A stretch of 64,000 nucleotides of DNA from Gracilariopsis chorda (lineage: Eukaryota; Rhodophyta; Florideophyceae; Gracilariales; Gracilariaceae): positions 186,001-250,000 of the forward strand of contig NBIV01000049.1 in the NCBI GenBank assembly GCA_003194525.1, in the 5' to 3' direction. The notes under the pieces were generated by a model. It ran no database searches. It worked only from the letters and a program-made list of their open reading frames with translations, and was not told the origin of the DNA. Of the stretch, positions 1-64,000 are shown piece by piece (the first letter of the stretch is position 1; each line of letters begins with the position of its first letter). The translations under genes and the position numbers were made by a program.

Positions 1-1237
1 AGCCAAAAAACCTCTCCACATCATTCCTGACTGCTTCTTGCCTCTTATCCATATACTTGTCACGGTCACTCAGAGAAGCATGGTTGAGCAATACGAATAT
101 TGCCCATTGAGGTTAGATTCCATCGCCAGGCATGTAGAGCAACCACATTCGTCGAACATTATTTATGACGTACCTCCTTGGCAACGTCATCCTTCTCTTG
201 CCAGATATCATATGGTTGATGAGGGGGCTATTGCGATGCACTGTTATATCGTTGTTCGTATCAAAGCGTCCATACAACCAGTGCCAGCAGTATAGATTAC
301 TGTCAACAAGTGCCTCCCAAGACACTTTTGCCAGCTTGCCATCTTTGGGGTTCTGATACTGCCCCTTTATTGCTTTGGGGCAGTTTTTCTAGTGCATATG
401 CATATAGTCAATGCACCCTACACACCCAGGAAAACCTGCCTTCTCATAATCCGCGACAACTGCCCGCAACTCCTCCAATCCCGGTTCCCTGTTCAGAAAT
501 AAAGGCCAAAAACGTCGAACTACAGTAACCAGGAACTTTTGAAAGTACATGCGTTGGCTCTCCGGGCTCATGCGTGACATGTATTACATCTGCTCGAATG
601 AAAGCCCACTTCCCAGACGACGGAAACAGCACAATATGTTTTGATGACTGGAGTGTCCTGCCTTTCCCGACGCATCCTTTTGTTGCTCAAACGAGTTGTC
701 TTCATCCAATAACTTTCTATGAAGTTTCCAATAAAGCTTGAGGGGTATACGGAATATCTTCCTGACTTTAACGGCTGAGTACACTGGGCTATTGCTCAAG
801 TAGTCTGTGAACCACGAGCAATCCCCGCACTTGAAATGTTTGGACCCGGCTCTCCTCCCTCGATACTGGCCTTCATCTCTGTGACACCCGACTTCATTAT
901 TGAGGACAATAGACAATACAATCTGTAGGTGTCCCGCGACATCAATGTCGTCATCAAACATGTTTGCGATGTGGCATTCAATGTCTGACGACGACGTAGA
1001 GGATGCGCTCTCCACCATGATGGCTAGCGGGGGTGAATGTATGGGAGGTTGGCGTTCTACACATATAGCATTACCCTTTGGACTGGACCTCGTACGCGAT
1101 GCCCGTTTCATTTCAGAGATACAATCACGGCACACCACGTTTTTTGAAAATTTTATCAACTGTCTAACCAGTGGTGCGTATGAAATACTTATCTCCAAAT
1201 GGATATGTATCATATTTAGCCTCTGTATTAAACCCAA
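1..1237 (-). pseudogene. PIF/Harbinger-type transposase, nonsense-broken, truncated by window edge
   Basis: Reading from 1237 downwards, one minus frame encodes a DDE transposase of the PIF/Harbinger group (the plant transposon protein/HARBI1 family), which would cut and paste a DNA element in the nucleus. Visible landmarks in order are an N-terminal segment ending YLSNSPVYS, the block RKIFRIPLKLYWKLHRKL, MSPESQRMYF, the first catalytic Asp in GFPGCVGCIDYMHMH, the second in TNNDITV, and ERFFG with the likely catalytic Glu at the very start of the window. The same frame is broken by TAA at 584-586, TAG at 389-391 (where the family normally has Trp before KNCP) and TAA at 113-115 (normally Tyr before PQWAIF). 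There is no frameshift between the pieces. An ATG at about 1030 (MVESASS) could be the true start. Dead copy; the family call is secure. Confidence 0.85.
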
Positions 1238-1252
1238 CCAGTAGGTGTGCTC

Positions 1253-1453
1253 TAAGGATCAGAATTGTTCATTGCGTCTAGGTGGCCGTAATCGATGCAA
1301 AAGCGTAGAGTGCCATCCGTTTTTGGTGCAAATACAACCGTACTTGCCCATTCTGTGAGCGACGGCCCCACTACACCCAAACAGAGGTGCTTCGTCACCT
1401 CTTCTCTTTCCACATCGCACCGTGTTTGTCCCGCCCGTTAAGCCATCTGAAAG
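1253..1453 (-). pseudogene. Element F reverse transcriptase fragment
   Basis: A minus frame from about 1450 to 1253 reads as the start of a Ty3/gypsy reverse transcriptase: a linker VEREEVTKHLCLGVV followed by LTEWASTVVFAPKTDG, TLRFCIDYGHLDA. This corresponds to the fingers region before the first catalytic Asp; the YxDD box is not present because the element ends here. A TAA lies just upstream in frame near 1441. The block matches the homologous positions of B (EWASPVVFKKKKDG) and C (SPWASPVVLALKADG). Relic only. Confidence 0.75.
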
Positions 1454-1776
1454 ATGGGCTTCGAACCTTCTTCTAGGTGTGTGCGGTGCTTGGCGATTGA
1501 GATGGACCACAGGTGGCCAACCCATATGTCTGCAAATGGGTCAAGAAAATCTGTGATTATTTCCACTTCGGTCTCGTATTATTCTCATATACTGACTTTT
1601 TTCCCACTACTCAGGTCGCACCGTGTCGTATTTTCGAGCCTGCGTGTTTTGAAAGGGATTAGCTCACTAATCCTTAGTTCTGTCGTCCTCGAAAAATATG
1701 GACGGGGAAAGTAAAAAGCCATGGCGGGCATTAATAGGGTGACGATGTTGTTCTCTGCCCAATGGCTGGGTGCATA

Positions 1777-2352
1777 TCAGCAATTGGAAACGAGTACTCC
1801 AAAAAACCGGTTTCCCATAAGTTCCATAACGCCATTGACCATTAGCATGAGGAGTTTCTTGACTGCTTTCGCACTAAGTTGAAGTATTAGAAGCCCTCCA
1901 CCGTTGCCGGTTACCTCAATTTCTGCCTGTATCATAGGTGGTTTACTCACGGCTTGAGCGACTCCAATCTTATTGAAGATCGAGTTGTCCGATATCATGA
2001 AAGACAAGTGAACGTTATTGATTTGAAACAGTGCAGCCACTGTACGTAGAGTACACGTTCGGGATTGGTGAGAGGCAACTTGTTTCCGCTGTGGATATAT
2101 GGCCTTCATGAGCATGTATATGAACATTGTTCCCAGCAAGCACGATTTGGCGAGGTTTGTGCACACCAGGTAATGTTCCCCAACTTTTAGGTTACCAACT
2201 CGAATAAGAAGGCGGATGACTCCCAAAGTCCGCATATTGTTACGAGACGCATCCATTATGTTTCGGTTGTGGCTTCGTTAGCAGCTTGAATATTTTCCGG
2301 GCGAAAGAGCGTTGGCATGGATAAGATTCGGTCCGGCACGGGTGTTGAGAAC
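1777..2352 (-). pseudogene. Element F aspartic protease and linker, active site lost
   Basis: The frame starting near 2352 reads VLNTRAGPNLIHANALSP, the counterpart of the B protease site IFDTGAGPNLVNADVLPQ, so the catalytic Asp has become Asn and the Gly of the DTG triad Arg. The same frame continues after an in-frame TAA near 2290 into a 159-codon stretch (2256-1777) with DASRNNMRTLGV, a segment equal to the LGTSFVDRYVRAIYP region of B (here LGTMFIYMLMKAIYP), and a C-terminal MVNGVMEL matching MANGVMEI of B. A retroviral-type protease cannot work without the Asp, so this is dead. Same frame throughout, so decay here is by substitution. Confidence 0.7.
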
Positions 2353-2567
2353 ACCAGTGATTGGGAGCCGCGCCTTTGAGTCAGAACGGACAAAAAAGCA
2401 CAATTTGTAATGCTCTTTGCCAAACAGCATTACCGGGTCAGTCTCGGACTTCTCCATGATGTCCGTGCGTTTGTCTTTTTTTGAAGCCGACGGTCCCGAA
2501 TCATATGAAATATGTGGCCGCTCGGTCTTCTTATTGAGATTTTCAGGCCTTGGGGGGTGGCTCGCCT

Positions 2568-2969
2568 CTACAAATCCTCAGGATAGTTTTCCGGGATGGG
2601 TGGTATGTCGCCCCTCACTACTTGGACTGATTGGCTTTGTGATCCGTGTCGAGTTTCGGATGTTGCTTGAGTCTGTGGTTGAACTTGGCGTATACGCATA
2701 CTAGCCCGCGCGGACCAAACATCCGTAGTGGTACCGGACGGGCTTCCTGAGAAGTAGGAATACCATTCTACTCGCGTTAGGGTATAATTAGCATCCCGTA
2801 TGTCTAAGAAGGCAGCACGTTCCTGCGATGCTAACATTTTACAATGATCCTGTTCTCCGGAAAGGCAAATCTGGCACGGTTTATTCAATAACCGTGCAGA
2901 TTTAAATGCTAAACCTTCTGCTGTTGCACCAAGCTGGACAGTCTGAGAATAATGAGACGCGGCGGACAT
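2568..2969 (-). pseudogene. Element F gag C-terminal part with zinc knuckle
   Basis: An open minus stretch of 133 codons carries CQICLSGEQDHC followed by KMLASQERAAFLDIRDANY. Element B has the matching CRICLSREPVHC and AAILQEREKNFQDLKD, which identifies this as the nucleocapsid end of gag. The spacing is C-x2-C-x6-H-C, unlike the canonical C-x2-C-x4-H-x4-C seen in C and D, and because both F and B share it the difference is probably a family trait. The following region is rich in Gln, Ser and Thr. Nucleic-acid binding is expected from family knowledge. Confidence 0.6.
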
Positions 2970-3516
2970 CGGTGTGCTGGGAGTGGACGTTAGGCTGCTA
3001 CTACCTCCGACCGCAAGCGTGTGGCCTTACGGTGACTCGGGATCATTCTCGTCCGACTCGGTCTCTATGCTCATCAATCTTTATTGTGAACCACGAAGGT
3101 GAGTTTGCAGAGATTTTGTGCGGATTGATTGCCGTCTAGCCGTACCGTGCGTGTCGCTGTACACTTCCGCCTATCGGGCCAACCAGTTGAATCCAATGTG
3201 CAGGTGAGCTGTCAGATAATTTCTGACTTTCGATCGTATAGTGGGCAGCAGACGCCGATCTGAGAACACGATCCCACATCGGAGTGCTTTATCTTAGAAT
3301 TTCTGGTTAATGTTTCGGACATACACGATGATATCCTATAGGTCGCCACATCAGCATACGTGTCTGCAAGAACCCCTTTGGACCCATATACGGTCAACAA
3401 AATTTTCACCACCTGTGGGTACGTACGCAATGTTCCCGGCTTAGGACATTGACCGCATTAGTTTCCTGCGTTGTACTGGATTGAAAAATTGCATGTGCCA
3501 GTGCAGTCAGATAAAA

Positions 3517-4550
3517 CTAGAAGCACCAGAGGGCTGCTCCCACTGTCACACGGTAGTGGTCACACGCGGTCTTAAACCGCTGTAAAGAGCCCGTTGTGGC
3601 AATGGGTTCCGATGCGGAGAACGGCCGCCCCTTGAGCTGGATATACAGGTGTTTTTGGCATCGACCAATCTTCTTGGCCACCTGGTCATCATGCCGTGCA
3701 GATGTTTTGAGAAGGCAATATGATCTGTAGTCTACCTCCTTCTTGATAAAGGTGTTGAGGGGCTTCAGCCGATGAAGCGACCTCTTGCCTGAAAGCTGAT
3801 GCGAATCTCGCGGGTCGTCGCTCAATTCTTTCATCCGACTCGGAAAAGTATTCTTCGGATTCTGATGTATCCGTTCCGTCTGCGTCTGAGTCCAAATGGT
3901 TGCGTCTGTGTTTGCGGCAGGAAATGCTTTTCCTGCCACCGTTTTTGGGATGGATAGGGGCAGTTTACATCGACGGCCGCATATGTAGTGGTCTGAGCCC
4001 CCATTGTTAGAGTTATTATTGTCAGAAACGCCGTTCGAGTTTCGCTGACGAGGGCTTGACGATAGATAGACCGTTTGGGCATTTTCTCTTTCATGCCCAT
4101 ACAGAATACCTGTAATGCATTCGAAGCCCGGCGCCGTGCCTGTGCGGTTCGTATCTAACCTGAAATTGTGTGGGTGATATTGTGTCCCCCAAACGACGGC
4201 TGATTTGTCTGACTCGATTGGACTTCCATGCGGCCGGCGCTCGGGTAGAGGCAAGACATCACTTCCTTGGTGGGCATGCGTAATGTCTGCGTGGCCTATC
4301 ATGCCAATATCTGAGGCATCCGATCGGCCAGATATTCTTCTACCGCTACTGGAACCCTTATTTCAAGTTCTGTGCGGACGAATACAGACAAATTGGTCTG
4401 GTTACGGTCCCACAAGTCACCAAAGTCTATATTTACGATCGGTATGTGAACTGAAGACGCAGCTGTGCCAGTAGCTGCGGTCGGCAACTGAGATGCCGAC
4501 TGCCAGGGAGGTTTAGGGGAGGACGCTGCTGAGGTTTCTGTACGAAGCAC
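3517..4550 (-). pseudogene. Element F gag capsid region
   Basis: Two overlapping minus stretches (4550-4299 and 4302-3517) together resemble the gag of element B. The first ends LSVFVRTELEIRVPVAVEEYLADR, comparable with LTDWLSHELVERIPAGVETHF in B. The second ends with LKPLNTFIKKEVDYRSYCLL and a capsid block RFKTACDHYRVTVGAALWCF, comparable with PLNDLFVKVVDYDTYRL and RFRSACNTNGVHEGAAAWCF in B. The frame change at about 4300 shows at least one indel. Gag forms the virus-like particle core of the element. Further decayed gag continues towards 3212. Confidence 0.65.
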
Positions 4551-4735
4551 CGATTCTGCGTTATCCAGGTCGGACGTTTGAAGTGCTGGGGCATTTCTGG
4601 TGCTCCATACGTAGGCCGAGTCAGTTTAAGATACTACCGCTGAGGCAACCATTGAATCTGTAACGGGCTGGGCTGATTTCCTGAACTCCAGACCTTTCAG
4701 ATTCGGTTGTTTCGAGATTGGTGGGTCTATTCTTG

Positions 4736-4740
4736 GTCCT
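4736..4740. repeat. Target-site duplication of element A, left copy (GTCCT)
   Basis: GTCCT lies directly before the left LTR of element A and again directly after the right LTR (10725-10729). A 5-bp duplication is the size expected for a Ty3/gypsy integrase. Confidence 0.9.
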
Positions 4741-5362
4741 TGATGGTATGTCGTGCCGGCGTCAATCGTTGAACGTCTGGACGCAATATCAAAGGTAGCA
4801 TAGAACGTAAGTCAAACCCGATACCTCGAAACGAAAAAACACTCGAGCGTACTGCGTCCGGGCACAAGTCGAGGGACCAGAATAAAATCCTGGACGCGGT
4901 TACCTGTCCAGACAAAAAGTCTGTACACTCTTTTTCGGGGAACGGAAAACGTCCGGGAGGAAATGCTTTCACAGTCCAGTTCTCCGGGTGGTCGCGCAAC
5001 CGGCAAGGTATTGGGCACACCGCTCTGGGTCCCCTCTGCCTTCTCGCACTCGCGCTCAAAGTTGGCAGAGTATTTATTAGCTGTGTTAGCAGCTGCAACC
5101 CGATTTTCTACACAGGTAAATCAAATCAGAACTGTGTTCTGTGAATTATAGGCACAACGTGGCCTCATAATTCAAGGTCCCACCTATCAAAGATAGATAT
5201 AGATTAGTCTCAGCGAAGTGTCCGCGGGACCTGCTAAACCAAGTCCGCACATCCGCCACCAGACTAATCTCCTGATCTCATCAACTGGATTGAACGCCAG
5301 CGGGCCTTCTCCGGTACATACGTAGCGTCCCTCTACGCAGAGATCGGTGGAGCCTTACATCA
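4741..5362 (-). repeat. Element A 3' LTR (622 bp)
   Basis: Direct repeat of 10103-10724, offset exactly 5362 bp, no difference seen by eye. Terminal inverted bases TGATG/CATCA. Being the 3' LTR of a minus-strand element, it would carry polyadenylation signals. The sequence before it (minus strand, 5363-5415) has no long polypurine tract. Confidence 0.95.
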
Positions 5363-5414
5363 TTGCTCCAAGAACTTATCTGCGAAAGCAGGATTTGGTT
5401 CTGTTTGGAAGAGG

Positions 5415-8400
5415 TTACACCGACGCTGCAACGCGCTGTTGGCGACGGGTTCCAGCCTTCCGTATCTCTTCGAGGAACTCTTTCACGAGAGTAGGAACGT
5501 CTTCCTGCATCAGCTCGAGAGATACCCAATCGTTTTCGGTTTCGTCGAAACCTTTCCAGCTTGTCAAAAGCTGCACAGTTCCGTCGCGGACCTTTATGTC
5601 CTGGAACTCTTTGACCACCAGGAGCTCATTCTCCTGGTACGCCAGTTGGTTGCGGACCTCTTCCGTTATCTCGAAGTCCTTGTTTCTGAAAAACTTGAGG
5701 CGGCGTCCATGGACCTCACTGCGCGCTCCCGTCAGTAGGTCCTCGACCTCGAAGATGTATTCCGTCAGACACGCAGTTACGCGGTACGGTCCTCTCCAGC
5801 GGACCGACGGCTTGCGTCCACGATCCTTGCGGTAGACTCCACGAAGTACGTAGTCTCCTTCTGTGAAGTTGATGGGGCGAACGTTAGTGCGGTTGTTGTG
5901 TCTGCGAACTTCGTCCTCGCGTTTCTTTGATGTTGTCCGAACCACATCACGGTGCATGTCGTCCAATGCGCTGTGCAAATCCTCAATAGTCATCAACTGC
6001 TTGGCCCTAATCTCTTCTATGGTCTTGATCAGAATTTTGTTCTGGACACTGGATTTGACGGATAAAAGGGGATTGTTCTGAGGTAGACCCGTGAACACAT
6101 TTAACGGACAGCGATTACCGAGCCGAGTTAAAGGAGAATTGTTGAGCACAGATTGTACCAGCGGTACGACCGACGGCCATGAACGTTGTGGGAGTTGGAA
6201 CTCGGACAGTAGTGCCCGCATCGCTCGAAGTAGCTCGCGGCAAACGACCTCTACTGTTCCGTTGCTCCATGGGCAATAGGCCAGCGTGAAATGGTGCGAA
6301 CCGTTGGTTTGTTCACGGAGAGCGCGGACGACTTCATTCTTGAAATGCGTGCCCCTGTCAGAGACCCACTGTACCACGGTGCCAAATGACGCAAACCATG
6401 ACAATAGCGCATTTGCTGTGGATACAGCATCGGCTTCGGTGGTTGGCACGAGCCAAACGTACCCGCTGAAGTCGTCCTTGATGACGAGCACGTAACAGAA
6501 TTCATCTTCGCCTTTTGAAATGTAGCAGTAGTCGAAGTGAATCATCTCATTGGGTTTCCCGGCGTGGAGAGCGTGGCCGAGCGGTCTCGGGACGGTTTCT
6601 CCAGTTTCGGTTGCGAGACAATGTAGGCAAGAGCGAACAAAGGTTTCCACATCCTTCGTAATGGAGGTCCACCAGAAGTGAGCTTTCACGGTAGTCAGCG
6701 TCGTACGCCAACCTCTGTGTCCTCCTAATCCAGTGTGAGCCGCGATCAATATACGTAGCTGCAGCAACTGATCTTCTTCCGGAATCCAAACAACACCGTT
6801 CTCGTTGACCAGAATTTCGTTCTGTTCAGAAAAAGATTTGCGTGCACTTTCCTTGTGCTTGCGTTGAGATTTCTTGATATCTTCAGGCCTTGGCCAATCG
6901 AGTTTCGGATCCAAATGCGGCGAAACTGGCGCCAGCATGAGTGACTTCAACCTGCGAAACCTGGCAACGCGGACGGTCGACTTTCCTTGCACTGCCCATC
7001 GAGTTAACATATCAGCCCACACATTCCGTTCACCAGCTAGATGCTCAATGACGTACCTGAACGCGCTGAGCTTTACCGCCCATCTCATCAGTTTGCAAGC
7101 GGTATGTCTGGCCATACCCGGATTCTGACCGTACGGGTCGAAAAGGTAGACCAGGTTGGCGTGGTCGGTAAAGATGGCTACTGTTCTGCCCATGATGATG
7201 TAGTCTAGCCGACACATGGCTTCGACAACAGGGAACGCTTCTTTTTCCGGCACACTCCAGCTGCGTGCAGGACCAGTGAAGGCGCCTGAGAGGAATGAGA
7301 GAGGCTCGTGGTCCTGCTTCTCTACTTCCTTCTTGATATCTTCCCGGGATACCTGAGTAAGAATGGCTGACCAATGTGTCTCCGAGGCATCTGTGAATAA
7401 GCACAGACAACTATTCTGCTTCGGGTGGGCAAGTTCCGTGGAGCGAGCTAATCTTTGCTTGATGATAGCGAAAGCAGAATCATGTTCTGCACCCCATAGG
7501 CTTGCGAGAGGGATCTTGGACACCTTGCGTTTCGTTCGTCCTCCTGCCTGCTGGTATACGGATTCCATCAGTTCATGTAGCGGTGCTACAATATTGGCAT
7601 AGGAAGGGATAGATGTGCGCATCCAGTTTGTAGCGCAAAGAAACTGTTGGAGATCACCTCCCAATGTTGGCGTGCGCATCTGGATAAGAGCATCCAGTTG
7701 GCGCGGATCGAAACGTACACCAGAGGCAGAGATGGTGCGTCCGCAGAACTTCGCCTCCTTCAGGAAGAGTTGAGATTTCTCGGCATGAATCTTGAATCCG
7801 TACTTTTCACAGACGGCGAAGAAAGCTTCCAAAACATCAAGGAGCTCTTCTTCGGAAATAGCATGAAGGAGAAAATCATCAAGCCATTGGAGGAAACGCT
7901 TGACCTTTTCTTGAAAAGCAGAATGAGTGACTGCTTGATAGTGGTTTCCTGCATCCGTGCTGCCCTGCAACAGACGCGTTGAAGAGTAGACACCCAGCGG
8001 GGTCTGTATTGACATCATCTCTTGGGATTCGGTGGCAATCGGGATCTGCCAGTAGGCATGTGCCATGTCAACTTTAGCGAAGCATGTGCTACCCTGTACG
8101 GTTTGGAGCTGTGACTCCAGATGAGGCATAGCCGAAACTATTGGCTCCGTTTGAGAATTCGGTCCTCTCAAGTCCACAGTGAATCGAAACCCTTCGCTGC
8201 CCGGCTTAGGCACAGCTAAGGCAGGGCTCGCCCAACGGGCTGTCGGATTCTTGAAAACAGCGCCAACCTTCTCGAGTTTACGGATGGTGCTTGCGATGAA
8301 AGCTGTCTGCGGCGGAGCGTATCTTCGCTGAGGTGAGCGGAAAGGAGCGGCGTTTGCCTTGGGTAAGATGGTGAGAGGTGTCACCTTGGCTGGAGGATCA

Positions 8401-10025
8401 GGACCAAGTTGGATACGGAAAACTTTCCTGTACCGATTCAAAGATGTCGAAAGCATGGCACAGCCTTTCTCGGACATCCCATTCTCTTTCGCTTCCTTTA
8501 GCATTCTATTGAAAGCTTTGTCGATGTCTTCCTTCTTGTCGACACCGATGTTTGCACCTGCAGCCTCTGGCAAATCAATGGGATCATCATCGACTGAATT
8601 GTATCGCATTCCGTTGTATGCAGCTCGCGCTATCTTCACCTCCGATCCATCGAGTTCGTCGAAACTTTTTCCGTGCAGCGTCTGTCCGACGTTCTCAAGG
8701 TGGGACTTCAGGTTAAAACCCATCTTCTTCAGCAACGGGCGTCCCAGCAGGACCTCGTCCATGGCTTGGTCGACAACCAGGAAAGGAATATGGTGAATTC
8801 GAATCGGCAAATTTGTATTTGGAAGCATTATGGTCACAGATAGCTTCACTCTGCGTGAGGCCGTGAACGTGATCGGGTTTTCGTGGGACCCACGGATTGC
8901 GGGGCAAAGTGATACCTTCTCAGGAAGTGCTTCGTACTGTAGATCCGGGACGGCAGCAATCAACTTCTCGAACTGGACGAGAGACAGTGCACTTTCGTCA
9001 GAGCCGTAGTCGCCTAAGGCCACAAATGGTACTGAGTCCTCAATCATTACCTTGTAACGGCCCTCTTCTTCATCGGTATGATCTTCACCTTGTGCACGGA
9101 CGCTTTTGAAACGGGCAGGACTCGGCTTCCTCTTTCCAGCGCGGTACTCGTCGAGCAACTCCTTCTTCCGTTCCTCACTCGAGTTTGGACACTCCATGAC
9201 CCGGTGAATACCGTCACAGTCCGGGTTGAGACAAGGCTTGTCCCAGGTGGAGCGAGACTTGTCGCTAGCCCTGGCCTTCGGATAGTTTTGGCGCGGATTG
9301 GGAGTCGTTTTCTGCTTCCTTCTGGGACCAGAATATTTTTCTGTTCCCTCAGCATCGAAAACACGCTTGCCTTTGCGTGGTGTACGCTTGTTCAACCTGC
9401 CGCGGGCAATTTCACCCTGAGCTACCTCAACCGCTATGGCACTGACACGAGTCTGGAAGAAGGACAAGCTAGACTTCTGTTCACCAGTCCAACAGTCCCT
9501 AGCGGAGCGGATGCGTTCGCGAAGCTCTGGCGGTTCGAGCTTCTGCACGAGTTTCCAAATGAGGGACTTGCAAGTCTCCTTGTCATCGATTACTTCAGAA
9601 GCGTTGTTTTTGTCGAGGGCGCTCACGATTTTGACGATGAAACTTAGCGCGGCTCCACTGGGGTCTTGCTTGTTCACCTCATACTTGACGGTCTCTAGGG
9701 CAGAGCGCACGCGTTCAGTCAAATCCTCCGGAGCGGTTTCTAGTCTGGTATCAAACCAGGCCTTCACACTTGTGTCAGTAGACTGGCCGGCGTTAGATGC
9801 GCCCTCGATTTGCCGAAGTAGACACAGGCTCTGCAGTAGCACAGGGTCGAGGCACTGTCGAATGGTTGCAGGAACAATCTGGCGAGAGGCATCGCGTGTG
9901 CGATTAAGATCGTTGACTTTTTCCTTGTACGCAGTGTACTCAATGTCAAATTTGATAAGGTCGGGCTGTGTGACATCCTTCAGAACAGGAGCATTCAGTG
10001 TTGATACAACTCCGAACGAAGACAT
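5415..10025 (-). CDS. Element A Gag-Pol polyprotein with C-terminal chromodomain (1536 aa)
   Basis: Uninterrupted frame starting at ATG 10025. Residues 1-260 are gag-like and basic towards the end; 265-279 form a zinc knuckle C-x4-C-x3-H-x4-C. A protease-like segment has D339-Y-G instead of DTG/DSG and ends VLLGRPLLKKMGF. RT carries Asp653 (KVDMAHAYW) and the catalytic box WLDD at 714-717 (usually YxDD). RNase H has TDAS (D879), EKEA and TDHANL. Integrase shows the zinc-binding H1097, H1103, C1133, C1136 and a DD35E core D1165, D1223, E1259. The last 80 residues form a chromodomain (KEFQDIKV, SWKGFDETENDW), expected to steer integration to marked chromatin. All catalytic residues of RT, RH and IN are present. 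The polyprotein would be cut into particle, polymerase and integrase proteins in the cytoplasm and nucleus. Confidence 0.95.
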   Translation of the reverse strand: MSSFGVVSTLNAPVLKDVTQPDLIKFDIEYTAYKEKVNDLNRTRDASRQIVPATIRQCLDPVLLQSLCLLRQIEGASNAGQSTDTSVKAWFDTRLETAPEDLTERVRSALETVKYEVNKQDPSGAALSFIVKIVSALDKNNASEVIDDKETCKSLIWKLVQKLEPPELRERIRSARDCWTGEQKSSLSFFQTRVSAIAVEVAQGEIARGRLNKRTPRKGKRVFDAEGTEKYSGPRRKQKTTPNPRQNYPKARASDKSRSTWDKPCLNPDCDGIHRVMECPNSSEERKKELLDEYRAGKRKPSPARFKSVRAQGEDHTDEEEGRYKVMIEDSVPFVALGDYGSDESALSLVQFEKLIAAVPDLQYEALPEKVSLCPAIRGSHENPITFTASRRVKLSVTIMLPNTNLPIRIHHIPFLVVDQAMDEVLLGRPLLKKMGFNLKSHLENVGQTLHGKSFDELDGSEVKIARAAYNGMRYNSVDDDPIDLPEAAGANIGVDKKEDIDKAFNRMLKEAKENGMSEKGCAMLSTSLNRYRKVFRIQLGPDPPAKVTPLTILPKANAAPFRSPQRRYAPPQTAFIASTIRKLEKVGAVFKNPTARWASPALAVPKPGSEGFRFTVDLRGPNSQTEPIVSAMPHLESQLQTVQGSTCFAKVDMAHAYWQIPIATESQEMMSIQTPLGVYSSTRLLQGSTDAGNHYQAVTHSAFQEKVKRFLQWLDDFLLHAISEEELLDVLEAFFAVCEKYGFKIHAEKSQLFLKEAKFCGRTISASGVRFDPRQLDALIQMRTPTLGGDLQQFLCATNWMRTSIPSYANIVAPLHELMESVYQQAGGRTKRKVSKIPLASLWGAEHDSAFAIIKQRLARSTELAHPKQNSCLCLFTDASETHWSAILTQVSREDIKKEVEKQDHEPLSFLSGAFTGPARSWSVPEKEAFPVVEAMCRLDYIIMGRTVAIFTDHANLVYLFDPYGQNPGMARHTACKLMRWAVKLSAFRYVIEHLAGERNVWADMLTRWAVQGKSTVRVARFRRLKSLMLAPVSPHLDPKLDWPRPEDIKKSQRKHKESARKSFSEQNEILVNENGVVWIPEEDQLLQLRILIAAHTGLGGHRGWRTTLTTVKAHFWWTSITKDVETFVRSCLHCLATETGETVPRPLGHALHAGKPNEMIHFDYCYISKGEDEFCYVLVIKDDFSGYVWLVPTTEADAVSTANALLSWFASFGTVVQWVSDRGTHFKNEVVRALREQTNGSHHFTLAYCPWSNGTVEVVCRELLRAMRALLSEFQLPQRSWPSVVPLVQSVLNNSPLTRLGNRCPLNVFTGLPQNNPLLSVKSSVQNKILIKTIEEIRAKQLMTIEDLHSALDDMHRDVVRTTSKKREDEVRRHNNRTNVRPINFTEGDYVLRGVYRKDRGRKPSVRWRGPYRVTACLTEYIFEVEDLLTGARSEVHGRRLKFFRNKDFEITEEVRNQLAYQENELLVVKEFQDIKVRDGTVQLLTSWKGFDETENDWVSLELMQEDVPTLVKEFLEEIRKAGTRRQQRVAASV

Positions 10026-10102
10026 TGCACCTGTGGTTGGTCACTCACGCTCTTAGATATCAGCACGGCACCGACAAAATACTCTTTAGAGACAAAGCGC
10101 TT
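10026..10102 (-). other. Element A leader; no canonical primer-binding site
   Basis: On the minus strand the 5' LTR ends CATACCATCA and is followed by AAGCGCTTTGTCTCTAAAGA. The usual TGG, complementary to the CCA end of a tRNA, is absent, unlike in B, C and D. Priming by an internal tRNA segment or by the RNA itself is therefore possible. The segment also contains the untranslated run to the ATG at 10025. Confidence 0.55.
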
Positions 10103-10724
10103 TGATGGTATGTCGTGCCGGCGTCAATCGTTGAACGTCTGGACGCAATATCAAAGGTAGCATAGAACGTAAGTCAAACCCGATACCTCGAAACGAAAAA
10201 ACACTCGAGCGTACTGCGTCCGGGCACAAGTCGAGGGACCAGAATAAAATCCTGGACGCGGTTACCTGTCCAGACAAAAAGTCTGTACACTCTTTTTCGG
10301 GGAACGGAAAACGTCCGGGAGGAAATGCTTTCACAGTCCAGTTCTCCGGGTGGTCGCGCAACCGGCAAGGTATTGGGCACACCGCTCTGGGTCCCCTCTG
10401 CCTTCTCGCACTCGCGCTCAAAGTTGGCAGAGTATTTATTAGCTGTGTTAGCAGCTGCAACCCGATTTTCTACACAGGTAAATCAAATCAGAACTGTGTT
10501 CTGTGAATTATAGGCACAACGTGGCCTCATAATTCAAGGTCCCACCTATCAAAGATAGATATAGATTAGTCTCAGCGAAGTGTCCGCGGGACCTGCTAAA
10601 CCAAGTCCGCACATCCGCCACCAGACTAATCTCCTGATCTCATCAACTGGATTGAACGCCAGCGGGCCTTCTCCGGTACATACGTAGCGTCCCTCTACGC
10701 AGAGATCGGTGGAGCCTTACATCA
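10103..10724 (-). repeat. Element A 5' LTR (622 bp), contains promoter
   Basis: Identical by eye to 4741-5362. As the 5' LTR of a minus-strand element it should hold the promoter and transcription start. I did not identify a convincing TATA box on the minus strand with confidence. Confidence 0.93.
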
Positions 10725-10729
10725 GTCCT
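10725..10729. repeat. Target-site duplication of element A, right copy (GTCCT)
   Basis: Second copy of GTCCT, immediately outside the right LTR; pairs with 4736-4740. Confidence 0.9.
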
Positions 10730-10734
10730 TGATT

Positions 10735-10756
10735 GGTATTCTAGGCCGCGAGACCA
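10735..10756 (-). other. Primer-binding site of element F
   Basis: Minus strand reads TGGTCTCGCGGCCTAGAATA. It matches the site TGGTCTCCCGACCTAGAATC of element C at most positions and sits right after an LTR end of the form CTACAT. It lies on the far side of element A from the rest of F, placing the A insertion between this site and the gag of F. Confidence 0.6.
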
Positions 10757-10757
10757 A

Positions 10758-11200
10758 TGTAGACAAATGCAATGCTTTCTCTAAGGTTCTGACTGGTCAG
10801 AAGTACCTCAGCGGTAAGAACTGTGGTTTCCTTGAAATCCTTGGCGGAAATTATGCCAGATGTTCCGAGCGGTCAAAGCCAGGAAGCGCCAGTTGAGCGC
10901 GAAGAGATCGGACCGGCAACTGCGTCAAGTATTTTCAGAAAACAAGCGTAGAGTGTTGGCAGTCGTGGACGGCTTGCGCTTGACCGAATGGGTTAGTAGA
11001 TTAGGCAAGGGGGCAGTCTGCATCGCCAAATAGAACAAAAGAAGTCCGTTTGGTAAGATAGCGTCTGGCCTTACTGTGGTTGGAGGCGCTGTCCATGCTA
11101 CACTGATCGAATCACGGGCTGCAACACAGAAACAATGAGCGCGGACCGCCACTTTCCAATCGCCCTGCGGCGTGCAATCCACTACCCTATCTACTCCAAA
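10758..11200 (-). repeat. Probable 5' LTR of element F (outer boundary not resolved)
   Basis: The LTR end CTACA is inferred from the adjoining primer-binding site at 10735-10756. The outer end was not found because the other LTR of F is absent. No coding sequence recognised within. Confidence 0.4.
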
Positions 11201-12500
11201 AAATTAGTAATAAACTACTAAGTACTACTCAAAGAAAACATTGGCATCGTTAGCCAATAACAAAACATCTCTTTTCGGCATGATATACCAACACATGGCG
11301 CTTTCCACGAATGACACATCGTTACCCGCTTGGTTTCCTACATCCGCCTACGACTGCATTCGCCCACTATATCACAGATATCACTTCTTTTTGTTGTTTA
11401 ATCTTATGTGCTTAAGAAGCAGATATTGACATACCCTGACGAAACAATGATTTTCTGGGTCTATATAATAGTACTAAGTGAAAAATAAGAGAAGGAGGAA
11501 GACATTAATTGTTTCTAGGCTTACTAGTTTGTGTTGGAACATATGATTATGATGTCATGATGTGAAGCTGTTGTTTATGTCTCTTCTTTATGTCCCACCA
11601 TCACTATCCGCACTATCGTGTCTCGTGATATTAATAAACTGATTGCATTGCTTTATTGAGCTTTGCCTAATAAACCCGTCTTTTCCGCATGTCCTATTTC
11701 TTAGGAATATTGGTTGCACAGCATGATTACTATACCATCACGATTAATGGTAGTCACAAGCTCGAAACGTTAGAATCATATTATATTAAGCAGACCTGAT
11801 GTGAACAGGCCACCTCAGTGCTAAATGCGGTTGATCAATTACATTCAGTTCTCTCAGTGGTTCATTTGGATACATCGGAATCGCTGCCATCCCGTTTTTT
11901 GCCTCTGCATCTAGTAATCTTCTGCAACCTGGCCCAAAGCAAACAGCTAAAGGAATTACTGATCACACAAACACAATTTGATGTTAAAATAGGCTCTGTA
12001 GTGCGATACACTATAAATGGTCTGTATCAAAAGATCAGCTTAGGCTTTACCTATTGCTTTTCACAGGGTACAGTGGTTTTTACTACTAAGCGTTTATTCG
12101 GCGTTATGGCTGATTTGCGTATGGGAGACGTTTCATGCTTCTCTATATTTTACATTATCAGCTGGCCCTTATGCGAATCAAGAAGGCTTGATGGAGCAAT
12201 CGCAGCTCTCGAAACTATTTCTGCAGATTCAGAAATCGACGAAGGCGAAGCCGTATCGACGTTCCTGCTCTTCAAGAGTTTTACGAAAGCCTCGTTCTTC
12301 TCACCAAGCAGGGCTTACAAGCGCCAAAGCGTAATATACAGCCGATCGGGGTCGTCATCCTCGTCAAGGTAGCTTAAGTCCGGGGGGGCTGATATTAGGC
12401 GCAGTGTTCTACTAATACGAGAAGCAACGCCTTGCGTGTTATCGCTACTACAAAAATCCTGATTTCTGCATGTGAGCTACGGGCAAAGCTGCTACAGCGG
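11201..12500. other. AT-rich stretch without a recognised gene
   Basis: Nothing could be assigned. An open plus frame at 11818-12372 has no ATG at its start and no recognisable motif, and I do not call it a gene. Because D (minus strand) ends nearby, this could contain the decayed 3' end and 3' LTR of D, but I found no match to the 5' LTR of D at 19133-20078. Confidence 0.4.
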
Positions 12501-12534
12501 TTTATTCCCTTTGCGGGCCTTCCCTAGTGGGGTG

Positions 12535-13159
12535 TCAATGTTCCTTGTGGGGCTCTACGTCCACTTCTCGCACTGTGCAATTCACCTTTTGGTGCTCAGG
12601 AATTATTTTTCCTAGCGAGGCCGGTACTTTGAAAGAGATTGCACCTCCCTCTTCCTCTTTAGTCGGATCCATGGCGGTGAGTAAGGTAGTTAGTAGGCTG
12701 ACTCGAGCGGAGTGAGCCAGGGTATTCGGGGGCTTGTACTGAAAAGAGAGATCCGTTTCCTTCGGTAAATACGAGAAAACACGATCTGGATGAAATAGAA
12801 TGACTAATCGCGATGGAGAATGAACCACGAGCGGGTCGTCTGAGTCGAGATTACCGTCAGAGGTATGTCCTGTATCAGGATTTGTATGAAGACGAGGAGA
12901 TAAAGTAACGCGGTCGCATGAAACCCGTTTTTGTTGGTCGTTAATATTCTAGACGACTGTGTTGTTGGCAGTAGATACCATGCGATAGGGTCCTTCCACA
13001 TTGGAGACAGCTTATGACGTTCTTCCTTTCCAAAATTATAATACTTCTCACAAATGAAAACAAATTCATTTCTGTGAACCTGCGGTAGTGGTTGACGGAG
13101 ATTGCTGATGAAATAACACTTGTATGCACGTTGAGCTTTGTCCATTGCTTTTCGAGCAA
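12535..13159 (-). pseudogene. Element D integrase C-terminal region
   Basis: A minus stretch contains DKAQRAYKCYF and then NEFVFICEKYYNFGKEERHKLSPMW, matching ARAQAAYKRNF and NYVFIRKEYYNPEREKRHKLSP in C. This is the integrase C-terminal domain that normally binds DNA before the chromodomain. The continuation to 12535 is open but only weakly similar to anything, ending in a segment with DPTKEEEGGA. Broken by a frameshift after LSP. Confidence 0.6.
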
Positions 13160-13174
13160 CCGTTATTATCTTCT

Positions 13175-14087
13175 CTAACCATTCTTTTCAGTTGTATCTA
13201 TGTGGCAACAGTGAAAAGTACGCTGACAAACACGGTTGAGCCTCGAATGCCATCGGGGGTGGAATTCACGACAGCACCAAATCAAAAGGTGAAAGCGACA
13301 TAACCCGATGCACCGTTTGTAGGTATACGTAACTGCATCGGTATACAGGTCCCAGTGGTTGGTAATATCCGCAATATAGGATCGCATTGCGTTCCGCATC
13401 GTACGAAAAAATCTTTTCACTTGTCCATTACCCTGCGGGTGATATGTTGTGACAAATATATTTCAAACATCGAGAATACGAAAGACGTCCTGGAAGTACT
13501 ATGAAGTAAATTGGAGACCATTGTCTGATAGCACATCGACGAAGAGACCGCAGAAGAATACCCAGTTGGTGACAAAGGATTCTCTGCCACCGCTGCAGCG
13601 GTAGTCCCTTTAAGCTGTACTATCCGTACGAGTTCAGAGAACCGGTTGGTTATTACCAGAAGATAGCGTTTACCCTGGGGCGTCCAAATCAACTTGCCGA
13701 GTATATCGATGGCCACAAATTCTAGCGAAGGGAGAGCTGGGATCAACGTTAACTTCTTAGAGTATTTCCATAGCTTAAATTGTTCTTTACGCATTCCATA
13801 CAAGAGCGGCGAACAATATAATAGTCAAACCCCATGGCGGGCAAATCGATACCTCTGCGGGGAGTCATATAAAACTTCCTACACCTTGGGTTTGCTCCAA
13901 GTTTCACATTGTGAGAAAGGTGGGGAGCCCGTCTATGTAAAGAATGGGGTACCACAGTCTGTGGGGAACATTTACCCAACCTGGCAAGGTATTCCTCATC
14001 CTTCGTCGAAAAAGGTAATTCATATCCTCCACTGAGGCAAGCACGATTCTGCCTACCTAATGGGTCGCATCGTTGTTCGCGAATCAA
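13175..14087 (-). pseudogene. Element D integrase, zinc-binding and core domains (broken)
   Basis: Three overlapping minus stretches cover integrase. 14087-13749 has HSLHRRAPHLSHN and RRSCMECVKNNL, the His/Cys zinc-binding part, matching HSLQSRVLHLSHY and RFCSECAKNRV in C. 13803-13417 has LEFVAIDILGKL with the first catalytic Asp and LLVITNRFSELVRIV (Asp to Asn in the usual TDRF). 13420-13175 has MRSYIADITNHWDLYTDAVTYTY, equal to LRSYVADHPTNWDLYADAVTYAY in C. The second Asp and the Glu box are scrambled. Inactive. Confidence 0.7.
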
Positions 14088-14337
14088 CGCTTTCTGAGTA
14101 ATAGCCCTTCAGGAGCCTTTGCTCGTGGGCTCCAAACTTTCAGAAGTGAGAATATCGTCACAAATATCATCTGACCAATCCTTGGAAATGTGTTCATCTT
14201 TCTTCACCACAAAACACAATATCTCGAGATCACAGAGCAGTTCTGCTTCTGCCTTGGTTTTCAGACAGGATATCGCTCCGGCCTGCGTCTTAGGGGTTCC
14301 CTTTTTTGTAAAGTACTTCGAAGTCAATTTCCGAGAT

Positions 14338-14667
14338 TCAAAGGCGCCAGTATGAGGCGTTCTGAGAGTCTGCTGATTTCCATAAGCCATTGGAGGAAGG
14401 AGTGATCCGTATGTACCATAGAATGGGTTCTTGTAAGCTATGGTCGAGGGCGGCAAGCACCCAAACAACAGCGAGGCAATCGTCTTTCGAACCCGGGCAG
14501 TTACCTTCGTGCACTTTCAAAGTCCTAGACCAACATACGATTAGGGATCGTTCACCCTCTTCGGTCACTTGAAATAGTGCAAAACCAACATGGTTATCAC
14601 AAGCATCAGTACCCACTTCATATGGTAAGCCAATAGTTGGCAGCGCAAATATTGGTAGAGACGTCAC
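14338..14667 (-). pseudogene. Element D RNase H fragment
   Basis: A minus stretch of 109 codons with LPTIGLPYEVGTDACDNHVGFALFQVTEEGERSLI, CWSRTLKVHEGNCPGSKDDCLAVVWVLAAL. It aligns with the RNase H of C (TDxS..., YWSRSLNVHERNYSVSEKECLAVVWAMTTL). The first catalytic Asp (VGTDA) is kept but the Glu of SEKE has become Asp. Would have degraded the RNA strand during reverse transcription. Confidence 0.65.
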
Positions 14668-14985
14668 GGCGCGGATGAGAGCCGTAAAAGCAGACGCTTC
14701 CGCGTTGCCAAAAGAGTCCAGTTGAACTGTTTGTCCCTTCTATAGGAGAGCATTCAGATTTGTCGCAAGCTGTACAAACTTCGGGACAAACCAACGATAT
14801 GCGTTACAACGTTCAAAAAATACGCTTCCCCGTCGCCAAGAGGTTCCAGTTGAACTGGTTTTCCCCGCTTAAGAAGATCATTCAGAGTTGTCGCAAGCTC
14901 CACGAAATTAGGGAAATAATGATGATATACGTTACAAAGTCCGACAAATGATCGGGGTTCCGTTCGCGCAGTCGAATATTTCGCG

Positions 14986-15848
14986 TTACTCAGCGACTAA
15001 ACTCTTAACTCGTCTATCGAAAGGTGTCTGGAGCGGATCATATGTCCAAGATACTTCAAAGAATCGGTACAGAACTCGCAATTCTTGATTTATGGCATCT
15101 TTCAGCACACGCATGAAGTCCCTCACATGGGTTATGTGATCATCCAAATTGTTGGAGAACACTACTATATCTTCAAAATACACCAAGCAGGTTTTCCATT
15201 TGAACCTGGCCAGTAGAATATATATGGCAAGTTGAAACGTAGGAGGTGCATTGGTTAACTCGAACGGAATTCGTTCAAAACGATACAATACTTGGTGGCA
15301 CACAAATGCAGTTTTGTCGCGGTCCTCCTTTCGGATAGAAACTTGCCAATAACCCCGATTGGCGTCATGAGCAGTGAAAACCATAGCAATCCGAAGTGAA
15401 TCAACGTACTCGTCCATCCGACGGATCGGGTAAACATATTTGATGGTAACTTTGCGCAGACGACGTTAATTGATACAAAGTCTCCACGATCCATCCAATA
15501 TTGAAACAAGAAAAATTGGCAAAGCACAGGGTGACTGGGTAAGTTCAATGACGCCAGCGCGTAGCATCTTCTCAACTTGAGGGTTTTCTTCTTCCCGTGC
15601 TTTCGGTCCTGCCCGATAGAGATGCTGTGAAATTGGCGGAGTGTTCGGTAACAAATCAATACTGTGCTCCGTTTTTCCTCTTGTTCCAAGGGAACCACCC
15701 CACAGGGGGGTGAACTCATGAAGCATATCGAGCAGTTTCTCACGGTAAGAGTCAGGGGCGTGGTCCAAGTCAAGCTTCTCAAGGTCCTCTGTAGGTTCCA
15801 CCTGTTCTGAAAGAGGTGGTAGCGTAAGGGTCTCAGTGGTTCGTTCAC
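14986..15848 (-). pseudogene. Element D reverse transcriptase (broken; YFED in place of YxDD)
   Basis: Three minus stretches reconstruct the RT. 15801-15466 has LDLDHAPDSYREKLLDML, a linker HSIDLLPNTPP, QVEKMLRAGVIELTQSP and WRLCIN. 15417-14986 begins MDEYVDSL, has the first Asp in HDANRGYWQVSIRKEDRDKTAF and the catalytic box region CLVYFEDIVVFSNNLDDHITHVRD; the box is YFED, so the first of the two key Asp residues is Glu. Frameshift between the parts at about 15440. Same order and wording as C (YLDD there). Inactive relic. Confidence 0.75.
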
Positions 15849-15911
15849 TTTTAAAGTCGGGATACGAATTACAGTCAGCGTTTACGGAGTTCTTATGTTC
15901 TTTTTAGAGTT

Positions 15912-16208
15912 TTACACTCCAAGGACGGCAGCCACAGAAATTTTCGTTGGCAAGATTACCCGTTCATTTGGGAGAAACGAACACAGGACTTGGGTTTTGA
16001 CTAACCACTGAGTGGTTTTGCAAAAGTTTGCAACCAGGAAATTACAAGGAACATCGGAGTTGATAAACATGACTCCATTCGCAAGTGCGAGCGAGATGAA
16101 GCCAGTCTTATAACGAAGAAAGCGGTTAAAGAACATGGTATGCACTATGTTTAGAAACAAATGTGACCCAGACTTGGGACTCCATTGGCAAGGCAACTGA
16201 ATGAGCAA
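15912..16208 (-). pseudogene. Element D protease-RT linker region
   Basis: A minus stretch with LALANGVMFINSDVPCNFLVANFCKTTQWLVKTQVL and ILPTKISVAAVLGV, corresponding to LALANGIVSISPDVRFRILVAKLGKHPQYLVKHQVI and LPTKMTAADVLGV of C. This conserved region of unknown fold lies between protease and RT in both gypsy families here. Confidence 0.65.
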
Positions 16209-16570
16209 TACGAAGCATCGTATAAATAGGATCTGTGTTCTGCATTTCCTGGGCGGCTGGTATCAGGACATGCTTCTGCATAGCACACTTGAGCGGTTTC
16301 TGGACACCGGGTAGGGTAGAACCGTTTGCAATTATGACGGTCTTTGCACGTGGGCGAATGTATTCGATAAAGCGATCACAGAAGTCCTAAACAAGAATCA
16401 CTGGTGTCGCGAGTTTATTGCAAACAACAAATTCTAGTTGAACCATACTGGTACCAAATCTCAAAACGAGAGGAATGTATCCCACGGTCTTAAGGAGATT
16501 GTTGCTTGCGTCAGCGATATCCAGGACCAGTCCAAAGCGGATGTGAGCCCAGAGGGCTGGGGGTACTAGT

Positions 16571-16780
16571 TCAGAGTGGATAACGATAGGTCGCAGCCCC
16601 TGTATCTAAAACAGATAACTGGGGAACCATATATTGGTTGGACAGGCCAACACGGGCATAAAAGTTGTAGTTTCTCTCGTCCCAAACCAGGGCTCTATCC
16701 GAAATACGAAAATTACGAGAGTTTATCCATGGAACACGTAGAGCCGAGATGGCTTCCAAGCTCACGTCGGTGTCAGCCAT
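16571..16780 (-). pseudogene. Element D aspartic protease fragment
   Basis: A minus stretch with LVWDERNYNFYARVGLSNQYMVPQLSVLDTGA keeps the catalytic DTGA, aligned with LAKRNYKVYADLGLEPQFMVRFLTVLDTGA of C. The frame is lost immediately afterwards. The protease would have cut the polyprotein. Confidence 0.7.
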
Positions 16781-16917
16781 TTTCTTGGCGAAGGATCGTG
16801 ACAGCCGGGGGGCGACGCTGTACTGTCTCGGACGTCAAGTTCGGCTCAGAAGACGCCCCTCCCGTGGGGTAGACTTTTGATTCTAGTTTTTCAAGGAGGG
16901 GCTCACTGAAATCGGTG

Positions 16918-18488
16918 TCACCATCTCATGGTGGAACCAGAACTAATCCTATTCGTTGGTACGACTACGTCCACCGGTTGAGAAAAGGTTGATTTAACCA
17001 TGGGAATATCCGTTCGTGTCAGTGCGTCATTAGCGAATAATGCTTCCACCTCTTCATAAGAATTACTTGGTACTCGGGCCCGATCAGCTGGGGTCAACGT
17101 TTCGTAATTCACGATAGCCTTGGGCATCTTCCGCAATGTCAAGTCACATTTCGGGGCGATATGACCATGATGGTAACATCTATGACAGGTAGCCGGTGCC
17201 GCTTCATTGTATTGACGATGGATATTCGTTTGACGCGGTGGCTGCAGTACGAACTATCCAGGGCATGTAAGACTGGGTCCGTTTGACGCGTGAGCGAGCG
17301 TAGTGGCCTGTATCTGTGCTGCACATGCGTAGAAAGCGGGGTCTTTCTCCGCAAGTGGCGCCGAAGTTGACGACAAATCCGTAGTACCAAGCTAATCAGG
17401 GCTGCTGCCAGCGTACCAGACGTTGTTCTTATTTGCATGTGAGATCTTGACCTGGAGCAAAGAAATCGATTCTGAAGACTCCTTCAGTAAAAGAGCTCCC
17501 GCTGACTGGCGTTTCGGTTGACTCCATGCACGGTGAGTTTCTCCCTCGGCCTGGGCATACTGGACCAGTTCAAGGTATGAAATCTTCCGTTTATTTTCAC
17601 GTTTTCGTGCGGCGAGTGCTCGTATTGCAGGATCCAATCCATCAAAGAACATTTCACAAGGCTGCTGTGCGGGATACACATTAAGACGATGGTAAAATGG
17701 TTTATTCAGGGTGGTTGAATAGATCGTTTTCGTTTCACCAGACTTCTGTCTCGTATCACGTGGGCCAGTATCGCTGTGTGGATGGCGCTTCCCGTAGCGT
17801 ATGACCTAAGAAGGTAATGCAATGATTCTGGCCAACATTGTACTACTCCTTACGAGGTTCTCGAGGTTTTTCGAAAGCAATTGAACTGATCTTCAGCAAT
17901 ACTGGTTAGAGAATACGGTAATACGAGAGACGCTTGGGCTTCACTCATGCATAGTATGTCAGCCCCCTCAACGAATCTGGTTAGAATGTCAAGCACCAGA
18001 ATTGGAACTTCTGCTGATAAATGTCTCAATTGAAGAGTAATATTCATGCATTTGATGCAAACCTTAATATTGCCGATACCTCGTGCCCACCGAGTGGATG
18101 ATGAATCATCCAATCGATAATAGCTATGATAACAATTTCCGGTAGACCGGAATCGTAAGCTTTAACGCTTCGAGTCCCTGGTGAAGTCTACCTTTCTGGC
18201 GAGAGGGAATAACTCCCTGCGTAGTGCAAGTCGCCTTAGACTTCGTCGCACGGTGCTTCCTCCATTCATTAACGGAATCCGATGAGTCGGACGAGAAATC
18301 TGCGGAACGGCTATCAGAATCCGAGGAAGCCAAATTAAGGTAGTGGACATCCTTTTTGGATTTACAAGTCTGCCGTTTGCTCGAGTGACAAGTTTAATCG
18401 ATAGAGACGACCTCGTTTTCCGCTTCCGCCGGCGCTTGTGTATCCACAAGGATGGTTGCTTCCAGCGCATCCGTACGAACGTGCACAC
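16918..18488 (-). pseudogene. Element D gag with canonical zinc knuckle (broken)
   Basis: Several minus stretches together match the gag of C. 18333-18124 has a Ser/Asp-rich part and KGRLHQGLEALKLTIPVYRKLLS (C: KGRRHPGLRELKPTNPDYRKLLS). 18113-17850 has CIKCMNITLQLRHLSAEVPILVLDILTRFVEGADIL (C: CIKRMQLSLRNQYFTGEDPVLVLDFLSRFVAEADIL). 17679-17392 has FFDGLDPAIRALAARKRENKRKISYLELVQYA (C: FIDGLDPAIRSLVTRYREDKRRITYLELVQHA). A zinc knuckle CHRCYHHGHIAPKC, C-x2-C-x4-H-x4-C, is encoded at 17187-17146. 17142-16918 continues with MPKAIVNYETLTPADRARVPS. Multiple frameshifts. Confidence 0.75.
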
Positions 18489-18698
18489 GTTTCAAGGCCA
18501 CTTGAACGTCATTGACAAACCTCTTTTAGTCCTTCAAAAAGGTACCTGGGGCACCCAGACATATCAAAATAGAGTTCAAATCTTGACGTTAGAGTTGAAT
18601 ACCTCCCGAGACATCCTGAAAATGGGTAGTTTCGAGGTTTTGACGATGTTCGTTTACCCTTTCGAGAAGAGACACATGAGCAACTTTAGAGATGTGTA

Positions 18699-18972
18699 TC
18701 ATCGACTCCAGGGGAGCAAACTCTGCTGAGTATATACAAGGCTAAGACGCAGACGGCGCTTTGACAACTGGGGGTGGTACCACCTGGGGTATAGCCTGTG
18801 GGTCAGACGCAACGGAGGGCATTCTTCGGGTATTCCGATCAATTTCACTGTTGTCCAAATATTCCAGAGCGGTCGTTTCCGTGCGCGGTACATCTTGCAG
18901 GGGTGCATAATAGCATCGGTAGAACGAGTGCGAGAACTGGGTACCGGTGGAGACATACTGCATGTCAGTCAA
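18699..18972 (-). pseudogene. Element D gag N-terminus
   Basis: The minus-strand start of gag: MSPPVPSSRTRSTDA in one frame, and RRMPSVASDPQAIPQVVPPPVVKAP in another, so at least one indel lies between. It matches the start of E at 50656 (MSSPSYNSCTGSTN, LPSAAPALQDITQVV), which supports this as the original start. Located 140 bp downstream of the primer-binding site. Confidence 0.5.
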
Positions 18973-19108
18973 CTGAGTGTTCGCGACTTGAACGAATTCG
19001 AGTCAGAGATTTCTAGAGAACTTGATGAACAAAATGATCTTGATAGATTCTTCCAAGAACTGGATCAGCACAGAAATGTACAAAGTGATCAAACCAATTG
19101 TGAGTAAT

Positions 19109-19130
19109 CCGATTCGAGGTGTGGAGACCA
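19109..19130 (-). other. Primer-binding site of element D
   Basis: Minus strand TGGTCTCCACACCTCGAATC directly after an LTR end CCACAAG. Close to the sites of B and C. Complementary to the 3' CCA end of a tRNA, which I cannot name from sequence alone. Confidence 0.65.
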
Positions 19131-19132
19131 CT

Positions 19133-20078
19133 TGTGGATCAGTATTTATAGGCGGTAATTTTTCTCAAGCTGTTGGCGTCCTTGCTCTCTTGCGAAGTAG
19201 GGTCGTCGACAGGGCACTCCGTACCACATAGTGTTTTGGTGAAAAACTGAGATGGCTTTCGGCCATACCGACGGAGTTGTTATCAAACATTGGCTTACCA
19301 GTGGGTCGACTTTGTGCAAAGGTCCGTGTAAGCGGTGTTATGGCTTAGGGAGAATCCAATCGGAAATGGGGAGAGAAGCGAAGGGAACCAAAAAGAAGGT
19401 GCAACCGGGGGAGTCGTGCGAAAAGCCGAAAAAGGCCCGACGGTAAGGGTGTTGCTTACTCAGCCAGCGCAGCAAACCTCAATAGTGAGTGGAACGACTA
19501 TCTCTTCGCACATAAGAAAATAACCAAAACGGTAATAAGACTTGATATTGGGCCAGCCCATAGGGTAAGGAAGATCAGAGGTTCTATTTGGTACTGTGCA
19601 GATGAGTGTAACGAGACCGAACGCCGTGAAACTCCAAGAGAAGTTGGTCACCTCGCGCGGGCGATAAACTCAGAGCCATGTCACAGCTTGTCCTTACTTG
19701 AGGGTAAAACGGGAGGGCCGTCCTCTCTTAAGTATTATGGGGTCACAGTACAACTAAGAATACTACTACTGTAGTGTGCCAAACCTGTAGTCCACACATT
19801 TGTGTCATTGGGCGGCACGGCCGGCCACGGCGCCACGACACACTTTTGAATAATGTCACCCATGAACAATGTCCCTACACATACCAGGCGTCTATCAATT
19901 CCAGATATCACAGAAATTATTAATGATGGTTCAGAAAATACCAAATAAAATTCATATCGAATTACACCCAAAATATGGAAGGGTCCACTCATACGTGGGT
20001 CGAACGGATACCACCTCGGTGCTGAATAATTCATAATCCACCTCACCTGGAGGGTATGTGCATATGGATTGCTCTACA
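19133..20078 (-). repeat. Element D 5' LTR (about 946 bp)
   Basis: Boundaries come from comparison with the homologous LTR of E (50832-51776, about 945 bp): similarity begins at the CCACA/CTACA end next to the primer-binding site and stops at TGTAGAGCAAT on the minus strand, giving TG...CA termini. The best conserved block is near 19740-19850 (19 of 20 bases in ACTAAGAATACTACTACT-type segments). Solo 5' LTR; no 3' partner found. Confidence 0.65.
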
Positions 20079-22600
20079 AGGGCATTCCATTTCCTCAAAA
20101 TAGTATGTCAATAGCGAAATGCCTGATACCGCGATCATATCTGAACGTCAGCAGTTGCTTGCACAAGAAGAACAGAAAACCATAAAGCTGATGTTAGTTA
20201 GGTTTAGTAAACTCTGATTGGCACGCCCAGTTTTCCAACGGTGTACAGGAGACGCTCAACAGCTGTATCAGAACAAGGCACTACTACGATACTTCATTTA
20301 TGCGGTGCCAATCTGTTGTAAGATTATTATAATGTGGTTTGAGGTTCCCGCCAGCATTTGTGAACAACACTAAACCAAAAGAAGAAACTAGTATTTCTTG
20401 GGAGTCTTCCGGTTATACTGCAGTCAAAATATTTTCTTCTGCATGTCTTGAAATCCGACAAACGCTTAATAAACTCCCTGGATTTCTTAAAAGCGCTACT
20501 AATATGATCGAAGTGTGACGAGAGTGTGGCCGTAGAAGTCCTCACTTCGGGAAAATATGTATCTATTTAAGAGAAGTAAATTATTTTGCGCTTTGTGAAA
20601 TTTGTTTAGCCATATATCGACTATTTATCGGCCAAATCTTTTAAAATCAAGTTTGCTTGTCTCCATGGACACATGTTGTCCAAATTTTCGTACTTATATG
20701 GCCATGAAATGTTACTACTGATAAATGGGAAATGTCGTGTACACTAAAGGAAACAATTTATCATCAAAGGCAATTGAGAGAATAGTAATGTTATCTGTGC
20801 CTATCCTACGGGCTGGCTGAATTCATATGAGGCCAAAACAAAGTTCAAAAATTTAATAGAACTACTATCTGATAGGGGTTGCTTTCAAAACAGCTCTATT
20901 CTATCTACAAGAAATTTTTAATGTTACCCAGAAACAATTGTAGGTGCTTCGCAGTATAAGCAATGTGACTGCTACAAGCTTTGCGAACTTACTGAAGTAG
21001 ATCAGCGATGTGCCACGAGTATTGCATGAATTTGGTTTGCTGGATTTATTTGAAGGAGGATAAAAAGTGCTGTACAAATAATGGTAGATTTGTTGCAGCG
21101 GTAATGAAACAGGTCCGAGAAAACGTGACTCAGTATAAAGTAAGCAAAAATGACCTGAGACATATTATCGAAGGTCAATATCAATTCATTCGATTTTAAG
21201 GTAACCCGTTGTTCACGGGCGTCCACTCCAAAACTTACGACTGCAAGCATCCTTATTCTCAAAAGAGCTCTACTCGTTGATTCTTCAATTTAAGCAGACC
21301 ATTTAAATCTCTATTTGGGCTCAAAGCTATGGTTAATGCTAAATTACGGAATTTGTTAACGTCAACAACAAGAAAGCAGCTCCGTGTTAGACAAATTCTA
21401 TGAAATTTACTGTTTTTTCGTTTCTACTTTTCAGAAACTCTGAAAAGTGATATTTGTCATTATGGTACAAAATCTTTTAAATTACCGTGTTGGAAAGTTT
21501 TAAAGCTTTTAGTGGATTCTTAAGCTGTATATTACACATCAATCTGCTCAAATGTCGCTAACGTTATGCTTTCGAGCTTTCATTGTTGTGATAGTGTCCA
21601 GAAAAACCCATTGTCAAATGTAAATGGATTCGGAATGTTTAAAGCCATCCCAGGTATAGAGATTAGGTACAGTTTTGCATGTACTCATTCGTGGAGAACG
21701 GGAAGAGCCAAACCTACGGTTAAAGCAGTTTTTGGTTTTAAAACCCCAATTTACCATAACTTGTCTCTTTATTTGCATTGTGTTCACTCAATTGTCAATA
21801 CTATTTTCTTAGCAATGGAACATTGTGAACTACGGTTTTTTAGAATTATCTCGTTCACGATTGTCTTAGACCCTTTCTACATATGGGCATGGACAAAACC
21901 TTATCTTTTCCTTTGTCCACGACTTTGCGGTCGCTTATTCAACGACCGCACCGAAGACATACTTCAAAATCTTTCTATCAGATTCGTTTTTAAATTTTCA
22001 CTTAGTAAACATGAATTATTTTCAATTCTCTTCCCGGCGCAGTGCCCAAAACCCATATCTATGTCTATGTGTAGAAAGGGCTTTAGTTGCAGTAGCATAA
22101 GACCAAACATATATCGTATTTGTAAACCTGTGCCTTATCTTAAGTGTAGTAGAACTATGTGCAAGGAGACTTTTATTCATTAAACTTGCCAAAAGTACTA
22201 CCTTTTACTTTTATATATATATTTTTGAGATTGATTGTGGATGAAGTGTCATGATGGTTATAATATGATTTTTAGACAGGAAACGACATGGAAGAAAGAC
22301 AGAGCAAGTATGCAACAAATCTTGATTTCCGGTGACCTCCAAGAATGGTTTAAACCTAGATAATGCTTGTTCTTTTTAACAATGGACGTCTTTGCATAGT
22401 TTACGAAGAGGAAACGATTTATTTTGTCTGCTTCATCTAATGCAAGCTTCACATGTTTTGATTCTATTTGTTATGTCCAAAATTCTCTTCGTAAGCGGGA
22501 GCTTCCTATGGATTGGATATTCTTATAGTTCTGTCAATATTGTTGATTATTTTGCTGCTGATTTGGGGACGTAGCTTATGGTGGCGGATATAAGCACAAC
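20079..22600. other. AT-rich DNA without a recognised gene
   Basis: Low-GC sequence with scattered short frames. The longest is an ATG-started plus frame at 21566-22183 (205 codons), rich in Cys, Phe and Leu with no recognisable domain; in a 2.5-kb stretch of this kind it may be chance. A short TA run lies near 22213-22224. I see no element ends. Confidence 0.4.
21566..22183 (+). CDS. Unassigned ATG-started reading frame (205 codons), doubtful
   Basis: Open from ATG to TAA. The protein is hydrophobic and Cys-rich in the middle (segments around SIVNTIFLAMEHCEL and IISFTIVLDPFYIWAWTKPYLFLC could span a membrane) but no family is recognised, codon use shows no obvious bias, and the surroundings are AT-rich intergenic DNA. 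Alternative: spurious frame. Recorded because of its length. Confidence 0.15.
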   Translation: MLSSFHCCDSVQKNPLSNVNGFGMFKAIPGIEIRYSFACTHSWRTGRAKPTVKAVFGFKTPIYHNLSLYLHCVHSIVNTIFLAMEHCELRFFRIISFTIVLDPFYIWAWTKPYLFLCPRLCGRLFNDRTEDILQNLSIRFVFKFSLSKHELFSILFPAQCPKPISMSMCRKGFSCSSIRPNIYRICKPVPYLKCSRTMCKETFIH

Positions 22601-23311
22601 TTTCAGTGTAATGCAGGTCTTTCTAACTTCTTTCTCACAGCCTGTTTAAGCTTCTTCGCGAATTTGCTAGCAAAACTTTCAACGGAATGCTGAAACATGA
22701 AGAAATTGCCACTTTGGCCGTCTTCAGGCGGAGGCGTTACTGCAAGCATTATCATATCATAAATCCAATGGTAGCTCATCTCCACGGAGCTACTACGTGT
22801 CCAGTAACCTTGAAGAGTCCTCCTGGCATTAAGATGTCTGAATATCCGTGGCAAGGATATCTGTCAGGCAGTTCCCCCCTTTCTTTTGGCCCTCAATGAC
22901 ATGACCGAGAGGGGCAGTCTATATGAGATTTAATCTCATTTCAGAGCCACCCCTTCTCGCTTGCTTCCACCACAAATGCACCTGCCACCACCCAGCGCCC
23001 CCGCGGAAGAGAGCAACGTTCGCTGTCACTCGAGTGCGGTCGCGCAAGGACTGGCTCGTCGTCCTCGCCCTCCACTCCCGATTCCGCTCACTCATGCAGC
23101 GAGCGATGTGACTACAAGCGACCGACTGCCTCCCTATGCAGCAGCCCATGATCCAAACAGCGGTTACTACCCTTCAGCGCCGCGATTGCCTCCCGCAGCA
23201 CCTCGTCACGCCAGCCAGTTCGTTGCAATCCACGCCGCCCCCAAACCGTACCCCAATCAGCCCTTCACCGGCACAGAGAATAATATTTTAGCACGACGCA
23301 AGGAATGAAAT
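22601..23311. other. Mixed-composition stretch without a supported gene
   Basis: Contains a short minus frame 22854-22603 (83 codons, starts MPRIFRHLNARRTL) and a proline/alanine-rich plus frame around 22961-23308 that lacks an ATG start. Neither shows a known motif. The GC content rises from about 22,960 on. Confidence 0.3.
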
Positions 23312-23848
23312 TTACTTGTCTAGACAGGTACCGACTAAAGATACAAACAGATACAGTGGAGCAACGTTATTCAAACCGCAACAGTTTACCGCAAGTATCA
23401 GGCCATTCAATAGTCCGCACACATATAAAGTAGGGGACTGGGCGATAATGTCGTTGACGTCGGTATACTGGATTTCCATCGTGCTCTCATTTTCAGATAT
23501 GCGGCGCAGTATTTCCTCCAACTCCACTAGTAAATCGTTGCACCAACCAAACCCTCTGATGGTGGAAGGGATTCCATCGCTAACATCTTGGGCAGTAGTT
23601 GCTGGCATGACGGGATGCGTGTCTTCGGACTCTTCAACCTCCATATCAATGAACGGGTAGTATGGATCAGAATGATATGACGAACTAGAATCGTCTGTTA
23701 TCTCGAGAATTATAGAGGTTGCAATTGGCTGCGCCATCATGTTGTTGTCGGACCAAGAGTAGTGAAGCTGAATAGTGACAACGAGGGGTATTCTATAGAC
23801 ATGGGGTACCCTAAGTAGGACAGTGCCTTTGCCAAGCTGGGTTTTCAT
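23312..23848 (-). CDS. Hypothetical protein, 178 codons, acidic middle
   Basis: ATG-started minus frame. The middle has a Ser/Asp/Tyr stretch DDSSSSYHSDPYYPFIDMEV followed by acidic residues; a later segment VELEEILRRISENES could form a helix; the C-terminal third is hydrophobic (LLNGLILAVNCCGL and LYLFVSLVGTC). I recognise no family. It stands alone between intergenic stretches. Could be a real small gene, an exon, or chance. Confidence 0.25.
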   Translation of the reverse strand: MKTQLGKGTVLLRVPHVYRIPLVVTIQLHYSWSDNNMMAQPIATSIILEITDDSSSSYHSDPYYPFIDMEVEESEDTHPVMPATTAQDVSDGIPSTIRGFGWCNDLLVELEEILRRISENESTMEIQYTDVNDIIAQSPTLYVCGLLNGLILAVNCCGLNNVAPLYLFVSLVGTCLDK

Positions 23849-24704
23849 GGCAGGAAAATGTCCCCTGACAGGTTGTTATGATTTATTACCTAGATTCCGT
23901 ATGCATAGCTAGAGGGTATTCATATAGAAAAAAAGGTCTATAAAAGTCCGAACTCAGTGCCCTCCAAGCCAACTTGGGCCAGACCATTTATCCGTCCTTT
24001 GGAGACCCCCACCTTCTCTTAGAGCTATCTGCTCCTCCCTGCCTCCAACACTACTCTACCCCCCTTTCCTTCCATAACCGTGAAGCTTGTTCTCTTGTAC
24101 ATTGTGAGTGACTCGGCGGCGTTGGTCTGTTACGAGATCAGCCGGCGTATTCGTTTGCTACAAGCCACGCATTAGACCTAAATTTTCGGTGGTGCATGTT
24201 CAGTGAGGACGTTTGCATCCATATTGCGGCTAGACCTTAGGTTTTGGTCGCGCATCTGTTGTTATCATTGTTCTGCTCTACTACTGACGGTGGTCTGTTG
24301 TCCTGTATACGCTTTTATCATCATCTATGTCCGCCTTGCCTTAATCGAGGTGGTTCATTTCGTGTACCTACCGCCGCAGTAGTCACGTTGCTATTAATCC
24401 TGTTCGGTCTACTATCTGTTGGCATTGCACGCCAGTGCTGGTATTCTCTAGCTACGAATATATTTTCGAGCTACTCTCCGGCAAAGAAGGGCACAAATAG
24501 GGCTCTTGACGTCCGGTGTCATGAAATCGTCCAACATGACACTCACAATACTCATCAATCAGATAACGTCAACGTGATTCCGGAACCAAAAAAGGTCCGC
24601 CAAAGAGCCCCTTTTTAATGGCCTGGTGCCTCTATAGCACAGGACAGGACCTCTTCTAGAAACCCTCCTCCCTGGGGATTCTGCCATTTTGGCAACAAGT
24701 TCGA

Positions 24705-25199
24705 ATGTCACTTGCAATTCCGAATGCTATCCGTCTTCGCACCGCTCTTTCTGCAGGTGGTTTTCCGGGTCTCTTTGTCATTGTGCCGACTGCAAATACT
24801 CGTGTTTCCCTACTTGCCGCTGAGGAAGAATCCCTTACTTACACGACCACTGCGTACAATGCGTTTCGCAGCCATGTTCGTGTTTCACTGCCTGACATCT
24901 CCGTTTCAAGGCCTGCTGATCTCGTTGTTAATTGTGCTTCTTCTTTCTTATCGAGAGCAGAAGAAGGAGTGAGGGTCTGCAATGGAGCCGGAGCCGTGAG
25001 AGGTGAAGTTGTTCATGACAGAGATGTAATTATACACACTCTAGAAACGAAAATTTACGCTTACTTGTCTGGGCCCCAGAGTCTGGCCCAGTCTCTAGGG
25101 AAAGAATTCAAAGCCATTCGAAACACCGATCACAAAGTGGCCAACAAATGGTCGCCATGCATTACTTTTTACACTTCTCTAACATTCATTGCTCGTTAA
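24705..25199 (+). CDS. Hypothetical protein, 164 codons
   Basis: ATG-started plus frame, beginning MSLAIPNAIRLRTALSAGGF, of mixed composition with no recognised motif. A second open frame overlaps it at 24712-24972 (MQFRMLSVFAPLF, strongly hydrophobic), so the strand composition alone may keep both open. No neighbours hint at a role. Confidence 0.2.
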   Translation: MSLAIPNAIRLRTALSAGGFPGLFVIVPTANTRVSLLAAEEESLTYTTTAYNAFRSHVRVSLPDISVSRPADLVVNCASSFLSRAEEGVRVCNGAGAVRGEVVHDRDVIIHTLETKIYAYLSGPQSLAQSLGKEFKAIRNTDHKVANKWSPCITFYTSLTFIAR

Positions 25200-25404
25200 G
25201 CTTAAGCAAGGAAACTGGCGACGGCTTGTCGCCGCCTCCCACAACTCGCCTACCCGAAAAGCTCTCCTGCCCGTTTTTGATGGCCGTCATCCCAGCCTGG
25301 ACTTCCAGGCCAAAACAGTAGCAGCATGAAATGCTCCACTTGCGCGTTGAGGCTACGCATCTCAACATGATCATGTCTGGATACCATGACATCTGTTAAC
25401 TGCC

Positions 25405-26130
25405 CTCACCGCAACCTCTCTCGCCCCAATCGCCCTAGACACCACCGTCTTCCTCACCACAACCGAAGCAACAGCCGCCGCCCACCCTCTCCGCCACCGC
25501 CTTTGCCGCAAAAGCGCATCCCGCAAACGCTATCGTGGCAACCGCCGCCGCCTGCCCTCAGCGCATGCCCGTGCGCCACGAACGCCCACCTTACGAACTC
25601 CATCACTGCAACTGCCATCGTCTAAACCGCACCCCCCACCTCCCGCCGTCGCCGCAACCGCCTTCACCGCCACCATCTTTCTCAAACCAGCCCCTTTGCC
25701 ACGGTCCTTTCCCCGACCAAAGCAACAGTCGCTTCACCCCCTCACCGTAGCTACCGTCATCATAACATCCCACCTTGCAAACTCTACCGCAGCTACAGCC
25801 CTCGTCTAAACCGCACGCACCACCTCCCGCCGTCACCGCAACCGCCTTTGACGCCACCTTATTTCTCAGGCCAGCCCCGCTGCGACTTTTCTTTCCCCAA
25901 CCGAGGCAACCGCAGCCCTCACCGCAGCCGTGCTAGCAACAACTGCCCACCACGCACACTCCATAGCGACAAATGCCTTCCCGACAACCACACCCGTCGC
26001 CTCCCGCTGTCGCCACCACTGTCCTCGTCGCCCTCACATCCAGTGGATACGGCACATCAAAGTACTTCGAAACTATTTGCGCCCTAGCCCACACCAACGT
26101 CTTGTGACTGCCCGCGGCCCGGTTCCGCAC
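25405..26130 (+). repeat. Degenerate C-rich tandem repeat, about four units of about 180 bp
   Basis: Units begin near 25405, 25587, 25771 and 25948 (spacings 182, 184, 177). Units two and three share CACCTT at the start, CGTCTAAACCGCAC, and CACCTCCCGCCGTC-CCGCAACCGCC blocks. The strand is dominated by C with few G, giving long frames rich in Pro, His and Arg on the plus strand and Gly/Cys on the minus strand; these are composition artefacts in my view. A C-rich but less regular tract continues to about 26,860. Confidence 0.6.
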
Positions 26131-26861
26131 ACTTCAGAGCACGTCAAACACATTTTTGCTCTCACTGCACCCCTACCCACATTAAAGTCTTCGGATTGCT
26201 CGCCGCCCGGCTCCGCACTGTACTCGTGGCTTGCCCCAAGAAGAAATCGCACTTTTGCCGCGCTCGCTCTAGTTTCCCACTCGTCGCGCCCTTACCAGGC
26301 TCCGCTACACCTGTGTGCGCTTGCCGCGCCTTTGCCGCACTCACTCTCGCCGGCGCTGGCCTAGCTCTCTTCCCGCTGCCTCTTCCTACCACAATCTCGT
26401 TTCCTGGCCTCTGTCACCCTCCACCTACATTTCTGCGGTTGTACGCCGCACTGGACTTCTGCACTGGTCTCGCGCCTCGCCACAACCAGCGTTGTCTCCG
26501 ATTTTGCTCTATCAACACATACCAGTCACCTCGTTGGACTTCCACCTTCCCGACTTGCCTCACCGCTTCTTATTCCGCCCTTGGGCTTCGGGATTTCAAA
26601 ACAGAGTGGTACGGCAGTGTCTGTGCGTTGGACGACTGCTCGTTGGACTCGATGTCGTGTAACGTTCCAGCCGCAACTGGGCTAAGTGAAGAGGTTCGGG
26701 AATCGTCACGCGAAAGCCCGCCAGCTCCCACTGTCTTGCAGGATATGGACCAAATTTCTCCCCCAGTTCCGACCTTTGGTGCACTCCCTTGCCTGCTCTC
26801 CACGGCCTCTTTTCAGACTGAGTAGCCTCGCAATCAGATTGGTCACGCTTCGGATGGAACT
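26131..26861 (+). other. C-rich tract, no supported gene
   Basis: Continuation of the pyrimidine-rich plus strand after the tandem repeat. Frames open over 200 codons occur (for example 26196-26825) but three frames are open at once over much of it, pointing to base composition rather than coding. Confidence 0.35.
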
Positions 26862-28560
26862 TTGGCACAGCTGAGTTCGAGGAGTCGCCGAAGTTCTAGG
26901 GGATTAACTAGGAGACGTAAAAGACATATCGTCAAGCAGAGGTGCTTCGAAGAGATTGTGGAAGAAGGTGCCGTGGTCTGCTCCACTTGCAAGGGGTGTG
27001 ACAAGGAAATCAGGGACAAGCAACGGAGGTATCTAAAGCTTGGTGAACACGTTCTAGAGTGTCTCTTTTATGATCAAGACGTAAGGTATCGCATCCTGTC
27101 GGAATCCAGTGCACTGCAAAAGGAGAAGGGGCTATACAACTTGGTGAATGCGAACCAGAGGCACAAAAGACCTGGGTACTTCTCGATGGAATCTCCTTCC
27201 AGAAAGCACCATCGCATGGCAGGGAGCCTTGAGCGAGAAAAAAACCTCTTACTGCGGCGCTGCTAGAGACCTTTTTGGAGCAGGCATGGTCCTTAACGAC
27301 GCTGATCTCTACGCAATCCTGACCAAACGCCTTCATGAGGTTTCTGAAACTGGCGGTGCCTTGGTATGTCAGAGACTACTTCCCCACCCGATATTTACTG
27401 ACGAAACGAAAGCTGGACGAAGTATATGAATCGGTATTAGATCGATTCCGTCAGAGGTTGTCTAGTCCTCTATCAGCTGGCTTCGGCACGATCATTGTCG
27501 ATGGTTAGGGGGATGCGGTGTCGGCTCCAGTTGTAAAAGTACTATTGCTTACAGAGGGAACCGGGCTGAGCTCGAGAGGTCGAGAATTCTTTCTTGAGTC
27601 ATTGTACATGTCGCACGAGCGGGTGGGGGCTTCGGGGTATGTGCGAATCCTGGGGACGGTACTGCAGAAGTTGGGAGGGATGGACCGGATATGTGCCGTT
27701 ACTAGTGATAGTGCACAGTGTTGCGTGAAAGCTTGTGATTCTTGGATCCAGAAATACCCAAACCTTGTTGGTGTGCAAGATCAGGCACCTGTTGCAAACC
27801 TCTCGATGCACGATCTCAGGAGGCTGCTGTGGGTGAAGGAGATTTTGGAATTCGTTGCATGGATAACCTCCGAAACGCGAGTCAAAACCAAACCACGGTT
27901 GCGTATCAAGGATGCGATCGACAAATACAACCAAAACCTCTGCTCGGAAGAGCCAGCACAGCAATCGTCATCGATCGAGGAAGTGGCAATAGTTGAGGAT
28001 GAAGGTGATGCTATTGTTTGCGGACTGGACGGACTCGATTTCATCCCTCCACTCTCAGCGAGAGCGATCATGTTACGCAAGCCCGCAAAGACGCGATTGG
28101 CGTCCATTGAAAGCACTCTTCAAGCGTACGTAAGATGTTGCATCGTGGTTTTGAGCGTCGTCTAAGCTACAGACTTTTTCAACAGCTTATGATCTGCTGC
28201 TACTTTGAGAGAACGGGAGAAGCGAGCCAAGTTCATTTTAACCATCGATTCGACAGATATATTGAGCAAGTGAAAGATATTCACAGCGTTTTTTGGCTTC
28301 TGCGGTGCTACGTTCGAGAGTTTGACTCGGATGAGGCGAAGATATCCAACGTCGTCCCGAAGAACATTGCTGTTGGGCTGGAATTGAAAACGGTGCCTCT
28401 AACAGCGTTCTTCACGTCCCAACGAGAGGAAGAGGTAGTCTCAAAGTTCATGAGGAGACAAAATGGGCTTTTGGTTGCTTCTCTCAAAGTGCGTCGCACA
28501 TCGTCAAGCTTGACGTGTTACAGGACGCAAATGAAAAACCATACGGACTTTTCCCGTTAG
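26862..28560 (+). pseudogene. hAT-type transposase (DUF659-like), frameshifted
   Basis: Four plus-strand pieces in different frames fit a hAT transposase. 26862-27266 has a BED-like zinc-finger motif CSTCKGCDKEI...LGEHVLEC. 27148-27429 continues with DADLYAILTKRLHEVS. After IVDG (27,500) an in-frame TAG precedes 27518-28165, which has APVVKVLLLTEGTGL, FFLESLYMSHERVGAS and CAVTSDSAQCCVKACDSWIQKYP, the DUF659 block with the catalytic Asp context (TSDSA, usually TDNA). 28135-28560 continues the C-terminal half from AYVRCCI. At least three frameshifts and one stop. hAT enzymes move DNA elements with 8-bp duplications; none was recognised here. Confidence 0.7.
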
Positions 28561-30854
28561 TCGCTGCCGCACCAGCCCGTGCACTTTATCTCCACACTAT
28601 TTGTCCTTGCCACAAGAACTCGACTCAACACAAATGCCGTTGGGTAGGCGCTTAACAATTACAATGGTGTCTGTGAAACGGGGTTGTGTTTGAAGTTCCT
28701 ACTGTGTGAACGCTCTGCATACCACATACACACAGCATTCGACACTCACTTTGAAGTTGCGCCGTGATGATTTGAGATACTGCACGGCTTGCGTACGGGA
28801 ACCAAAGCAGGCGAAACGGACGCGGTAAGCGTTTTGCGTCACTCCTTATCTGCACTTCCACACAACGACTGCGAATGGAACTTCACCTTTCAGGCATGAT
28901 GGAGTAATATTCCATATGATATTCACAAGGATTGCCAGGGTGGAAAAATGGACAGGTGACAAATGCTGATAAGCCCTCTGAAAAAGCCACCAGACAACAG
29001 GGGTCAAATGTTTAGTCGCGGCGCCACAGTGTGTTCAGAAGGCGATGTTCCGCTACTTGCAAGCCTCAGGGCGTGGCTTTCATCACTTGAAACGATCAAA
29101 AACCAGTGAAGTGTCGACGATAACCTAAACGACACGAGCTTTCGTTCAGCTGTACACGTTTGTCAGAAGCTGTGATCTAAGAAGGACTACTTCGCATCAG
29201 ATTTTTCGAATCTTCCTAGGGGCTGAAGATTGTTTGATGCCAGCGGGAGTGTGGAAGGCACTTCTTGACAATGATGAAATCAAGAAGCAGAAAGCAGCGT
29301 ATGAAGTTTGCCATCGAATTGATCTGCATCTTAATCGCATTACGATACCTCAGGACTGCTCAGCAGCGGTCCATGCTGCCAGAAACATCCCCAAACCCAA
29401 CCAGTTTGCTTAATAGCAGTACTGTGCTTTCGATCCGCTGCCTCGAACACTCGCTTCATGTCTCCCATATTTAGCAGAGACGTATTCGCTTACACTTTCG
29501 CCAAAAGGCTGAAGTCAGGCCACCCCATGAGAACACAGTGCATCTGCGCCATGAATCCTCCCATCAACCAATCTGGCATACCATCGTCGAATCCTTCGCA
29601 GCTTATATATATCTCTTCCTTCCTCGTCACCGTTCCGAGTCGTCTCACCCGTATTGCATCAGCGCAGAAATATCAATCGTGACACACCATAACTCATTGC
29701 TCGACAGTATCATTAATATTTCAAATTCGCAAAAGGAGCTCCAGCAATACCTGATTCTCTCCCTTTTGGTGTCCTTGTATTGCCCCGGTGCATCTGTATT
29801 CCCACTAGATGCACAATTCTCTGTACCTGCATCAATATGTTCCATTCCTCAGAGCTCCGCCCCAAAATATCAAACTTCCGACGGAAAACATTCAAGACTC
29901 TCCAGGACGTCTCTTCTATGTCCACGTCACCGCTTACACATCCCGGAAACCCTGGGCTAATCGCCCGCAATGCTCTCTATTGAGGAGCATGCTACTCTCA
30001 CTCCCATCCCTTCTTAGTACACCTCAACGCTCCAGGTACCCGTGCCATACAGACAAAGATAACAGCATATCCAAGGGGGCCACTAGCAGACCGACAGCAA
30101 CAGCGATTGCTGGTCAGATGCCATGGCGCGTGTCTTCTTTGCGAGTCACTGCCGTACCGATATTACTTGCGATCGTACATTATGGCTGTTTGCAAGGTAG
30201 TATCAATCTTACCGTAGCGGTCGAAGCGCATAGTGAGAAGTCTTGAGGCGAGCATCGTGTGTGTGGGTACGACTGTATTTCTCAGATGAGGCGATATATG
30301 AAGGGCGAGTAAATCAGCCAGGCAGGCGATATTGGACTTCTAAAAGTCGTTGGGGAGTGGTTTGTGAGTATTAAGGATGCAGATGCAGTCTGGCGAGCCA
30401 AGAATGGGAGAAACTGGGGATTGAGATAGCGAAGGAATAGGACAACTTTTTTGGTGCACAATGTGAACCTCCTTTACGGACTTGGAAGGTCCGGGTCGGG
30501 ACCGTCTGACCCGCACACCAGGCCTTGCACTGCATTGCAGTCCAGTTGGCCTTCATGCCTCAAAGGAGCCCCAATGCAGTCTGTGTGCGGGCTCCGGCGC
30601 TCACAGGCAGTAGTAATGAGCCTGATTCAATGCTCCTGGGGTATTGCCTGATGAGAGCGGTTGAGCCTCGAAGGTACAGGTGAACACTGAAACTGGTGTG
30701 GGCCACACTATTTAAGAAGACATGATATTGGAACGCCACACAACATATAGTGTGACCCACAATAAATTGAAAACCACACTAATTGGTGTTTAACTTTATT
30801 ACTGTGGACCACACTATTTCCTGATCACAAATATAGAGTGACCAAAACCAACAC
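28561..30854. other. Intergenic stretch with a possible hAT-associated fragment
   Basis: Mostly without features. A plus-strand piece around 29,190-29,420 reads SHQIFRIFLGAEDCLMPAGVWKA-type sequence followed by DNDEIKKQKAAYEVCHRIDL; it looks like a decayed conserved protein and might be the distal end of the hAT gene, but I cannot confirm this. From 30,690 to 30,840 the motif CCACACTA or its inverse recurs four to five times in AT-rich DNA, possibly a transposon terminus. Confidence 0.35.
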
Positions 30855-32070
30855 CTACGATCCAACCCCGACAGCCTCCCCTTCGCAGTTCTCACGATAC
30901 TTGGTAATAATGGACTGCAGTTCTGGGAACAACTGGCGCTCTTCCCACTGCCCGTTAAGATTCAAGCCCATCCCACACCGTATCATTGCTTTACGAGCGT
31001 ACGTTATTCCGTTCTCATCGCGTAACCCACTCACAACACGTACTGACTTTCCAGCGAGCTTCAGAAAACGTCTTTTCCCAGGATTGCTCAACTTGCCTGA
31101 AGCCTTCGCACCACTCACCCACATGTTATTTTCCATCAGCGCCATCTTGAAATCGTCCCATTCCTTGCGCCAATGCGTTTTGAATTTCTGTATTACGAAA
31201 ATATCTGCCGGCTGCACAACATGAGTAGCGTTGCAAGGAAACTATCATATCTCCGTGTTACTCTCTTCCAATGCCTGCTTCACTTGTTCTGTGATATCAT
31301 GAGTATTGAAATTGTCTAAATAGATGATCCGCTTGCGACCATTTGGTAACGGCCTAAAAATACGTTTCTCCTTCACCCATTCTAGGAAGACGCGCTTGTC
31401 CATCCAGCCCTTTGGACCTGTTCTGTAAGTGACACCTGGAATGTCATCCAGAAGGCCACGGATGGGATAATGTTTGTCGACATTTTTGAATATCATCATC
31501 GGAATCTCTAGCTTCGCATCAGGCCCTCCAGAAAGAAAAACCATCATTGCCATCCCATCATCACCGGACAAGACGTCTGCATAACATCCATGACGGTCTT
31601 CAACCAACGCCAGAGATTTATAGTTATCCATATTTATGCCCATATTTATGCATAAATGCGTTTCATCTGCGTTGAAAACGTCTTCTTCTTTCGGAGTCTT
31701 AGAGCGGAATTCGCGAGCCAGCTGAAAAAGGTAAAAGGCAACTTCTCTCTCAATTTGTTCCTGTTTCGCTGGTGATACCATAAGCTTACCGCACTGCGAG
31801 CGGTTTACAATATGGTTGCGTTTCATAAACGATTGTACCCATCGAGGAGTGATTCGGTCTACAATTGACGTTTCTGTACGTTCATCCAACATATTCTTGT
31901 CATATTTCCATTCTATTTTTTTGCTATCAGACTGTGCACCACCTTTCGTAGCAGGCGAGCATTGAATGTAACTCCTCCTTTTCTCATTCTATTGAACTCT
32001 TCAAGTAGATCGGAGTGCAAGGCAGCTACCCATTTGGCTAATACGCGTCCACTGTAGTACAGTGGATCCT
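30855..32070 (-). pseudogene. pogo/Tigger-type DDE transposase, nonsense- and frameshift-broken
   Basis: Minus-strand DDE superfamily transposase of the pogo/Tigger kind. From high to low coordinates: VLAKWVAALHSDLLEEFNRM (about 32,050), an A-homopolymer at about 31,920 where the frame shifts, then 31892-31245 with ITPRWVQSFMKRNHIVNRSQ, VFNADETHLCINM (first Asp) and RIIYLDNFNTHD (second Asp). The same frame is stopped by adjacent TGA and TAG at 31247-31242 and continues after them with FPCNATHVVQPADIFVIQKFKTHW, the conserved block usually holding the last catalytic acid, to 30855. Family role: cut-and-paste at TA targets. Inactive by two stops and one frameshift. Confidence 0.8.
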
Positions 32071-32153
32071 AAGGTGATATTGTCCTTAAGGAATTGTATA
32101 ATTTAGATTTATTTTCGTTAATTGTTGCAGGTAATTACTATAGTAGTAAGACC

Positions 32154-32544
32154 TGTCGAGGCGGGCTCTCGGCACGGTACTTAATCTGCCGGTTGAGCTC
32201 CCGGCACGGTACTTAATCTGCCGGTCGAGCTCCACCTCTGGGGAAGTAAGAAAAGCACCCTTGAGTCTACCTCTACTCTTTCCGGTTGGAGACTCTTGCC
32301 CAACGCCTTCAGGTTTCTAAGCCGTCAATCTCCAGGTTGCCTCATAGCAGCGCCTGTAGGAGCATTGTCCGCCCAGTGAACCCCCTTCTCCGTTTGGTTT
32401 TTGCGGACCCCCTTTCAGGATTCCCCGGCTCGCGATCGTGATTACCGGAGACCACATCTAGGAACTCGCGCCTTTGGAGTCACCGAAAACTCCTAACGGA
32501 CGTTGTGTGCTATCAACTCGAAAGAAGAACTAACGATACCACAA
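32154..32544 (+). repeat. Element B 5' LTR (start approximate)
   Basis: End set by CCACA followed by AC and the primer-binding site. Start placed at TGTCGAGGCGGG; without a second LTR it is provisional. Near the start a 32-bp unit, GGCACGGTACTTAATCTGCC and flanks, is duplicated in tandem at 32171 and 32203. Confidence 0.55.
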
Positions 32545-32546
32545 CT

Positions 32547-32564
32547 GGTCTCCTGACTTAGAAG
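32547..32564 (+). other. Primer-binding site of element B
   Basis: TGGTCTCCTGACTTAGAA, two nucleotides after the LTR end CCACA. Differs from the C site by two T-for-C changes. Confidence 0.75.
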
Positions 32565-32719
32565 GTCAGTTTCCTAAAGGAATCACAAGAGTCGCGACAG
32601 AACAGTGTTGTTAGCTTGCATTGATTGGAACCCAACAGTGGAATTCTTCTTTAAGGTGATTCGGAAGTGGAAGGAAATCAACCCCGACCTACTCCTATCT
32701 GGACCTGTCAGAACCCCCA

Positions 32720-34972
32720 ATGGAAATCCCCTTACAGGACCCTCAAGCAACCGACTCCATCGGTGGGCGCAGCACGCACAGTGCTCCCCAGGAGATGGCC
32801 GTCAGACTGGATGACCCTAAAAGTCTCCTTCGGAACCCTGGCTCTTCTGTGCAGCGTTTCAGGAATCGCCTTAGGAGAGTGCACGATCGGAGGCAAGCGG
32901 AACCGCCCGCGACAACTCTGGAGAACGCCGACGTGGAGGTTGAAGAACCGCACACGGCATCGCAGCCGCCACCTCAGGAGCTGCAGGGACGGGAACACCC
33001 GGAGGCTAACTCCCTTTTGGAGTCACTGGCCCCACGCCTTACGGATTGGCTCTCACATGAGCTAGTCGAAAGAATTCCTGCAGGTGTTGAGACACATTTT
33101 GGGGCGCACCGCCACGCTCTTGTGGAGAAGATCGCAACGAAGAGCGCTTACAGGGCCGTGGGTGCCTTGCTGGATTCGGAACCCTTCCTAGAGGTGATCT
33201 CAGATGTTATCCGTGCGGAATTTCGTTCCCAAACCGCGCTGCTGCTCCCCGCAGCGGCATGTCAAAGTCATTCGTCCATACAGGAGAGGTTGCCTCTATC
33301 AACACCTAAGGTGACCCCGGCAGAGAAGGACAAGATACTGCCACCCCCTACGCCAGAGGAGGAAAGGATACTGCCGTAGAGAAACGGGGACACCTCAAGA
33401 ATACTGCTATGACCCGTCTGGACCTGTCGCCCCACGGAGGAGGACAGGATACCGGTCGCGAACTACTTCACCCAAGGAGAGAAGGACAGGATACTCCTCA
33501 GGTGAGTCGCGATAGCGGGGGTATCGTCAGGCACCCAGACAACCTACAGGAAAGACGCAGAAGGAAACGGAGGGAGAAAAGCAGAAAACAAGACACCGAT
33601 TCGGAGAGAAGCTCAGATTCTGAATCCGTGAACAGCTCCAGCTCGGAGGACAGTATAACTCCTAAGGAGAAAAGCAGAATGGTCAAGAAGGTCGTCCCGC
33701 TTAACGACCTCTTCGTCAAAGTGGTGGATTATGACACCTACCGTTTGAATGATCGCTCCACTCTTTACGAGGCGTCGGTCGCTAAACGACTTACGAAAAT
33801 CCAGCGCCGAATGGATATTCAGAAGAAGAAGCCTTCCTTCTCAGGTGAAGACCCCATCTCGGTGTTGAATTTTCTAACACGCTTCCGTTCGGCGTGTAAT
33901 ACCAATGGTGTGCATGAAGGTGCCGCCGCCTGGTGCTTTCAGTTCTACCTCACAGGCCAAGCGCACTCGCTGGTGCAGCCACGCCTCACGGGGGAGAGCA
34001 CCATTGTGGATGATCCTGGGACGGAGATCTTGACGACGTACCCCAAGGTGGTGAATTTCCTCCTTAAAAGGTACGCAACGGATGAGGTGATAGCCGATGC
34101 TGATGCTGAAGTCACCTCCTATAGGCAGAATACGGGAATGACCGAGACAGAGTTCTCCCAGAAGTTGTGGACGAATGCCTTAAGGTGCGGGAACGTGTAC
34201 CACGAACGGCGGCTGAAGTCGTTGTTTGTTGAGGGCCTCATGCCCTCAATCCGCGCCCGGGTTGCGTAATCACTTGACGACGCACCCGAAGACCACCTAT
34301 ACGGAGCTAGCACGTTTCGCGGAGTCCTATGGGGATACCCATCGTGCCGCTCGCCGCAGCCACGCTCCACTTTCGGACAACGTAGCGGCCTTAAGGAACC
34401 GTCGGGCATCCGCCCTGACGTTGGACTCCAGCACCTCAGAGGACGTTGACGAGCTCACGCTCGATGAAGAGCAAGACTCCCTTGCCCTCACATACGCCTA
34501 ATCTCAGGGGGCACCGTCTAGGACGAGGACACCCTCGTCCCCTACCTCATACGCTTCGGCAGGATCCTACAAGACTGTCCGATTTGCAAACCCTCGGGGC
34601 TACCCACCGCCCTGCAGGATTTGCTTGTCTCGAGAGCCAGTACACTGTACTACTCTCATCCCAGCAATTAGAGCCGCTATCCTGCAGGAACGGGAGAAAA
34701 ATTTCCAGGATCTGAAGGACACACCAAGGGAGAGCGGAAGTTATCGAACCGCATATCATGATATCCGCTCCCCCCAAGGAAACTACCGTTACCGCGTTCC
34801 AGTTGGAGTGCAGCCCGTCCCACTAGCACGTGCGCCACCAGTGCACGGGCCAGTACCCAAACCGGTTGCATCTCAGGGGAACACGTCGCATCCCGATGCG
34901 CAACCGCAGCAGCCGTCCCCTACTGGAACTCACATCCCCTCCAACCAGGGAAACCCTCAGGGTCACGCGTAG
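32720..34972 (+). pseudogene. Element B gag (two compensating frameshifts, one stop)
   Basis: ATG at 32720 opens frame 2 to 33379 (LTDWLSHELVERIPAGVETHF, then repeated KDKILPPP/EEERILP motifs). The frame then shifts and 33409-34269 carries a Lys/Arg/Ser-rich stretch, PLNDLFVKVVDYDTYRL and the capsid block RFRSACNTNGVHEGAAAWCF. At about 34,262 it returns to frame 2, with RNHLTTHPKTTYTELARFAE, an in-frame TAA at 34499-34501, and the zinc knuckle CRICLSREPVHC (C-x2-C-x6-H-C) before ending at 34972. The two shifts restore each other, so the ancestral gag was one frame. It overlaps pol by about 210 bp. Confidence 0.75.
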
Positions 34973-36624
34973 AGGCTCCGTGTGGCTCCTTCCCGTCGAG
35001 CCTCGGCCCAACGGAGGTTGCCTCTAGGAAAGGGGGAGAAGCCGTCTGCACGGTCGAGGTAGAATCGGCGGACCCCCCAATCCATTTAGACCCATTCGAC
35101 ACCTTTGAGGACTTTGTCTGCACACTCCGCCGTGAGAAGTATAAGGTGTTTGCCTCTATCGGATGTTCCTCACTCGCCTCCACTACGGTGCGCGCTATCT
35201 TTGACACCGGAGCTGGCCCCAACCTGGTGAACGCCGACGTGCTCCCGCAGTCTGCTCTCGGCTCCTTGAGGACTGGCAAGCTTCCTACGTTGCGAGACGC
35301 GTCGCGTCGAGCATTGAACATCCTCGGAGCATTACCTTTGTATCTCCAGTTGTGCTCCTTACAGGTGAAGATGTGGTTCCTTTTGGCGACCAACTTGGCA
35401 GCACAGTGCATACTGGGCACTTCCTTTGTGGATCGGTATGTACGTGCAATATACCCACGCCTGCGGAAGGTGACGTTTCACGACGCCGCTCCAGTAGGTA
35501 TCGTGTCCGCATCTCCGGGACCGGACGCCAATGCGCGTCAAGTGGGTAATCTTCCAAAGGAGACGCAGTGGAATAAGTTCCGGGTGGTGAAAAGTATCGA
35601 GATACCAGCGAGGAGTCAGGCCAAAGTTTGGGTGCAGACCTCTACATATGGCCTCTCATTCCTACAGGGGAGTCCGCATCTGACGACTAAGCAGCACTCC
35701 ATGATGGCGAACGGCGTTATGGAAATAGTGCCGACAGTTCCCTTCAGGGTCGTGCTTGCCAACCTGAAGGAGTCACCTCTGCGGCTTCAAAAAGGATCTG
35801 TCGTCGGATTGGCACTACCCGCCCCTGCAGGACTGGCTCATCTTCCTCGTAAGGAAGACGTTGCGGAACACGATGCTATCGCCACCATGGAAGCCAAAGC
35901 GGCATCAACGAATCCGGAGAAAGACAAGCCTGCCCCTTGGCAGGAGAAGCTCCAAATTGGCGAAGAGTTTAAACAGTATCGCCATAGGATAGTGGACATG
36001 CTATCCGCCTTTGAAGACATGTGGTCTGATCGCCTTGGACAGGTGAGCCTGGCCAAGCACCGGATCCAGCTCACGCCTGAGGCGAAACCGGTACACCAAC
36101 TCCTGATGAGAGCCGGGCCTCATGCGCGTGATTTCGAACGCGATGAGGTCCAGCGGATGCTGGATAAAGGCGTCATCGAGCCATACAATTCCGAATGGGC
36201 CTCCCCGGTGGTGTTTAAGAAGAAGAAAGATGGCTCCTTGAGGTTCTGTATTGACTATAGATGCCTCAACGAGGTGACGGTACGCGATTCGTACCCAATA
36301 CCCCGTATGGATGAATGTATCGACTCCCTCGGAGATGCGTCCGTCTTCTCCACGCTGAATGCCAATAGTGGCTACTGGCAGACTGAGATGGATGACTCCG
36401 ATAAGGATAAGACAACTTTCACCTCCCACTGTGGAATTTTCAGACTCCTAAGGATGCCATTTGGATTGAAGAATGCACCCGCTACGTTTCAAAGAGCGGT
36501 GGACATAATCCTGTCGAAGGTGAAGTGGCAGTACGCCCTGGTGTACATTGACGATGTCATCATATACTCCCGCAGCGTGGAGGAGCACTTTATGCATGTT
36601 CTCAGCACGTGCTCCAACTCCTGA
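34762..36624 (+). pseudogene. Element B pol, protease to RT (stops at a 2-bp insertion)
   Basis: Frame 1 is open from 34762 without an ATG, overlapping the end of gag in the -1 frame, so expression by -1 frameshifting is likely. Protease active site IFDTGAGPNLVNADVL is intact; then LGTSFVDRYVRAIYP and MANGVMEIVPTVPF. RT includes EWASPVVFKKKKDG, LRFCIDYRCLNEV, the first Asp region replaced by STLNANSGYWQ (usual Asp is Asn), and the catalytic box LVYIDDVIIYS. The frame ends MHVLSTCSNS because of a CT insertion at 36600-36603; the continuation is in the next frame. Confidence 0.8.
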
Positions 36625-38690
36625 AGGATGATGGACTCACCCTAAAACTGGAGAAGTGTTTCTTTTTCAAGTCCTCGGTGGATTACTTGGGGCACGTTGT
36701 GCTCCCGGGCCGCCTACGGGTTTCCACAAAGACTCAAGACCCCATCAATGAGGCTCACCCTCCCACAAACCAGACGGAGCTCCGCTCCTTCCTGGGGTTG
36801 TGCAATGTCTTTCGGAGGTTTGTTCCGAATTTCTCCCGTATTGCGGCGCCGTTAAATCGCCTCTTGGAGAGGGACAAACCGACGCAATTGGCCACCTTGA
36901 CGGACGAAGAGTTCGACGCCTTTAAAACCTTGAAAAGGAGACTAATAGAGCCACCGATCTTGGTTCTACCGAAGCGGAACGGCCGAATGGTGCTGGACAC
37001 AGACGCCTCAAAATACCAGGTTGGATGTGCCCTCCTACAGGAACAACCTGAAGGTGGACTTCAACCTATAGGATATTGGAGTCGCAGCCTTTCCCCGCCA
37101 GAGCGGAATTATTCCACCTCAGAGCGCGAATGTCTCGCGATTGTATGGGCGGTGTTGCTTTTACGCCCCTACCTGGAGAACGCGCGTTTCACCTTGAGGA
37201 CGGACCATGCACCACTGAAGTTGATACTGTCCTTGACAGATGCTTCCGGCCGCCTGGAGAAGTGGAGAATACGCCTACTGGAGTACGAGTTTGACACCGG
37301 CCACTGCCCTGGCATAAAACACCAGGCGGCAGACGCTCTGTCACGTATCTCCACAGAGAGGGAAGATAAAACACCTTTGGAGGACACTATTCCGTGTCTA
37401 GTCATCAATAGCGCCGACAGGAAAGAAGGATCCCAGGGAGAATGCGTGGAATGGTGTGAACCTAGAGGCAAGTTCACTGGACTCCCCGAGGTGATGCCCC
37501 TTGTCGAGGAGGAGAAAGAAGTTCTCCCCAGCACCATAGCGGAGTTCTTGAAGGAGCAGAGTACGGATACGTACTGCAAGGAGTGCCTCGCCACCGTGGG
37601 GAGTCTAACATCATTACTTGATTTTGACCACGACGGCGTCCTTGTACGCCGTGCTACCCTAAACGGTGCTCTCCAAAAGGTGGTCCCGGCGAGCGAACGG
37701 GCGAGGGTGCTGTACCTTTCGCACTACCCTCACCTTGCAGGGCACCCCGGTGATTCGCGCATGTACTTAACCATGAGGAGGGAGTTCTATTGGCCGCGCA
37801 TGGCTAATCATGCCTTCCAAACGGTGGCGGATTGTCACTCGTGCGCTGCCGCTCGGGGAAATATCCGCAAACATCGGACGCCGCTCACCCTATTCCCGCC
37901 TTCAGGACCTTTGGAGTTCGTGGCCATAGATATTTTGGGCCCTCTCCCCAAGTCGGAGAAAGGATATCGATTTATACTCGTGATCACCGATAGGTTCTCG
38001 AAGATCACGCGCGCCATCCCCCTTAGGAGCACCACGGCAGCAGTAATTGCCGACACCTTTCTGGAGAATTGGATTTACCCATATGGAATCCTGGTGTACC
38101 TCCTTACGATCAACGGACCCCAGTTCGTGGCGAAGCTACTCAGCGCTGTCACAGGAATGCTGGGGATGAAGCAGTTGTTTACCACTGCATACCACCCCCA
38201 AACCAACGGACAGGCGGAGAGGTTTAACAAAACCATCTCCTCAAGGCTGAAGCATTACGTCGCGGATCACCAGAAGGATGGGGACGCGTATGTGGGCCCG
38301 CTCACGTACGCATACAACCTACAGGTGCACCGCTCCACGGGAACTGCTCCTTTCGATCTGGTGCTCGCGCGCGTCCCGCCTAGTGCCGTTATCGCGTCAG
38401 GCCCCACGGCGCACCCGGCAGATGGGCCACAGGCACCAACAGCGGCTCAATCAAAGCGCTCCATTTTGAGGCGCTACGAGGACGCACTCTCCCTCGCAAA
38501 GGACAGACTCAACGCCTCGCAGAGGAGGTATAAACGAGATTTTGACCTGAAGGTGAAAGAAGGCCCTCACCTGAAGGAAGACGAAGAGGTTTTCCTCCAC
38601 AAACCTCGCGAGACGTCCAGTGAACCGCCGGAAGTCACGCTCAAGTTAGCGCCGAAATCTTCAGGGCCGTACAAAATCCTGGACACCTGA
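36609..38690 (+). pseudogene. Element B pol, RT end, RNase H and integrase
   Basis: Continues pol after the 2-bp insertion: LKDDGLTLKLEKCFFF, YLGHVV, SFLGLCNVFRRFVPNFS, RNase H with LDTDASKYQVGCALLQ, ERECLAIVW, TDHAPLK and ADALSR, then integrase with HLAGHPGDSR and CHSC (zinc), LEFVAIDILGPL (first Asp), LLTINGPQFV where the second Asp of the DNGPQF motif is Ile (codon ATC at 38109-38111), and HPQTNGQAERFN (Glu kept). It breaks off after SGPYKILD at the LTR of C. The lost Asp makes the integrase inactive even apart from the frameshift. Confidence 0.85.
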
Positions 38691-39512
38691 AGTGCAACGC
38701 CCTCAGACAGGGATTCTGGGTACTTGAACGCTTTCCCGATATTATCGGTTGTGTAGTGTGTATATGAATTACGCCCCACTATGGTGGATATGGACACGTG
38801 GGACACGGTTTTGGGTCAGTTGGCGGTTGGCCACAGTAGTGGATGTTGCCACGAAATGTGGAGTATTTTAGTTAATATTATTTATTATTTTCACACCCAT
38901 TTCTGGGAAGCTAGTACTTAGTGCGACGGCGCACTGCCGTCGCACCAGTAAACCTTCCCCAACAAGGGACCCCAACCTGGGGAATTGGCTCTAGTTGTTG
39001 CCGCTTGCGCGCGTACTCTACTCCTCCTTGGAGGGAAACGCCGTAAACCACGGGACATCTAACCCCCTTGCACATCTAAAGGGACCCATCACTGGGAGTA
39101 TAATTGTTCCAATTGCATTGGTGTTTCGCCCTGTATAGGGATATTGTTACCGGCATCGCCGTTCGTCCCCGTCGCTCTCGCGACTCACTTCGCCCTCTTT
39201 TTCTCCTCTTCGCCCTTCCTTTTTCCACTTTTTAGGGTAGCACCTCCCGCTATCCGCGGCCCTCGTGAGCGCATCCGCTCACACACCCCCACTTACGTGG
39301 AAACATACCTCTAGTGAGGACCACACCCCGCTCACGCGGATACCGATTCTTCGCCTTCACCTCCCTGCGCGAGTCGCGACAGGTGTCCCTGGTCTTACAA
39401 ACCGGCTTCGCCGTGACACCTCTGGGAGGGCTCTACCCAACTGGGTTCACCTCGTGAGAGGAAGATCCCGAACGTCTTTCGGTGTTTTTCCCCTTTGGGG
39501 CATTGCACCACA
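38688..39512 (+). repeat. Element C 5' LTR (825 bp)
   Basis: Starts TGAAGTGC, ends CACCACA. Homologous to 49400-50208 with about 40 differences by eye (about 5%) and several indels in the region 39150-39240. Packed with micro-hairpins, for example 38970-38982, 39023-39034, 39308-39319 and 39328-39339. Contains the promoter of the plus-strand transcript; a TTATTTATTATTTTC segment at 38880 is the only long AT tract. Confidence 0.92.
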
Positions 39513-39515
39513 AAG

Positions 39516-39533
39516 TGGTCTCCCGACCTAGAA
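39516..39533 (+). other. Primer-binding site of element C
   Basis: TGGTCTCCCGACCTAGAA, three nucleotides after the LTR end CCACA. Reference sequence for the site shared by B, D, E and F. Confidence 0.78.
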
Positions 39534-39617
39534 TCGGTTTTTGTTTTCCCTCTTACGAGGTTTGTTTTTATTTACCGGAAGTTCCGTGATCGTTTCCCGT
39601 CGTAACGGTATTTTCTC

Positions 39618-41791
39618 ATGTCGAGAAACCCTCCGACGCGGAGCCAGTGGTTACGCGTAGTCGCTCCCGCGACAACGCGGACACTTCCGAAGTTCGGTTC
39701 ATACCCCGTATCCCCATACGGACAAGTTCCAGCCGTGCTGGCGCCGCTTCATCGCGGAATGATACCCCCGACCGGGAACCCCGGAACCTCCTTTTGCCCT
39801 CGTTATCACCCCCGCAGGGGAATGCAGCATCGACTCCGGCTGTTGCCGCAGTGCCCCAGGCACCTTGGCCTGCTCCCGCTGTCGCGGCTTCAAGCCCCCG
39901 TGGAACGGGCGATAACACCCCCCAGGAGACTTCCCTGGAATCCCAGGTCCGCGCTCTGTGGACCGCCCATGACACCCTTGTAGGGGAACTAAAATCCCTC
40001 CAAGAGGTGGTCTCGGCAACCCCCGTAAAGGAGGTCGCCGAGGAACTCCGTATTTTACGGTCTGACGTCAACTCCGTGTTGGAGAGTTTGGGACAACCCG
40101 CCGCCTTCATCGAAGGAGATGAAGCCCGATTTGATCGGATTGGTGCCCGCCTGGAGACGCTGGAGCAGTTCGTCCTCATGGACAAACCATCCCCGGGTGA
40201 TCCGGTAAACGAGGCATCGCACAACGACCAGCTTGCTGGGAAGAAGAAACGCCGTCATTGACGGAAACACCACCGAAAATATTCGGACTCCGATTCTTCG
40301 ACATCGTAGGACTCATCCTGAAACCATTCGGTTAGCTCGAGCTCCTCGGACTCCGACTCGGAGGACGAGAAGCGAGGCTACTCCTCCCACTCGAAGCGGT
40401 CATCGGCCACTGAAGGTGTGGTCCGAACCCGCCAGAAGGGGAGAAGACACCCCGGTCTCCGGGAACTGAAACCGACAAACCCGGATTACCGGAAGCTTTT
40501 ATCATACCGGTACTACCGGCTCGAAGATTCGTCACTTGGACGTACGCCCCGTGGTACGGGAAAGGTGCGAGAATGCATTAAGCGAATGCAGCTCTCGCTC
40601 CGCAACCAGTATTTTACTGGAGAGGACCCAGTCCTAGTACTGGATTTCCTATCCCGCTTTGTAGCGGAGGCCGATATCCTCAGTATGAATGAGGGACAAG
40701 CCTATTTGGCTTTACCGTATTTCTTACGGGGAGTGGCGGAGGACCAATACACCTCTGGCAGAGGATCTTCTCGCGCCTCCGAGGGAGGAGTTACTTGCTG
40801 GCCGGAGGCTGTGCAGTATCTTCTGCGCTCCTACACCACCAACAACGCTATTCAGCAGGCTATCCTCGCTTTGCGAGATACACGCCAGCGTGCTGGAGAG
40901 ACCGAGACCGACTACTCGGTGCGCCTTAACAAGGCTTTCCACAGATTTGGTAACGTATACCCCGCTGGGGAGCGCAGTACCATGTTCATCGATGGTCTTG
41001 ACCCGGCAATCCGGAGTTTAGTTACCCGTTATCGGGAGGACAAGCGGAGGATCACCTACCTCGAGCTGGTCCAACACGCTCGAGCGGAAGGGGATGCACT
41101 TCGTGCAAGAACTCCGAACAATCGGTCTAAATCCGCCAAGGCGTTGTTGCTGGAAAGCGAAGCTTCCTCTCTCTCGCTCACCGCGGATGGGAACCCTGGA
41201 CAGGGATTTGATACCGTGCATTTAGTGCAGGGGGATGGTTTGTCGATACCCACCAGTGATTTGCCGTCAACGACGGAGATGACCCGTGATACGGGAACGG
41301 AAGACCCCGTTTTGTACAGTGGTAACAGTCGGGTTCAACCCCAACGACTCCCGTTTTCAAACGGTCAATCCCGTTATCAACGGTCTGGATGGACTGACAC
41401 CCGCCCTGCGGTTCGCTTCTCTGATACTCGGAATAATAATCCGCGTGTCGCGGTGTTGGCTCTCATATGCCACCTGTGCTATACCCACGGCCATACCTCA
41501 CCTCAGTGTATTTGTTCACTGAAGGATATGGCCAAGGTAGTGGCAAATTATGAGGCCCTCACTCCAGAGGAGAAACGTTCCGTCCCGACGGCTTCCTACC
41601 TCCGTGCTAAAACGGACTTTTCCCACGCCCTACCACAGACCCCGCGTGCGCGGCAAGCTTCATACACCCCGATTCGGGAGATCACGCAACCATCCGTTGC
41701 AACCCCCGCTTATGCGGATAGAAACCCCCGTCAACGGGATGAAGCACTCGTTGTCGAGGAAACCAACCCACCGCTGAAGGCGGAAAACTAA
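39618..41791 (+). pseudogene. Element C gag (three clustered stops, start shifted)
   Basis: ATG 39618 (MSRNPPTRSQ) is followed within 30 bp by a frame change into the main frame (VTRSRSRDNADTSEV), judged from the gag starts of D and E. The frame runs to TGA at 40259, then contains TAG and TGA before 40335 in a Ser/Asp-rich stretch (SDSDSSTS, SSSSSDSDSEDEK), and is open again to TAA 41789-41791. It includes KGRRHPGLRELKPTNPDYRKLL, LVLDFLSRFVAEADIL, FIDGLDPAIRSLVTRYREDK and a canonical zinc knuckle CHLCYTHGHTSPQC. Stops at CAT-TGA and TCC-TGA contexts look like CGA to TGA changes. Confidence 0.8.
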
Positions 41792-42378
41792 CTGAGGGAG
41801 TCTCCCCTTTGGGAGAGGCGTCCTCAAGAACGAGGCTGTTGGCGCCCGAGGCGTCCTCGCCTCGCTCCCCGGTGAAAGTCCTCTCGAGGAAAGACACCGC
41901 TGACGCGGACTCTGCGCACCTCGGTGTGTTGCGTCGCCCGTGGATACGGAGTAAAAATCCCCGGATTCCCGGTAGAGTCTTGGTCTTGGCCAAACGCAAT
42001 TATAAGGTCTATGCCGACCTTGGCCTTGAACCCCAGTTTATGGTGAGGTTTCTCACCGTCCTGGATACAGGTGCAGGCCCCAACTTTGTTGTGGAATCAT
42101 TGTTACCCCCACTTGTGCGGTCGCGTATCCGCTCTGACGCGGTCCCCGACATTTCGGATGCGAACAACAATCCGTTACAAACGGTGGGCACAGTGGACCT
42201 CGTCGTGAGACTTGGTACCTCTGTGGTGAAGTTGTACTTCATCGTTTGCCGTTCATTGGCAGCACCAGTCATACTGAGATGTGATTACTGCGACAGATTT
42301 GTCGACGTAATCAGGCCCCGCCTCAGGCGTGTAGAACTTGACGACGGATCGTCGGTTCCGATTGTTCGCCCCCACTAA
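41743..42378 (+). pseudogene. Element C pol start: aspartic protease
   Basis: Frame -1 relative to gag, open from 41743 and overlapping the end of gag by 49 bp. The protease has LTVLDTGAGPNFVVESLLPP, catalytic Asp intact, and ends with LAAPVILRCDYCDRFVDVIRPRLRRVEL, the counterpart of LAAQCILGTSFVDRYVRAIYPRLRKV in B. A TAA at 42376-42378 interrupts the frame before the linker. I found no convincing slippery heptamer in the overlap. Confidence 0.75.
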
Positions 42379-42380
42379 AG

Positions 42381-43910
42381 CGGTCCTCTCGGAAACAAGT
42401 TCCGCTCCCTGCTGCGCAGGAACCACCGCCCGCGTCCCGCGAGTCCACCAAGCTCCGCGTCGCTGCCTCGGTTTCTATACCGGCTGAGTCCCAAGTGTGG
42501 GTGCAGGTAAATTCCCGTCAACACGGTCTTCGGGTTATACAACCCCTCGCCTCGTTGTACGAGAAATCCCAGCTGGCGCTGGCTAATGGAATTGTCTCCA
42601 TTTCCCCGGATGTCCGTTTCCGGATATTGGTTGCCAAACTTGGCAAACACCCCCAGTATCTGGTCAAACACCAAGTAATTGGGAGTGTAACCCCCCATCC
42701 TATGGGAATGCTGCCAACAAAGATGACAGCCGCCGATGTACTCGGAGTTACCACCTCTTCTGAGGAGTTCGCCCCGCCGTCCGAAGACGTCAAGTCTAAG
42801 GAGGGGGAGGAAACCGCTACTTCAGCGTCGAACATACCGAGTAACTCGGAATTGCGAACCACACCTGTTCCACAGGACAATGCTCTATCGAGCAACGACC
42901 GGATTGATCCGGAAAAAGTACTTGAAGCGCTGGACTTCAGCCACGTGCCAGTGTCGCACCGCGACAAACTCCGTACTATGTTACGGGAATTCACCACAAT
43001 GTGGGATGGCTCGCTTGGCGAGATTAATGCAACGGAACACCGGATCGATTTAATCCCCGGTGCGCACCGGTTGCACAACCCCCTTACAGGGCAGGTCCGA
43101 AAGCTCGGGAAGAGGAGCAGTCTCAAGTGGACAAGATGCTCCGCGCAGGTGTGATTGAGCCCGCTCAGTCACCCTGGGCATCTCCAGTTGTACTGGCTTT
43201 AAAGGCCGACGGAACCTGGAGGTTCTGTGTCGACTACCGCCGGCTCAATGCCGTGACGGTTAGGGCACGTACCCCATCCCTCGTATGGACGAGTGCATTG
43301 ACTCCCTTGGAGACGCCACCGTGTTCACGGCCCTTGATGCCAATTGGGGATATTGGCAAGTACCTGTCAGACAGGAGGATTGCGACAAAACCGCATTCAC
43401 CTGCCACGCAGGAACGTACCGCTTCAAGCGGATGCCATTTGGGTTAACCAACGCCCCGCCACCTTTCAGCGTGCAGTAGATATTCTACTCAACCGCTTTA
43501 AGTGGCGGAGTTGTCTGGTCTACCTTGATGATATTATCATCTTCTCCAACTCGTTGGATGACCATCTCACTCACGTCCGAGACGTGCTGACCGTACTCCG
43601 CGATGCGGGAATTACCCTCAAGTTGAGGAAATGCGAGTTTTTCACAGATACTGTGAAGTATCTGGGTCACATTATCCGTCCTGGACGGTTAGCGATCGAG
43701 AAAGCTCGAGTCAAATCCCTCGTTGAGGCGAAAGAACCCCGTACTCAAACGGAACTGCGCTCCTTTCTGGGGCTGGTCAACGTCTATCGACGGTTTATCC
43801 CGAACTTTTCGGATACTGCATCGCCCCTGAACGCGTTGTTGCGAAAGGGGAACCCCCAAAACTGGGAACATTTACGCCCGAGCAATCGGAAGCTTTTAAC
43901 TCTTTAAAGG
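42381..43910 (+). pseudogene. Element C linker and reverse transcriptase (several frameshifts)
   Basis: 42495-43154 carries the linker ALANGIVSISPDVRFRILVAK and LDFSHVPVSHRDKLRTMLREF. 43127-43447 has KMLRAGVIEPAQSPWASPVV and WRFCVDYRRLNAVTV, then shifts. 43285-43479 has MDECIDSLGDATVFTALDANWGYWQVPV (first Asp) and KRMPFGLTNAPP, then shifts again. 43344-43907 has LNRFKWRSCLVYLDDIIIFS with an intact YLDD box, CEFFTDTVKYLGHIIRPG and SFLGLVNVYRRFIPNFS. At least three indels. Catalytic residues themselves are intact. Confidence 0.8.
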
Positions 43911-45549
43911 AGGCTGTCACATCAGCTCCAATCCTACATCTCCCAAAACTTGGGTTGCCATACTCCGTAGATACGGACTAGAGCGACTACCAAGTCAGGT
44001 GTGCTGTTTTTCAAACCACCCCGAGGGGGAACGACATCCAATTGGTTATTGGTCACGTTCGCTCAATGTTCATGAGCGGAACTACTCCGTATCGGAGAAA
44101 GAGTGCCTCGCCGTCGTATGGGCGATGACCACTCTGCGCCCCTACCTTATGGGAATTCACTTCACCGTGTACACGGATCATTCCTCATTGAGGTGGTTGA
44201 TGAATATCTCCGACCCGTCGGGACGCCTCATGCGCTGGAGACTCCGCCTCGCGGAATATGACTTTCAAGTCATTTATAAAAAGGGTGCGCAGAACACCCA
44301 GGCCGACGCTTTGTCGCGGTTACCCACAAGTGGGGAAGCACTCCCAACGGAGGATGATGAAGTCCCATGCTTCATGGCTATAAACCCGGATGATCCGGAA
44401 TATGCCGTCGAGGCTAGGCCAGAAACCTGGGACGAGGATGCTGATTTTGACGAACTACTCGCATCGCGAGATAAATCTGAGAACCCGTTACCGGGAAACT
44501 TTGTACCGGTATCACCGGAAGAAATGATCCGAGAACAATTCGGCGACCCATTCTGTACGAGAATTCGTGCCCGTATCAACGGTGGTGAAGATCTCCCTTT
44601 CGGGGTAAACGACAAAGGCTACCTCGTAAGAAAGGTCGAAGCCCGCCCACAGATTGTGGTACCACATTCCCTGCAATCGCGGGTGTTACATCTATCACAC
44701 TACGCTCCCATTGGAGGTCACCCAGGTGGGAGGAAACTCTACCTAACCCTGCGAAGGGATTTCTATTGGCCCGCAATGGCGGTGGATTGCTACGCAACTG
44801 TGCGGTTTTGTAGCGAATGCGCGAAGAATCGCGTCAAACTCCGCAAAAATGCGAAGAAGATGAAACTATTCCCCGCAAGGGCGCCACTCGAGTTTATCGC
44901 AATTGATCTTCTCGGACCACTACTCACCACAAAACGTGGAAACAAGTTTCTACTTGTCATCAGCGACCGCTTTTCTAAGCTGGTACGGACTGTCCCTCTT
45001 CGGAGGATAACCGCTCTCACGGTGGCCCAGGCTCTGGTGACGCACTGGATTTTTGTGTACGGTCCCCCTGTGGAGGTGCTCTCTGACAACGGGAAGCAGT
45101 TCGTGAGCAAGTTCTTCCAGGATGTTTGTCGCATCCTGGATGTCAAGAACTTGTTCACGACTACCTACAACCCCAGTGTAATGGGCAAGTTGAACGGTTT
45201 AACCGGACGATTACTCGCGGCGTTACGTTCCTACGTCGCTGACCACCCAACGAATTGGGATCTCTACGCTGATGCAGTAACCTACGCGTACAATACGCAG
45301 GTACACCGGACTACAGGAGTTTCGCCATTCGAGTTAGTTCTATCTAGAACACCCCCGCCTGTGGCGCTGGAACCCCAAGCTACCTTGGACAATTTCCCAT
45401 CTGTGGGTATCTACCGGCAGCAATGGAAGCAATGGCTTTCCAAGCTGGTCCCCGCTGCGCGGAAGTCTATGGCACGGGCCCAAGCCGCTTACAAACGGAA
45501 TTTTGACGCTCGCGTGCGAGGAAAAACCGTCCCCGATTCAGGCAAATAA
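43911..45549 (+). pseudogene. Element C RNase H and integrase
   Basis: A frame of 516 codons open from 43999. RNase H shows YWSRSLNVHERNYSVSEKECLAVVW, TDHSSLRW and QADALSRLP; the first Asp region just upstream is cut by a TAG at 43979. Integrase has a zinc part HYAPIGGHPGGRK and RFCSECAKN, first Asp in LEFIAIDLLGPL, second in EVLSDNGKQFVSKFF. The Glu box that should read GQVERFNRT is read as GKLNGLTG because of two compensating indels over 45173-45212, so the frame stays open but the catalytic Glu is lost. Ends at 45549 after a shift in an A-run near 45525. Confidence 0.8.
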
Positions 45550-45823
45550 CTACGTCTTCATCAGGAAGGAATACTACAACCCGGAACGGGAGAAGCGTCA
45601 CAAACTCTCGCCGGTGGCGGATGGACCCTTCAAGGTGATCTCTGTTAACACCGACACTGTCGTGGTAGAGATGGGGGACACGCACGAACGGATTTCCCGT
45701 GATCGTGTTGTCCTTGCCCCTCATCCTTCGTCAGAGGTAGTCCTGGATCCAGGCAACCCCGTTTCTACGGACTCCGCTACACCGGAACAATCCGGGAGTA
45801 CTAGACCTACGGTACTACCATAA
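45503..45823 (+). pseudogene. Element C integrase C-terminal domain
   Basis: Open piece with NNYVFIRKEYYNPEREKRHKLSPVADGPFKVI and VVVEMGDTHERISRDRVVLAP, the DNA-binding C-terminal domain of gypsy integrase (GPFKV and the R-V-V-L-A-P end). It is in frame 2, the frame used by the linker and chromodomain further on, ending TAA 45821-45823. Confidence 0.75.
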
Positions 45824-46909
45824 CCCAGCCGGGGACTCTCAGACCTACCGACTCTGTCGGACTCACCGGCTCAGCCGGGTAATTCGGGCCCCTCAGCGCC
45901 TGCCCCTACCACGTCTGCCCCACTGGCGCGCATCTATATCCGCCAGGCGGGGAATGTTATCCCTTATCCCGCCGCTCCGTCTAAGGAGGGGGAGGAGAAC
46001 ACTCGTTTTCGAGGAACGATATCACCGTCGCAACGGGAAACACACCGTAACATACGGAACACTGACCGTGGAGCACGGAGTATGTCACGCGACACTAATC
46101 CCCCGTTCCCGGGCAGTGCTGTGCAACAGGAACCAGACGCGCAGGCCCCGCAAAAGCGGCAAATACACCGTTTGTCACGGGAAAACGAGAAGCCTCACTA
46201 CAATACCGCAGCTGCGGAAAGGCAATCGCCCGATGCCTCGAAGCCGCCGTTGGCGGAAGTCCCCGCGGAAGCGGTTCAATCAGGTCGATCAGACCCGCGC
46301 CCTGCGGAGAAGGGGCGCCCAGATACGCCGGCCTCACAGGGGAATACCCAAACCCCTCTTGGGGAAAAAGGCGGCCAAGCTGCAGTCGAAGCTTTAAGCC
46401 CTGGCTCGCAAGCACCGGAAACGCCTCCCGTCGTTGACGGAATCAAAGCCCCCGCTACGGGGAATAATTTGCGCCAACCCCCGCATCGCTGCGGAGAAGA
46501 ACCGAGGAACTCGGGAATAACGCGCGCCATCGCACGCTCGAAAGCGGTCATACCGGACGCTGCTCCTCCTCACGGAGATGGTGCACTGCGCTCAGCGGCA
46601 ATTCCCCTGAAAAGGGTGTCATCGGCACCTGCCCAGAACCCCCCAAAGGGGAATTTTGACCAAAATACCGGTGTACCGGAGTTAGCCCCAGGCAACCCGT
46701 CAGTAGCCGGGGACACCACGGCGTCGCCGGAACTTATGGTGCAGAGCGCTCGTGCGCCTGGCAGGGAGGCGGTTTGCCACCCAATCACCGTGTCGCACGG
46801 GACCCCCCAGGGGATTGTGGAAATGCCGATCCCGCAGGAGCGGTCATCTTCCCGCAAACTCGCGGTTCGTGAGCTCAACCGCGAACGCGGAGCCCAAGTC
46901 CCCCGCTGA
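45824..46909 (+). pseudogene. Element C Pro-rich linker between integrase and chromodomain
   Basis: Frame 2 continues, with stops before 46082 and an open stretch 46082-46909 of 275 codons, very rich in Pro, Ala, Gly, Gln and Glu with no recognisable fold. It connects the integrase C-terminus with the chromodomain, a distance of over 350 codons where other chromoviruses have almost none. The DNA is one of the densest regions for micro-hairpins. It ends in TGA 46907-46909. Likely disordered linker; whether it was ever translated is inferred only from the shared frame. Confidence 0.5.
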
Positions 46910-46957
46910 CTGGCGGTTCGCCCGGCCTACCGTGAAGACGGGAACAACGACACCCCA

Positions 46958-47365
46958 ATGGGGAATGACTTGCCGGGGAAAACCGTGACACCACACACCC
47001 TCTTGAGGGATATTTTCCCGCATGAGCAGCAGCCACTAGGACAGCGCACGGCAACGTCGGAGTTATCGCCGAACACCCTGCTAAGGGACATTATACCGCA
47101 CAGCGGGCAGCCCCCGCAGGGAAGTACAACCACCACCCGGCACGGCCGGCAGGTCTACGAACGAGAGTTCGTAGTAGACCGACTTGTCGGACACACCTGG
47201 GACCAGGATGGTATTCTACAATACCGCGTCCGCTGGTACGGGTACGACCCCAGTGGGGATACGTGGGAGCCAATTGAACACCTCCCGCGGTCGCAGGTCC
47301 TGCGATACCACCGTCAAACGGGAACCCTAGCCCCAGCCACGCTGGTTAATGTCCAAGTTGGGTAA
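46958..47365 (+). CDS. Element C chromodomain
   Basis: A 135-codon stretch with QVYEREFVVDRLVGHTWDQD, then QYRVRWYGYDPSGDTWEPIE and HLPRSQVLRYHRQ. This fits the chromodomain fold, with aromatic residues at Y/F (EREFVV), W (VRWYGY) and W (DTWEP). In chromoviruses the domain binds modified histone tails and directs integration. It ends TAA at 47363-47365. Separate from the preceding linker by one stop in the same frame, hence probably the C-terminus of the ancestral polyprotein. Confidence 0.8.
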   Translation: MGNDLPGKTVTPHTLLRDIFPHEQQPLGQRTATSELSPNTLLRDIIPHSGQPPQGSTTTTRHGRQVYEREFVVDRLVGHTWDQDGILQYRVRWYGYDPSGDTWEPIEHLPRSQVLRYHRQTGTLAPATLVNVQVG

Positions 47366-47556
47366 CGTTGCCGCGCGAGCGGAGAGCGAAAGGAAAGGAT
47401 AACAAGGCAAAGTCCGTCGAAGACGGGGAACTCAACCGAGAAGCACCGTTCTAAACGGGAAAGTTTATTCAGGGGAGCAGCTAGCTCCCCGCAATACTAC
47501 ACTACACTAACTGGCATAGCCAGGGAAAGAAGAACCAGGAAACTGGACCAGACGGT
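47366..47556 (+). other. Spacer between pol and antisense cassette
   Basis: About 190 bp without a frame. It separates the sense stop (47365) from the end of the antisense cassette (47557) and is where convergent transcripts would terminate; no terminator motif recognised. Confidence 0.4.
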
Positions 47557-47820
47557 TCACTCATCCCCATCGTCCGGGGCGTAACCCCCAGCAAGGCGGT
47601 AGGCCAACGCGTCCGCCATGGTGGTGACATCCCCCGATACCTCGGCAGCGCTAAGACCGGCACCCCGGAGGAAACGTGCGATGATTTCGTTTTCATTCGC
47701 CGCCACCCCGCTGGGGATAGAAGGTCCGGCACTTGCCGCCGAAGGGTCAGCAGCCGGCTCGGCCGGAGATGCTCCCTCTGGGAAAGCTTCCGCACTAGCG
47801 CCGGTTTTCTCTACGTCCAT
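47557..47820 (-). CDS. Antisense ORF 2 of element C (87 aa), overlapping ORF 1 end
   Basis: ATG at 47820 starts 7 bases before the stop of the upstream antisense frame, giving the overlap ATGGACGTAG. The product is acidic and Ala/Pro-rich at first (ASPAEPAADPSAASAGP), then a probable helix NENEIIARFLRGAGLSAAEV and MADALAYRLAGGY, ending DDGDE. No family recognised. The 10-base overlap would fit translation by reinitiation, or a +1/-1 shift making a fused product; alternatively it is a chance frame. Its position directly behind the long frame argues for a linked cassette. Confidence 0.4.
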   Translation of the reverse strand: MDVEKTGASAEAFPEGASPAEPAADPSAASAGPSIPSGVAANENEIIARFLRGAGLSAAEVSGDVTTMADALAYRLAGGYAPDDGDE

Positions 47821-49343
47821 CTCCCCGGTTCTTCCGGTTCGTTATCGACCATTGGGTCATCCCCGCCATATGCGCGGTAGTAGTCGTCGGAATCGACGTA
47901 CCCCACCGGGTGGTCTTCCGGCACATTCCGGGGCGTATCGCGAAGCTCGCGCGCCTCCTCGGAGGAAATTTCCCGGAACTCCCAGGGGTCGAAGTAGATA
48001 AAATCCCCAGCAAGGGCGGTGTTTCTACCGAGTCCCGGACCACCGGTGTTACCGCTACCGCCATCCAGACGACCACTTTGCTCCAGCGGGACCTCACTCC
48101 AGCTAACGCTGTCGATGTACCCAAGTAATTGGAGGACCTCTTCATTGTTGGCCTGGCCCCCAAGGGGGATGCGAAGATCCAGGTTTCGGATCGCTGCCCG
48201 CACACGCGGTTGAAGGAACCAGAGACGATACTGGTCGTATGCCTCGTTGAGGATATAAGCCGCACTGCGGGCCGCCCACTCCGTAACCACTACGGACCAC
48301 AACCCCGACCGGGGATCCTGCATGAGCAGCGAACTGAGGTACGTAAGTACCGGCGGGAGTTCTATGTAGCACCCCCGGCAGGCTTCATGGAAGCGCCACC
48401 ACTCGTGGGGTGCTACATACCGACCTAGTCGGTGAGGCGGCGCAATCCGCTCTATCTCCACGTTCTGATACGGGATAAAATACCGGAATCGGGATCGCCA
48501 ACGCCGCTCGTAGCGGATGAAGTTTTGGAGAAAGTTGGACCGGTATTGCCGGGGAAGGTACCTGAACTCCGCCCAAATAATCAGTCGCTCCCAGCAAAGG
48601 GCCTCTTGCCGCGCTGCGGGGAAATTTCTCCAAGCGAGGGTCTCGAGGCGTAACAGGTTCTCGCCGTACCCAATCTCCCCGCGAGTGCGGAAGTAGCTAA
48701 CGTCGAAGCCAAACTCCGGTGGGACCGGTACATCGAATGGAGCCCGGCTCTGCCGTTGAAACGCCATGCGCGTCAGCGCGGTCTGTGCCGCAGTGACGGT
48801 CTCGCCCGAGTTTCTTCGGAGGTGGTGACGCGGAATCGCAATCCGGTGACGCCAATCCCACGATGTGGTGACTGCTCTGGGCAGATCCCCCGGAAGGGTG
48901 TATGAACCATCCGCATAAGCGGTGACCAATCCCTCATTGAGGACGGCGACCGGGTGAAACCACGGGGCAAGGCGCAGGCGCGACGCGTGATTCCGATTCA
49001 TCGGGTTGAGCCCCACCAGGGTGTTGTAAGTTGGCCAGTTGGACACTGGAGTGGTTCCGGAGGACACCACCGAAGGTGGTAGTGCGAAGGGATGGTCGGC
49101 TGCCGCAGCCATATTCCCCGGTTGTACCGGATTTCGATCGCCCTGAGGCAGGGGAACTGACCGGAAACCGGTGGTGTATCGCCCGAGTAGTCTCGGCGGT
49201 TGGCTGTGGTTGTTGATATTGTTGTCGTCGTTCATTTTTCCCTTTTGGAGGGTGGCTGTTGTTGTCGTTTGTGTGCTTGATGACTCTGGTGCAGAGAGAT
49301 TTACCGGAGAACCGGAGACAAAGCACGCGCTTTTATCACCCAT
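47811..49343 (-). CDS. Antisense ORF 1 of element C (510 aa), function unknown
   Basis: Uninterrupted frame on the strand opposite to gag-pol, from ATG 49343, only 57 bp inside the 3' LTR, to TAG 47811. A second ATG at 49236 (MNDDNNINNHS) is an alternative start. The protein has a Thr/Asn/Pro-rich N-terminal 100 residues, a middle rich in Arg, Trp, Tyr and Phe (RRWRSRFRYFIPYQ, EWWRFHEACRGCY) and an acidic tail (DSDDYYRAYGGDDP, NEPEEPG). No membrane span, zinc finger or known enzyme motif seen. Antisense frames between pol and the 3' LTR are known from some plant gypsy elements, where their role is unclear. It is intact although gag and pol of the same copy are broken many times. Confidence 0.6.
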   Translation of the reverse strand: MGDKSACFVSGSPVNLSAPESSSTQTTTTATLQKGKMNDDNNINNHSQPPRLLGRYTTGFRSVPLPQGDRNPVQPGNMAAAADHPFALPPSVVSSGTTPVSNWPTYNTLVGLNPMNRNHASRLRLAPWFHPVAVLNEGLVTAYADGSYTLPGDLPRAVTTSWDWRHRIAIPRHHLRRNSGETVTAAQTALTRMAFQRQSRAPFDVPVPPEFGFDVSYFRTRGEIGYGENLLRLETLAWRNFPAARQEALCWERLIIWAEFRYLPRQYRSNFLQNFIRYERRWRSRFRYFIPYQNVEIERIAPPHRLGRYVAPHEWWRFHEACRGCYIELPPVLTYLSSLLMQDPRSGLWSVVVTEWAARSAAYILNEAYDQYRLWFLQPRVRAAIRNLDLRIPLGGQANNEEVLQLLGYIDSVSWSEVPLEQSGRLDGGSGNTGGPGLGRNTALAGDFIYFDPWEFREISSEEARELRDTPRNVPEDHPVGYVDSDDYYRAYGGDDPMVDNEPEEPGRWT

Positions 49344-49388
49344 TTTCGTCTGGGAATCCTCCGCGTCCGCGGTCGTTTTCCCGTCTTA

Positions 49389-49399
49389 AGGGGGGGATA
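49389..49399 (+). other. Polypurine tract of element C
   Basis: AAGGGGGGGAT immediately before the TG of the 3' LTR; the standard primer site for plus-strand DNA synthesis. Confidence 0.75.
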
Positions 49400-50208
49400 T
49401 GAAGTGCAACGCCCTCAGGGAGGGATTCTGGGTACTTGAACGCTTTCCCGATATTATCGGTTGTGTAGTGTGTATATGAACTACGCCCCACAATGGTGGG
49501 TATGGAAACGTGGGACACTGTTTTGGGTCAATTGGCGGTTTGCCACAGTAGTGGATGTTGCCACGGAATGTGGAGTATTTTAGTTAATTTTATTTATTAT
49601 TTTCACACCCATTTCTGGGAAGCTAGTACTTAGTACGACGGCGCACTGCCGTCGCACCAGTAAACCTTCCCCAACAAGGGACCCCAACCTGGGGAATTGG
49701 CTCTAGTTGTTACCGCTTGCGCGCGTACTCTACTCCTCCTTGGAGGGAAACGCCGTAAACCACGGGACATCTAACCCCCTTGCACATCTAAAGAAACCCA
49801 TCACTGGGAGTATAACTGTTCCAATCATATTGGTGTTTCGCCCTGTATAGGGAGTCCTGTCCACCGGCATTGCCGTATCTGCTCGTCGCTCTCGCGACCC
49901 ACTTCGTCCTTCCTCTTTCCCCTTTTTAGGGTAGCACCTCCCGCTATCCGCGGCCCTCGTGTGCGCATCCGCTCACACCCCCCCCCACTTACGTGGAAAC
50001 ATACCTCTACTGAGGATCACACCCCGCTCACGCGGATACCGATTCTTCGCCTTCACCTCCCTGCGCGAGTGGCGACAGGTGTCCCTTGTCTTACAAACCG
50101 GCTTCGCCGTGACACCTCTGGGAGGGCTCTACCCAACTGGGTTCACCTCGGGAGAGGAAGATCCCGGACTTCTTTCGGTGCTTTTCCCCTTTGGGGCATT
50201 GCACCACA
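49400..50208 (+). repeat. Element C 3' LTR (809 bp)
   Basis: Starts TGAAGTGC, ends CACCACA. See 38688-39512. Six micro-hairpins differ from the 5' LTR only in their loops (for example 49412-49424, 49488-49499, 49821-49833). Confidence 0.92.
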
Positions 50209-50383
50209 AAGCTCGAGAGATTCTTTTCGAGCAGTTTGACTCTTTTCTCGTTTAGCTTTGCTTTTTTCGAGGCGAGCTGTCTGCTGTTGCATAGATTGTG
50301 GCATGTTGTGGACGGGAGGAGTGCGGATGTGGAACCATCTGTAGGACTGCTGGGAGTGGACAGATATGTGAACAAGCTGTTAA

Positions 50384-50656
50384 TCATGAGTATAAAGAGG
50401 AATGAGAATAGGTGAATGTGTGGCTCTGACGTGTTTTACAATTTCCCCATTTGTCTAATTTCCCCACCGTGAGGGTTACCACCTGGGTTATATCCTGTAA
50501 AGCAGGCGCAGCAGAGGGCAATTTTCGGGCATTTTGATCAAACTTGGTGGTTTCCAACCGTTCTGGAACGGATTTCCACGTGCGCGGTCCACCTTGACGA
50601 AGCGCACCAACAGAATTAGTAGAACCAGTACAAGAATTGTAGGAAGGTGACGACAT
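50384..50656 (-). pseudogene. Element E gag N-terminus
   Basis: ATG-started 90-codon piece, MSSPSYNSCTGSTNS then LPSAAPALQDITQVVTLTV, matching the gag start of D at 18972-18699. It stops without reaching the capsid region. Useful for fixing the gag start in this family. Confidence 0.5.
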
Positions 50657-50831
50657 ACTACCGGTCAGTCAACCGGCTGTTCGGAGCCCTAACTAACCCG
50701 AGTGGCAGGTTCCCAAAGAACTGGGCTAATACAATGATCTTGATATATTCTTAAAAAGCTACAGAGGCATAGAAATGCACAAATTGATAAGCCCAATATG
50801 ATATAACCCGATTATAGGTTCTGAAACCCCT

Positions 50832-51776
50832 TGTAGAACAATACGTCTAGCTAGAAAATTCTTCTAAGGTGTTCTCAGTCTTCTTCTCTTACAAGATAGG
50901 CCCAAAGACAGACCTCACCCTGCTATAAAGTGATCAGGTATAAAATCGATATGGTTTTCAGCTATTACAAAGGATATATTATGAAAAATCTGATTACCAC
51001 CGGGTCCTTCTAATGCAAAGGTCCACGCTGCCATTTCGGGGTCATAAAGAACGTAAAAGGGAAAGGAGGAAAGAGAAAGGAAACAAAGAGGTAACATAAG
51101 AACCCCGACGATCGCACGGAAAGTGGAAAAAGACCCAATGGTGAAGGTGATGCTTATTCCCCCAGCGCCGCAAAACTCAATACTGAGCCGAACAACTATC
51201 TTTCCACACAATGAAACAGTACCCAAATCGTTATCAGCAAATGACACTGGGGGAACCAACGGGTTGACAAAGAACAGAGGTCCTGATAGACACTTTGCTA
51301 ATAAGAATAATGAAACCAGGTGCTGTAAAACTCCGGGAGTAGTTGATCATTTCTTGCAAGGGATAAATTCAGAGCCGATACACAGGTTAGATTTATTCCA
51401 CGGCAGAGCGGCAAAGCTGTCTTCTCTTAGGTACTGTTGGGTCACAATAGAACTAAGAATACTACTACTATACTGTGCCACACCTGTGGGTCACAAGTTT
51501 GTGTCACTGAGTTGCACGGCAGGCCACGGCACAACACGACACGTGTAAATCAAGCCAGCAATGAGTAGCGCCCGTATACGTAACGCGCGTCCATCTACTA
51601 CAGATATCATAGAAAGCACCTGTAAAGGTACTGAAATACTAAATAATATTCATACTGAATTTCTCCCAAAATTTCCGAGGGTTCGTTCATACTTTAATTG
51701 CACTGAATACACGTCGAAACGGAATTCTTCATGATCCAGGTCACCTAGACTGTTTGCCTACTCCCATTGCTCTACA
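50832..51776 (-). repeat. Element E 5' LTR (about 945 bp)
   Basis: Homologous over its length to the LTR of D (19133-20078), same length within 1 bp, ends CTACA / TGTAGAG on the minus strand. Sequence similarity is moderate with many substitutions, so both are old. No partner LTR. Confidence 0.65.
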
Positions 51777-51789
51777 CTGACAGCACCAG

Positions 51790-52370
51790 TTCTGACATAT
51801 TATAAATCGCAAATCGACTCACAATACATGAACAAACCGCAAATGCACCATTTGCAAGCAATGAAAACCTTGTTGTGGTGCCTCAAAGAAACGAAATCAT
51901 ACAGAATGCTATACCACCATCACCTGCATAACCCTACACAGTCTCTGCCTACAATATATAGCGATGCGAACTTTGTCACCACAACCAATTGCAAATCCAT
52001 CACTGGAAATCTTCGTCTTCATGCGAACAAACCGATATTTTGGGTTTCAAGTAGCCAAAATGTCGTCGATCACAACAACGAATACCACGCAACATACCAA
52101 CTGACTCCAAAATTTCTTGGCACTAGCTTACTTACCATGCGCAACAATAACTATCCATCACATCGACAATCAGTTGATGATATTAATTGCCAACCCCCAA
52201 GCTACAGCCAAATGCATTAATTACATTTATAACAACACCTCGTAGCACAGGACAAAATCATATTGAAAAGAGTCTCAACAGATGCCATGAGTGCAGGTAT
52301 CTTCACCAAACTGCTGCATCTAGGACGATACATCGCGCTGTACCAGCTCCTGAATGTCACACTCTAACCC
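51790..52370 (+). pseudogene. Ty1/copia RNase H remnant
   Basis: Plus-strand sequence fits the C-terminal RNase H of a copia polyprotein: HHLQAMKTLLWCLKETKSYR, then IYSDANFVTTTNCKSITGNLRL (catalytic Asp in YSDAN), KPIFWVSSSQN and NNEYHATYQL where the usual Glu of STEAEY is kept in EYHA. After a stop and frame change near 52,210, a piece with KRVSTDAMSAGIFTKLLHLGRY gives the typical copia end (VSTxDMxADIFTKPL). Only this 3' part is present. Abuts the outer end of the E LTR. Confidence 0.7.
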
Positions 52371-53252
52371 ACTAAGAACGCGAACCAGCAACCAGAGAGC
52401 GTCCATCAGCCTTCAAACTCTCATTTATTGGAATATCTCAGCAATCAAGATATCATACAACACTAAGCAGCGCAAAATGACTGCGTAAACATGATGGATC
52501 ATATTCTTTCTCTTACAGTACCAAAAACCCCAATGAGTATCAAGAAGAAGGAACAAAACTGTTCATTTGGAAAGACAGAAAATAGAGGAAAGGACTAGCA
52601 GAGCCCCATATTCATAAGACCATTTCTCTCAATTCTTTCAATTCTGAAAACGTACGCCTGATCAACACAACGAGGCTTCAATATATGATATTCAAAAAGT
52701 TTTTTGATTTACTTTGTTCAATAACGCCTGAAATAGAGTGATGCTCTTTCAGTGAAAAAATTTTGCGTTCAAAACATTTTTTTTGCCACTACGATAGCAA
52801 AAAAATGCGTGATGCGCGATTTACGTCCAGAAAGAGAGGAAGTCTGTTACCCATTTTTCAAAATTGACATCGTCTCCCCTCGACTCAGGCAGGCCAAAAG
52901 ATTTTCGCAGCTTGGGAAAGGTTAGAGAGGGTGTACATTCCATTATGAAGACTGAAGGTCCACTTGGCGAGGCGTAGCTTCGGTTACGATTTGCTACGCG
53001 ACGTTTGCAGAAGCCTAGAAAGCCTTAAGGAGCTGGCCAGGAGACCAGGTGGTCCATTGCTCGGGATTGTTCCTCAACTCTCCCTTATAGGGCAACCAGA
53101 TCCCAACACAGGTTCACAGCGAAGGCTCGTTGATACATGCTTTGCGTGCGACTGGGATGAATCCCACCGATATCTTCTTGCAGAAGGCAGTAGCCTCACT
53201 TACTTTTCTAAACCCAATCTATCCACTATAAGTATTTATACGCGTATGAGGG

Positions 53253-53346
53253 GGGTGTTTTTGATTGAATGGAGGCGTTGCGCCACAAAATCTTCTTGCA
53301 CGCCCCCGTTTGCGCATGCAAAACACCCATTTGGCGCAACGCCTCC
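53253..53346. repeat. Two interleaved inverted repeats (pseudoknot-like order)
   Basis: GGGTGTTTT (53253-53261) pairs with AAAACACCC (53320-53328), and GGAGGCGTTGCGCCA (53271-53285) pairs with TGGCGCAACGCCTCC (53332-53346). Both are perfect. The arms alternate 1-2-1'-2', so both helices together would form a pseudoknot in RNA rather than nested stems. Confidence 0.75.
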
Positions 53347-53390
53347 CTACCATATAAAACATTCAGCAGCAGCAGCAAAGCTTCCTGCTT

Positions 53391-53481
53391 ACTGGCTGGC
53401 ACTCCCATAATGACTGCAGTGCCAGCCAGTTACAGAAAGCAACGAGTCACGCTTTCTCATCATTGGCTGGCACTGCAGTCA
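53391..53481. repeat. Three-armed inverted repeat
   Basis: ACTGGCTGGCACT (53391-53403) is the exact inverse of AGTGCCAGCCAGT (53418-53430); TGACTGCAGTGCCAGCCA (53411-53428) is the exact inverse of TGGCTGGCACTGCAGTCA (53464-53481). The middle arm can therefore pair with either side, giving two alternative hairpins. Confidence 0.8.
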
Positions 53482-53632
53482 ATTTAGGCACCTAAACACA
53501 AACCACTACGGCTCCACATACTCTAGGCGGCGCGGTGCCCCGTGGTTCTACGAGTGCTATTGCGAGCGCAAGCGAGCAAAGTGCTCGGAGAGCCTCTGAA
53601 CGCTACTAAATACACAAAGCTACAAAAACAAC

Positions 53633-53666
53633 GCGGCGCACAGCGCCGCCTACGGCCGAAGGCCGT
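53633..53666. repeat. Pair of GC-rich 3-nt-loop hairpins
   Basis: GCGGCGC-ACA-GCGCCGC (53633-53649) and ACGGCC-GAA-GGCCGT (53652-53666), both perfect and only 2 bp apart. Confidence 0.8.
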
Positions 53667-54339
53667 TTCCACTTGTCTAACCTACGTAAGGATTGCTCTG
53701 ACAACGAGCAAGTTGACCCCTTAGAATACATCAATAAACGCATATTTATTTCCCTTCAAACGACTAGCCAATGGTAATCAAAGGATTGGCCCTACTGGCG
53801 CGAATCGGTCGACCACGTGTATGATCTGTCACTCTCGACAGTCTCAACTTCTATCAGCCCCGTTGAACCCGTCTCACACTTGGATATCTCTGACGGCCAG
53901 CGAACAGGCAAATCCTTGCTGCGTCCAATCAGGCGGTAGTCTTCGAATTCCGTGTATACGGTGTCAATTTTTGGGCCAATGGAGCACAAAATCCGTTCAA
54001 AAAATACCAATTGCCATCGCCACGGTGCACATCAATGTGCTTCAATGCAGCCTGTATTACGCACAATTTTTGCTCAAGCGTCGTAGAATAGCATTCTTAC
54101 GGTCGCGCAAACAGCATAGTTGTATGTAGCGAACCTCTGTTTGGGACATATCAGCCAAGTGTTAGACGATAGTTGAAACGAAGAAGTAGAGTGAAATTAG
54201 TAGTAGGTGTCTGCTTGAAGAGAAGTTTTCTGCAACTTTTGGGTACGTTCTAGCTTAAGTACACAATCGCCAGCACATTAAACAATAGCTAAAATAGAAG
54301 TGTATCCTATTCAAACAACAAATTAAACTAAGTATAGTA

Positions 54340-54510
54340 TAACCTACGTATACCCTTCTAACAAAGATAGGTATAGTTTAATTGTGCGTACGTAGGCTGC
54401 GCAGTACTGCAAACGTATACCCTTCTAACAAAAATAGTTTTAATCTATGTAGTGCATACGCAGGCCACAGAGTTCTACAAACGTAGAACGCTGTGAAAAG
54501 AATAGGAAGT
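54340..54510. repeat. Minisatellite, about 2.5 units of 67 bp
   Basis: CGTATACCCTTCTAACAAA recurs at 54347 and 54414 (period 67), each followed by a TAGTTTAAT-like segment and a GTAGGC/GCAGGC segment. A third, more degenerate start is at 54482 (ACGTAGAACG). Confidence 0.65.
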
Positions 54511-54846
54511 AACTATACGTTTTATAAGTAGGTGAATCGTACTCCATATGTATTGAAGTCTTAAACTAAGACCGAATAAAAATGAAATGTATATGTACTT
54601 TGCAAAGTACTACGTATCTAAAATATCCCGGTACTGCTGGTGTCAGGAACATCTTTAGACAATGAAGACAATATGTATAGGTATATATCAGGCGGGAAAC
54701 TATTGTGCAACACCAGTTCTCTACTGAAGGGACAGAAACGGTACATGTGCCATCGAAAGGTGATCACTGAATTTCTCAATCTCTTTCCCATTCCCGTAGT
54801 TCGACATGAGCTATTCTCCGCATCTACCACCATCACAAAGTGATGA

Positions 54847-55455
54847 ATGCCGGTCAGGAGCAGGCCGTCGTCCAAGGCAGAATATACAGCCGTGCGTAAT
54901 CGAGATATACCCGATGAGCTTGCGCAGGTGGACTTAGGAACTAGAACTTGGCTTCCACGAAATGTTATAGAACCTCATAACCTTGAAGAGATTTACTTGA
55001 ACTCTTATCATTCTTCCGGCATCCAACAGGAACGAGAGAGGACGGTTATGCGGTTCGCTGGGAGACCTCACCAAGGCATTCACTATGGAGCAAAGTATGT
55101 CTAGGATGCAAGTGCAGAAAATATTCGTCAAGGTCTCTGAGGTCTTCATATCCGGAGGATCAACGAATCACTGGCACACTTCCAGCGTGTTGTAGGACGT
55201 GGGGTGCAAACGGCCATCGAGCACCTTAGTGTCCTCTCAAAGATTCCGGGTGGCTGCTTCGTATTCCTACGTGCAAATATTGTGGCGCAGTTCTGCTTGG
55301 TGCAGAGACAGAAGGAACAGGCTCTGGATATAAAAGCTCCAGATCACTTGGAGGTTCTTTCAGACGACGGCATATCGATTAGCAACTTGAAGACATACAT
55401 CGCTTTCGTTCTTTTCAAACGCTATCAACACACTTTGAGTATCACCGCGAGTTAA
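54847..55455 (+). pseudogene. Unidentified gene, single frame with two in-frame stops
   Basis: From ATG 54847 to TAA 55453-55455 one frame reads as a coherent, mixed-composition protein of about 200 residues, broken only by TAG (55102) and TGA (about 55141). Recognisable stretches: YHSSGIQQERERTVMRFAG, RPHQGIHYGAKYV, RRINESLAHFQRVVGRGVQT, GGCFVFLRANIVAQFCLVQR and DHLEVLSDDGISISNLKTYI. I do not recognise the family. Absence of frameshifts and good amphipathic helices suggest a once-functional gene, host or transposon-borne. A short frame upstream, 54640-54843, is in a different frame and may be unrelated. Confidence 0.45.
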
Positions 55456-56394
55456 GGGCATGATGTGACTAACTGGAAGTGTTCGCTTTTATCTTTACAT
55501 CGAACGATGAATTTTTCTTTCGTTGATGCTGATACAAATCCTTGTAAATGGGAGATCCCTAAATGTTCCCAGGTTAGTCCCATCGGTCCAACCCGTTCAA
55601 AACGTAGTCATAAAATATTTCCAGGGTCTCTCTTGATTGGAGCAGCACATCTATATCAGAATCCTAATCTCATTATTCTGGCTATTCTTTGAACTTCTAT
55701 TCTTGACCACCCAGTTCTCCTTCTGTACCTTAAAGCATAGACGTTCATCGGTCCTAGCTGCAATTGCTTCTGCATGGGTAATTGGACGCGATAAAGTGTT
55801 GTCTTGGATGTTCTGCGCAGCATTCATATAACTAACGTGGATGCCATTCTTCATAACTTAAAGCGCACAACCAACACATAAGGCCGCCAGCTGAATCAGA
55901 AAGATTCATGAAACAACTCAGGGAGAAGTGAACCTTGTTCATGGCATGGTTTACACACATAAGATGGAGGCGGAAAATGGAAAGTGCCCATAGAACGGGA
56001 CGCCATTGCTTTCTCGAGGTGGAGTATTTGTTTTCATGAACTACTAGAGAAGGTGACCGGTAACTAATCGAGGCTGGTTCTACTTCGGGGTGGTCTACAA
56101 AACCCGAAACTGCCTTTTAGTATCTCAATTGCGTGTCCATGGCGTATGAAAGCACTGTTTTTGACAACACTAAAATAGCTGCTGATGTAACAGTCTCCGT
56201 TACATGTGTAAACGCTTCCAATTACTCGTTTTAAGAGGCCCAGTTCCAGTTTTGGTAGGTTTGCATGCGCGAGAAGCGGTTCAAGTGCAGTGAGATTCGT
56301 CAAAGAATCCCAAAAAGCTGTGGAGGGACATTAAGTAGTCTTTTAAAAAGCGAACTTATGTTTATATACAGGGCTATGCTGCCTAATAGAAAAA
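55456..56394. other. No recognised feature
   Basis: AT-rich sequence with short frames on both strands; the region 55,637-55,850 is open on both strands but without motif. Nothing could be assigned. Confidence 0.4.
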
Positions 56395-56640
56395 TTAAAG
56401 CCGTTCTTTTTCGATCGTTAGCCATCCAGATCGAATAACGTGTCCAAGATAATTTATGGTATCATTGAAGAATTAGCATCTCTTCATTTCGAGGATAGTT
56501 CCTGCGTCATGCGATACGCTCGTCATGTCTCTGATGATGGTGAGGTGGTCGTTGACATAACTAAGAAGGATGATAATATCTTTCTATCAGACCAGGTACC
56601 ACAAATTGGCATTCAGGAGAGCAGAAGCTACAAACAGAGC
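56395..56640 (-). pseudogene. Ty3/gypsy remnant G: reverse transcriptase palm region
   Basis: The minus frame reads LLNANLWYLV, then two stops where YLD should be, KDIIILLSYVNDHLTIIRDM, SVSHDAGTILEMKRC, a stop, FFNDTINYLGHVIRSGWLTIEKER. It follows C closely (LNRFKWRSCLVYLDDIIIFS, HLTHVRDVLTVLRDAGITLKLRKC, FFTDTVKYLGHIIRPGRLAIEKAR). It ends at the left piggyBac terminus at 56640; the expected N-terminal RT continuation is not seen beyond the other end of the piggyBac. Confidence 0.7.
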
Positions 56641-56643
56641 TAG

Positions 56644-56684
56644 TGTTTATCGGACCGGTGCGCTGACCTCATATGAGGTCAGCC
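56644..56684 (+). repeat. piggyBac left terminal inverted repeat
   Basis: Imperfect inverse of 59439-59467; inner part is the palindrome GACCTCATATGAGGTC at 56669-56684. Confidence 0.65.
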
Positions 56685-57240
56685 CAACGGCACGCAAAAT
56701 TAAAAAAAAATTGAAATCTGATCCGCATGGCCCCAGATTTCAAATTTCGAACTTGAAACATGGCCAACCGGGTGGTCTTTGAACCATAAGTACTTGTAGA
56801 AGACGACCAGTGAGCCATAACAGCACCACAGTGGTCGTGAGGTCACATGCAAGCAACAAAACATGAGTTCGAACCTCGCTGAGTTTACTTAAACTCCAAA
56901 ACTCTTTCGGGAGCTCAACTAGTTCTAAATATATTTAAACTCTCAGAACGTTTATAACATCCACTTGAACAGCAGAAAGAATACGGTGACATCTGTTAAA
57001 TGGGCAGTTTCGTCATAGGGTTTAAATCATCTAGCAAGTCTAAATATCGCGGATTGAATTAGTACGGGGCTAAAGGTAAAATGAACTTATTGTAAACTTC
57101 TGCATTCAAACATAGATTTCTAGTATAAAAAACGAAGGTTTACAAGGTTGTGGACATCTTTATCAGCTTCTGAACTTCAATATACCGTGACACTCTTCAA
57201 TGTGTTTCATAAAACGATCTCTACCAGTACCAGTGTGACA

Positions 57241-57360
57241 TTAAAATACTTCTTTTTCCTTTCTGATATTGCACCCAGAACATAAAAACTTGGACTTTGT
57301 ATTACCTTTGCAGAAATTGCATCGTCCTTGATATAAAACTATTGTAATCTTGCAATCCTT
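57241..57360 (-). pseudogene. piggyBac C-terminal Cys-rich domain, out of frame
   Basis: The minus frame beyond the transposase stop contains DCKITIVLYQGRCNFCKGN followed by KSKFLCSGC, i.e. C-x2-C...C-x2-C, the usual C-terminal Cys-rich finger of piggyBac transposases, ending TAA at 57241-57243. It is separated from the main frame by the TAG at 57474, an in-frame TAG near 57,343 and a frame change. Either the copy has lost its finger by mutation or an intron joins the two. Confidence 0.55.
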
Positions 57361-57473
57361 GTTTTTCTCCTTCTATTAGTCTGCATTAAATGCAAGCCAG
57401 TGCCTGCAAACATTGGCTTCTCATGAACATTTTCACATTCTTGGTCATCTCTACTCATTAGACCTGTGGTATC

Positions 57474-59264
57474 CTATGTATTCTCAATTACTTCATCAGC
57501 CAGTTGGCAATAGAAGTGGTGCAGACTTTTCACGTTTCTGGTTCCATTTGAGGCTTTGTACAACTTCCAGGAGTCCACAATACAAATCGATAAAAGAGAG
57601 CAATTCATTCGAAATGACCACTCTTTCACTTCAATTTTCTTCTCCAGATTCAGATCATCTTGTCTGCACCTGTTATGGCGATCGACCATTTTATTGTTTT
57701 TGTAATACTCTTCACACACTTCGGGAATTGGGACCTCCAATTCCACTTTTTTAGAAATATTTTCCTCCCGTGTCCACATTTCTCGAACAATAGGAGAACC
57801 AGGATTAACCGTGCCATAGGTTGATACGAAATACCTTCTTTCTCTGTCAATCCGCATTATAGCCATTATATCATTATTGACAATGCTTCCTTTCGATAGC
57901 ATAGGTACAAAATCTCCCCTGTCCGATAGAGTAGTTTCTGAGAAATAGGTCATAGGATATTCACGAGTAGAATTTTTGACAACTCCAGTAAACCTTAAAT
58001 CTTTCTCCAGTAATGCTTTCGCCGTACTGACAGACGCAAGAAAGGAATCCGCACATACCAACCTTTCTGATCCAAACCATAGTTGCACTATGCGAAGTAA
58101 GACTGCCGTTCCATGGACTTTATCAGAATCAAAAACTTGTTCCGGAATATTTGCACTCATATTGAGCTCAATGTTCAGCATTATGCCACTTCGTGCACAA
58201 TATACGGCCTTCATTTCAAGACCATTTTCTGGCTTTCTATCTAATGCCGTATAGTTTGGAAGCCCGACATCAATCCAACTACCACCTAATCCGTACCATC
58301 GTGACATTCCGTCTTCAACACATAAGGCATGCGATGGCGTGACAAAAGACCGAAGATGGTCATTGATTGCCTTCACAAAATCTGCTACGAAGGACAAACG
58401 CGCGATTCCCTGCTCTTCAGTCACACAATTTCCGCTGAAGCATATTTGACTTCTAAGCATTTCAAATCTGTTCCGTGACATCGCAAGACCAATATTTGGC
58501 TGAGGAATAAACTTAGAAAAAGGCTCGAGGCTCCAAAGATCCCGTCTGTTAGAGAACTCAATGCGAGTCATGAGGATAAGAATTCCAAAGAATTTGAGCA
58601 ATTCTCCCCCTGAAGTCCTCCGAACGTCTTTGCTTTCTAACCGAACATTTGTTCTGTTCACTATGAACTGCAAATGCTGCATAGGGAACATCCAAAGGAA
58701 GAAATCAAATGCACTCATGTTTGGAGGAACGTGACGCCGTGAGATAAAATCTCCGGCTTGGCCAACCACTTTCCACTGATGCATTTGCATACAAGCATTC
58801 AGAGGGCTCAACGTCGTACAGGTTTCCCACAAATGACCATGAATCACAGTTGATTGGACAGGTCCATTTTCGCCTAATGAACTTGTTTGCAGCTGCAAAA
58901 CGTGCACCTCAGATGGTGTCACAAGAGCATCTTTCTCGATATCTTGCTTAATAATGGGTTCAACCTCAGTAATAGGCTCTTCTGCAGCATTTACGGCTTC
59001 TTCAACACCGGTACCTAGTTTGACACTAGATAGAGATAGAGTTACTTCTTTTTCTCGGTTCGGTAGACTAAAATTCACAGTCAGAAAAGTGATATTTCGA
59101 TTGTTGACCTTTCGAATGTCAACATTGAGGACAGAACCTTGTACCGTTGTTGACTTCCATAGAGATCCATAGTAACGTTTGCATTCAGCGTCATTTGTAA
59201 CCAGACGAGCACGGCTGTTGACAGTTGTTCCAACAGTTCTGCGAAGATCTGTGGACGGGGCCAT
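57474..59264 (-). CDS. piggyBac transposase (596 aa)
   Basis: ATG 59264 to TAG 57474, uninterrupted. The N-terminal 110 residues are of mixed, acidic character; the DDE_Tnp_1_7 domain begins near residue 170 (ISRRHVPPNMSAFDFF). Landmarks: LMTRIEFSNRRDLWSLEPF, the first catalytic Asp D318 in LCVEDGMSRW, the second D406 in LVCADSFLAS, and D528 in YYKNNKMVDRHNRCRQDD, corresponding to the third Asp of the family's GVDRxDQ motif. Piggybac enzymes excise precisely and reinsert at TTAA. The C-terminal Cys-rich domain lies downstream out of frame. Catalytic core appears intact. Confidence 0.85.
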   Translation of the reverse strand: MAPSTDLRRTVGTTVNSRARLVTNDAECKRYYGSLWKSTTVQGSVLNVDIRKVNNRNITFLTVNFSLPNREKEVTLSLSSVKLGTGVEEAVNAAEEPITEVEPIIKQDIEKDALVTPSEVHVLQLQTSSLGENGPVQSTVIHGHLWETCTTLSPLNACMQMHQWKVVGQAGDFISRRHVPPNMSAFDFFLWMFPMQHLQFIVNRTNVRLESKDVRRTSGGELLKFFGILILMTRIEFSNRRDLWSLEPFSKFIPQPNIGLAMSRNRFEMLRSQICFSGNCVTEEQGIARLSFVADFVKAINDHLRSFVTPSHALCVEDGMSRWYGLGGSWIDVGLPNYTALDRKPENGLEMKAVYCARSGIMLNIELNMSANIPEQVFDSDKVHGTAVLLRIVQLWFGSERLVCADSFLASVSTAKALLEKDLRFTGVVKNSTREYPMTYFSETTLSDRGDFVPMLSKGSIVNNDIMAIMRIDRERRYFVSTYGTVNPGSPIVREMWTREENISKKVELEVPIPEVCEEYYKNNKMVDRHNRCRQDDLNLEKKIEVKEWSFRMNCSLLSICIVDSWKLYKASNGTRNVKSLHHFYCQLADEVIENT

Positions 59265-59438
59265 TTTGTACGAAACTTGTTGTCGATAGTGCTGATATGA
59301 CAGCTACGACTGTTGGTGATGTGTTGTGGACATGGTTCAGCGCTGCTGGCGTAGAAGACATGATGAAAAGATCAAAGCGAAAAAGTTTTTGGAAAAGTTT
59401 TAAGGTTTTGATAAAGTTCTAGAGTAATTAAAATTGAC

Positions 59439-59467
59439 CTCATATGAGGTCGCTGGTCAGATAGACA
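59439..59467 (-). repeat. piggyBac right terminal inverted repeat
   Basis: Begins inside with GACCTCATATGAGGTC (59439-59454) and ends GACACTAG including the flank. Inverse partner of 56644-56684. Confidence 0.65.
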
Positions 59468-59599
59468 CTAGCAGCAGGCAGAATCTAGAAGGAATAGCTT
59501 AGCAGGCCCAAAACATCTTGTTTGATCTTGAGCTTTATCCTCCACTTCCAGAAGACGTATGGATAGTAGGCCATGCCAACAACTCTCGAAAATACACTC

Positions 59600-59972
59600 G
59601 TGCATTAGACGTACAACTGATCTCTGAAATCCAATACAAGACCTTGAAGCTCGGCATTTTAGTGGAAAACGAAATAAGCGCGAAGCCGCCACACTTGCAA
59701 ATATCATCGACTGCATCATTAGTTCTCTAGGTGTTATACGCGCGAAGGACGAACCTGCTGTTGAGCTTGCTATCCGGCGTCTTGCAGCTGTAGTAATGGC
59801 GGACAGAATTGGGACATGTTCTGCGGCGCGTAACTTGGAGGAAGAGCAGGATGACTTGGTGAGCGAAACTCACCGACGAAGATTGCTCAAGTCAGCTAAA
59901 TTGAGAAAAGAGCTCCTGACGCCGACGAAAAAGGATAATTCTGCCCTGTCGGAAGACAGGAAGATGGCTTGA
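59600..59972 (+). pseudogene. Gag-like first ORF of the YR retroelement
   Basis: A frame containing DLEARHFSGKRNKREAATLA, SSLGVIRAKDEPAVELAIRR, LAAVVMADRIGTCSAARNLE and HRRRLLKSAKLRKELLTPTK, ending TGA near 59,972. Charged and helical with repeated Arg/Lys, as seen in first ORFs of such elements; assignment rests mainly on position before the RT. Confidence 0.4.
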
Positions 59973-60227
59973 GGCGACCTTAGAAAAAAGACAACATCAT
60001 ATAGTGCACTGCGGTAGGATGAACAAGTGGGATATGCTTCCCTTACAGTGGGTAGTTGGTGATGCAACGAGGCACCTAGAGTGTGTAAGCAAGCAACAAA
60101 ATCATCGTCTTAGGAAGCAGAGAATGTTTGAGGATATCGTGCACAAGCTGATAGATGGGCTGGATGGCCTGAATGCCTGGCATGTCTTCTCATATCATAT
60201 CACGTCCGGAGAGACAATCGCTGTTCA

Positions 60228-61210
60228 ATGGCTGGCGACAAACTTCTTGCAATGAATCTGAGCAGAAGCCTTCCGCCGAAGCAATTTCGATGCGTGGTTT
60301 CTGTAGAGGAAGAGGACGTTAGTTTGGGATATGACCCCCCATATAAATGGTTGTGGTTGGACCCAGAGCGAGTTTCTTTGCCAGTTGATGGTCCGGAAGC
60401 CTCGGCAGATATTCTTGCACTATTACCAGAACACATCCAAGAAAAATATGCTGGAGAAGGAATACTGAAGCCTGCGTGTGAGCGTGACTCAATGAAAACG
60501 CCTTTTTGCGGCATTGGCAATAAACATTATGAAACGTTGGTCTTAAAACTGCAAAAGGCCGGAATTGTACGGCTGACTAGGAAGCAACCGAAGGCTATTA
60601 ATGGAGTTTTTGCGGTACCAAAGAGTGATAATGGAAGCCACAGGCTAATTATCGATGCGCTTAACGCGAGTAAAGTCTTTACAGTGCCTGGTGAGATTGA
60701 TCAACCAAATCCAGGACAGCTTGCACGTTTGTGGATGCCCTTTGGGCTGAAGCTATATTTGGGTAAATCGGGTATGGCCGATCAGTTTCATCGGATGAAT
60801 ATAGTGGAATGGGCCCCTATCTCGGTTTACCTCCCATAGAAAAGCGTAACTCGCAGCTATACCCTGTTATGCGTTCCATGCCCATGGATTGGTCAAACTC
60901 TGTGTTCGTAGCACAGGCCATTCATCGGGAGCTGCTTGAGTCTGCCAGCCTATCGTCGAGGATCTGGATAAGTGGTATTACCGACGTTTCGGAATTGACC
61001 TATGGAGCCTTTGTTGATGATTAATTCTCCTTTGGCACTAATATGGAAAAAGCGACGATGGCACTGAAGGCTGTTATATGGGAATGCGGTCCATGCGGGC
61101 TACCGCCCCAGCCACCGAAAGTTTCGTGGCCAGGGAAAGTATCCTGCACTGACGTTCTTGGAATCGAAGTTCACGAAAATGGGTTGCTCTTGCCAAAACG
61201 ATAAATATCC
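60228..61210 (+). pseudogene. Reverse transcriptase of the YR retroelement
   Basis: 60228-60839 (203 codons from ATG 60228 or 60254) has SMKTPFCGIGNKHYETLVLK, GIVRLTRKQPKAINGVFAVP, NGSHRLIIDALNASKVF and SGMADQFHRMNIVEW (position of the first Asp block). After a stop at 60837 another frame, 60809-61024, has PMDWSNSVFVAQAIHRELLE and ELTYGAFVDD, the catalytic box, followed by TAA and then FSFGTNMEKATMALKAVIW, LPPQPPKVSWPGK and VLGIEVHENGLLLPKR. Wording matches DIRS-type RTs (MGWSHALF..., YVDN). Broken by at least three stops or shifts. Confidence 0.65.
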
Positions 61211-61329
61211 GCTGCTTTATATCGTGGATGGTGAGCTTCGTGAAGCAAAAACGCTGGAAAGTGCGCGAGCTACAGTTTCTCTTGGGGAAGTGGGCATGGT
61301 TTCTTCTCTTGCGTTGACCCCTCTTCTCA

Positions 61330-61896
61330 GTGCTGCAAAGCTTGTACCAGTTGAGACTGTCTGGCTCCTGTACAGTCCAACCCACCAAGATTTCTAGACA
61401 AGAACTCATACTTCTAGTCGAGCTATCTGGGTTGATACGCACTTGCATCACCACGCCCTTTTGTATCTATGCTCTGTGCACGGATGCAAGTCTTTGGGGT
61501 GGAGGAGTGGTTTATAGTCCGTGTGAAGATGCGCTACATCTGCTCTCTCAATCAGTGGAAGGTCAGTGGCAGTGGTTATCCAATCAGCAATGAACGCTCC
61601 CCATGAGGCAGGGTTGGAGCAAAAGAATGCCCAATCATCTTCTCAAAGGCGAGGCTCTGATTCTTAGACTACGATGGCTGCTCCGGCAACAGAAAAATCA
61701 TGGGACGCGGGTGATTGTTTTTCTCGATAATCAGGTTCTAATTGGTGCTTTCCGTAAAAGACGTAGCAGCATAACGAGTTTTAATTCAGTGTGTCGGCGC
61801 ACAGCAGCTTTAATCCTCGTGGGCAACTTATATATGGATTGTCTCTATATCCAAAGCGATGCCAACCCGGCTGACAAGCGTTCACGGGTTGTATGA
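61330..61896 (+). pseudogene. RNase H of the YR retroelement
   Basis: 61330-61593 has YALCTDASLWGGGVVYSPCE with a catalytic Asp; 61603-61896 has EALILRLRWLLRQQKNHGTR, VIVFLDNQVLIGAFRKRRSS and YIQSDANPADKRSRVV. The last two are the hallmark FxDN...G...RKGRSS and SxxNPADxxSR blocks. One frameshift between the pieces. Confidence 0.75.
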
Positions 61897-62340
61897 AATT
61901 GCCCACATACAATTAAAGCCGTCCAATCTGCGCAATTATAATAGCAATCTGCAACAATTTTGTAGCGTGGCTGGAAACCTTGAGCGAGTCGGAATAGCAG
62001 TTCACCACCGCTGGAGACGTCGATCAATTATTCACACGTTACTGTGTGCACCGTTACAAAGAAAGTAATGATCTGAAGTACTCGGGAGCAGCTCAGACGA
62101 AGGCTGCGTTGGAGTTTTATATGCCGCAAATACAAGGAAAACTGACGTTTTCTGCGCTAAGCTTTCGCGGATGGGGTGCGAGTAGGCCTTGGTCACATCA
62201 CGGAGTGTGCCCAGAAATTGTTGTGTAGGCACTTACATATGACATACTTAGTCATGGCCAGGCAGATGTTGGAATAGGACTGTTATTGCTTTTCGAAGAG
62301 TACCTTAGATTAGGTCCTGAACGAGCGTAGTGAGCTGGCC
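61880..62340 (+). pseudogene. Tyrosine recombinase N-terminal half
   Basis: 61859-62068 gives IKLKPSNLRNYNSNLQQFCS-like sequence (core-binding domain, a chain of helices). 62046-62228 gives KAALEFYMPQIQGKLTFSAL and SFRGWGASRPW; after a TAG comes ALTYDILSHGQADVGIGLLL and LFEEYLRLGP, the start of the catalytic domain of YR-type integrases in DIRS-like elements. The R-H-R-Y catalytic residues further on are not present, so only the N-terminal half is here. Confidence 0.55.
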
Positions 62341-62611
62341 AAGGTCTTCAAGTGAGAAATATCAGATATAGTTCGTATATACGACTTTAAGAAAGCTATC
62401 TAAACAAAGAGGTAGAAACCAGTTTGTAGGGCAATGCTAAACGGAAACAAATTTATTAAAGGGTTTTTGGTCGCTAGCTCCCAGCCACCTGCCAATGTTT
62501 GACCCACAAGGCGACTTCCAGGAGTACTGGAAAGATGTTACGCGATGAAAAGAAACAGTGCAGGCAGCTGTAGGTCATGGAGAAGACAAAATGTACAAAA
62601 CAGTGTAGGCT
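62341..62611 (+). other. Short spacer, possible LTR/leader of the next element
   Basis: No frame. Sequence before 62612 includes CCAATGTTTGACCCACAAGG; no repeat partner found within the window. Confidence 0.25.
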
Positions 62612-63290
62612 ATGATTGGTCGCCAATTAGACAATCGCGGTTTTCCCCGAGAGCAGAAACGTATTGTTAATGAATCACAAAGAAATACGCTCATCCATTA
62701 CAAACAGGATGATCAACTTCAGGTGGTTAAGGAAATCCTTCAGCTCCTTGCTGTTAGCTCTCCCATCGCAGTAGTTACTCACCTCATCACCTCTTTCACT
62801 CAGCTTATGCAGTGCAAGCGTCGCTGTAGTGAAGATTTGAAGTCTTTCGTCGCTCGTTTTCGAAGCCTTGCCACCGATCATTTGATGCACGTGGGTGTCT
62901 CAAAGTCGTCTCAGGTTAGCGAAGTATTGGCCATTACAATCCCCAACGATGCCATGCTGAGCAAAGAAACATTGACGAATGCATGCGATACTTCAGTTGG
63001 TCGCTTTAGCTGAGTCTCGCAAGCAGGTGGACGCTAATCGTGAAATATCAATTACCTTTTCAACGCATGAGGCTCTCCTTCAACTGTTTGATAAGCTATC
63101 CGATCATGTGCAAAATGACGAAACCGTACCACAGCCAACGGTCAACGCTAATAACGATCATTGCGAAGCTGCTGACATGGTACATGGTGTTAGTCAACTC
63201 CTCGACTCAAACACGGCGCACATTCATGACCTTAGAACCAGAAGAAACGAAAAGTATACTAACGACAATATGTTCTCCACAACTCCTTGA
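62612..63290 (+). pseudogene. Retrotransposon gag-like gene (copia type?), frameshifted
   Basis: ATG 62612 opens 133 codons: IHYKQDDQLQVVKEILQLLA, ITSFTQLMQCKRRCSEDLKS, FVARFRSLATDHLMHVGVSK and AITIPNDAMLSKETLTNA. A second frame, 62979-63290, continues with LQLVALAESRKQVDANREIS. The pattern of a short motif with FVxRFRxLAxxH... after a Cys/Arg run fits the retrotrans_gag/UBN2 region of copia elements. One frameshift at about 62,985. Could be the gag of a second element starting downstream of the YR retroelement. Confidence 0.4.
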
Positions 63291-64000
63291 AGTCGCTTGA
63301 ATCTCGATGAAGCAGGCACAGTAATAAGAAATCTAGCTTTAACTTTGAAGAAGATGGAAAAGCAGTAGACCAAGATCGAAATCGAGAACATTGCCAATCA
63401 GTGTTTCGATATTCTTATTAACAACCATATCCAAAGAGCTCTCGCTGCCTTCTAAAATCATTTCGATACCCATGGTCCTGCCTCGTCTCGCCGACCATGC
63501 AAGCCAAGCTCTTGTAATTGCTTGTGGAAAGGAAAACAAGCTCCAAACATGAATCACAGAACGGGCACCCAAGATACGTACTGCTACGGTTTTGGGAAGA
63601 GGAACCACATCAGAGGTGATCTGCAATGCACGGAATCGCGTTTCTAAAACAAAAGACTTAGAAAGGAAAAAGAGGCACGTCAAAAGCCATATGACACCCA
63701 CAACAAGTCTTTTTGTCAGGGAGTCAACCCCTCTCAATGCAGTCGTCTTTAACTGCGGGGAAGGAGCCAAGTCGGACATCATAACTTTTTTGAGGGATCC
63801 AAACCACACTATCGACCCTGGTTGCCGAAATAATGTTTGTGGACTCTACTTTATTGTCGAGCTTTGCCTGTTAATGGGGATAGAAATTGGTCTAGAAGAG
63901 CCAGACTGCTTGCCCTTCCTTCATAATTTTGGCAACGACTGCGCAGATGCCAAACCAACGTTCGCCAAGTGGACTCTCCACAGCAGAAATGAGAGAGAAA
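63291..64000. other. No supported gene to window end
   Basis: A minus frame of 156 codons (63809-63339) is open but starts GTG and has no motif apart from one hydrophobic run (VVGVIWLLTCLFFLS). I make no call. Confidence 0.35.

Follow-up and report, generated by a model that had tools for sequence, protein, structure and literature searches.

Chromoviruses are Ty3/gypsy elements with a chromodomain, and yeast GC clusters and double-hairpin elements are inserted elements of intergenic regions. In the sections of PMC3662417 that treat them, dispersed packaging signals of single-stranded RNA viruses are described as many degenerate short stem-loops spread genome-wide and recognisable only as structure; MS2 has 60 sites, STNV has a loop motif, and the interaction with coat protein was shown. 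Ty3 genomic RNA probed in yeast is portrayed in the available part of PMC11381356 as combining stable with dynamic regions in a mosaic, and the portion of PMC2800124 at hand reports repetitive hairpin-forming elements in sponge mitochondrial DNA.

Element C, located within a 64,000-nt window of the Gracilariopsis chorda genome, shares with the chromoviruses (Ty3/gypsy, Metaviridae) the LTRs, the gene order protease, reverse transcriptase (RT, assigned by homology), RNase H and integrase, and a chromodomain after integrase, but an array of CC..GG mini-hairpins and a conserved antisense gene set it apart from them. As in MS2 and STNV, many degenerate stem-loops under selection are spread across the genome (gag lies mostly below the depth limit of the copy test described below); unlike those viruses, element C has more than 200 sites whose shared feature is the stem base, is a reverse-transcribing element and has a putative protein partner. 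Across its whole length it has more internal base pairing than shuffled sequence, which recalls GORS; GORS is a statistical folding excess, whereas element C repeats one uniform hairpin type of fixed size, base and flanks. Ty3, also an LTR element, has structured regions dispersed through its genomic RNA, although the part of PMC11381356 available describes no uniform hairpin array for it. The sponge and yeast mitochondrial elements also place many hairpins in one genome, but they are intergenic insertions as far as the source portions go, and in element C every stem differs and hairpins also occupy coding sequence. The literature searched, in the parts available, held no description of such an array or of this nucleic-acid organisation, and the accessible main text of PMC3713064 (G. 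lemaneiformis) contains neither "hairpin" nor "palindrom".

Organisation of element C and its hairpin excess

Table 1. Element C and its parts, in window coordinates.
Feature	Position	Strand	Basis or remark
Element C, LTR chromovirus bearing CC..GG mini-hairpin array	38688..50208	+	LTR pair, Pfam matches, sister-copy chromodomain, hairpin counts
5′ LTR	38688..39515, end approximate	+	832 columns vs 49400-50211, 92% identity
gag / nucleocapsid / start of pol, several frames in this copy	39590..43154	+	open reading frames
Reverse transcriptase segment	43455..43874	+	tblastn to P0002 residues 9-148, 62%
RNase H and integrase open frame	43900..45549	+	PF17917 2.8e-30, PF17921 2.7e-13, PF00665 8.3e-11
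C-terminal pol / linker to chromodomain region	45741..47810	+	
Oppositely coded ORF, conserved protein	47811..49385	-	524 aa stop to stop
Purine-rich tract adjoining 3′ LTR, probable polypurine tract	49389..49399	+	sequence; putative PPT role
3′ LTR, hairpins as in 5′ LTR	49400..50208	+	
Array of 264 non-overlapping CC..GG stem-loops	38700..50196	.	stem 4-8, loop 2-8; 29% of element

P0002, the reference for the RT segment, bears PF00078, and a protease motif, DTGAGPN, was read by eye. A sister copy encodes a gag of 467 aa, a nucleocapsid (NC) frame with CX2CX4HX4C (a zinc-knuckle motif read by eye) and pol. In a sister copy a chromodomain lies downstream of rve (Chromo PF00385, 6.3e-10), and in a sister copy the antisense ORF has 595 aa, as against 524 aa in element C. 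The antisense gene is present in four related families; of the eight "families" compared, five (F532, F69, F42, F146 and F71) are 93-95% alike and were counted as one. Of 8000 candidates scored against its protein, 2 reached E<=0.001; Pfam gave nothing over its cut-off and PDB no match. Across the whole window, no Rfam family was found at gathering score and the tRNA search returned none.

The initial annotation had described element C as saturated with CC..GG hairpins in LTRs, sense genes, linker and antisense gene alike, a distribution that codon choice could not cause. All 11 of its example hairpins lie exactly where it placed them (three recur once in the other LTR), and the saturation proved real and stronger than claimed. 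Counting CC-start stems of 4 pairs with 2-5 nt inside, element C has 241, compared with 23.2 (sd 5.0, maximum 38) in 100 dinucleotide shuffles; distributed assembly or protection signals in retroelement genomic RNA are usually argued from faint statistics, and here the signal is about tenfold. GG-start stems number 30 vs 23.0 in the shuffles. CC stems number 22 vs 1.8 expected in the 5′ LTR (38688-39520) and 55 vs 7.3 in the linker region. Codon-preserving shuffles, run on an open sister copy (L059/L060, 60 shuffles each), fell far below the observed counts, bearing out the point on codon choice: gag 37 vs 4.8, NC frame 22 vs 2.6, pol 51 vs 7.7 and 73 vs 13.3, and antisense gene 43 vs 8.6, every gene region tested exceeding the maximum of its 60 shuffles. 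Element A (4740-10724), proposed beforehand as a comparison, has no excess, unlike element C (1 CC stem vs 5.5 shuffled); element B (32001-38687; 55% GC) has 11 vs 10.3. The remaining window has 44 vs 26.2, a surplus to which a decayed relative at 13-17 kb contributes, and the 1-kb hairpin profile falls to background at either end of element C.

Build and predicted folding of the hairpins

In element C and its sister families the hairpin has a set build of mismatched flank, CC, two or three further strictly Watson-Crick pairs, a loop mostly of 2-4 nt and a mirrored arm ending in GG, for a span of 11-13 nt; in element C the density is one per about 45 nt. Stems of 4-6 bp had been proposed, and 258 of the 264 have 4-5 pairs counted from CC, longer ones being rare; the proposal that an A often follows holds for 131/264 stems, partly as a matter of composition. 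Watson-Crick extension at the stem base is avoided (52 vs 103.7 expected), which gives the hairpin a defined length. T before CC is avoided both in antisense-coded regions (15/148 vs 137/531, p = 3e-5) and elsewhere (60/368 vs 289/1297, p = 0.014), and A after GG is favoured in LTR and sense regions (p = 1e-4) but not significantly within antisense regions (p = 0.12). The avoidance of extension makes these two flank signals interdependent.

Stem tetramers and loops vary widely from hairpin to hairpin; no strong single motif marks the loops, and what the hairpins share is CC/GG at the base. With related families counted together, GNRA tetraloops (28 vs 12.0) and their complement, corresponding to the minus strand (18 vs 5.1), are enriched among 262 tetraloops. 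At pair 4, C.A mismatches (U.G on the minus strand) occur 37 times vs 7.6 expected and TG 20 times vs 6.7, and GT and AC about as often as chance predicts. The mismatch favoured is not plus-strand G.U, and the pattern is hard to square with a simple plus-strand RNA helix. Where pairs have changed between families, G.U is in excess on neither strand. G.U tolerance, taken as an indicator of the working strand, gave a mixed answer, which we count against the plus-strand genomic RNA as the working form.

Neighbouring hairpins 16-25 nt apart are in excess in element C. The spacing of ~20 nt is clear there (p = 0.001-0.002) and marginal in C2 (p = 0.035-0.067); gap-shuffle nulls were not exceeded, and local periodicity is only partly supported. 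In 60-nt windows the mean folding z is -0.66 for C, -0.48 for C2, -0.06 for host sequence, -0.22 for B and -0.43 for A, the hairpin-free element A thus also folding somewhat better than shuffled. Folding energy lies below that of shuffled sequence along element C, as in GORS, with a modest effect that is equal on both strands (-0.66 and -0.645). Predicted plus-strand pairing is 0.41 for CC hairpins, little above the 0.33 of chance hairpins.

The initial annotation had also likened the array to mitochondrial GC clusters and double-hairpin elements, a likeness that turned out to be superficial. Mobile inserted hairpins were rejected as an origin: stems and loops differ throughout, and in the antisense gene C and C2 align over 1,159 columns with few gaps where only one of them has a hairpin.

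Selection on the stems

Comparing inherited with private variants gives a direct reading of selection on the hairpins, and this shared-versus-singleton test is usable on other repeat families as well. The copy test covered 57 loci (L001 and L007 left out; L009 and L039 are the window itself). Leaving out BLAST pieces of <88% identity or <300 bases and sites with <12 copies kept 7,136 of 10,712 sites, and most of gag was lost below this depth limit. Shared variants are those in at least three copies and singletons those in one copy, mostly post-insertion; variants occurring in just two copies (stem 32, loop 24, outside 182) belong to neither class.

Shared variants numbered 12 per 1274 stem sites, 55 per 497 loop sites and 289 per 5365 sites outside. 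Singletons per site were 0.254, 0.181 and 0.219, respectively, indicating that stems mutate normally after insertion. Three of the 57 loci overlap others from the same copy; a recount without them keeps 5,605 sites and gives 10/1010, 48/393 and 257/4202 (stem vs outside, shared vs singleton, p = 2e-14). No shared stem variant occurs in the LTR (0/176 sites) or the antisense region (0/264), and only two fall in the 864 sites of stem pairs 1-3; the linker region is the richest in shared variants overall. Hairpins defined in another copy give the same depletion (8/914 and 4/507). Two controls stay close to background: CC/GG dinucleotides lying outside CC hairpins (57/1272), and CC..GG at matching spans but lacking inner pairing (22/444). 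The few GG..CC stems have shared variants at 0/114 sites and other non-CC stems at 24/795, about half background; given this depletion, CC may not be the whole rule.

Between families, when C is compared with C2 and with F532, identity at third codon positions is 0.66-0.76 in stems, 0.27-0.35 in loops and 0.43-0.44 outside. Compensated pairs are modestly higher than control among C, C2 and F532 (0.09-0.20 vs 0.07-0.09) and not above control for C2 vs F164, whose copy contains stops and aligns poorly in frame with C (0.53). One clean compensated hairpin, at 46930, reads CCGT..ACGG in 15 copies and CCGC..GCGG in 5. The stems are thus shown to be under strong purifying selection during element replication.

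Candidate roles and distribution of the array

Preserved by selection along the whole element, the ~240 CC-to-GG hairpins suggest a genome that functions as a long string of hairpin beads. Our best explanation, held tentatively and at a little short of an even chance, is that they are candidate Gag/nucleocapsid sites along the genomic RNA. The working form would be the full-length genomic RNA, because flank asymmetry keeps the plus orientation even where the gene is antisense and because this RNA contains every element part, U3 included. Each hairpin would be a putative low-affinity site for the element's own Gag, which may read the CC/GG base and fixed size rather than the loop sequence, and hundreds of sites would together tag the genome and compact it into the particle, an arrangement of dispersed packaging signals taken to an extreme. 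The NC frame with its CCHC zinc knuckle counts in favour, as do the enrichment, the selection on stems, the defined hairpin length and the trait's restriction to one pol clade. Against it stand the mismatch pattern at pair 4, the weak margin in predicted plus-strand pairing, the strand-equal folding excess, the lack of a strong loop motif, the modest spacing statistics and the shared-variant depletion in non-CC stems. Another formulation, possible but rather doubtful, has the genome as a selected polymer of uniform CC/GG-based 12-nt mini-hairpins, a protein-independent second code over all genes and LTRs that would be read by protein at ~20-nt spacings or multiples.

The main rival to Gag sites, which we consider unlikely, is a shield against host RNA surveillance, in which the hairpins would make the RNA, or small RNAs of 20-22 nt cut from one strand or the other, fold on themselves and serve RNAi badly as guide or target. 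In mammalian cells GORS RNAs escape innate sensing, according to the part of PMC3950689 available. The genome contains two Piwi-domain matches of full length and free of stops, together with two long ORFs that carry tandem RNase III domains; the hairpins are too short for Dicer-type enzymes, are held at 4-5 pairs with extension avoided, lie near 20 nt from their neighbours and, present in all parts, would serve either strand. However, flank asymmetry favours one strand, other abundant families of the same genome do without hairpins, and the CC..GG rule is left unexplained, GG..CC stems stacking equally well.

A function at the DNA level, with palindromes extruding or folding in double- or single-stranded DNA (cDNA or integrated copy) for chromatin, integration or replication, appears less probable again. 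It would suit the strand symmetry of CC..GG, the strict Watson-Crick pairing, and the U.G-type mismatches and GNRA tetraloops seen on both strands, but the flanks are strand-asymmetric and 4-bp stems form poor cruciforms. Moreover, stems gather singletons freely once inserted, and the resident DNA is therefore unconstrained.

Slightly less probable still is structured RNA for reverse transcription or translation, such as RT pausing in RNase H register or the prevention of long-range misfolding. The whole genome is a template, selection acts while the element replicates, and the ~20-nt spacing resembles the polymerase-to-RNase H distance of retroviral RTs; yet hairpins of 4-5 bp are weak obstacles, the spacing statistics are modest and the CC/GG base rule goes unexplained.

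Two causes had been put forward initially, selection for a beaded structure and template switching by the RT that turns near-palindromes into perfect ones. The former gains support from the stem depletion of shared variants and the silent-site conservation between families. The latter, a mutational by-product, is contradicted by these results and very improbable: it would account for strict Watson-Crick pairs in all regions and for their confinement, within the window, to the element and a decayed relative, but under it the two arms of a stem should drift together, with changes reaching the partner arm at a neutral rate, and few compensated changes are seen. Since inherited variants are nearly absent from stems, though present in loops and outside, and third positions are conserved, the hairpins are selected rather than by-products; template switching also leaves unexplained why CC..GG, and hardly GG..CC, is in excess. 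An artefact of composition, codon bias or repeats has a negligible chance: at 56% GC element C is richer than much of the window, but dinucleotide and codon shuffles refute it, as do the GG..CC control and GC-rich neighbour B.

Scans of viral contigs gave no relatives of element C, so other red algal elements were compared as proteins only. The element C clade offers a natural system in which to ask what recognises such hairpins. In sampled families of the other pol clade, in the same nucleus, hairpins are mostly weak or absent; related families at 66-71% DNA identity also bear arrays, and the trait follows one pol clade (FastTree support 0.999).

CC..GG hairpins in element C and its clade

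Element C is a chromovirus, as indicated by its LTRs (92-96% alike), its encoded RNase H and integrase, and an open sister copy elsewhere in the genome (L059/L060) with gag, an NC frame carrying a CX2CX4HX4C knuckle, integrase and chromodomain, along with a protease motif that, like the knuckle, was recognised by eye. Gag-pol of the window copy is broken across several frames; open copies are present in the genome, which totals 91.3 Mb and whose contig C49 contains the window.

The initial annotation had described C as saturated with short hairpins based on CC and GG, and all 11 of its examples are in place. Against dinucleotide shuffles (n = 100), C holds 241 CC..GG stems where 23.2 (sd 5.0) are expected. 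GG..CC stems, a natural control because CC..GG is identical when read on either strand, number 30 against 23.0. For CC-to-GG spans of roughly 9-16, inner pairing exceeds expectation, most strongly at 11-13; at these latter spans C and the related family C2, pooled, reach 380 four-pair CC stems against 30 expected (GG, 43 against 32.5). GG..CC dinucleotides are somewhat raised in C at spans 10-15 (100-117 versus ~82) without inner pairing, as expected from the gaps between hairpins. All four bases are found at inner stem positions, so the pattern reflects base pairing, not a protein half-site. Codon choice had been discounted as the cause, and codon shuffles indeed fall short of the hairpin counts in 5/5 reading frames tested.

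Stems have 4-5 pairs in 258/264 hairpins of C and loops 2-4 nt in 208/264, and Watson-Crick extension outward past CC and GG is avoided (52 versus 103.7 expected). Neighbouring hairpins are 16-25 nt apart in 31% of cases in C (23% expected under a hard-core model) and in 25% of cases in C2 (18% expected), and distances of 26-35 are underrepresented. A ~20-nt period exceeds the hard-core null in C (p 0.001-0.002) and marginally in C2 (p 0.035-0.067), and is not above a gap-shuffle null in C or C2 (p 0.056 and 0.76, respectively).

Coordinates of features in the window
Feature	Position	Strand	Remark
Element A	4740-10724		623-bp end repeats
Decayed relative of C	13000-17000	-	
Element B	32001-38687		neighbouring element
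Element C	38688-50208		
Stretch including TGGTCTCCCGACC	39516-39540		directly 3' of 5' LTR; TGGTCTCCCGACC is a plausible primer binding site
Hairpin inside that stretch	39523-39537		
Largest gap without hairpins in C	42185-42407		223 nt; possibly protein-constrained
Linker	45741-47810		between integrase frame and antisense gene
Hairpin with compensatory switch	46930		
Oppositely coded (antisense) gene of C	47811-49385	-	between pol and 3' LTR; conserved across families

CC hairpins are also enriched in C2, in the pol relatives L076, L077 and L078 (spans 10-14: 12 versus 2.3, 17 versus 3.0 and 16 versus 2.5) and, still, in the decayed relative (18 versus 2.8). All of these form a single clade with C (FastTree support 0.999), the decayed relative grouping with L078. 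Of seven families sampled from the other pol clade, five show little excess (observed/expected: L069 5/2.5, L070 5/4.5, L072 7/4.3, L073 3/3.4, L075 4/2.9) and two a weak one (L071 11/4.8, GG 10/4.0; L074 10/2.9). The proposed contrast with element A is borne out, its CC hairpins lying below expectation (2/5.2), and element B has no CC hairpin excess (5/4.8). Across 101 kb of window and locus sequence in which blastn gave no hit to the hairpin clade, 5 CC hairpins per 600 bases were reached in three windows, one in L072 and two overlapping in L074.

L075 and L074 present a small AC..GT stem excess (12 versus 2.9 and 8 versus 2.0), mostly ACC(N)..GGT in L075, possibly a different hairpin rule. 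Element A shows a mild GG..CC excess (13 versus 4.8 in its ORF; 9 versus 5.3 over its full length when loop size is more tightly limited), and its 623-bp end repeats are 100% identical, indicating a very recent insertion.

Stem conservation between families and among copies

The antisense gene was compared among four independent families (C, C2, F164 and the F532 group), all retrieved via this gene and all with hairpins. Between C and C2, 17 hairpins (of 38 and 26) are co-located, against a shift-null mean of 2.4 and maximum of 8. Third-position identity for C against C2 and F532, in both directions, is 0.66-0.76 in stems, 0.27-0.35 in loops and 0.43-0.44 in the rest; the corresponding ranges are 0.68-0.79, 0.47-0.50 and 0.51-0.54 for C2 against F532, and 0.85-0.91, 0.74-0.85 and 0.72-0.74 for the closer pair C2 and F164.

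Copies of C (57 loci) were aligned on the window copy and sites with at least 12 copies retained, gag being barely represented (137 sites). The per-site frequency of single-copy changes, which mostly arose after insertion, is 0.254 for stems, 0.181 for loops and 0.219 outside. Variants in at least 3 copies, therefore mostly inherited via replication, fall on 12/1274 stem, 55/497 loop and 289/5365 outside sites (10/1010, 48/393 and 257/4202 after removing three loci that overlap others of the same copy). By stem pair they number 0/288, 2/288, 0/288, 6/288 and 4/118 from pair 1 to pair 5. LTR stems carry none (0/176) and the linker has 0.027 per stem site, 0.248 per loop site and 0.130 outside, so protein coding is not required for stem protection. 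Protection persists when hairpins are defined from another copy; we estimate that picking hairpins in one copy can reduce variants in stems by a factor of about two at most, versus the nearly sixfold seen. The hairpin at 46930 shows a complete compensatory switch between subfamilies.

Shared variants are not depleted at CC/GG dinucleotides that lie outside hairpins. The GG..CC stems of C, few and barely enriched, have 0/114, and other non-CC stems 24/795, under the background of 346/5956, which takes in every site not in a CC stem; both low values count against a CC-only rule.

Working molecule and candidate readers

Hairpin flanks are strand-asymmetric and retain the element orientation. An A after GG is favoured in sense and LTR regions (172/362 versus 389/1085, p 1e-4; antisense-coded regions 57/146 versus 205/642, p 0.12), and a T before CC is avoided in antisense-coded regions (15/148 versus 137/531, p 3e-5) and in sense and LTR regions (60/368 versus 289/1297, p 0.014). 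This orientation suggests that the working molecule is the genomic RNA or its cDNA rather than the antisense-gene mRNA, and the hairpins probably work as RNA. Speaking against the genomic-RNA reading, pair-4 mismatches are tolerated with C.A above U.G, excess folding is the same on both strands, and GNRA tetraloops are found on both strands.

A putative protein gauging a short hairpin with a CC/GG base would account for the constant base and size, for the avoidance of extension and for the indifference to loop sequence, as well as for hairpins throughout the element's genome, U3 included. The element's own Gag/NC would be the obvious candidate; if so, the hairpins may be dispersed packaging or condensation sites, resembling the packaging sites proposed for MS2 and STNV (PMC3662417). 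The antisense protein could also be a reader. In the sister copy it has 595 aa, with 61% identity to the database protein P0121 and 55% to P0122 (BWQ96_03215); it gave no Pfam match above cut-off and no PDB match. P0122 is recorded as a Gracilariopsis chorda protein, and its residues 1-491 are matched with 100% identity in the genome studied here, which is therefore very probably that of this red alga.

The main rival to a hairpin-measuring protein is a shield against RNA surveillance, since the host carries Argonaute- and Dicer-like genes; such a shield leaves unexplained why GG..CC would not serve. Piwi-domain matches in the genome comprise two full-length and 44 further, partial ones, many with stops (contigs C483, C648, C777, C944, C882, C626, C317, C345, C785 and others). 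Several partial matches lie ~8 kb apart with opposite-strand pieces nearby, and the overall pattern suggests amplification of a sequence derived from Argonaute.
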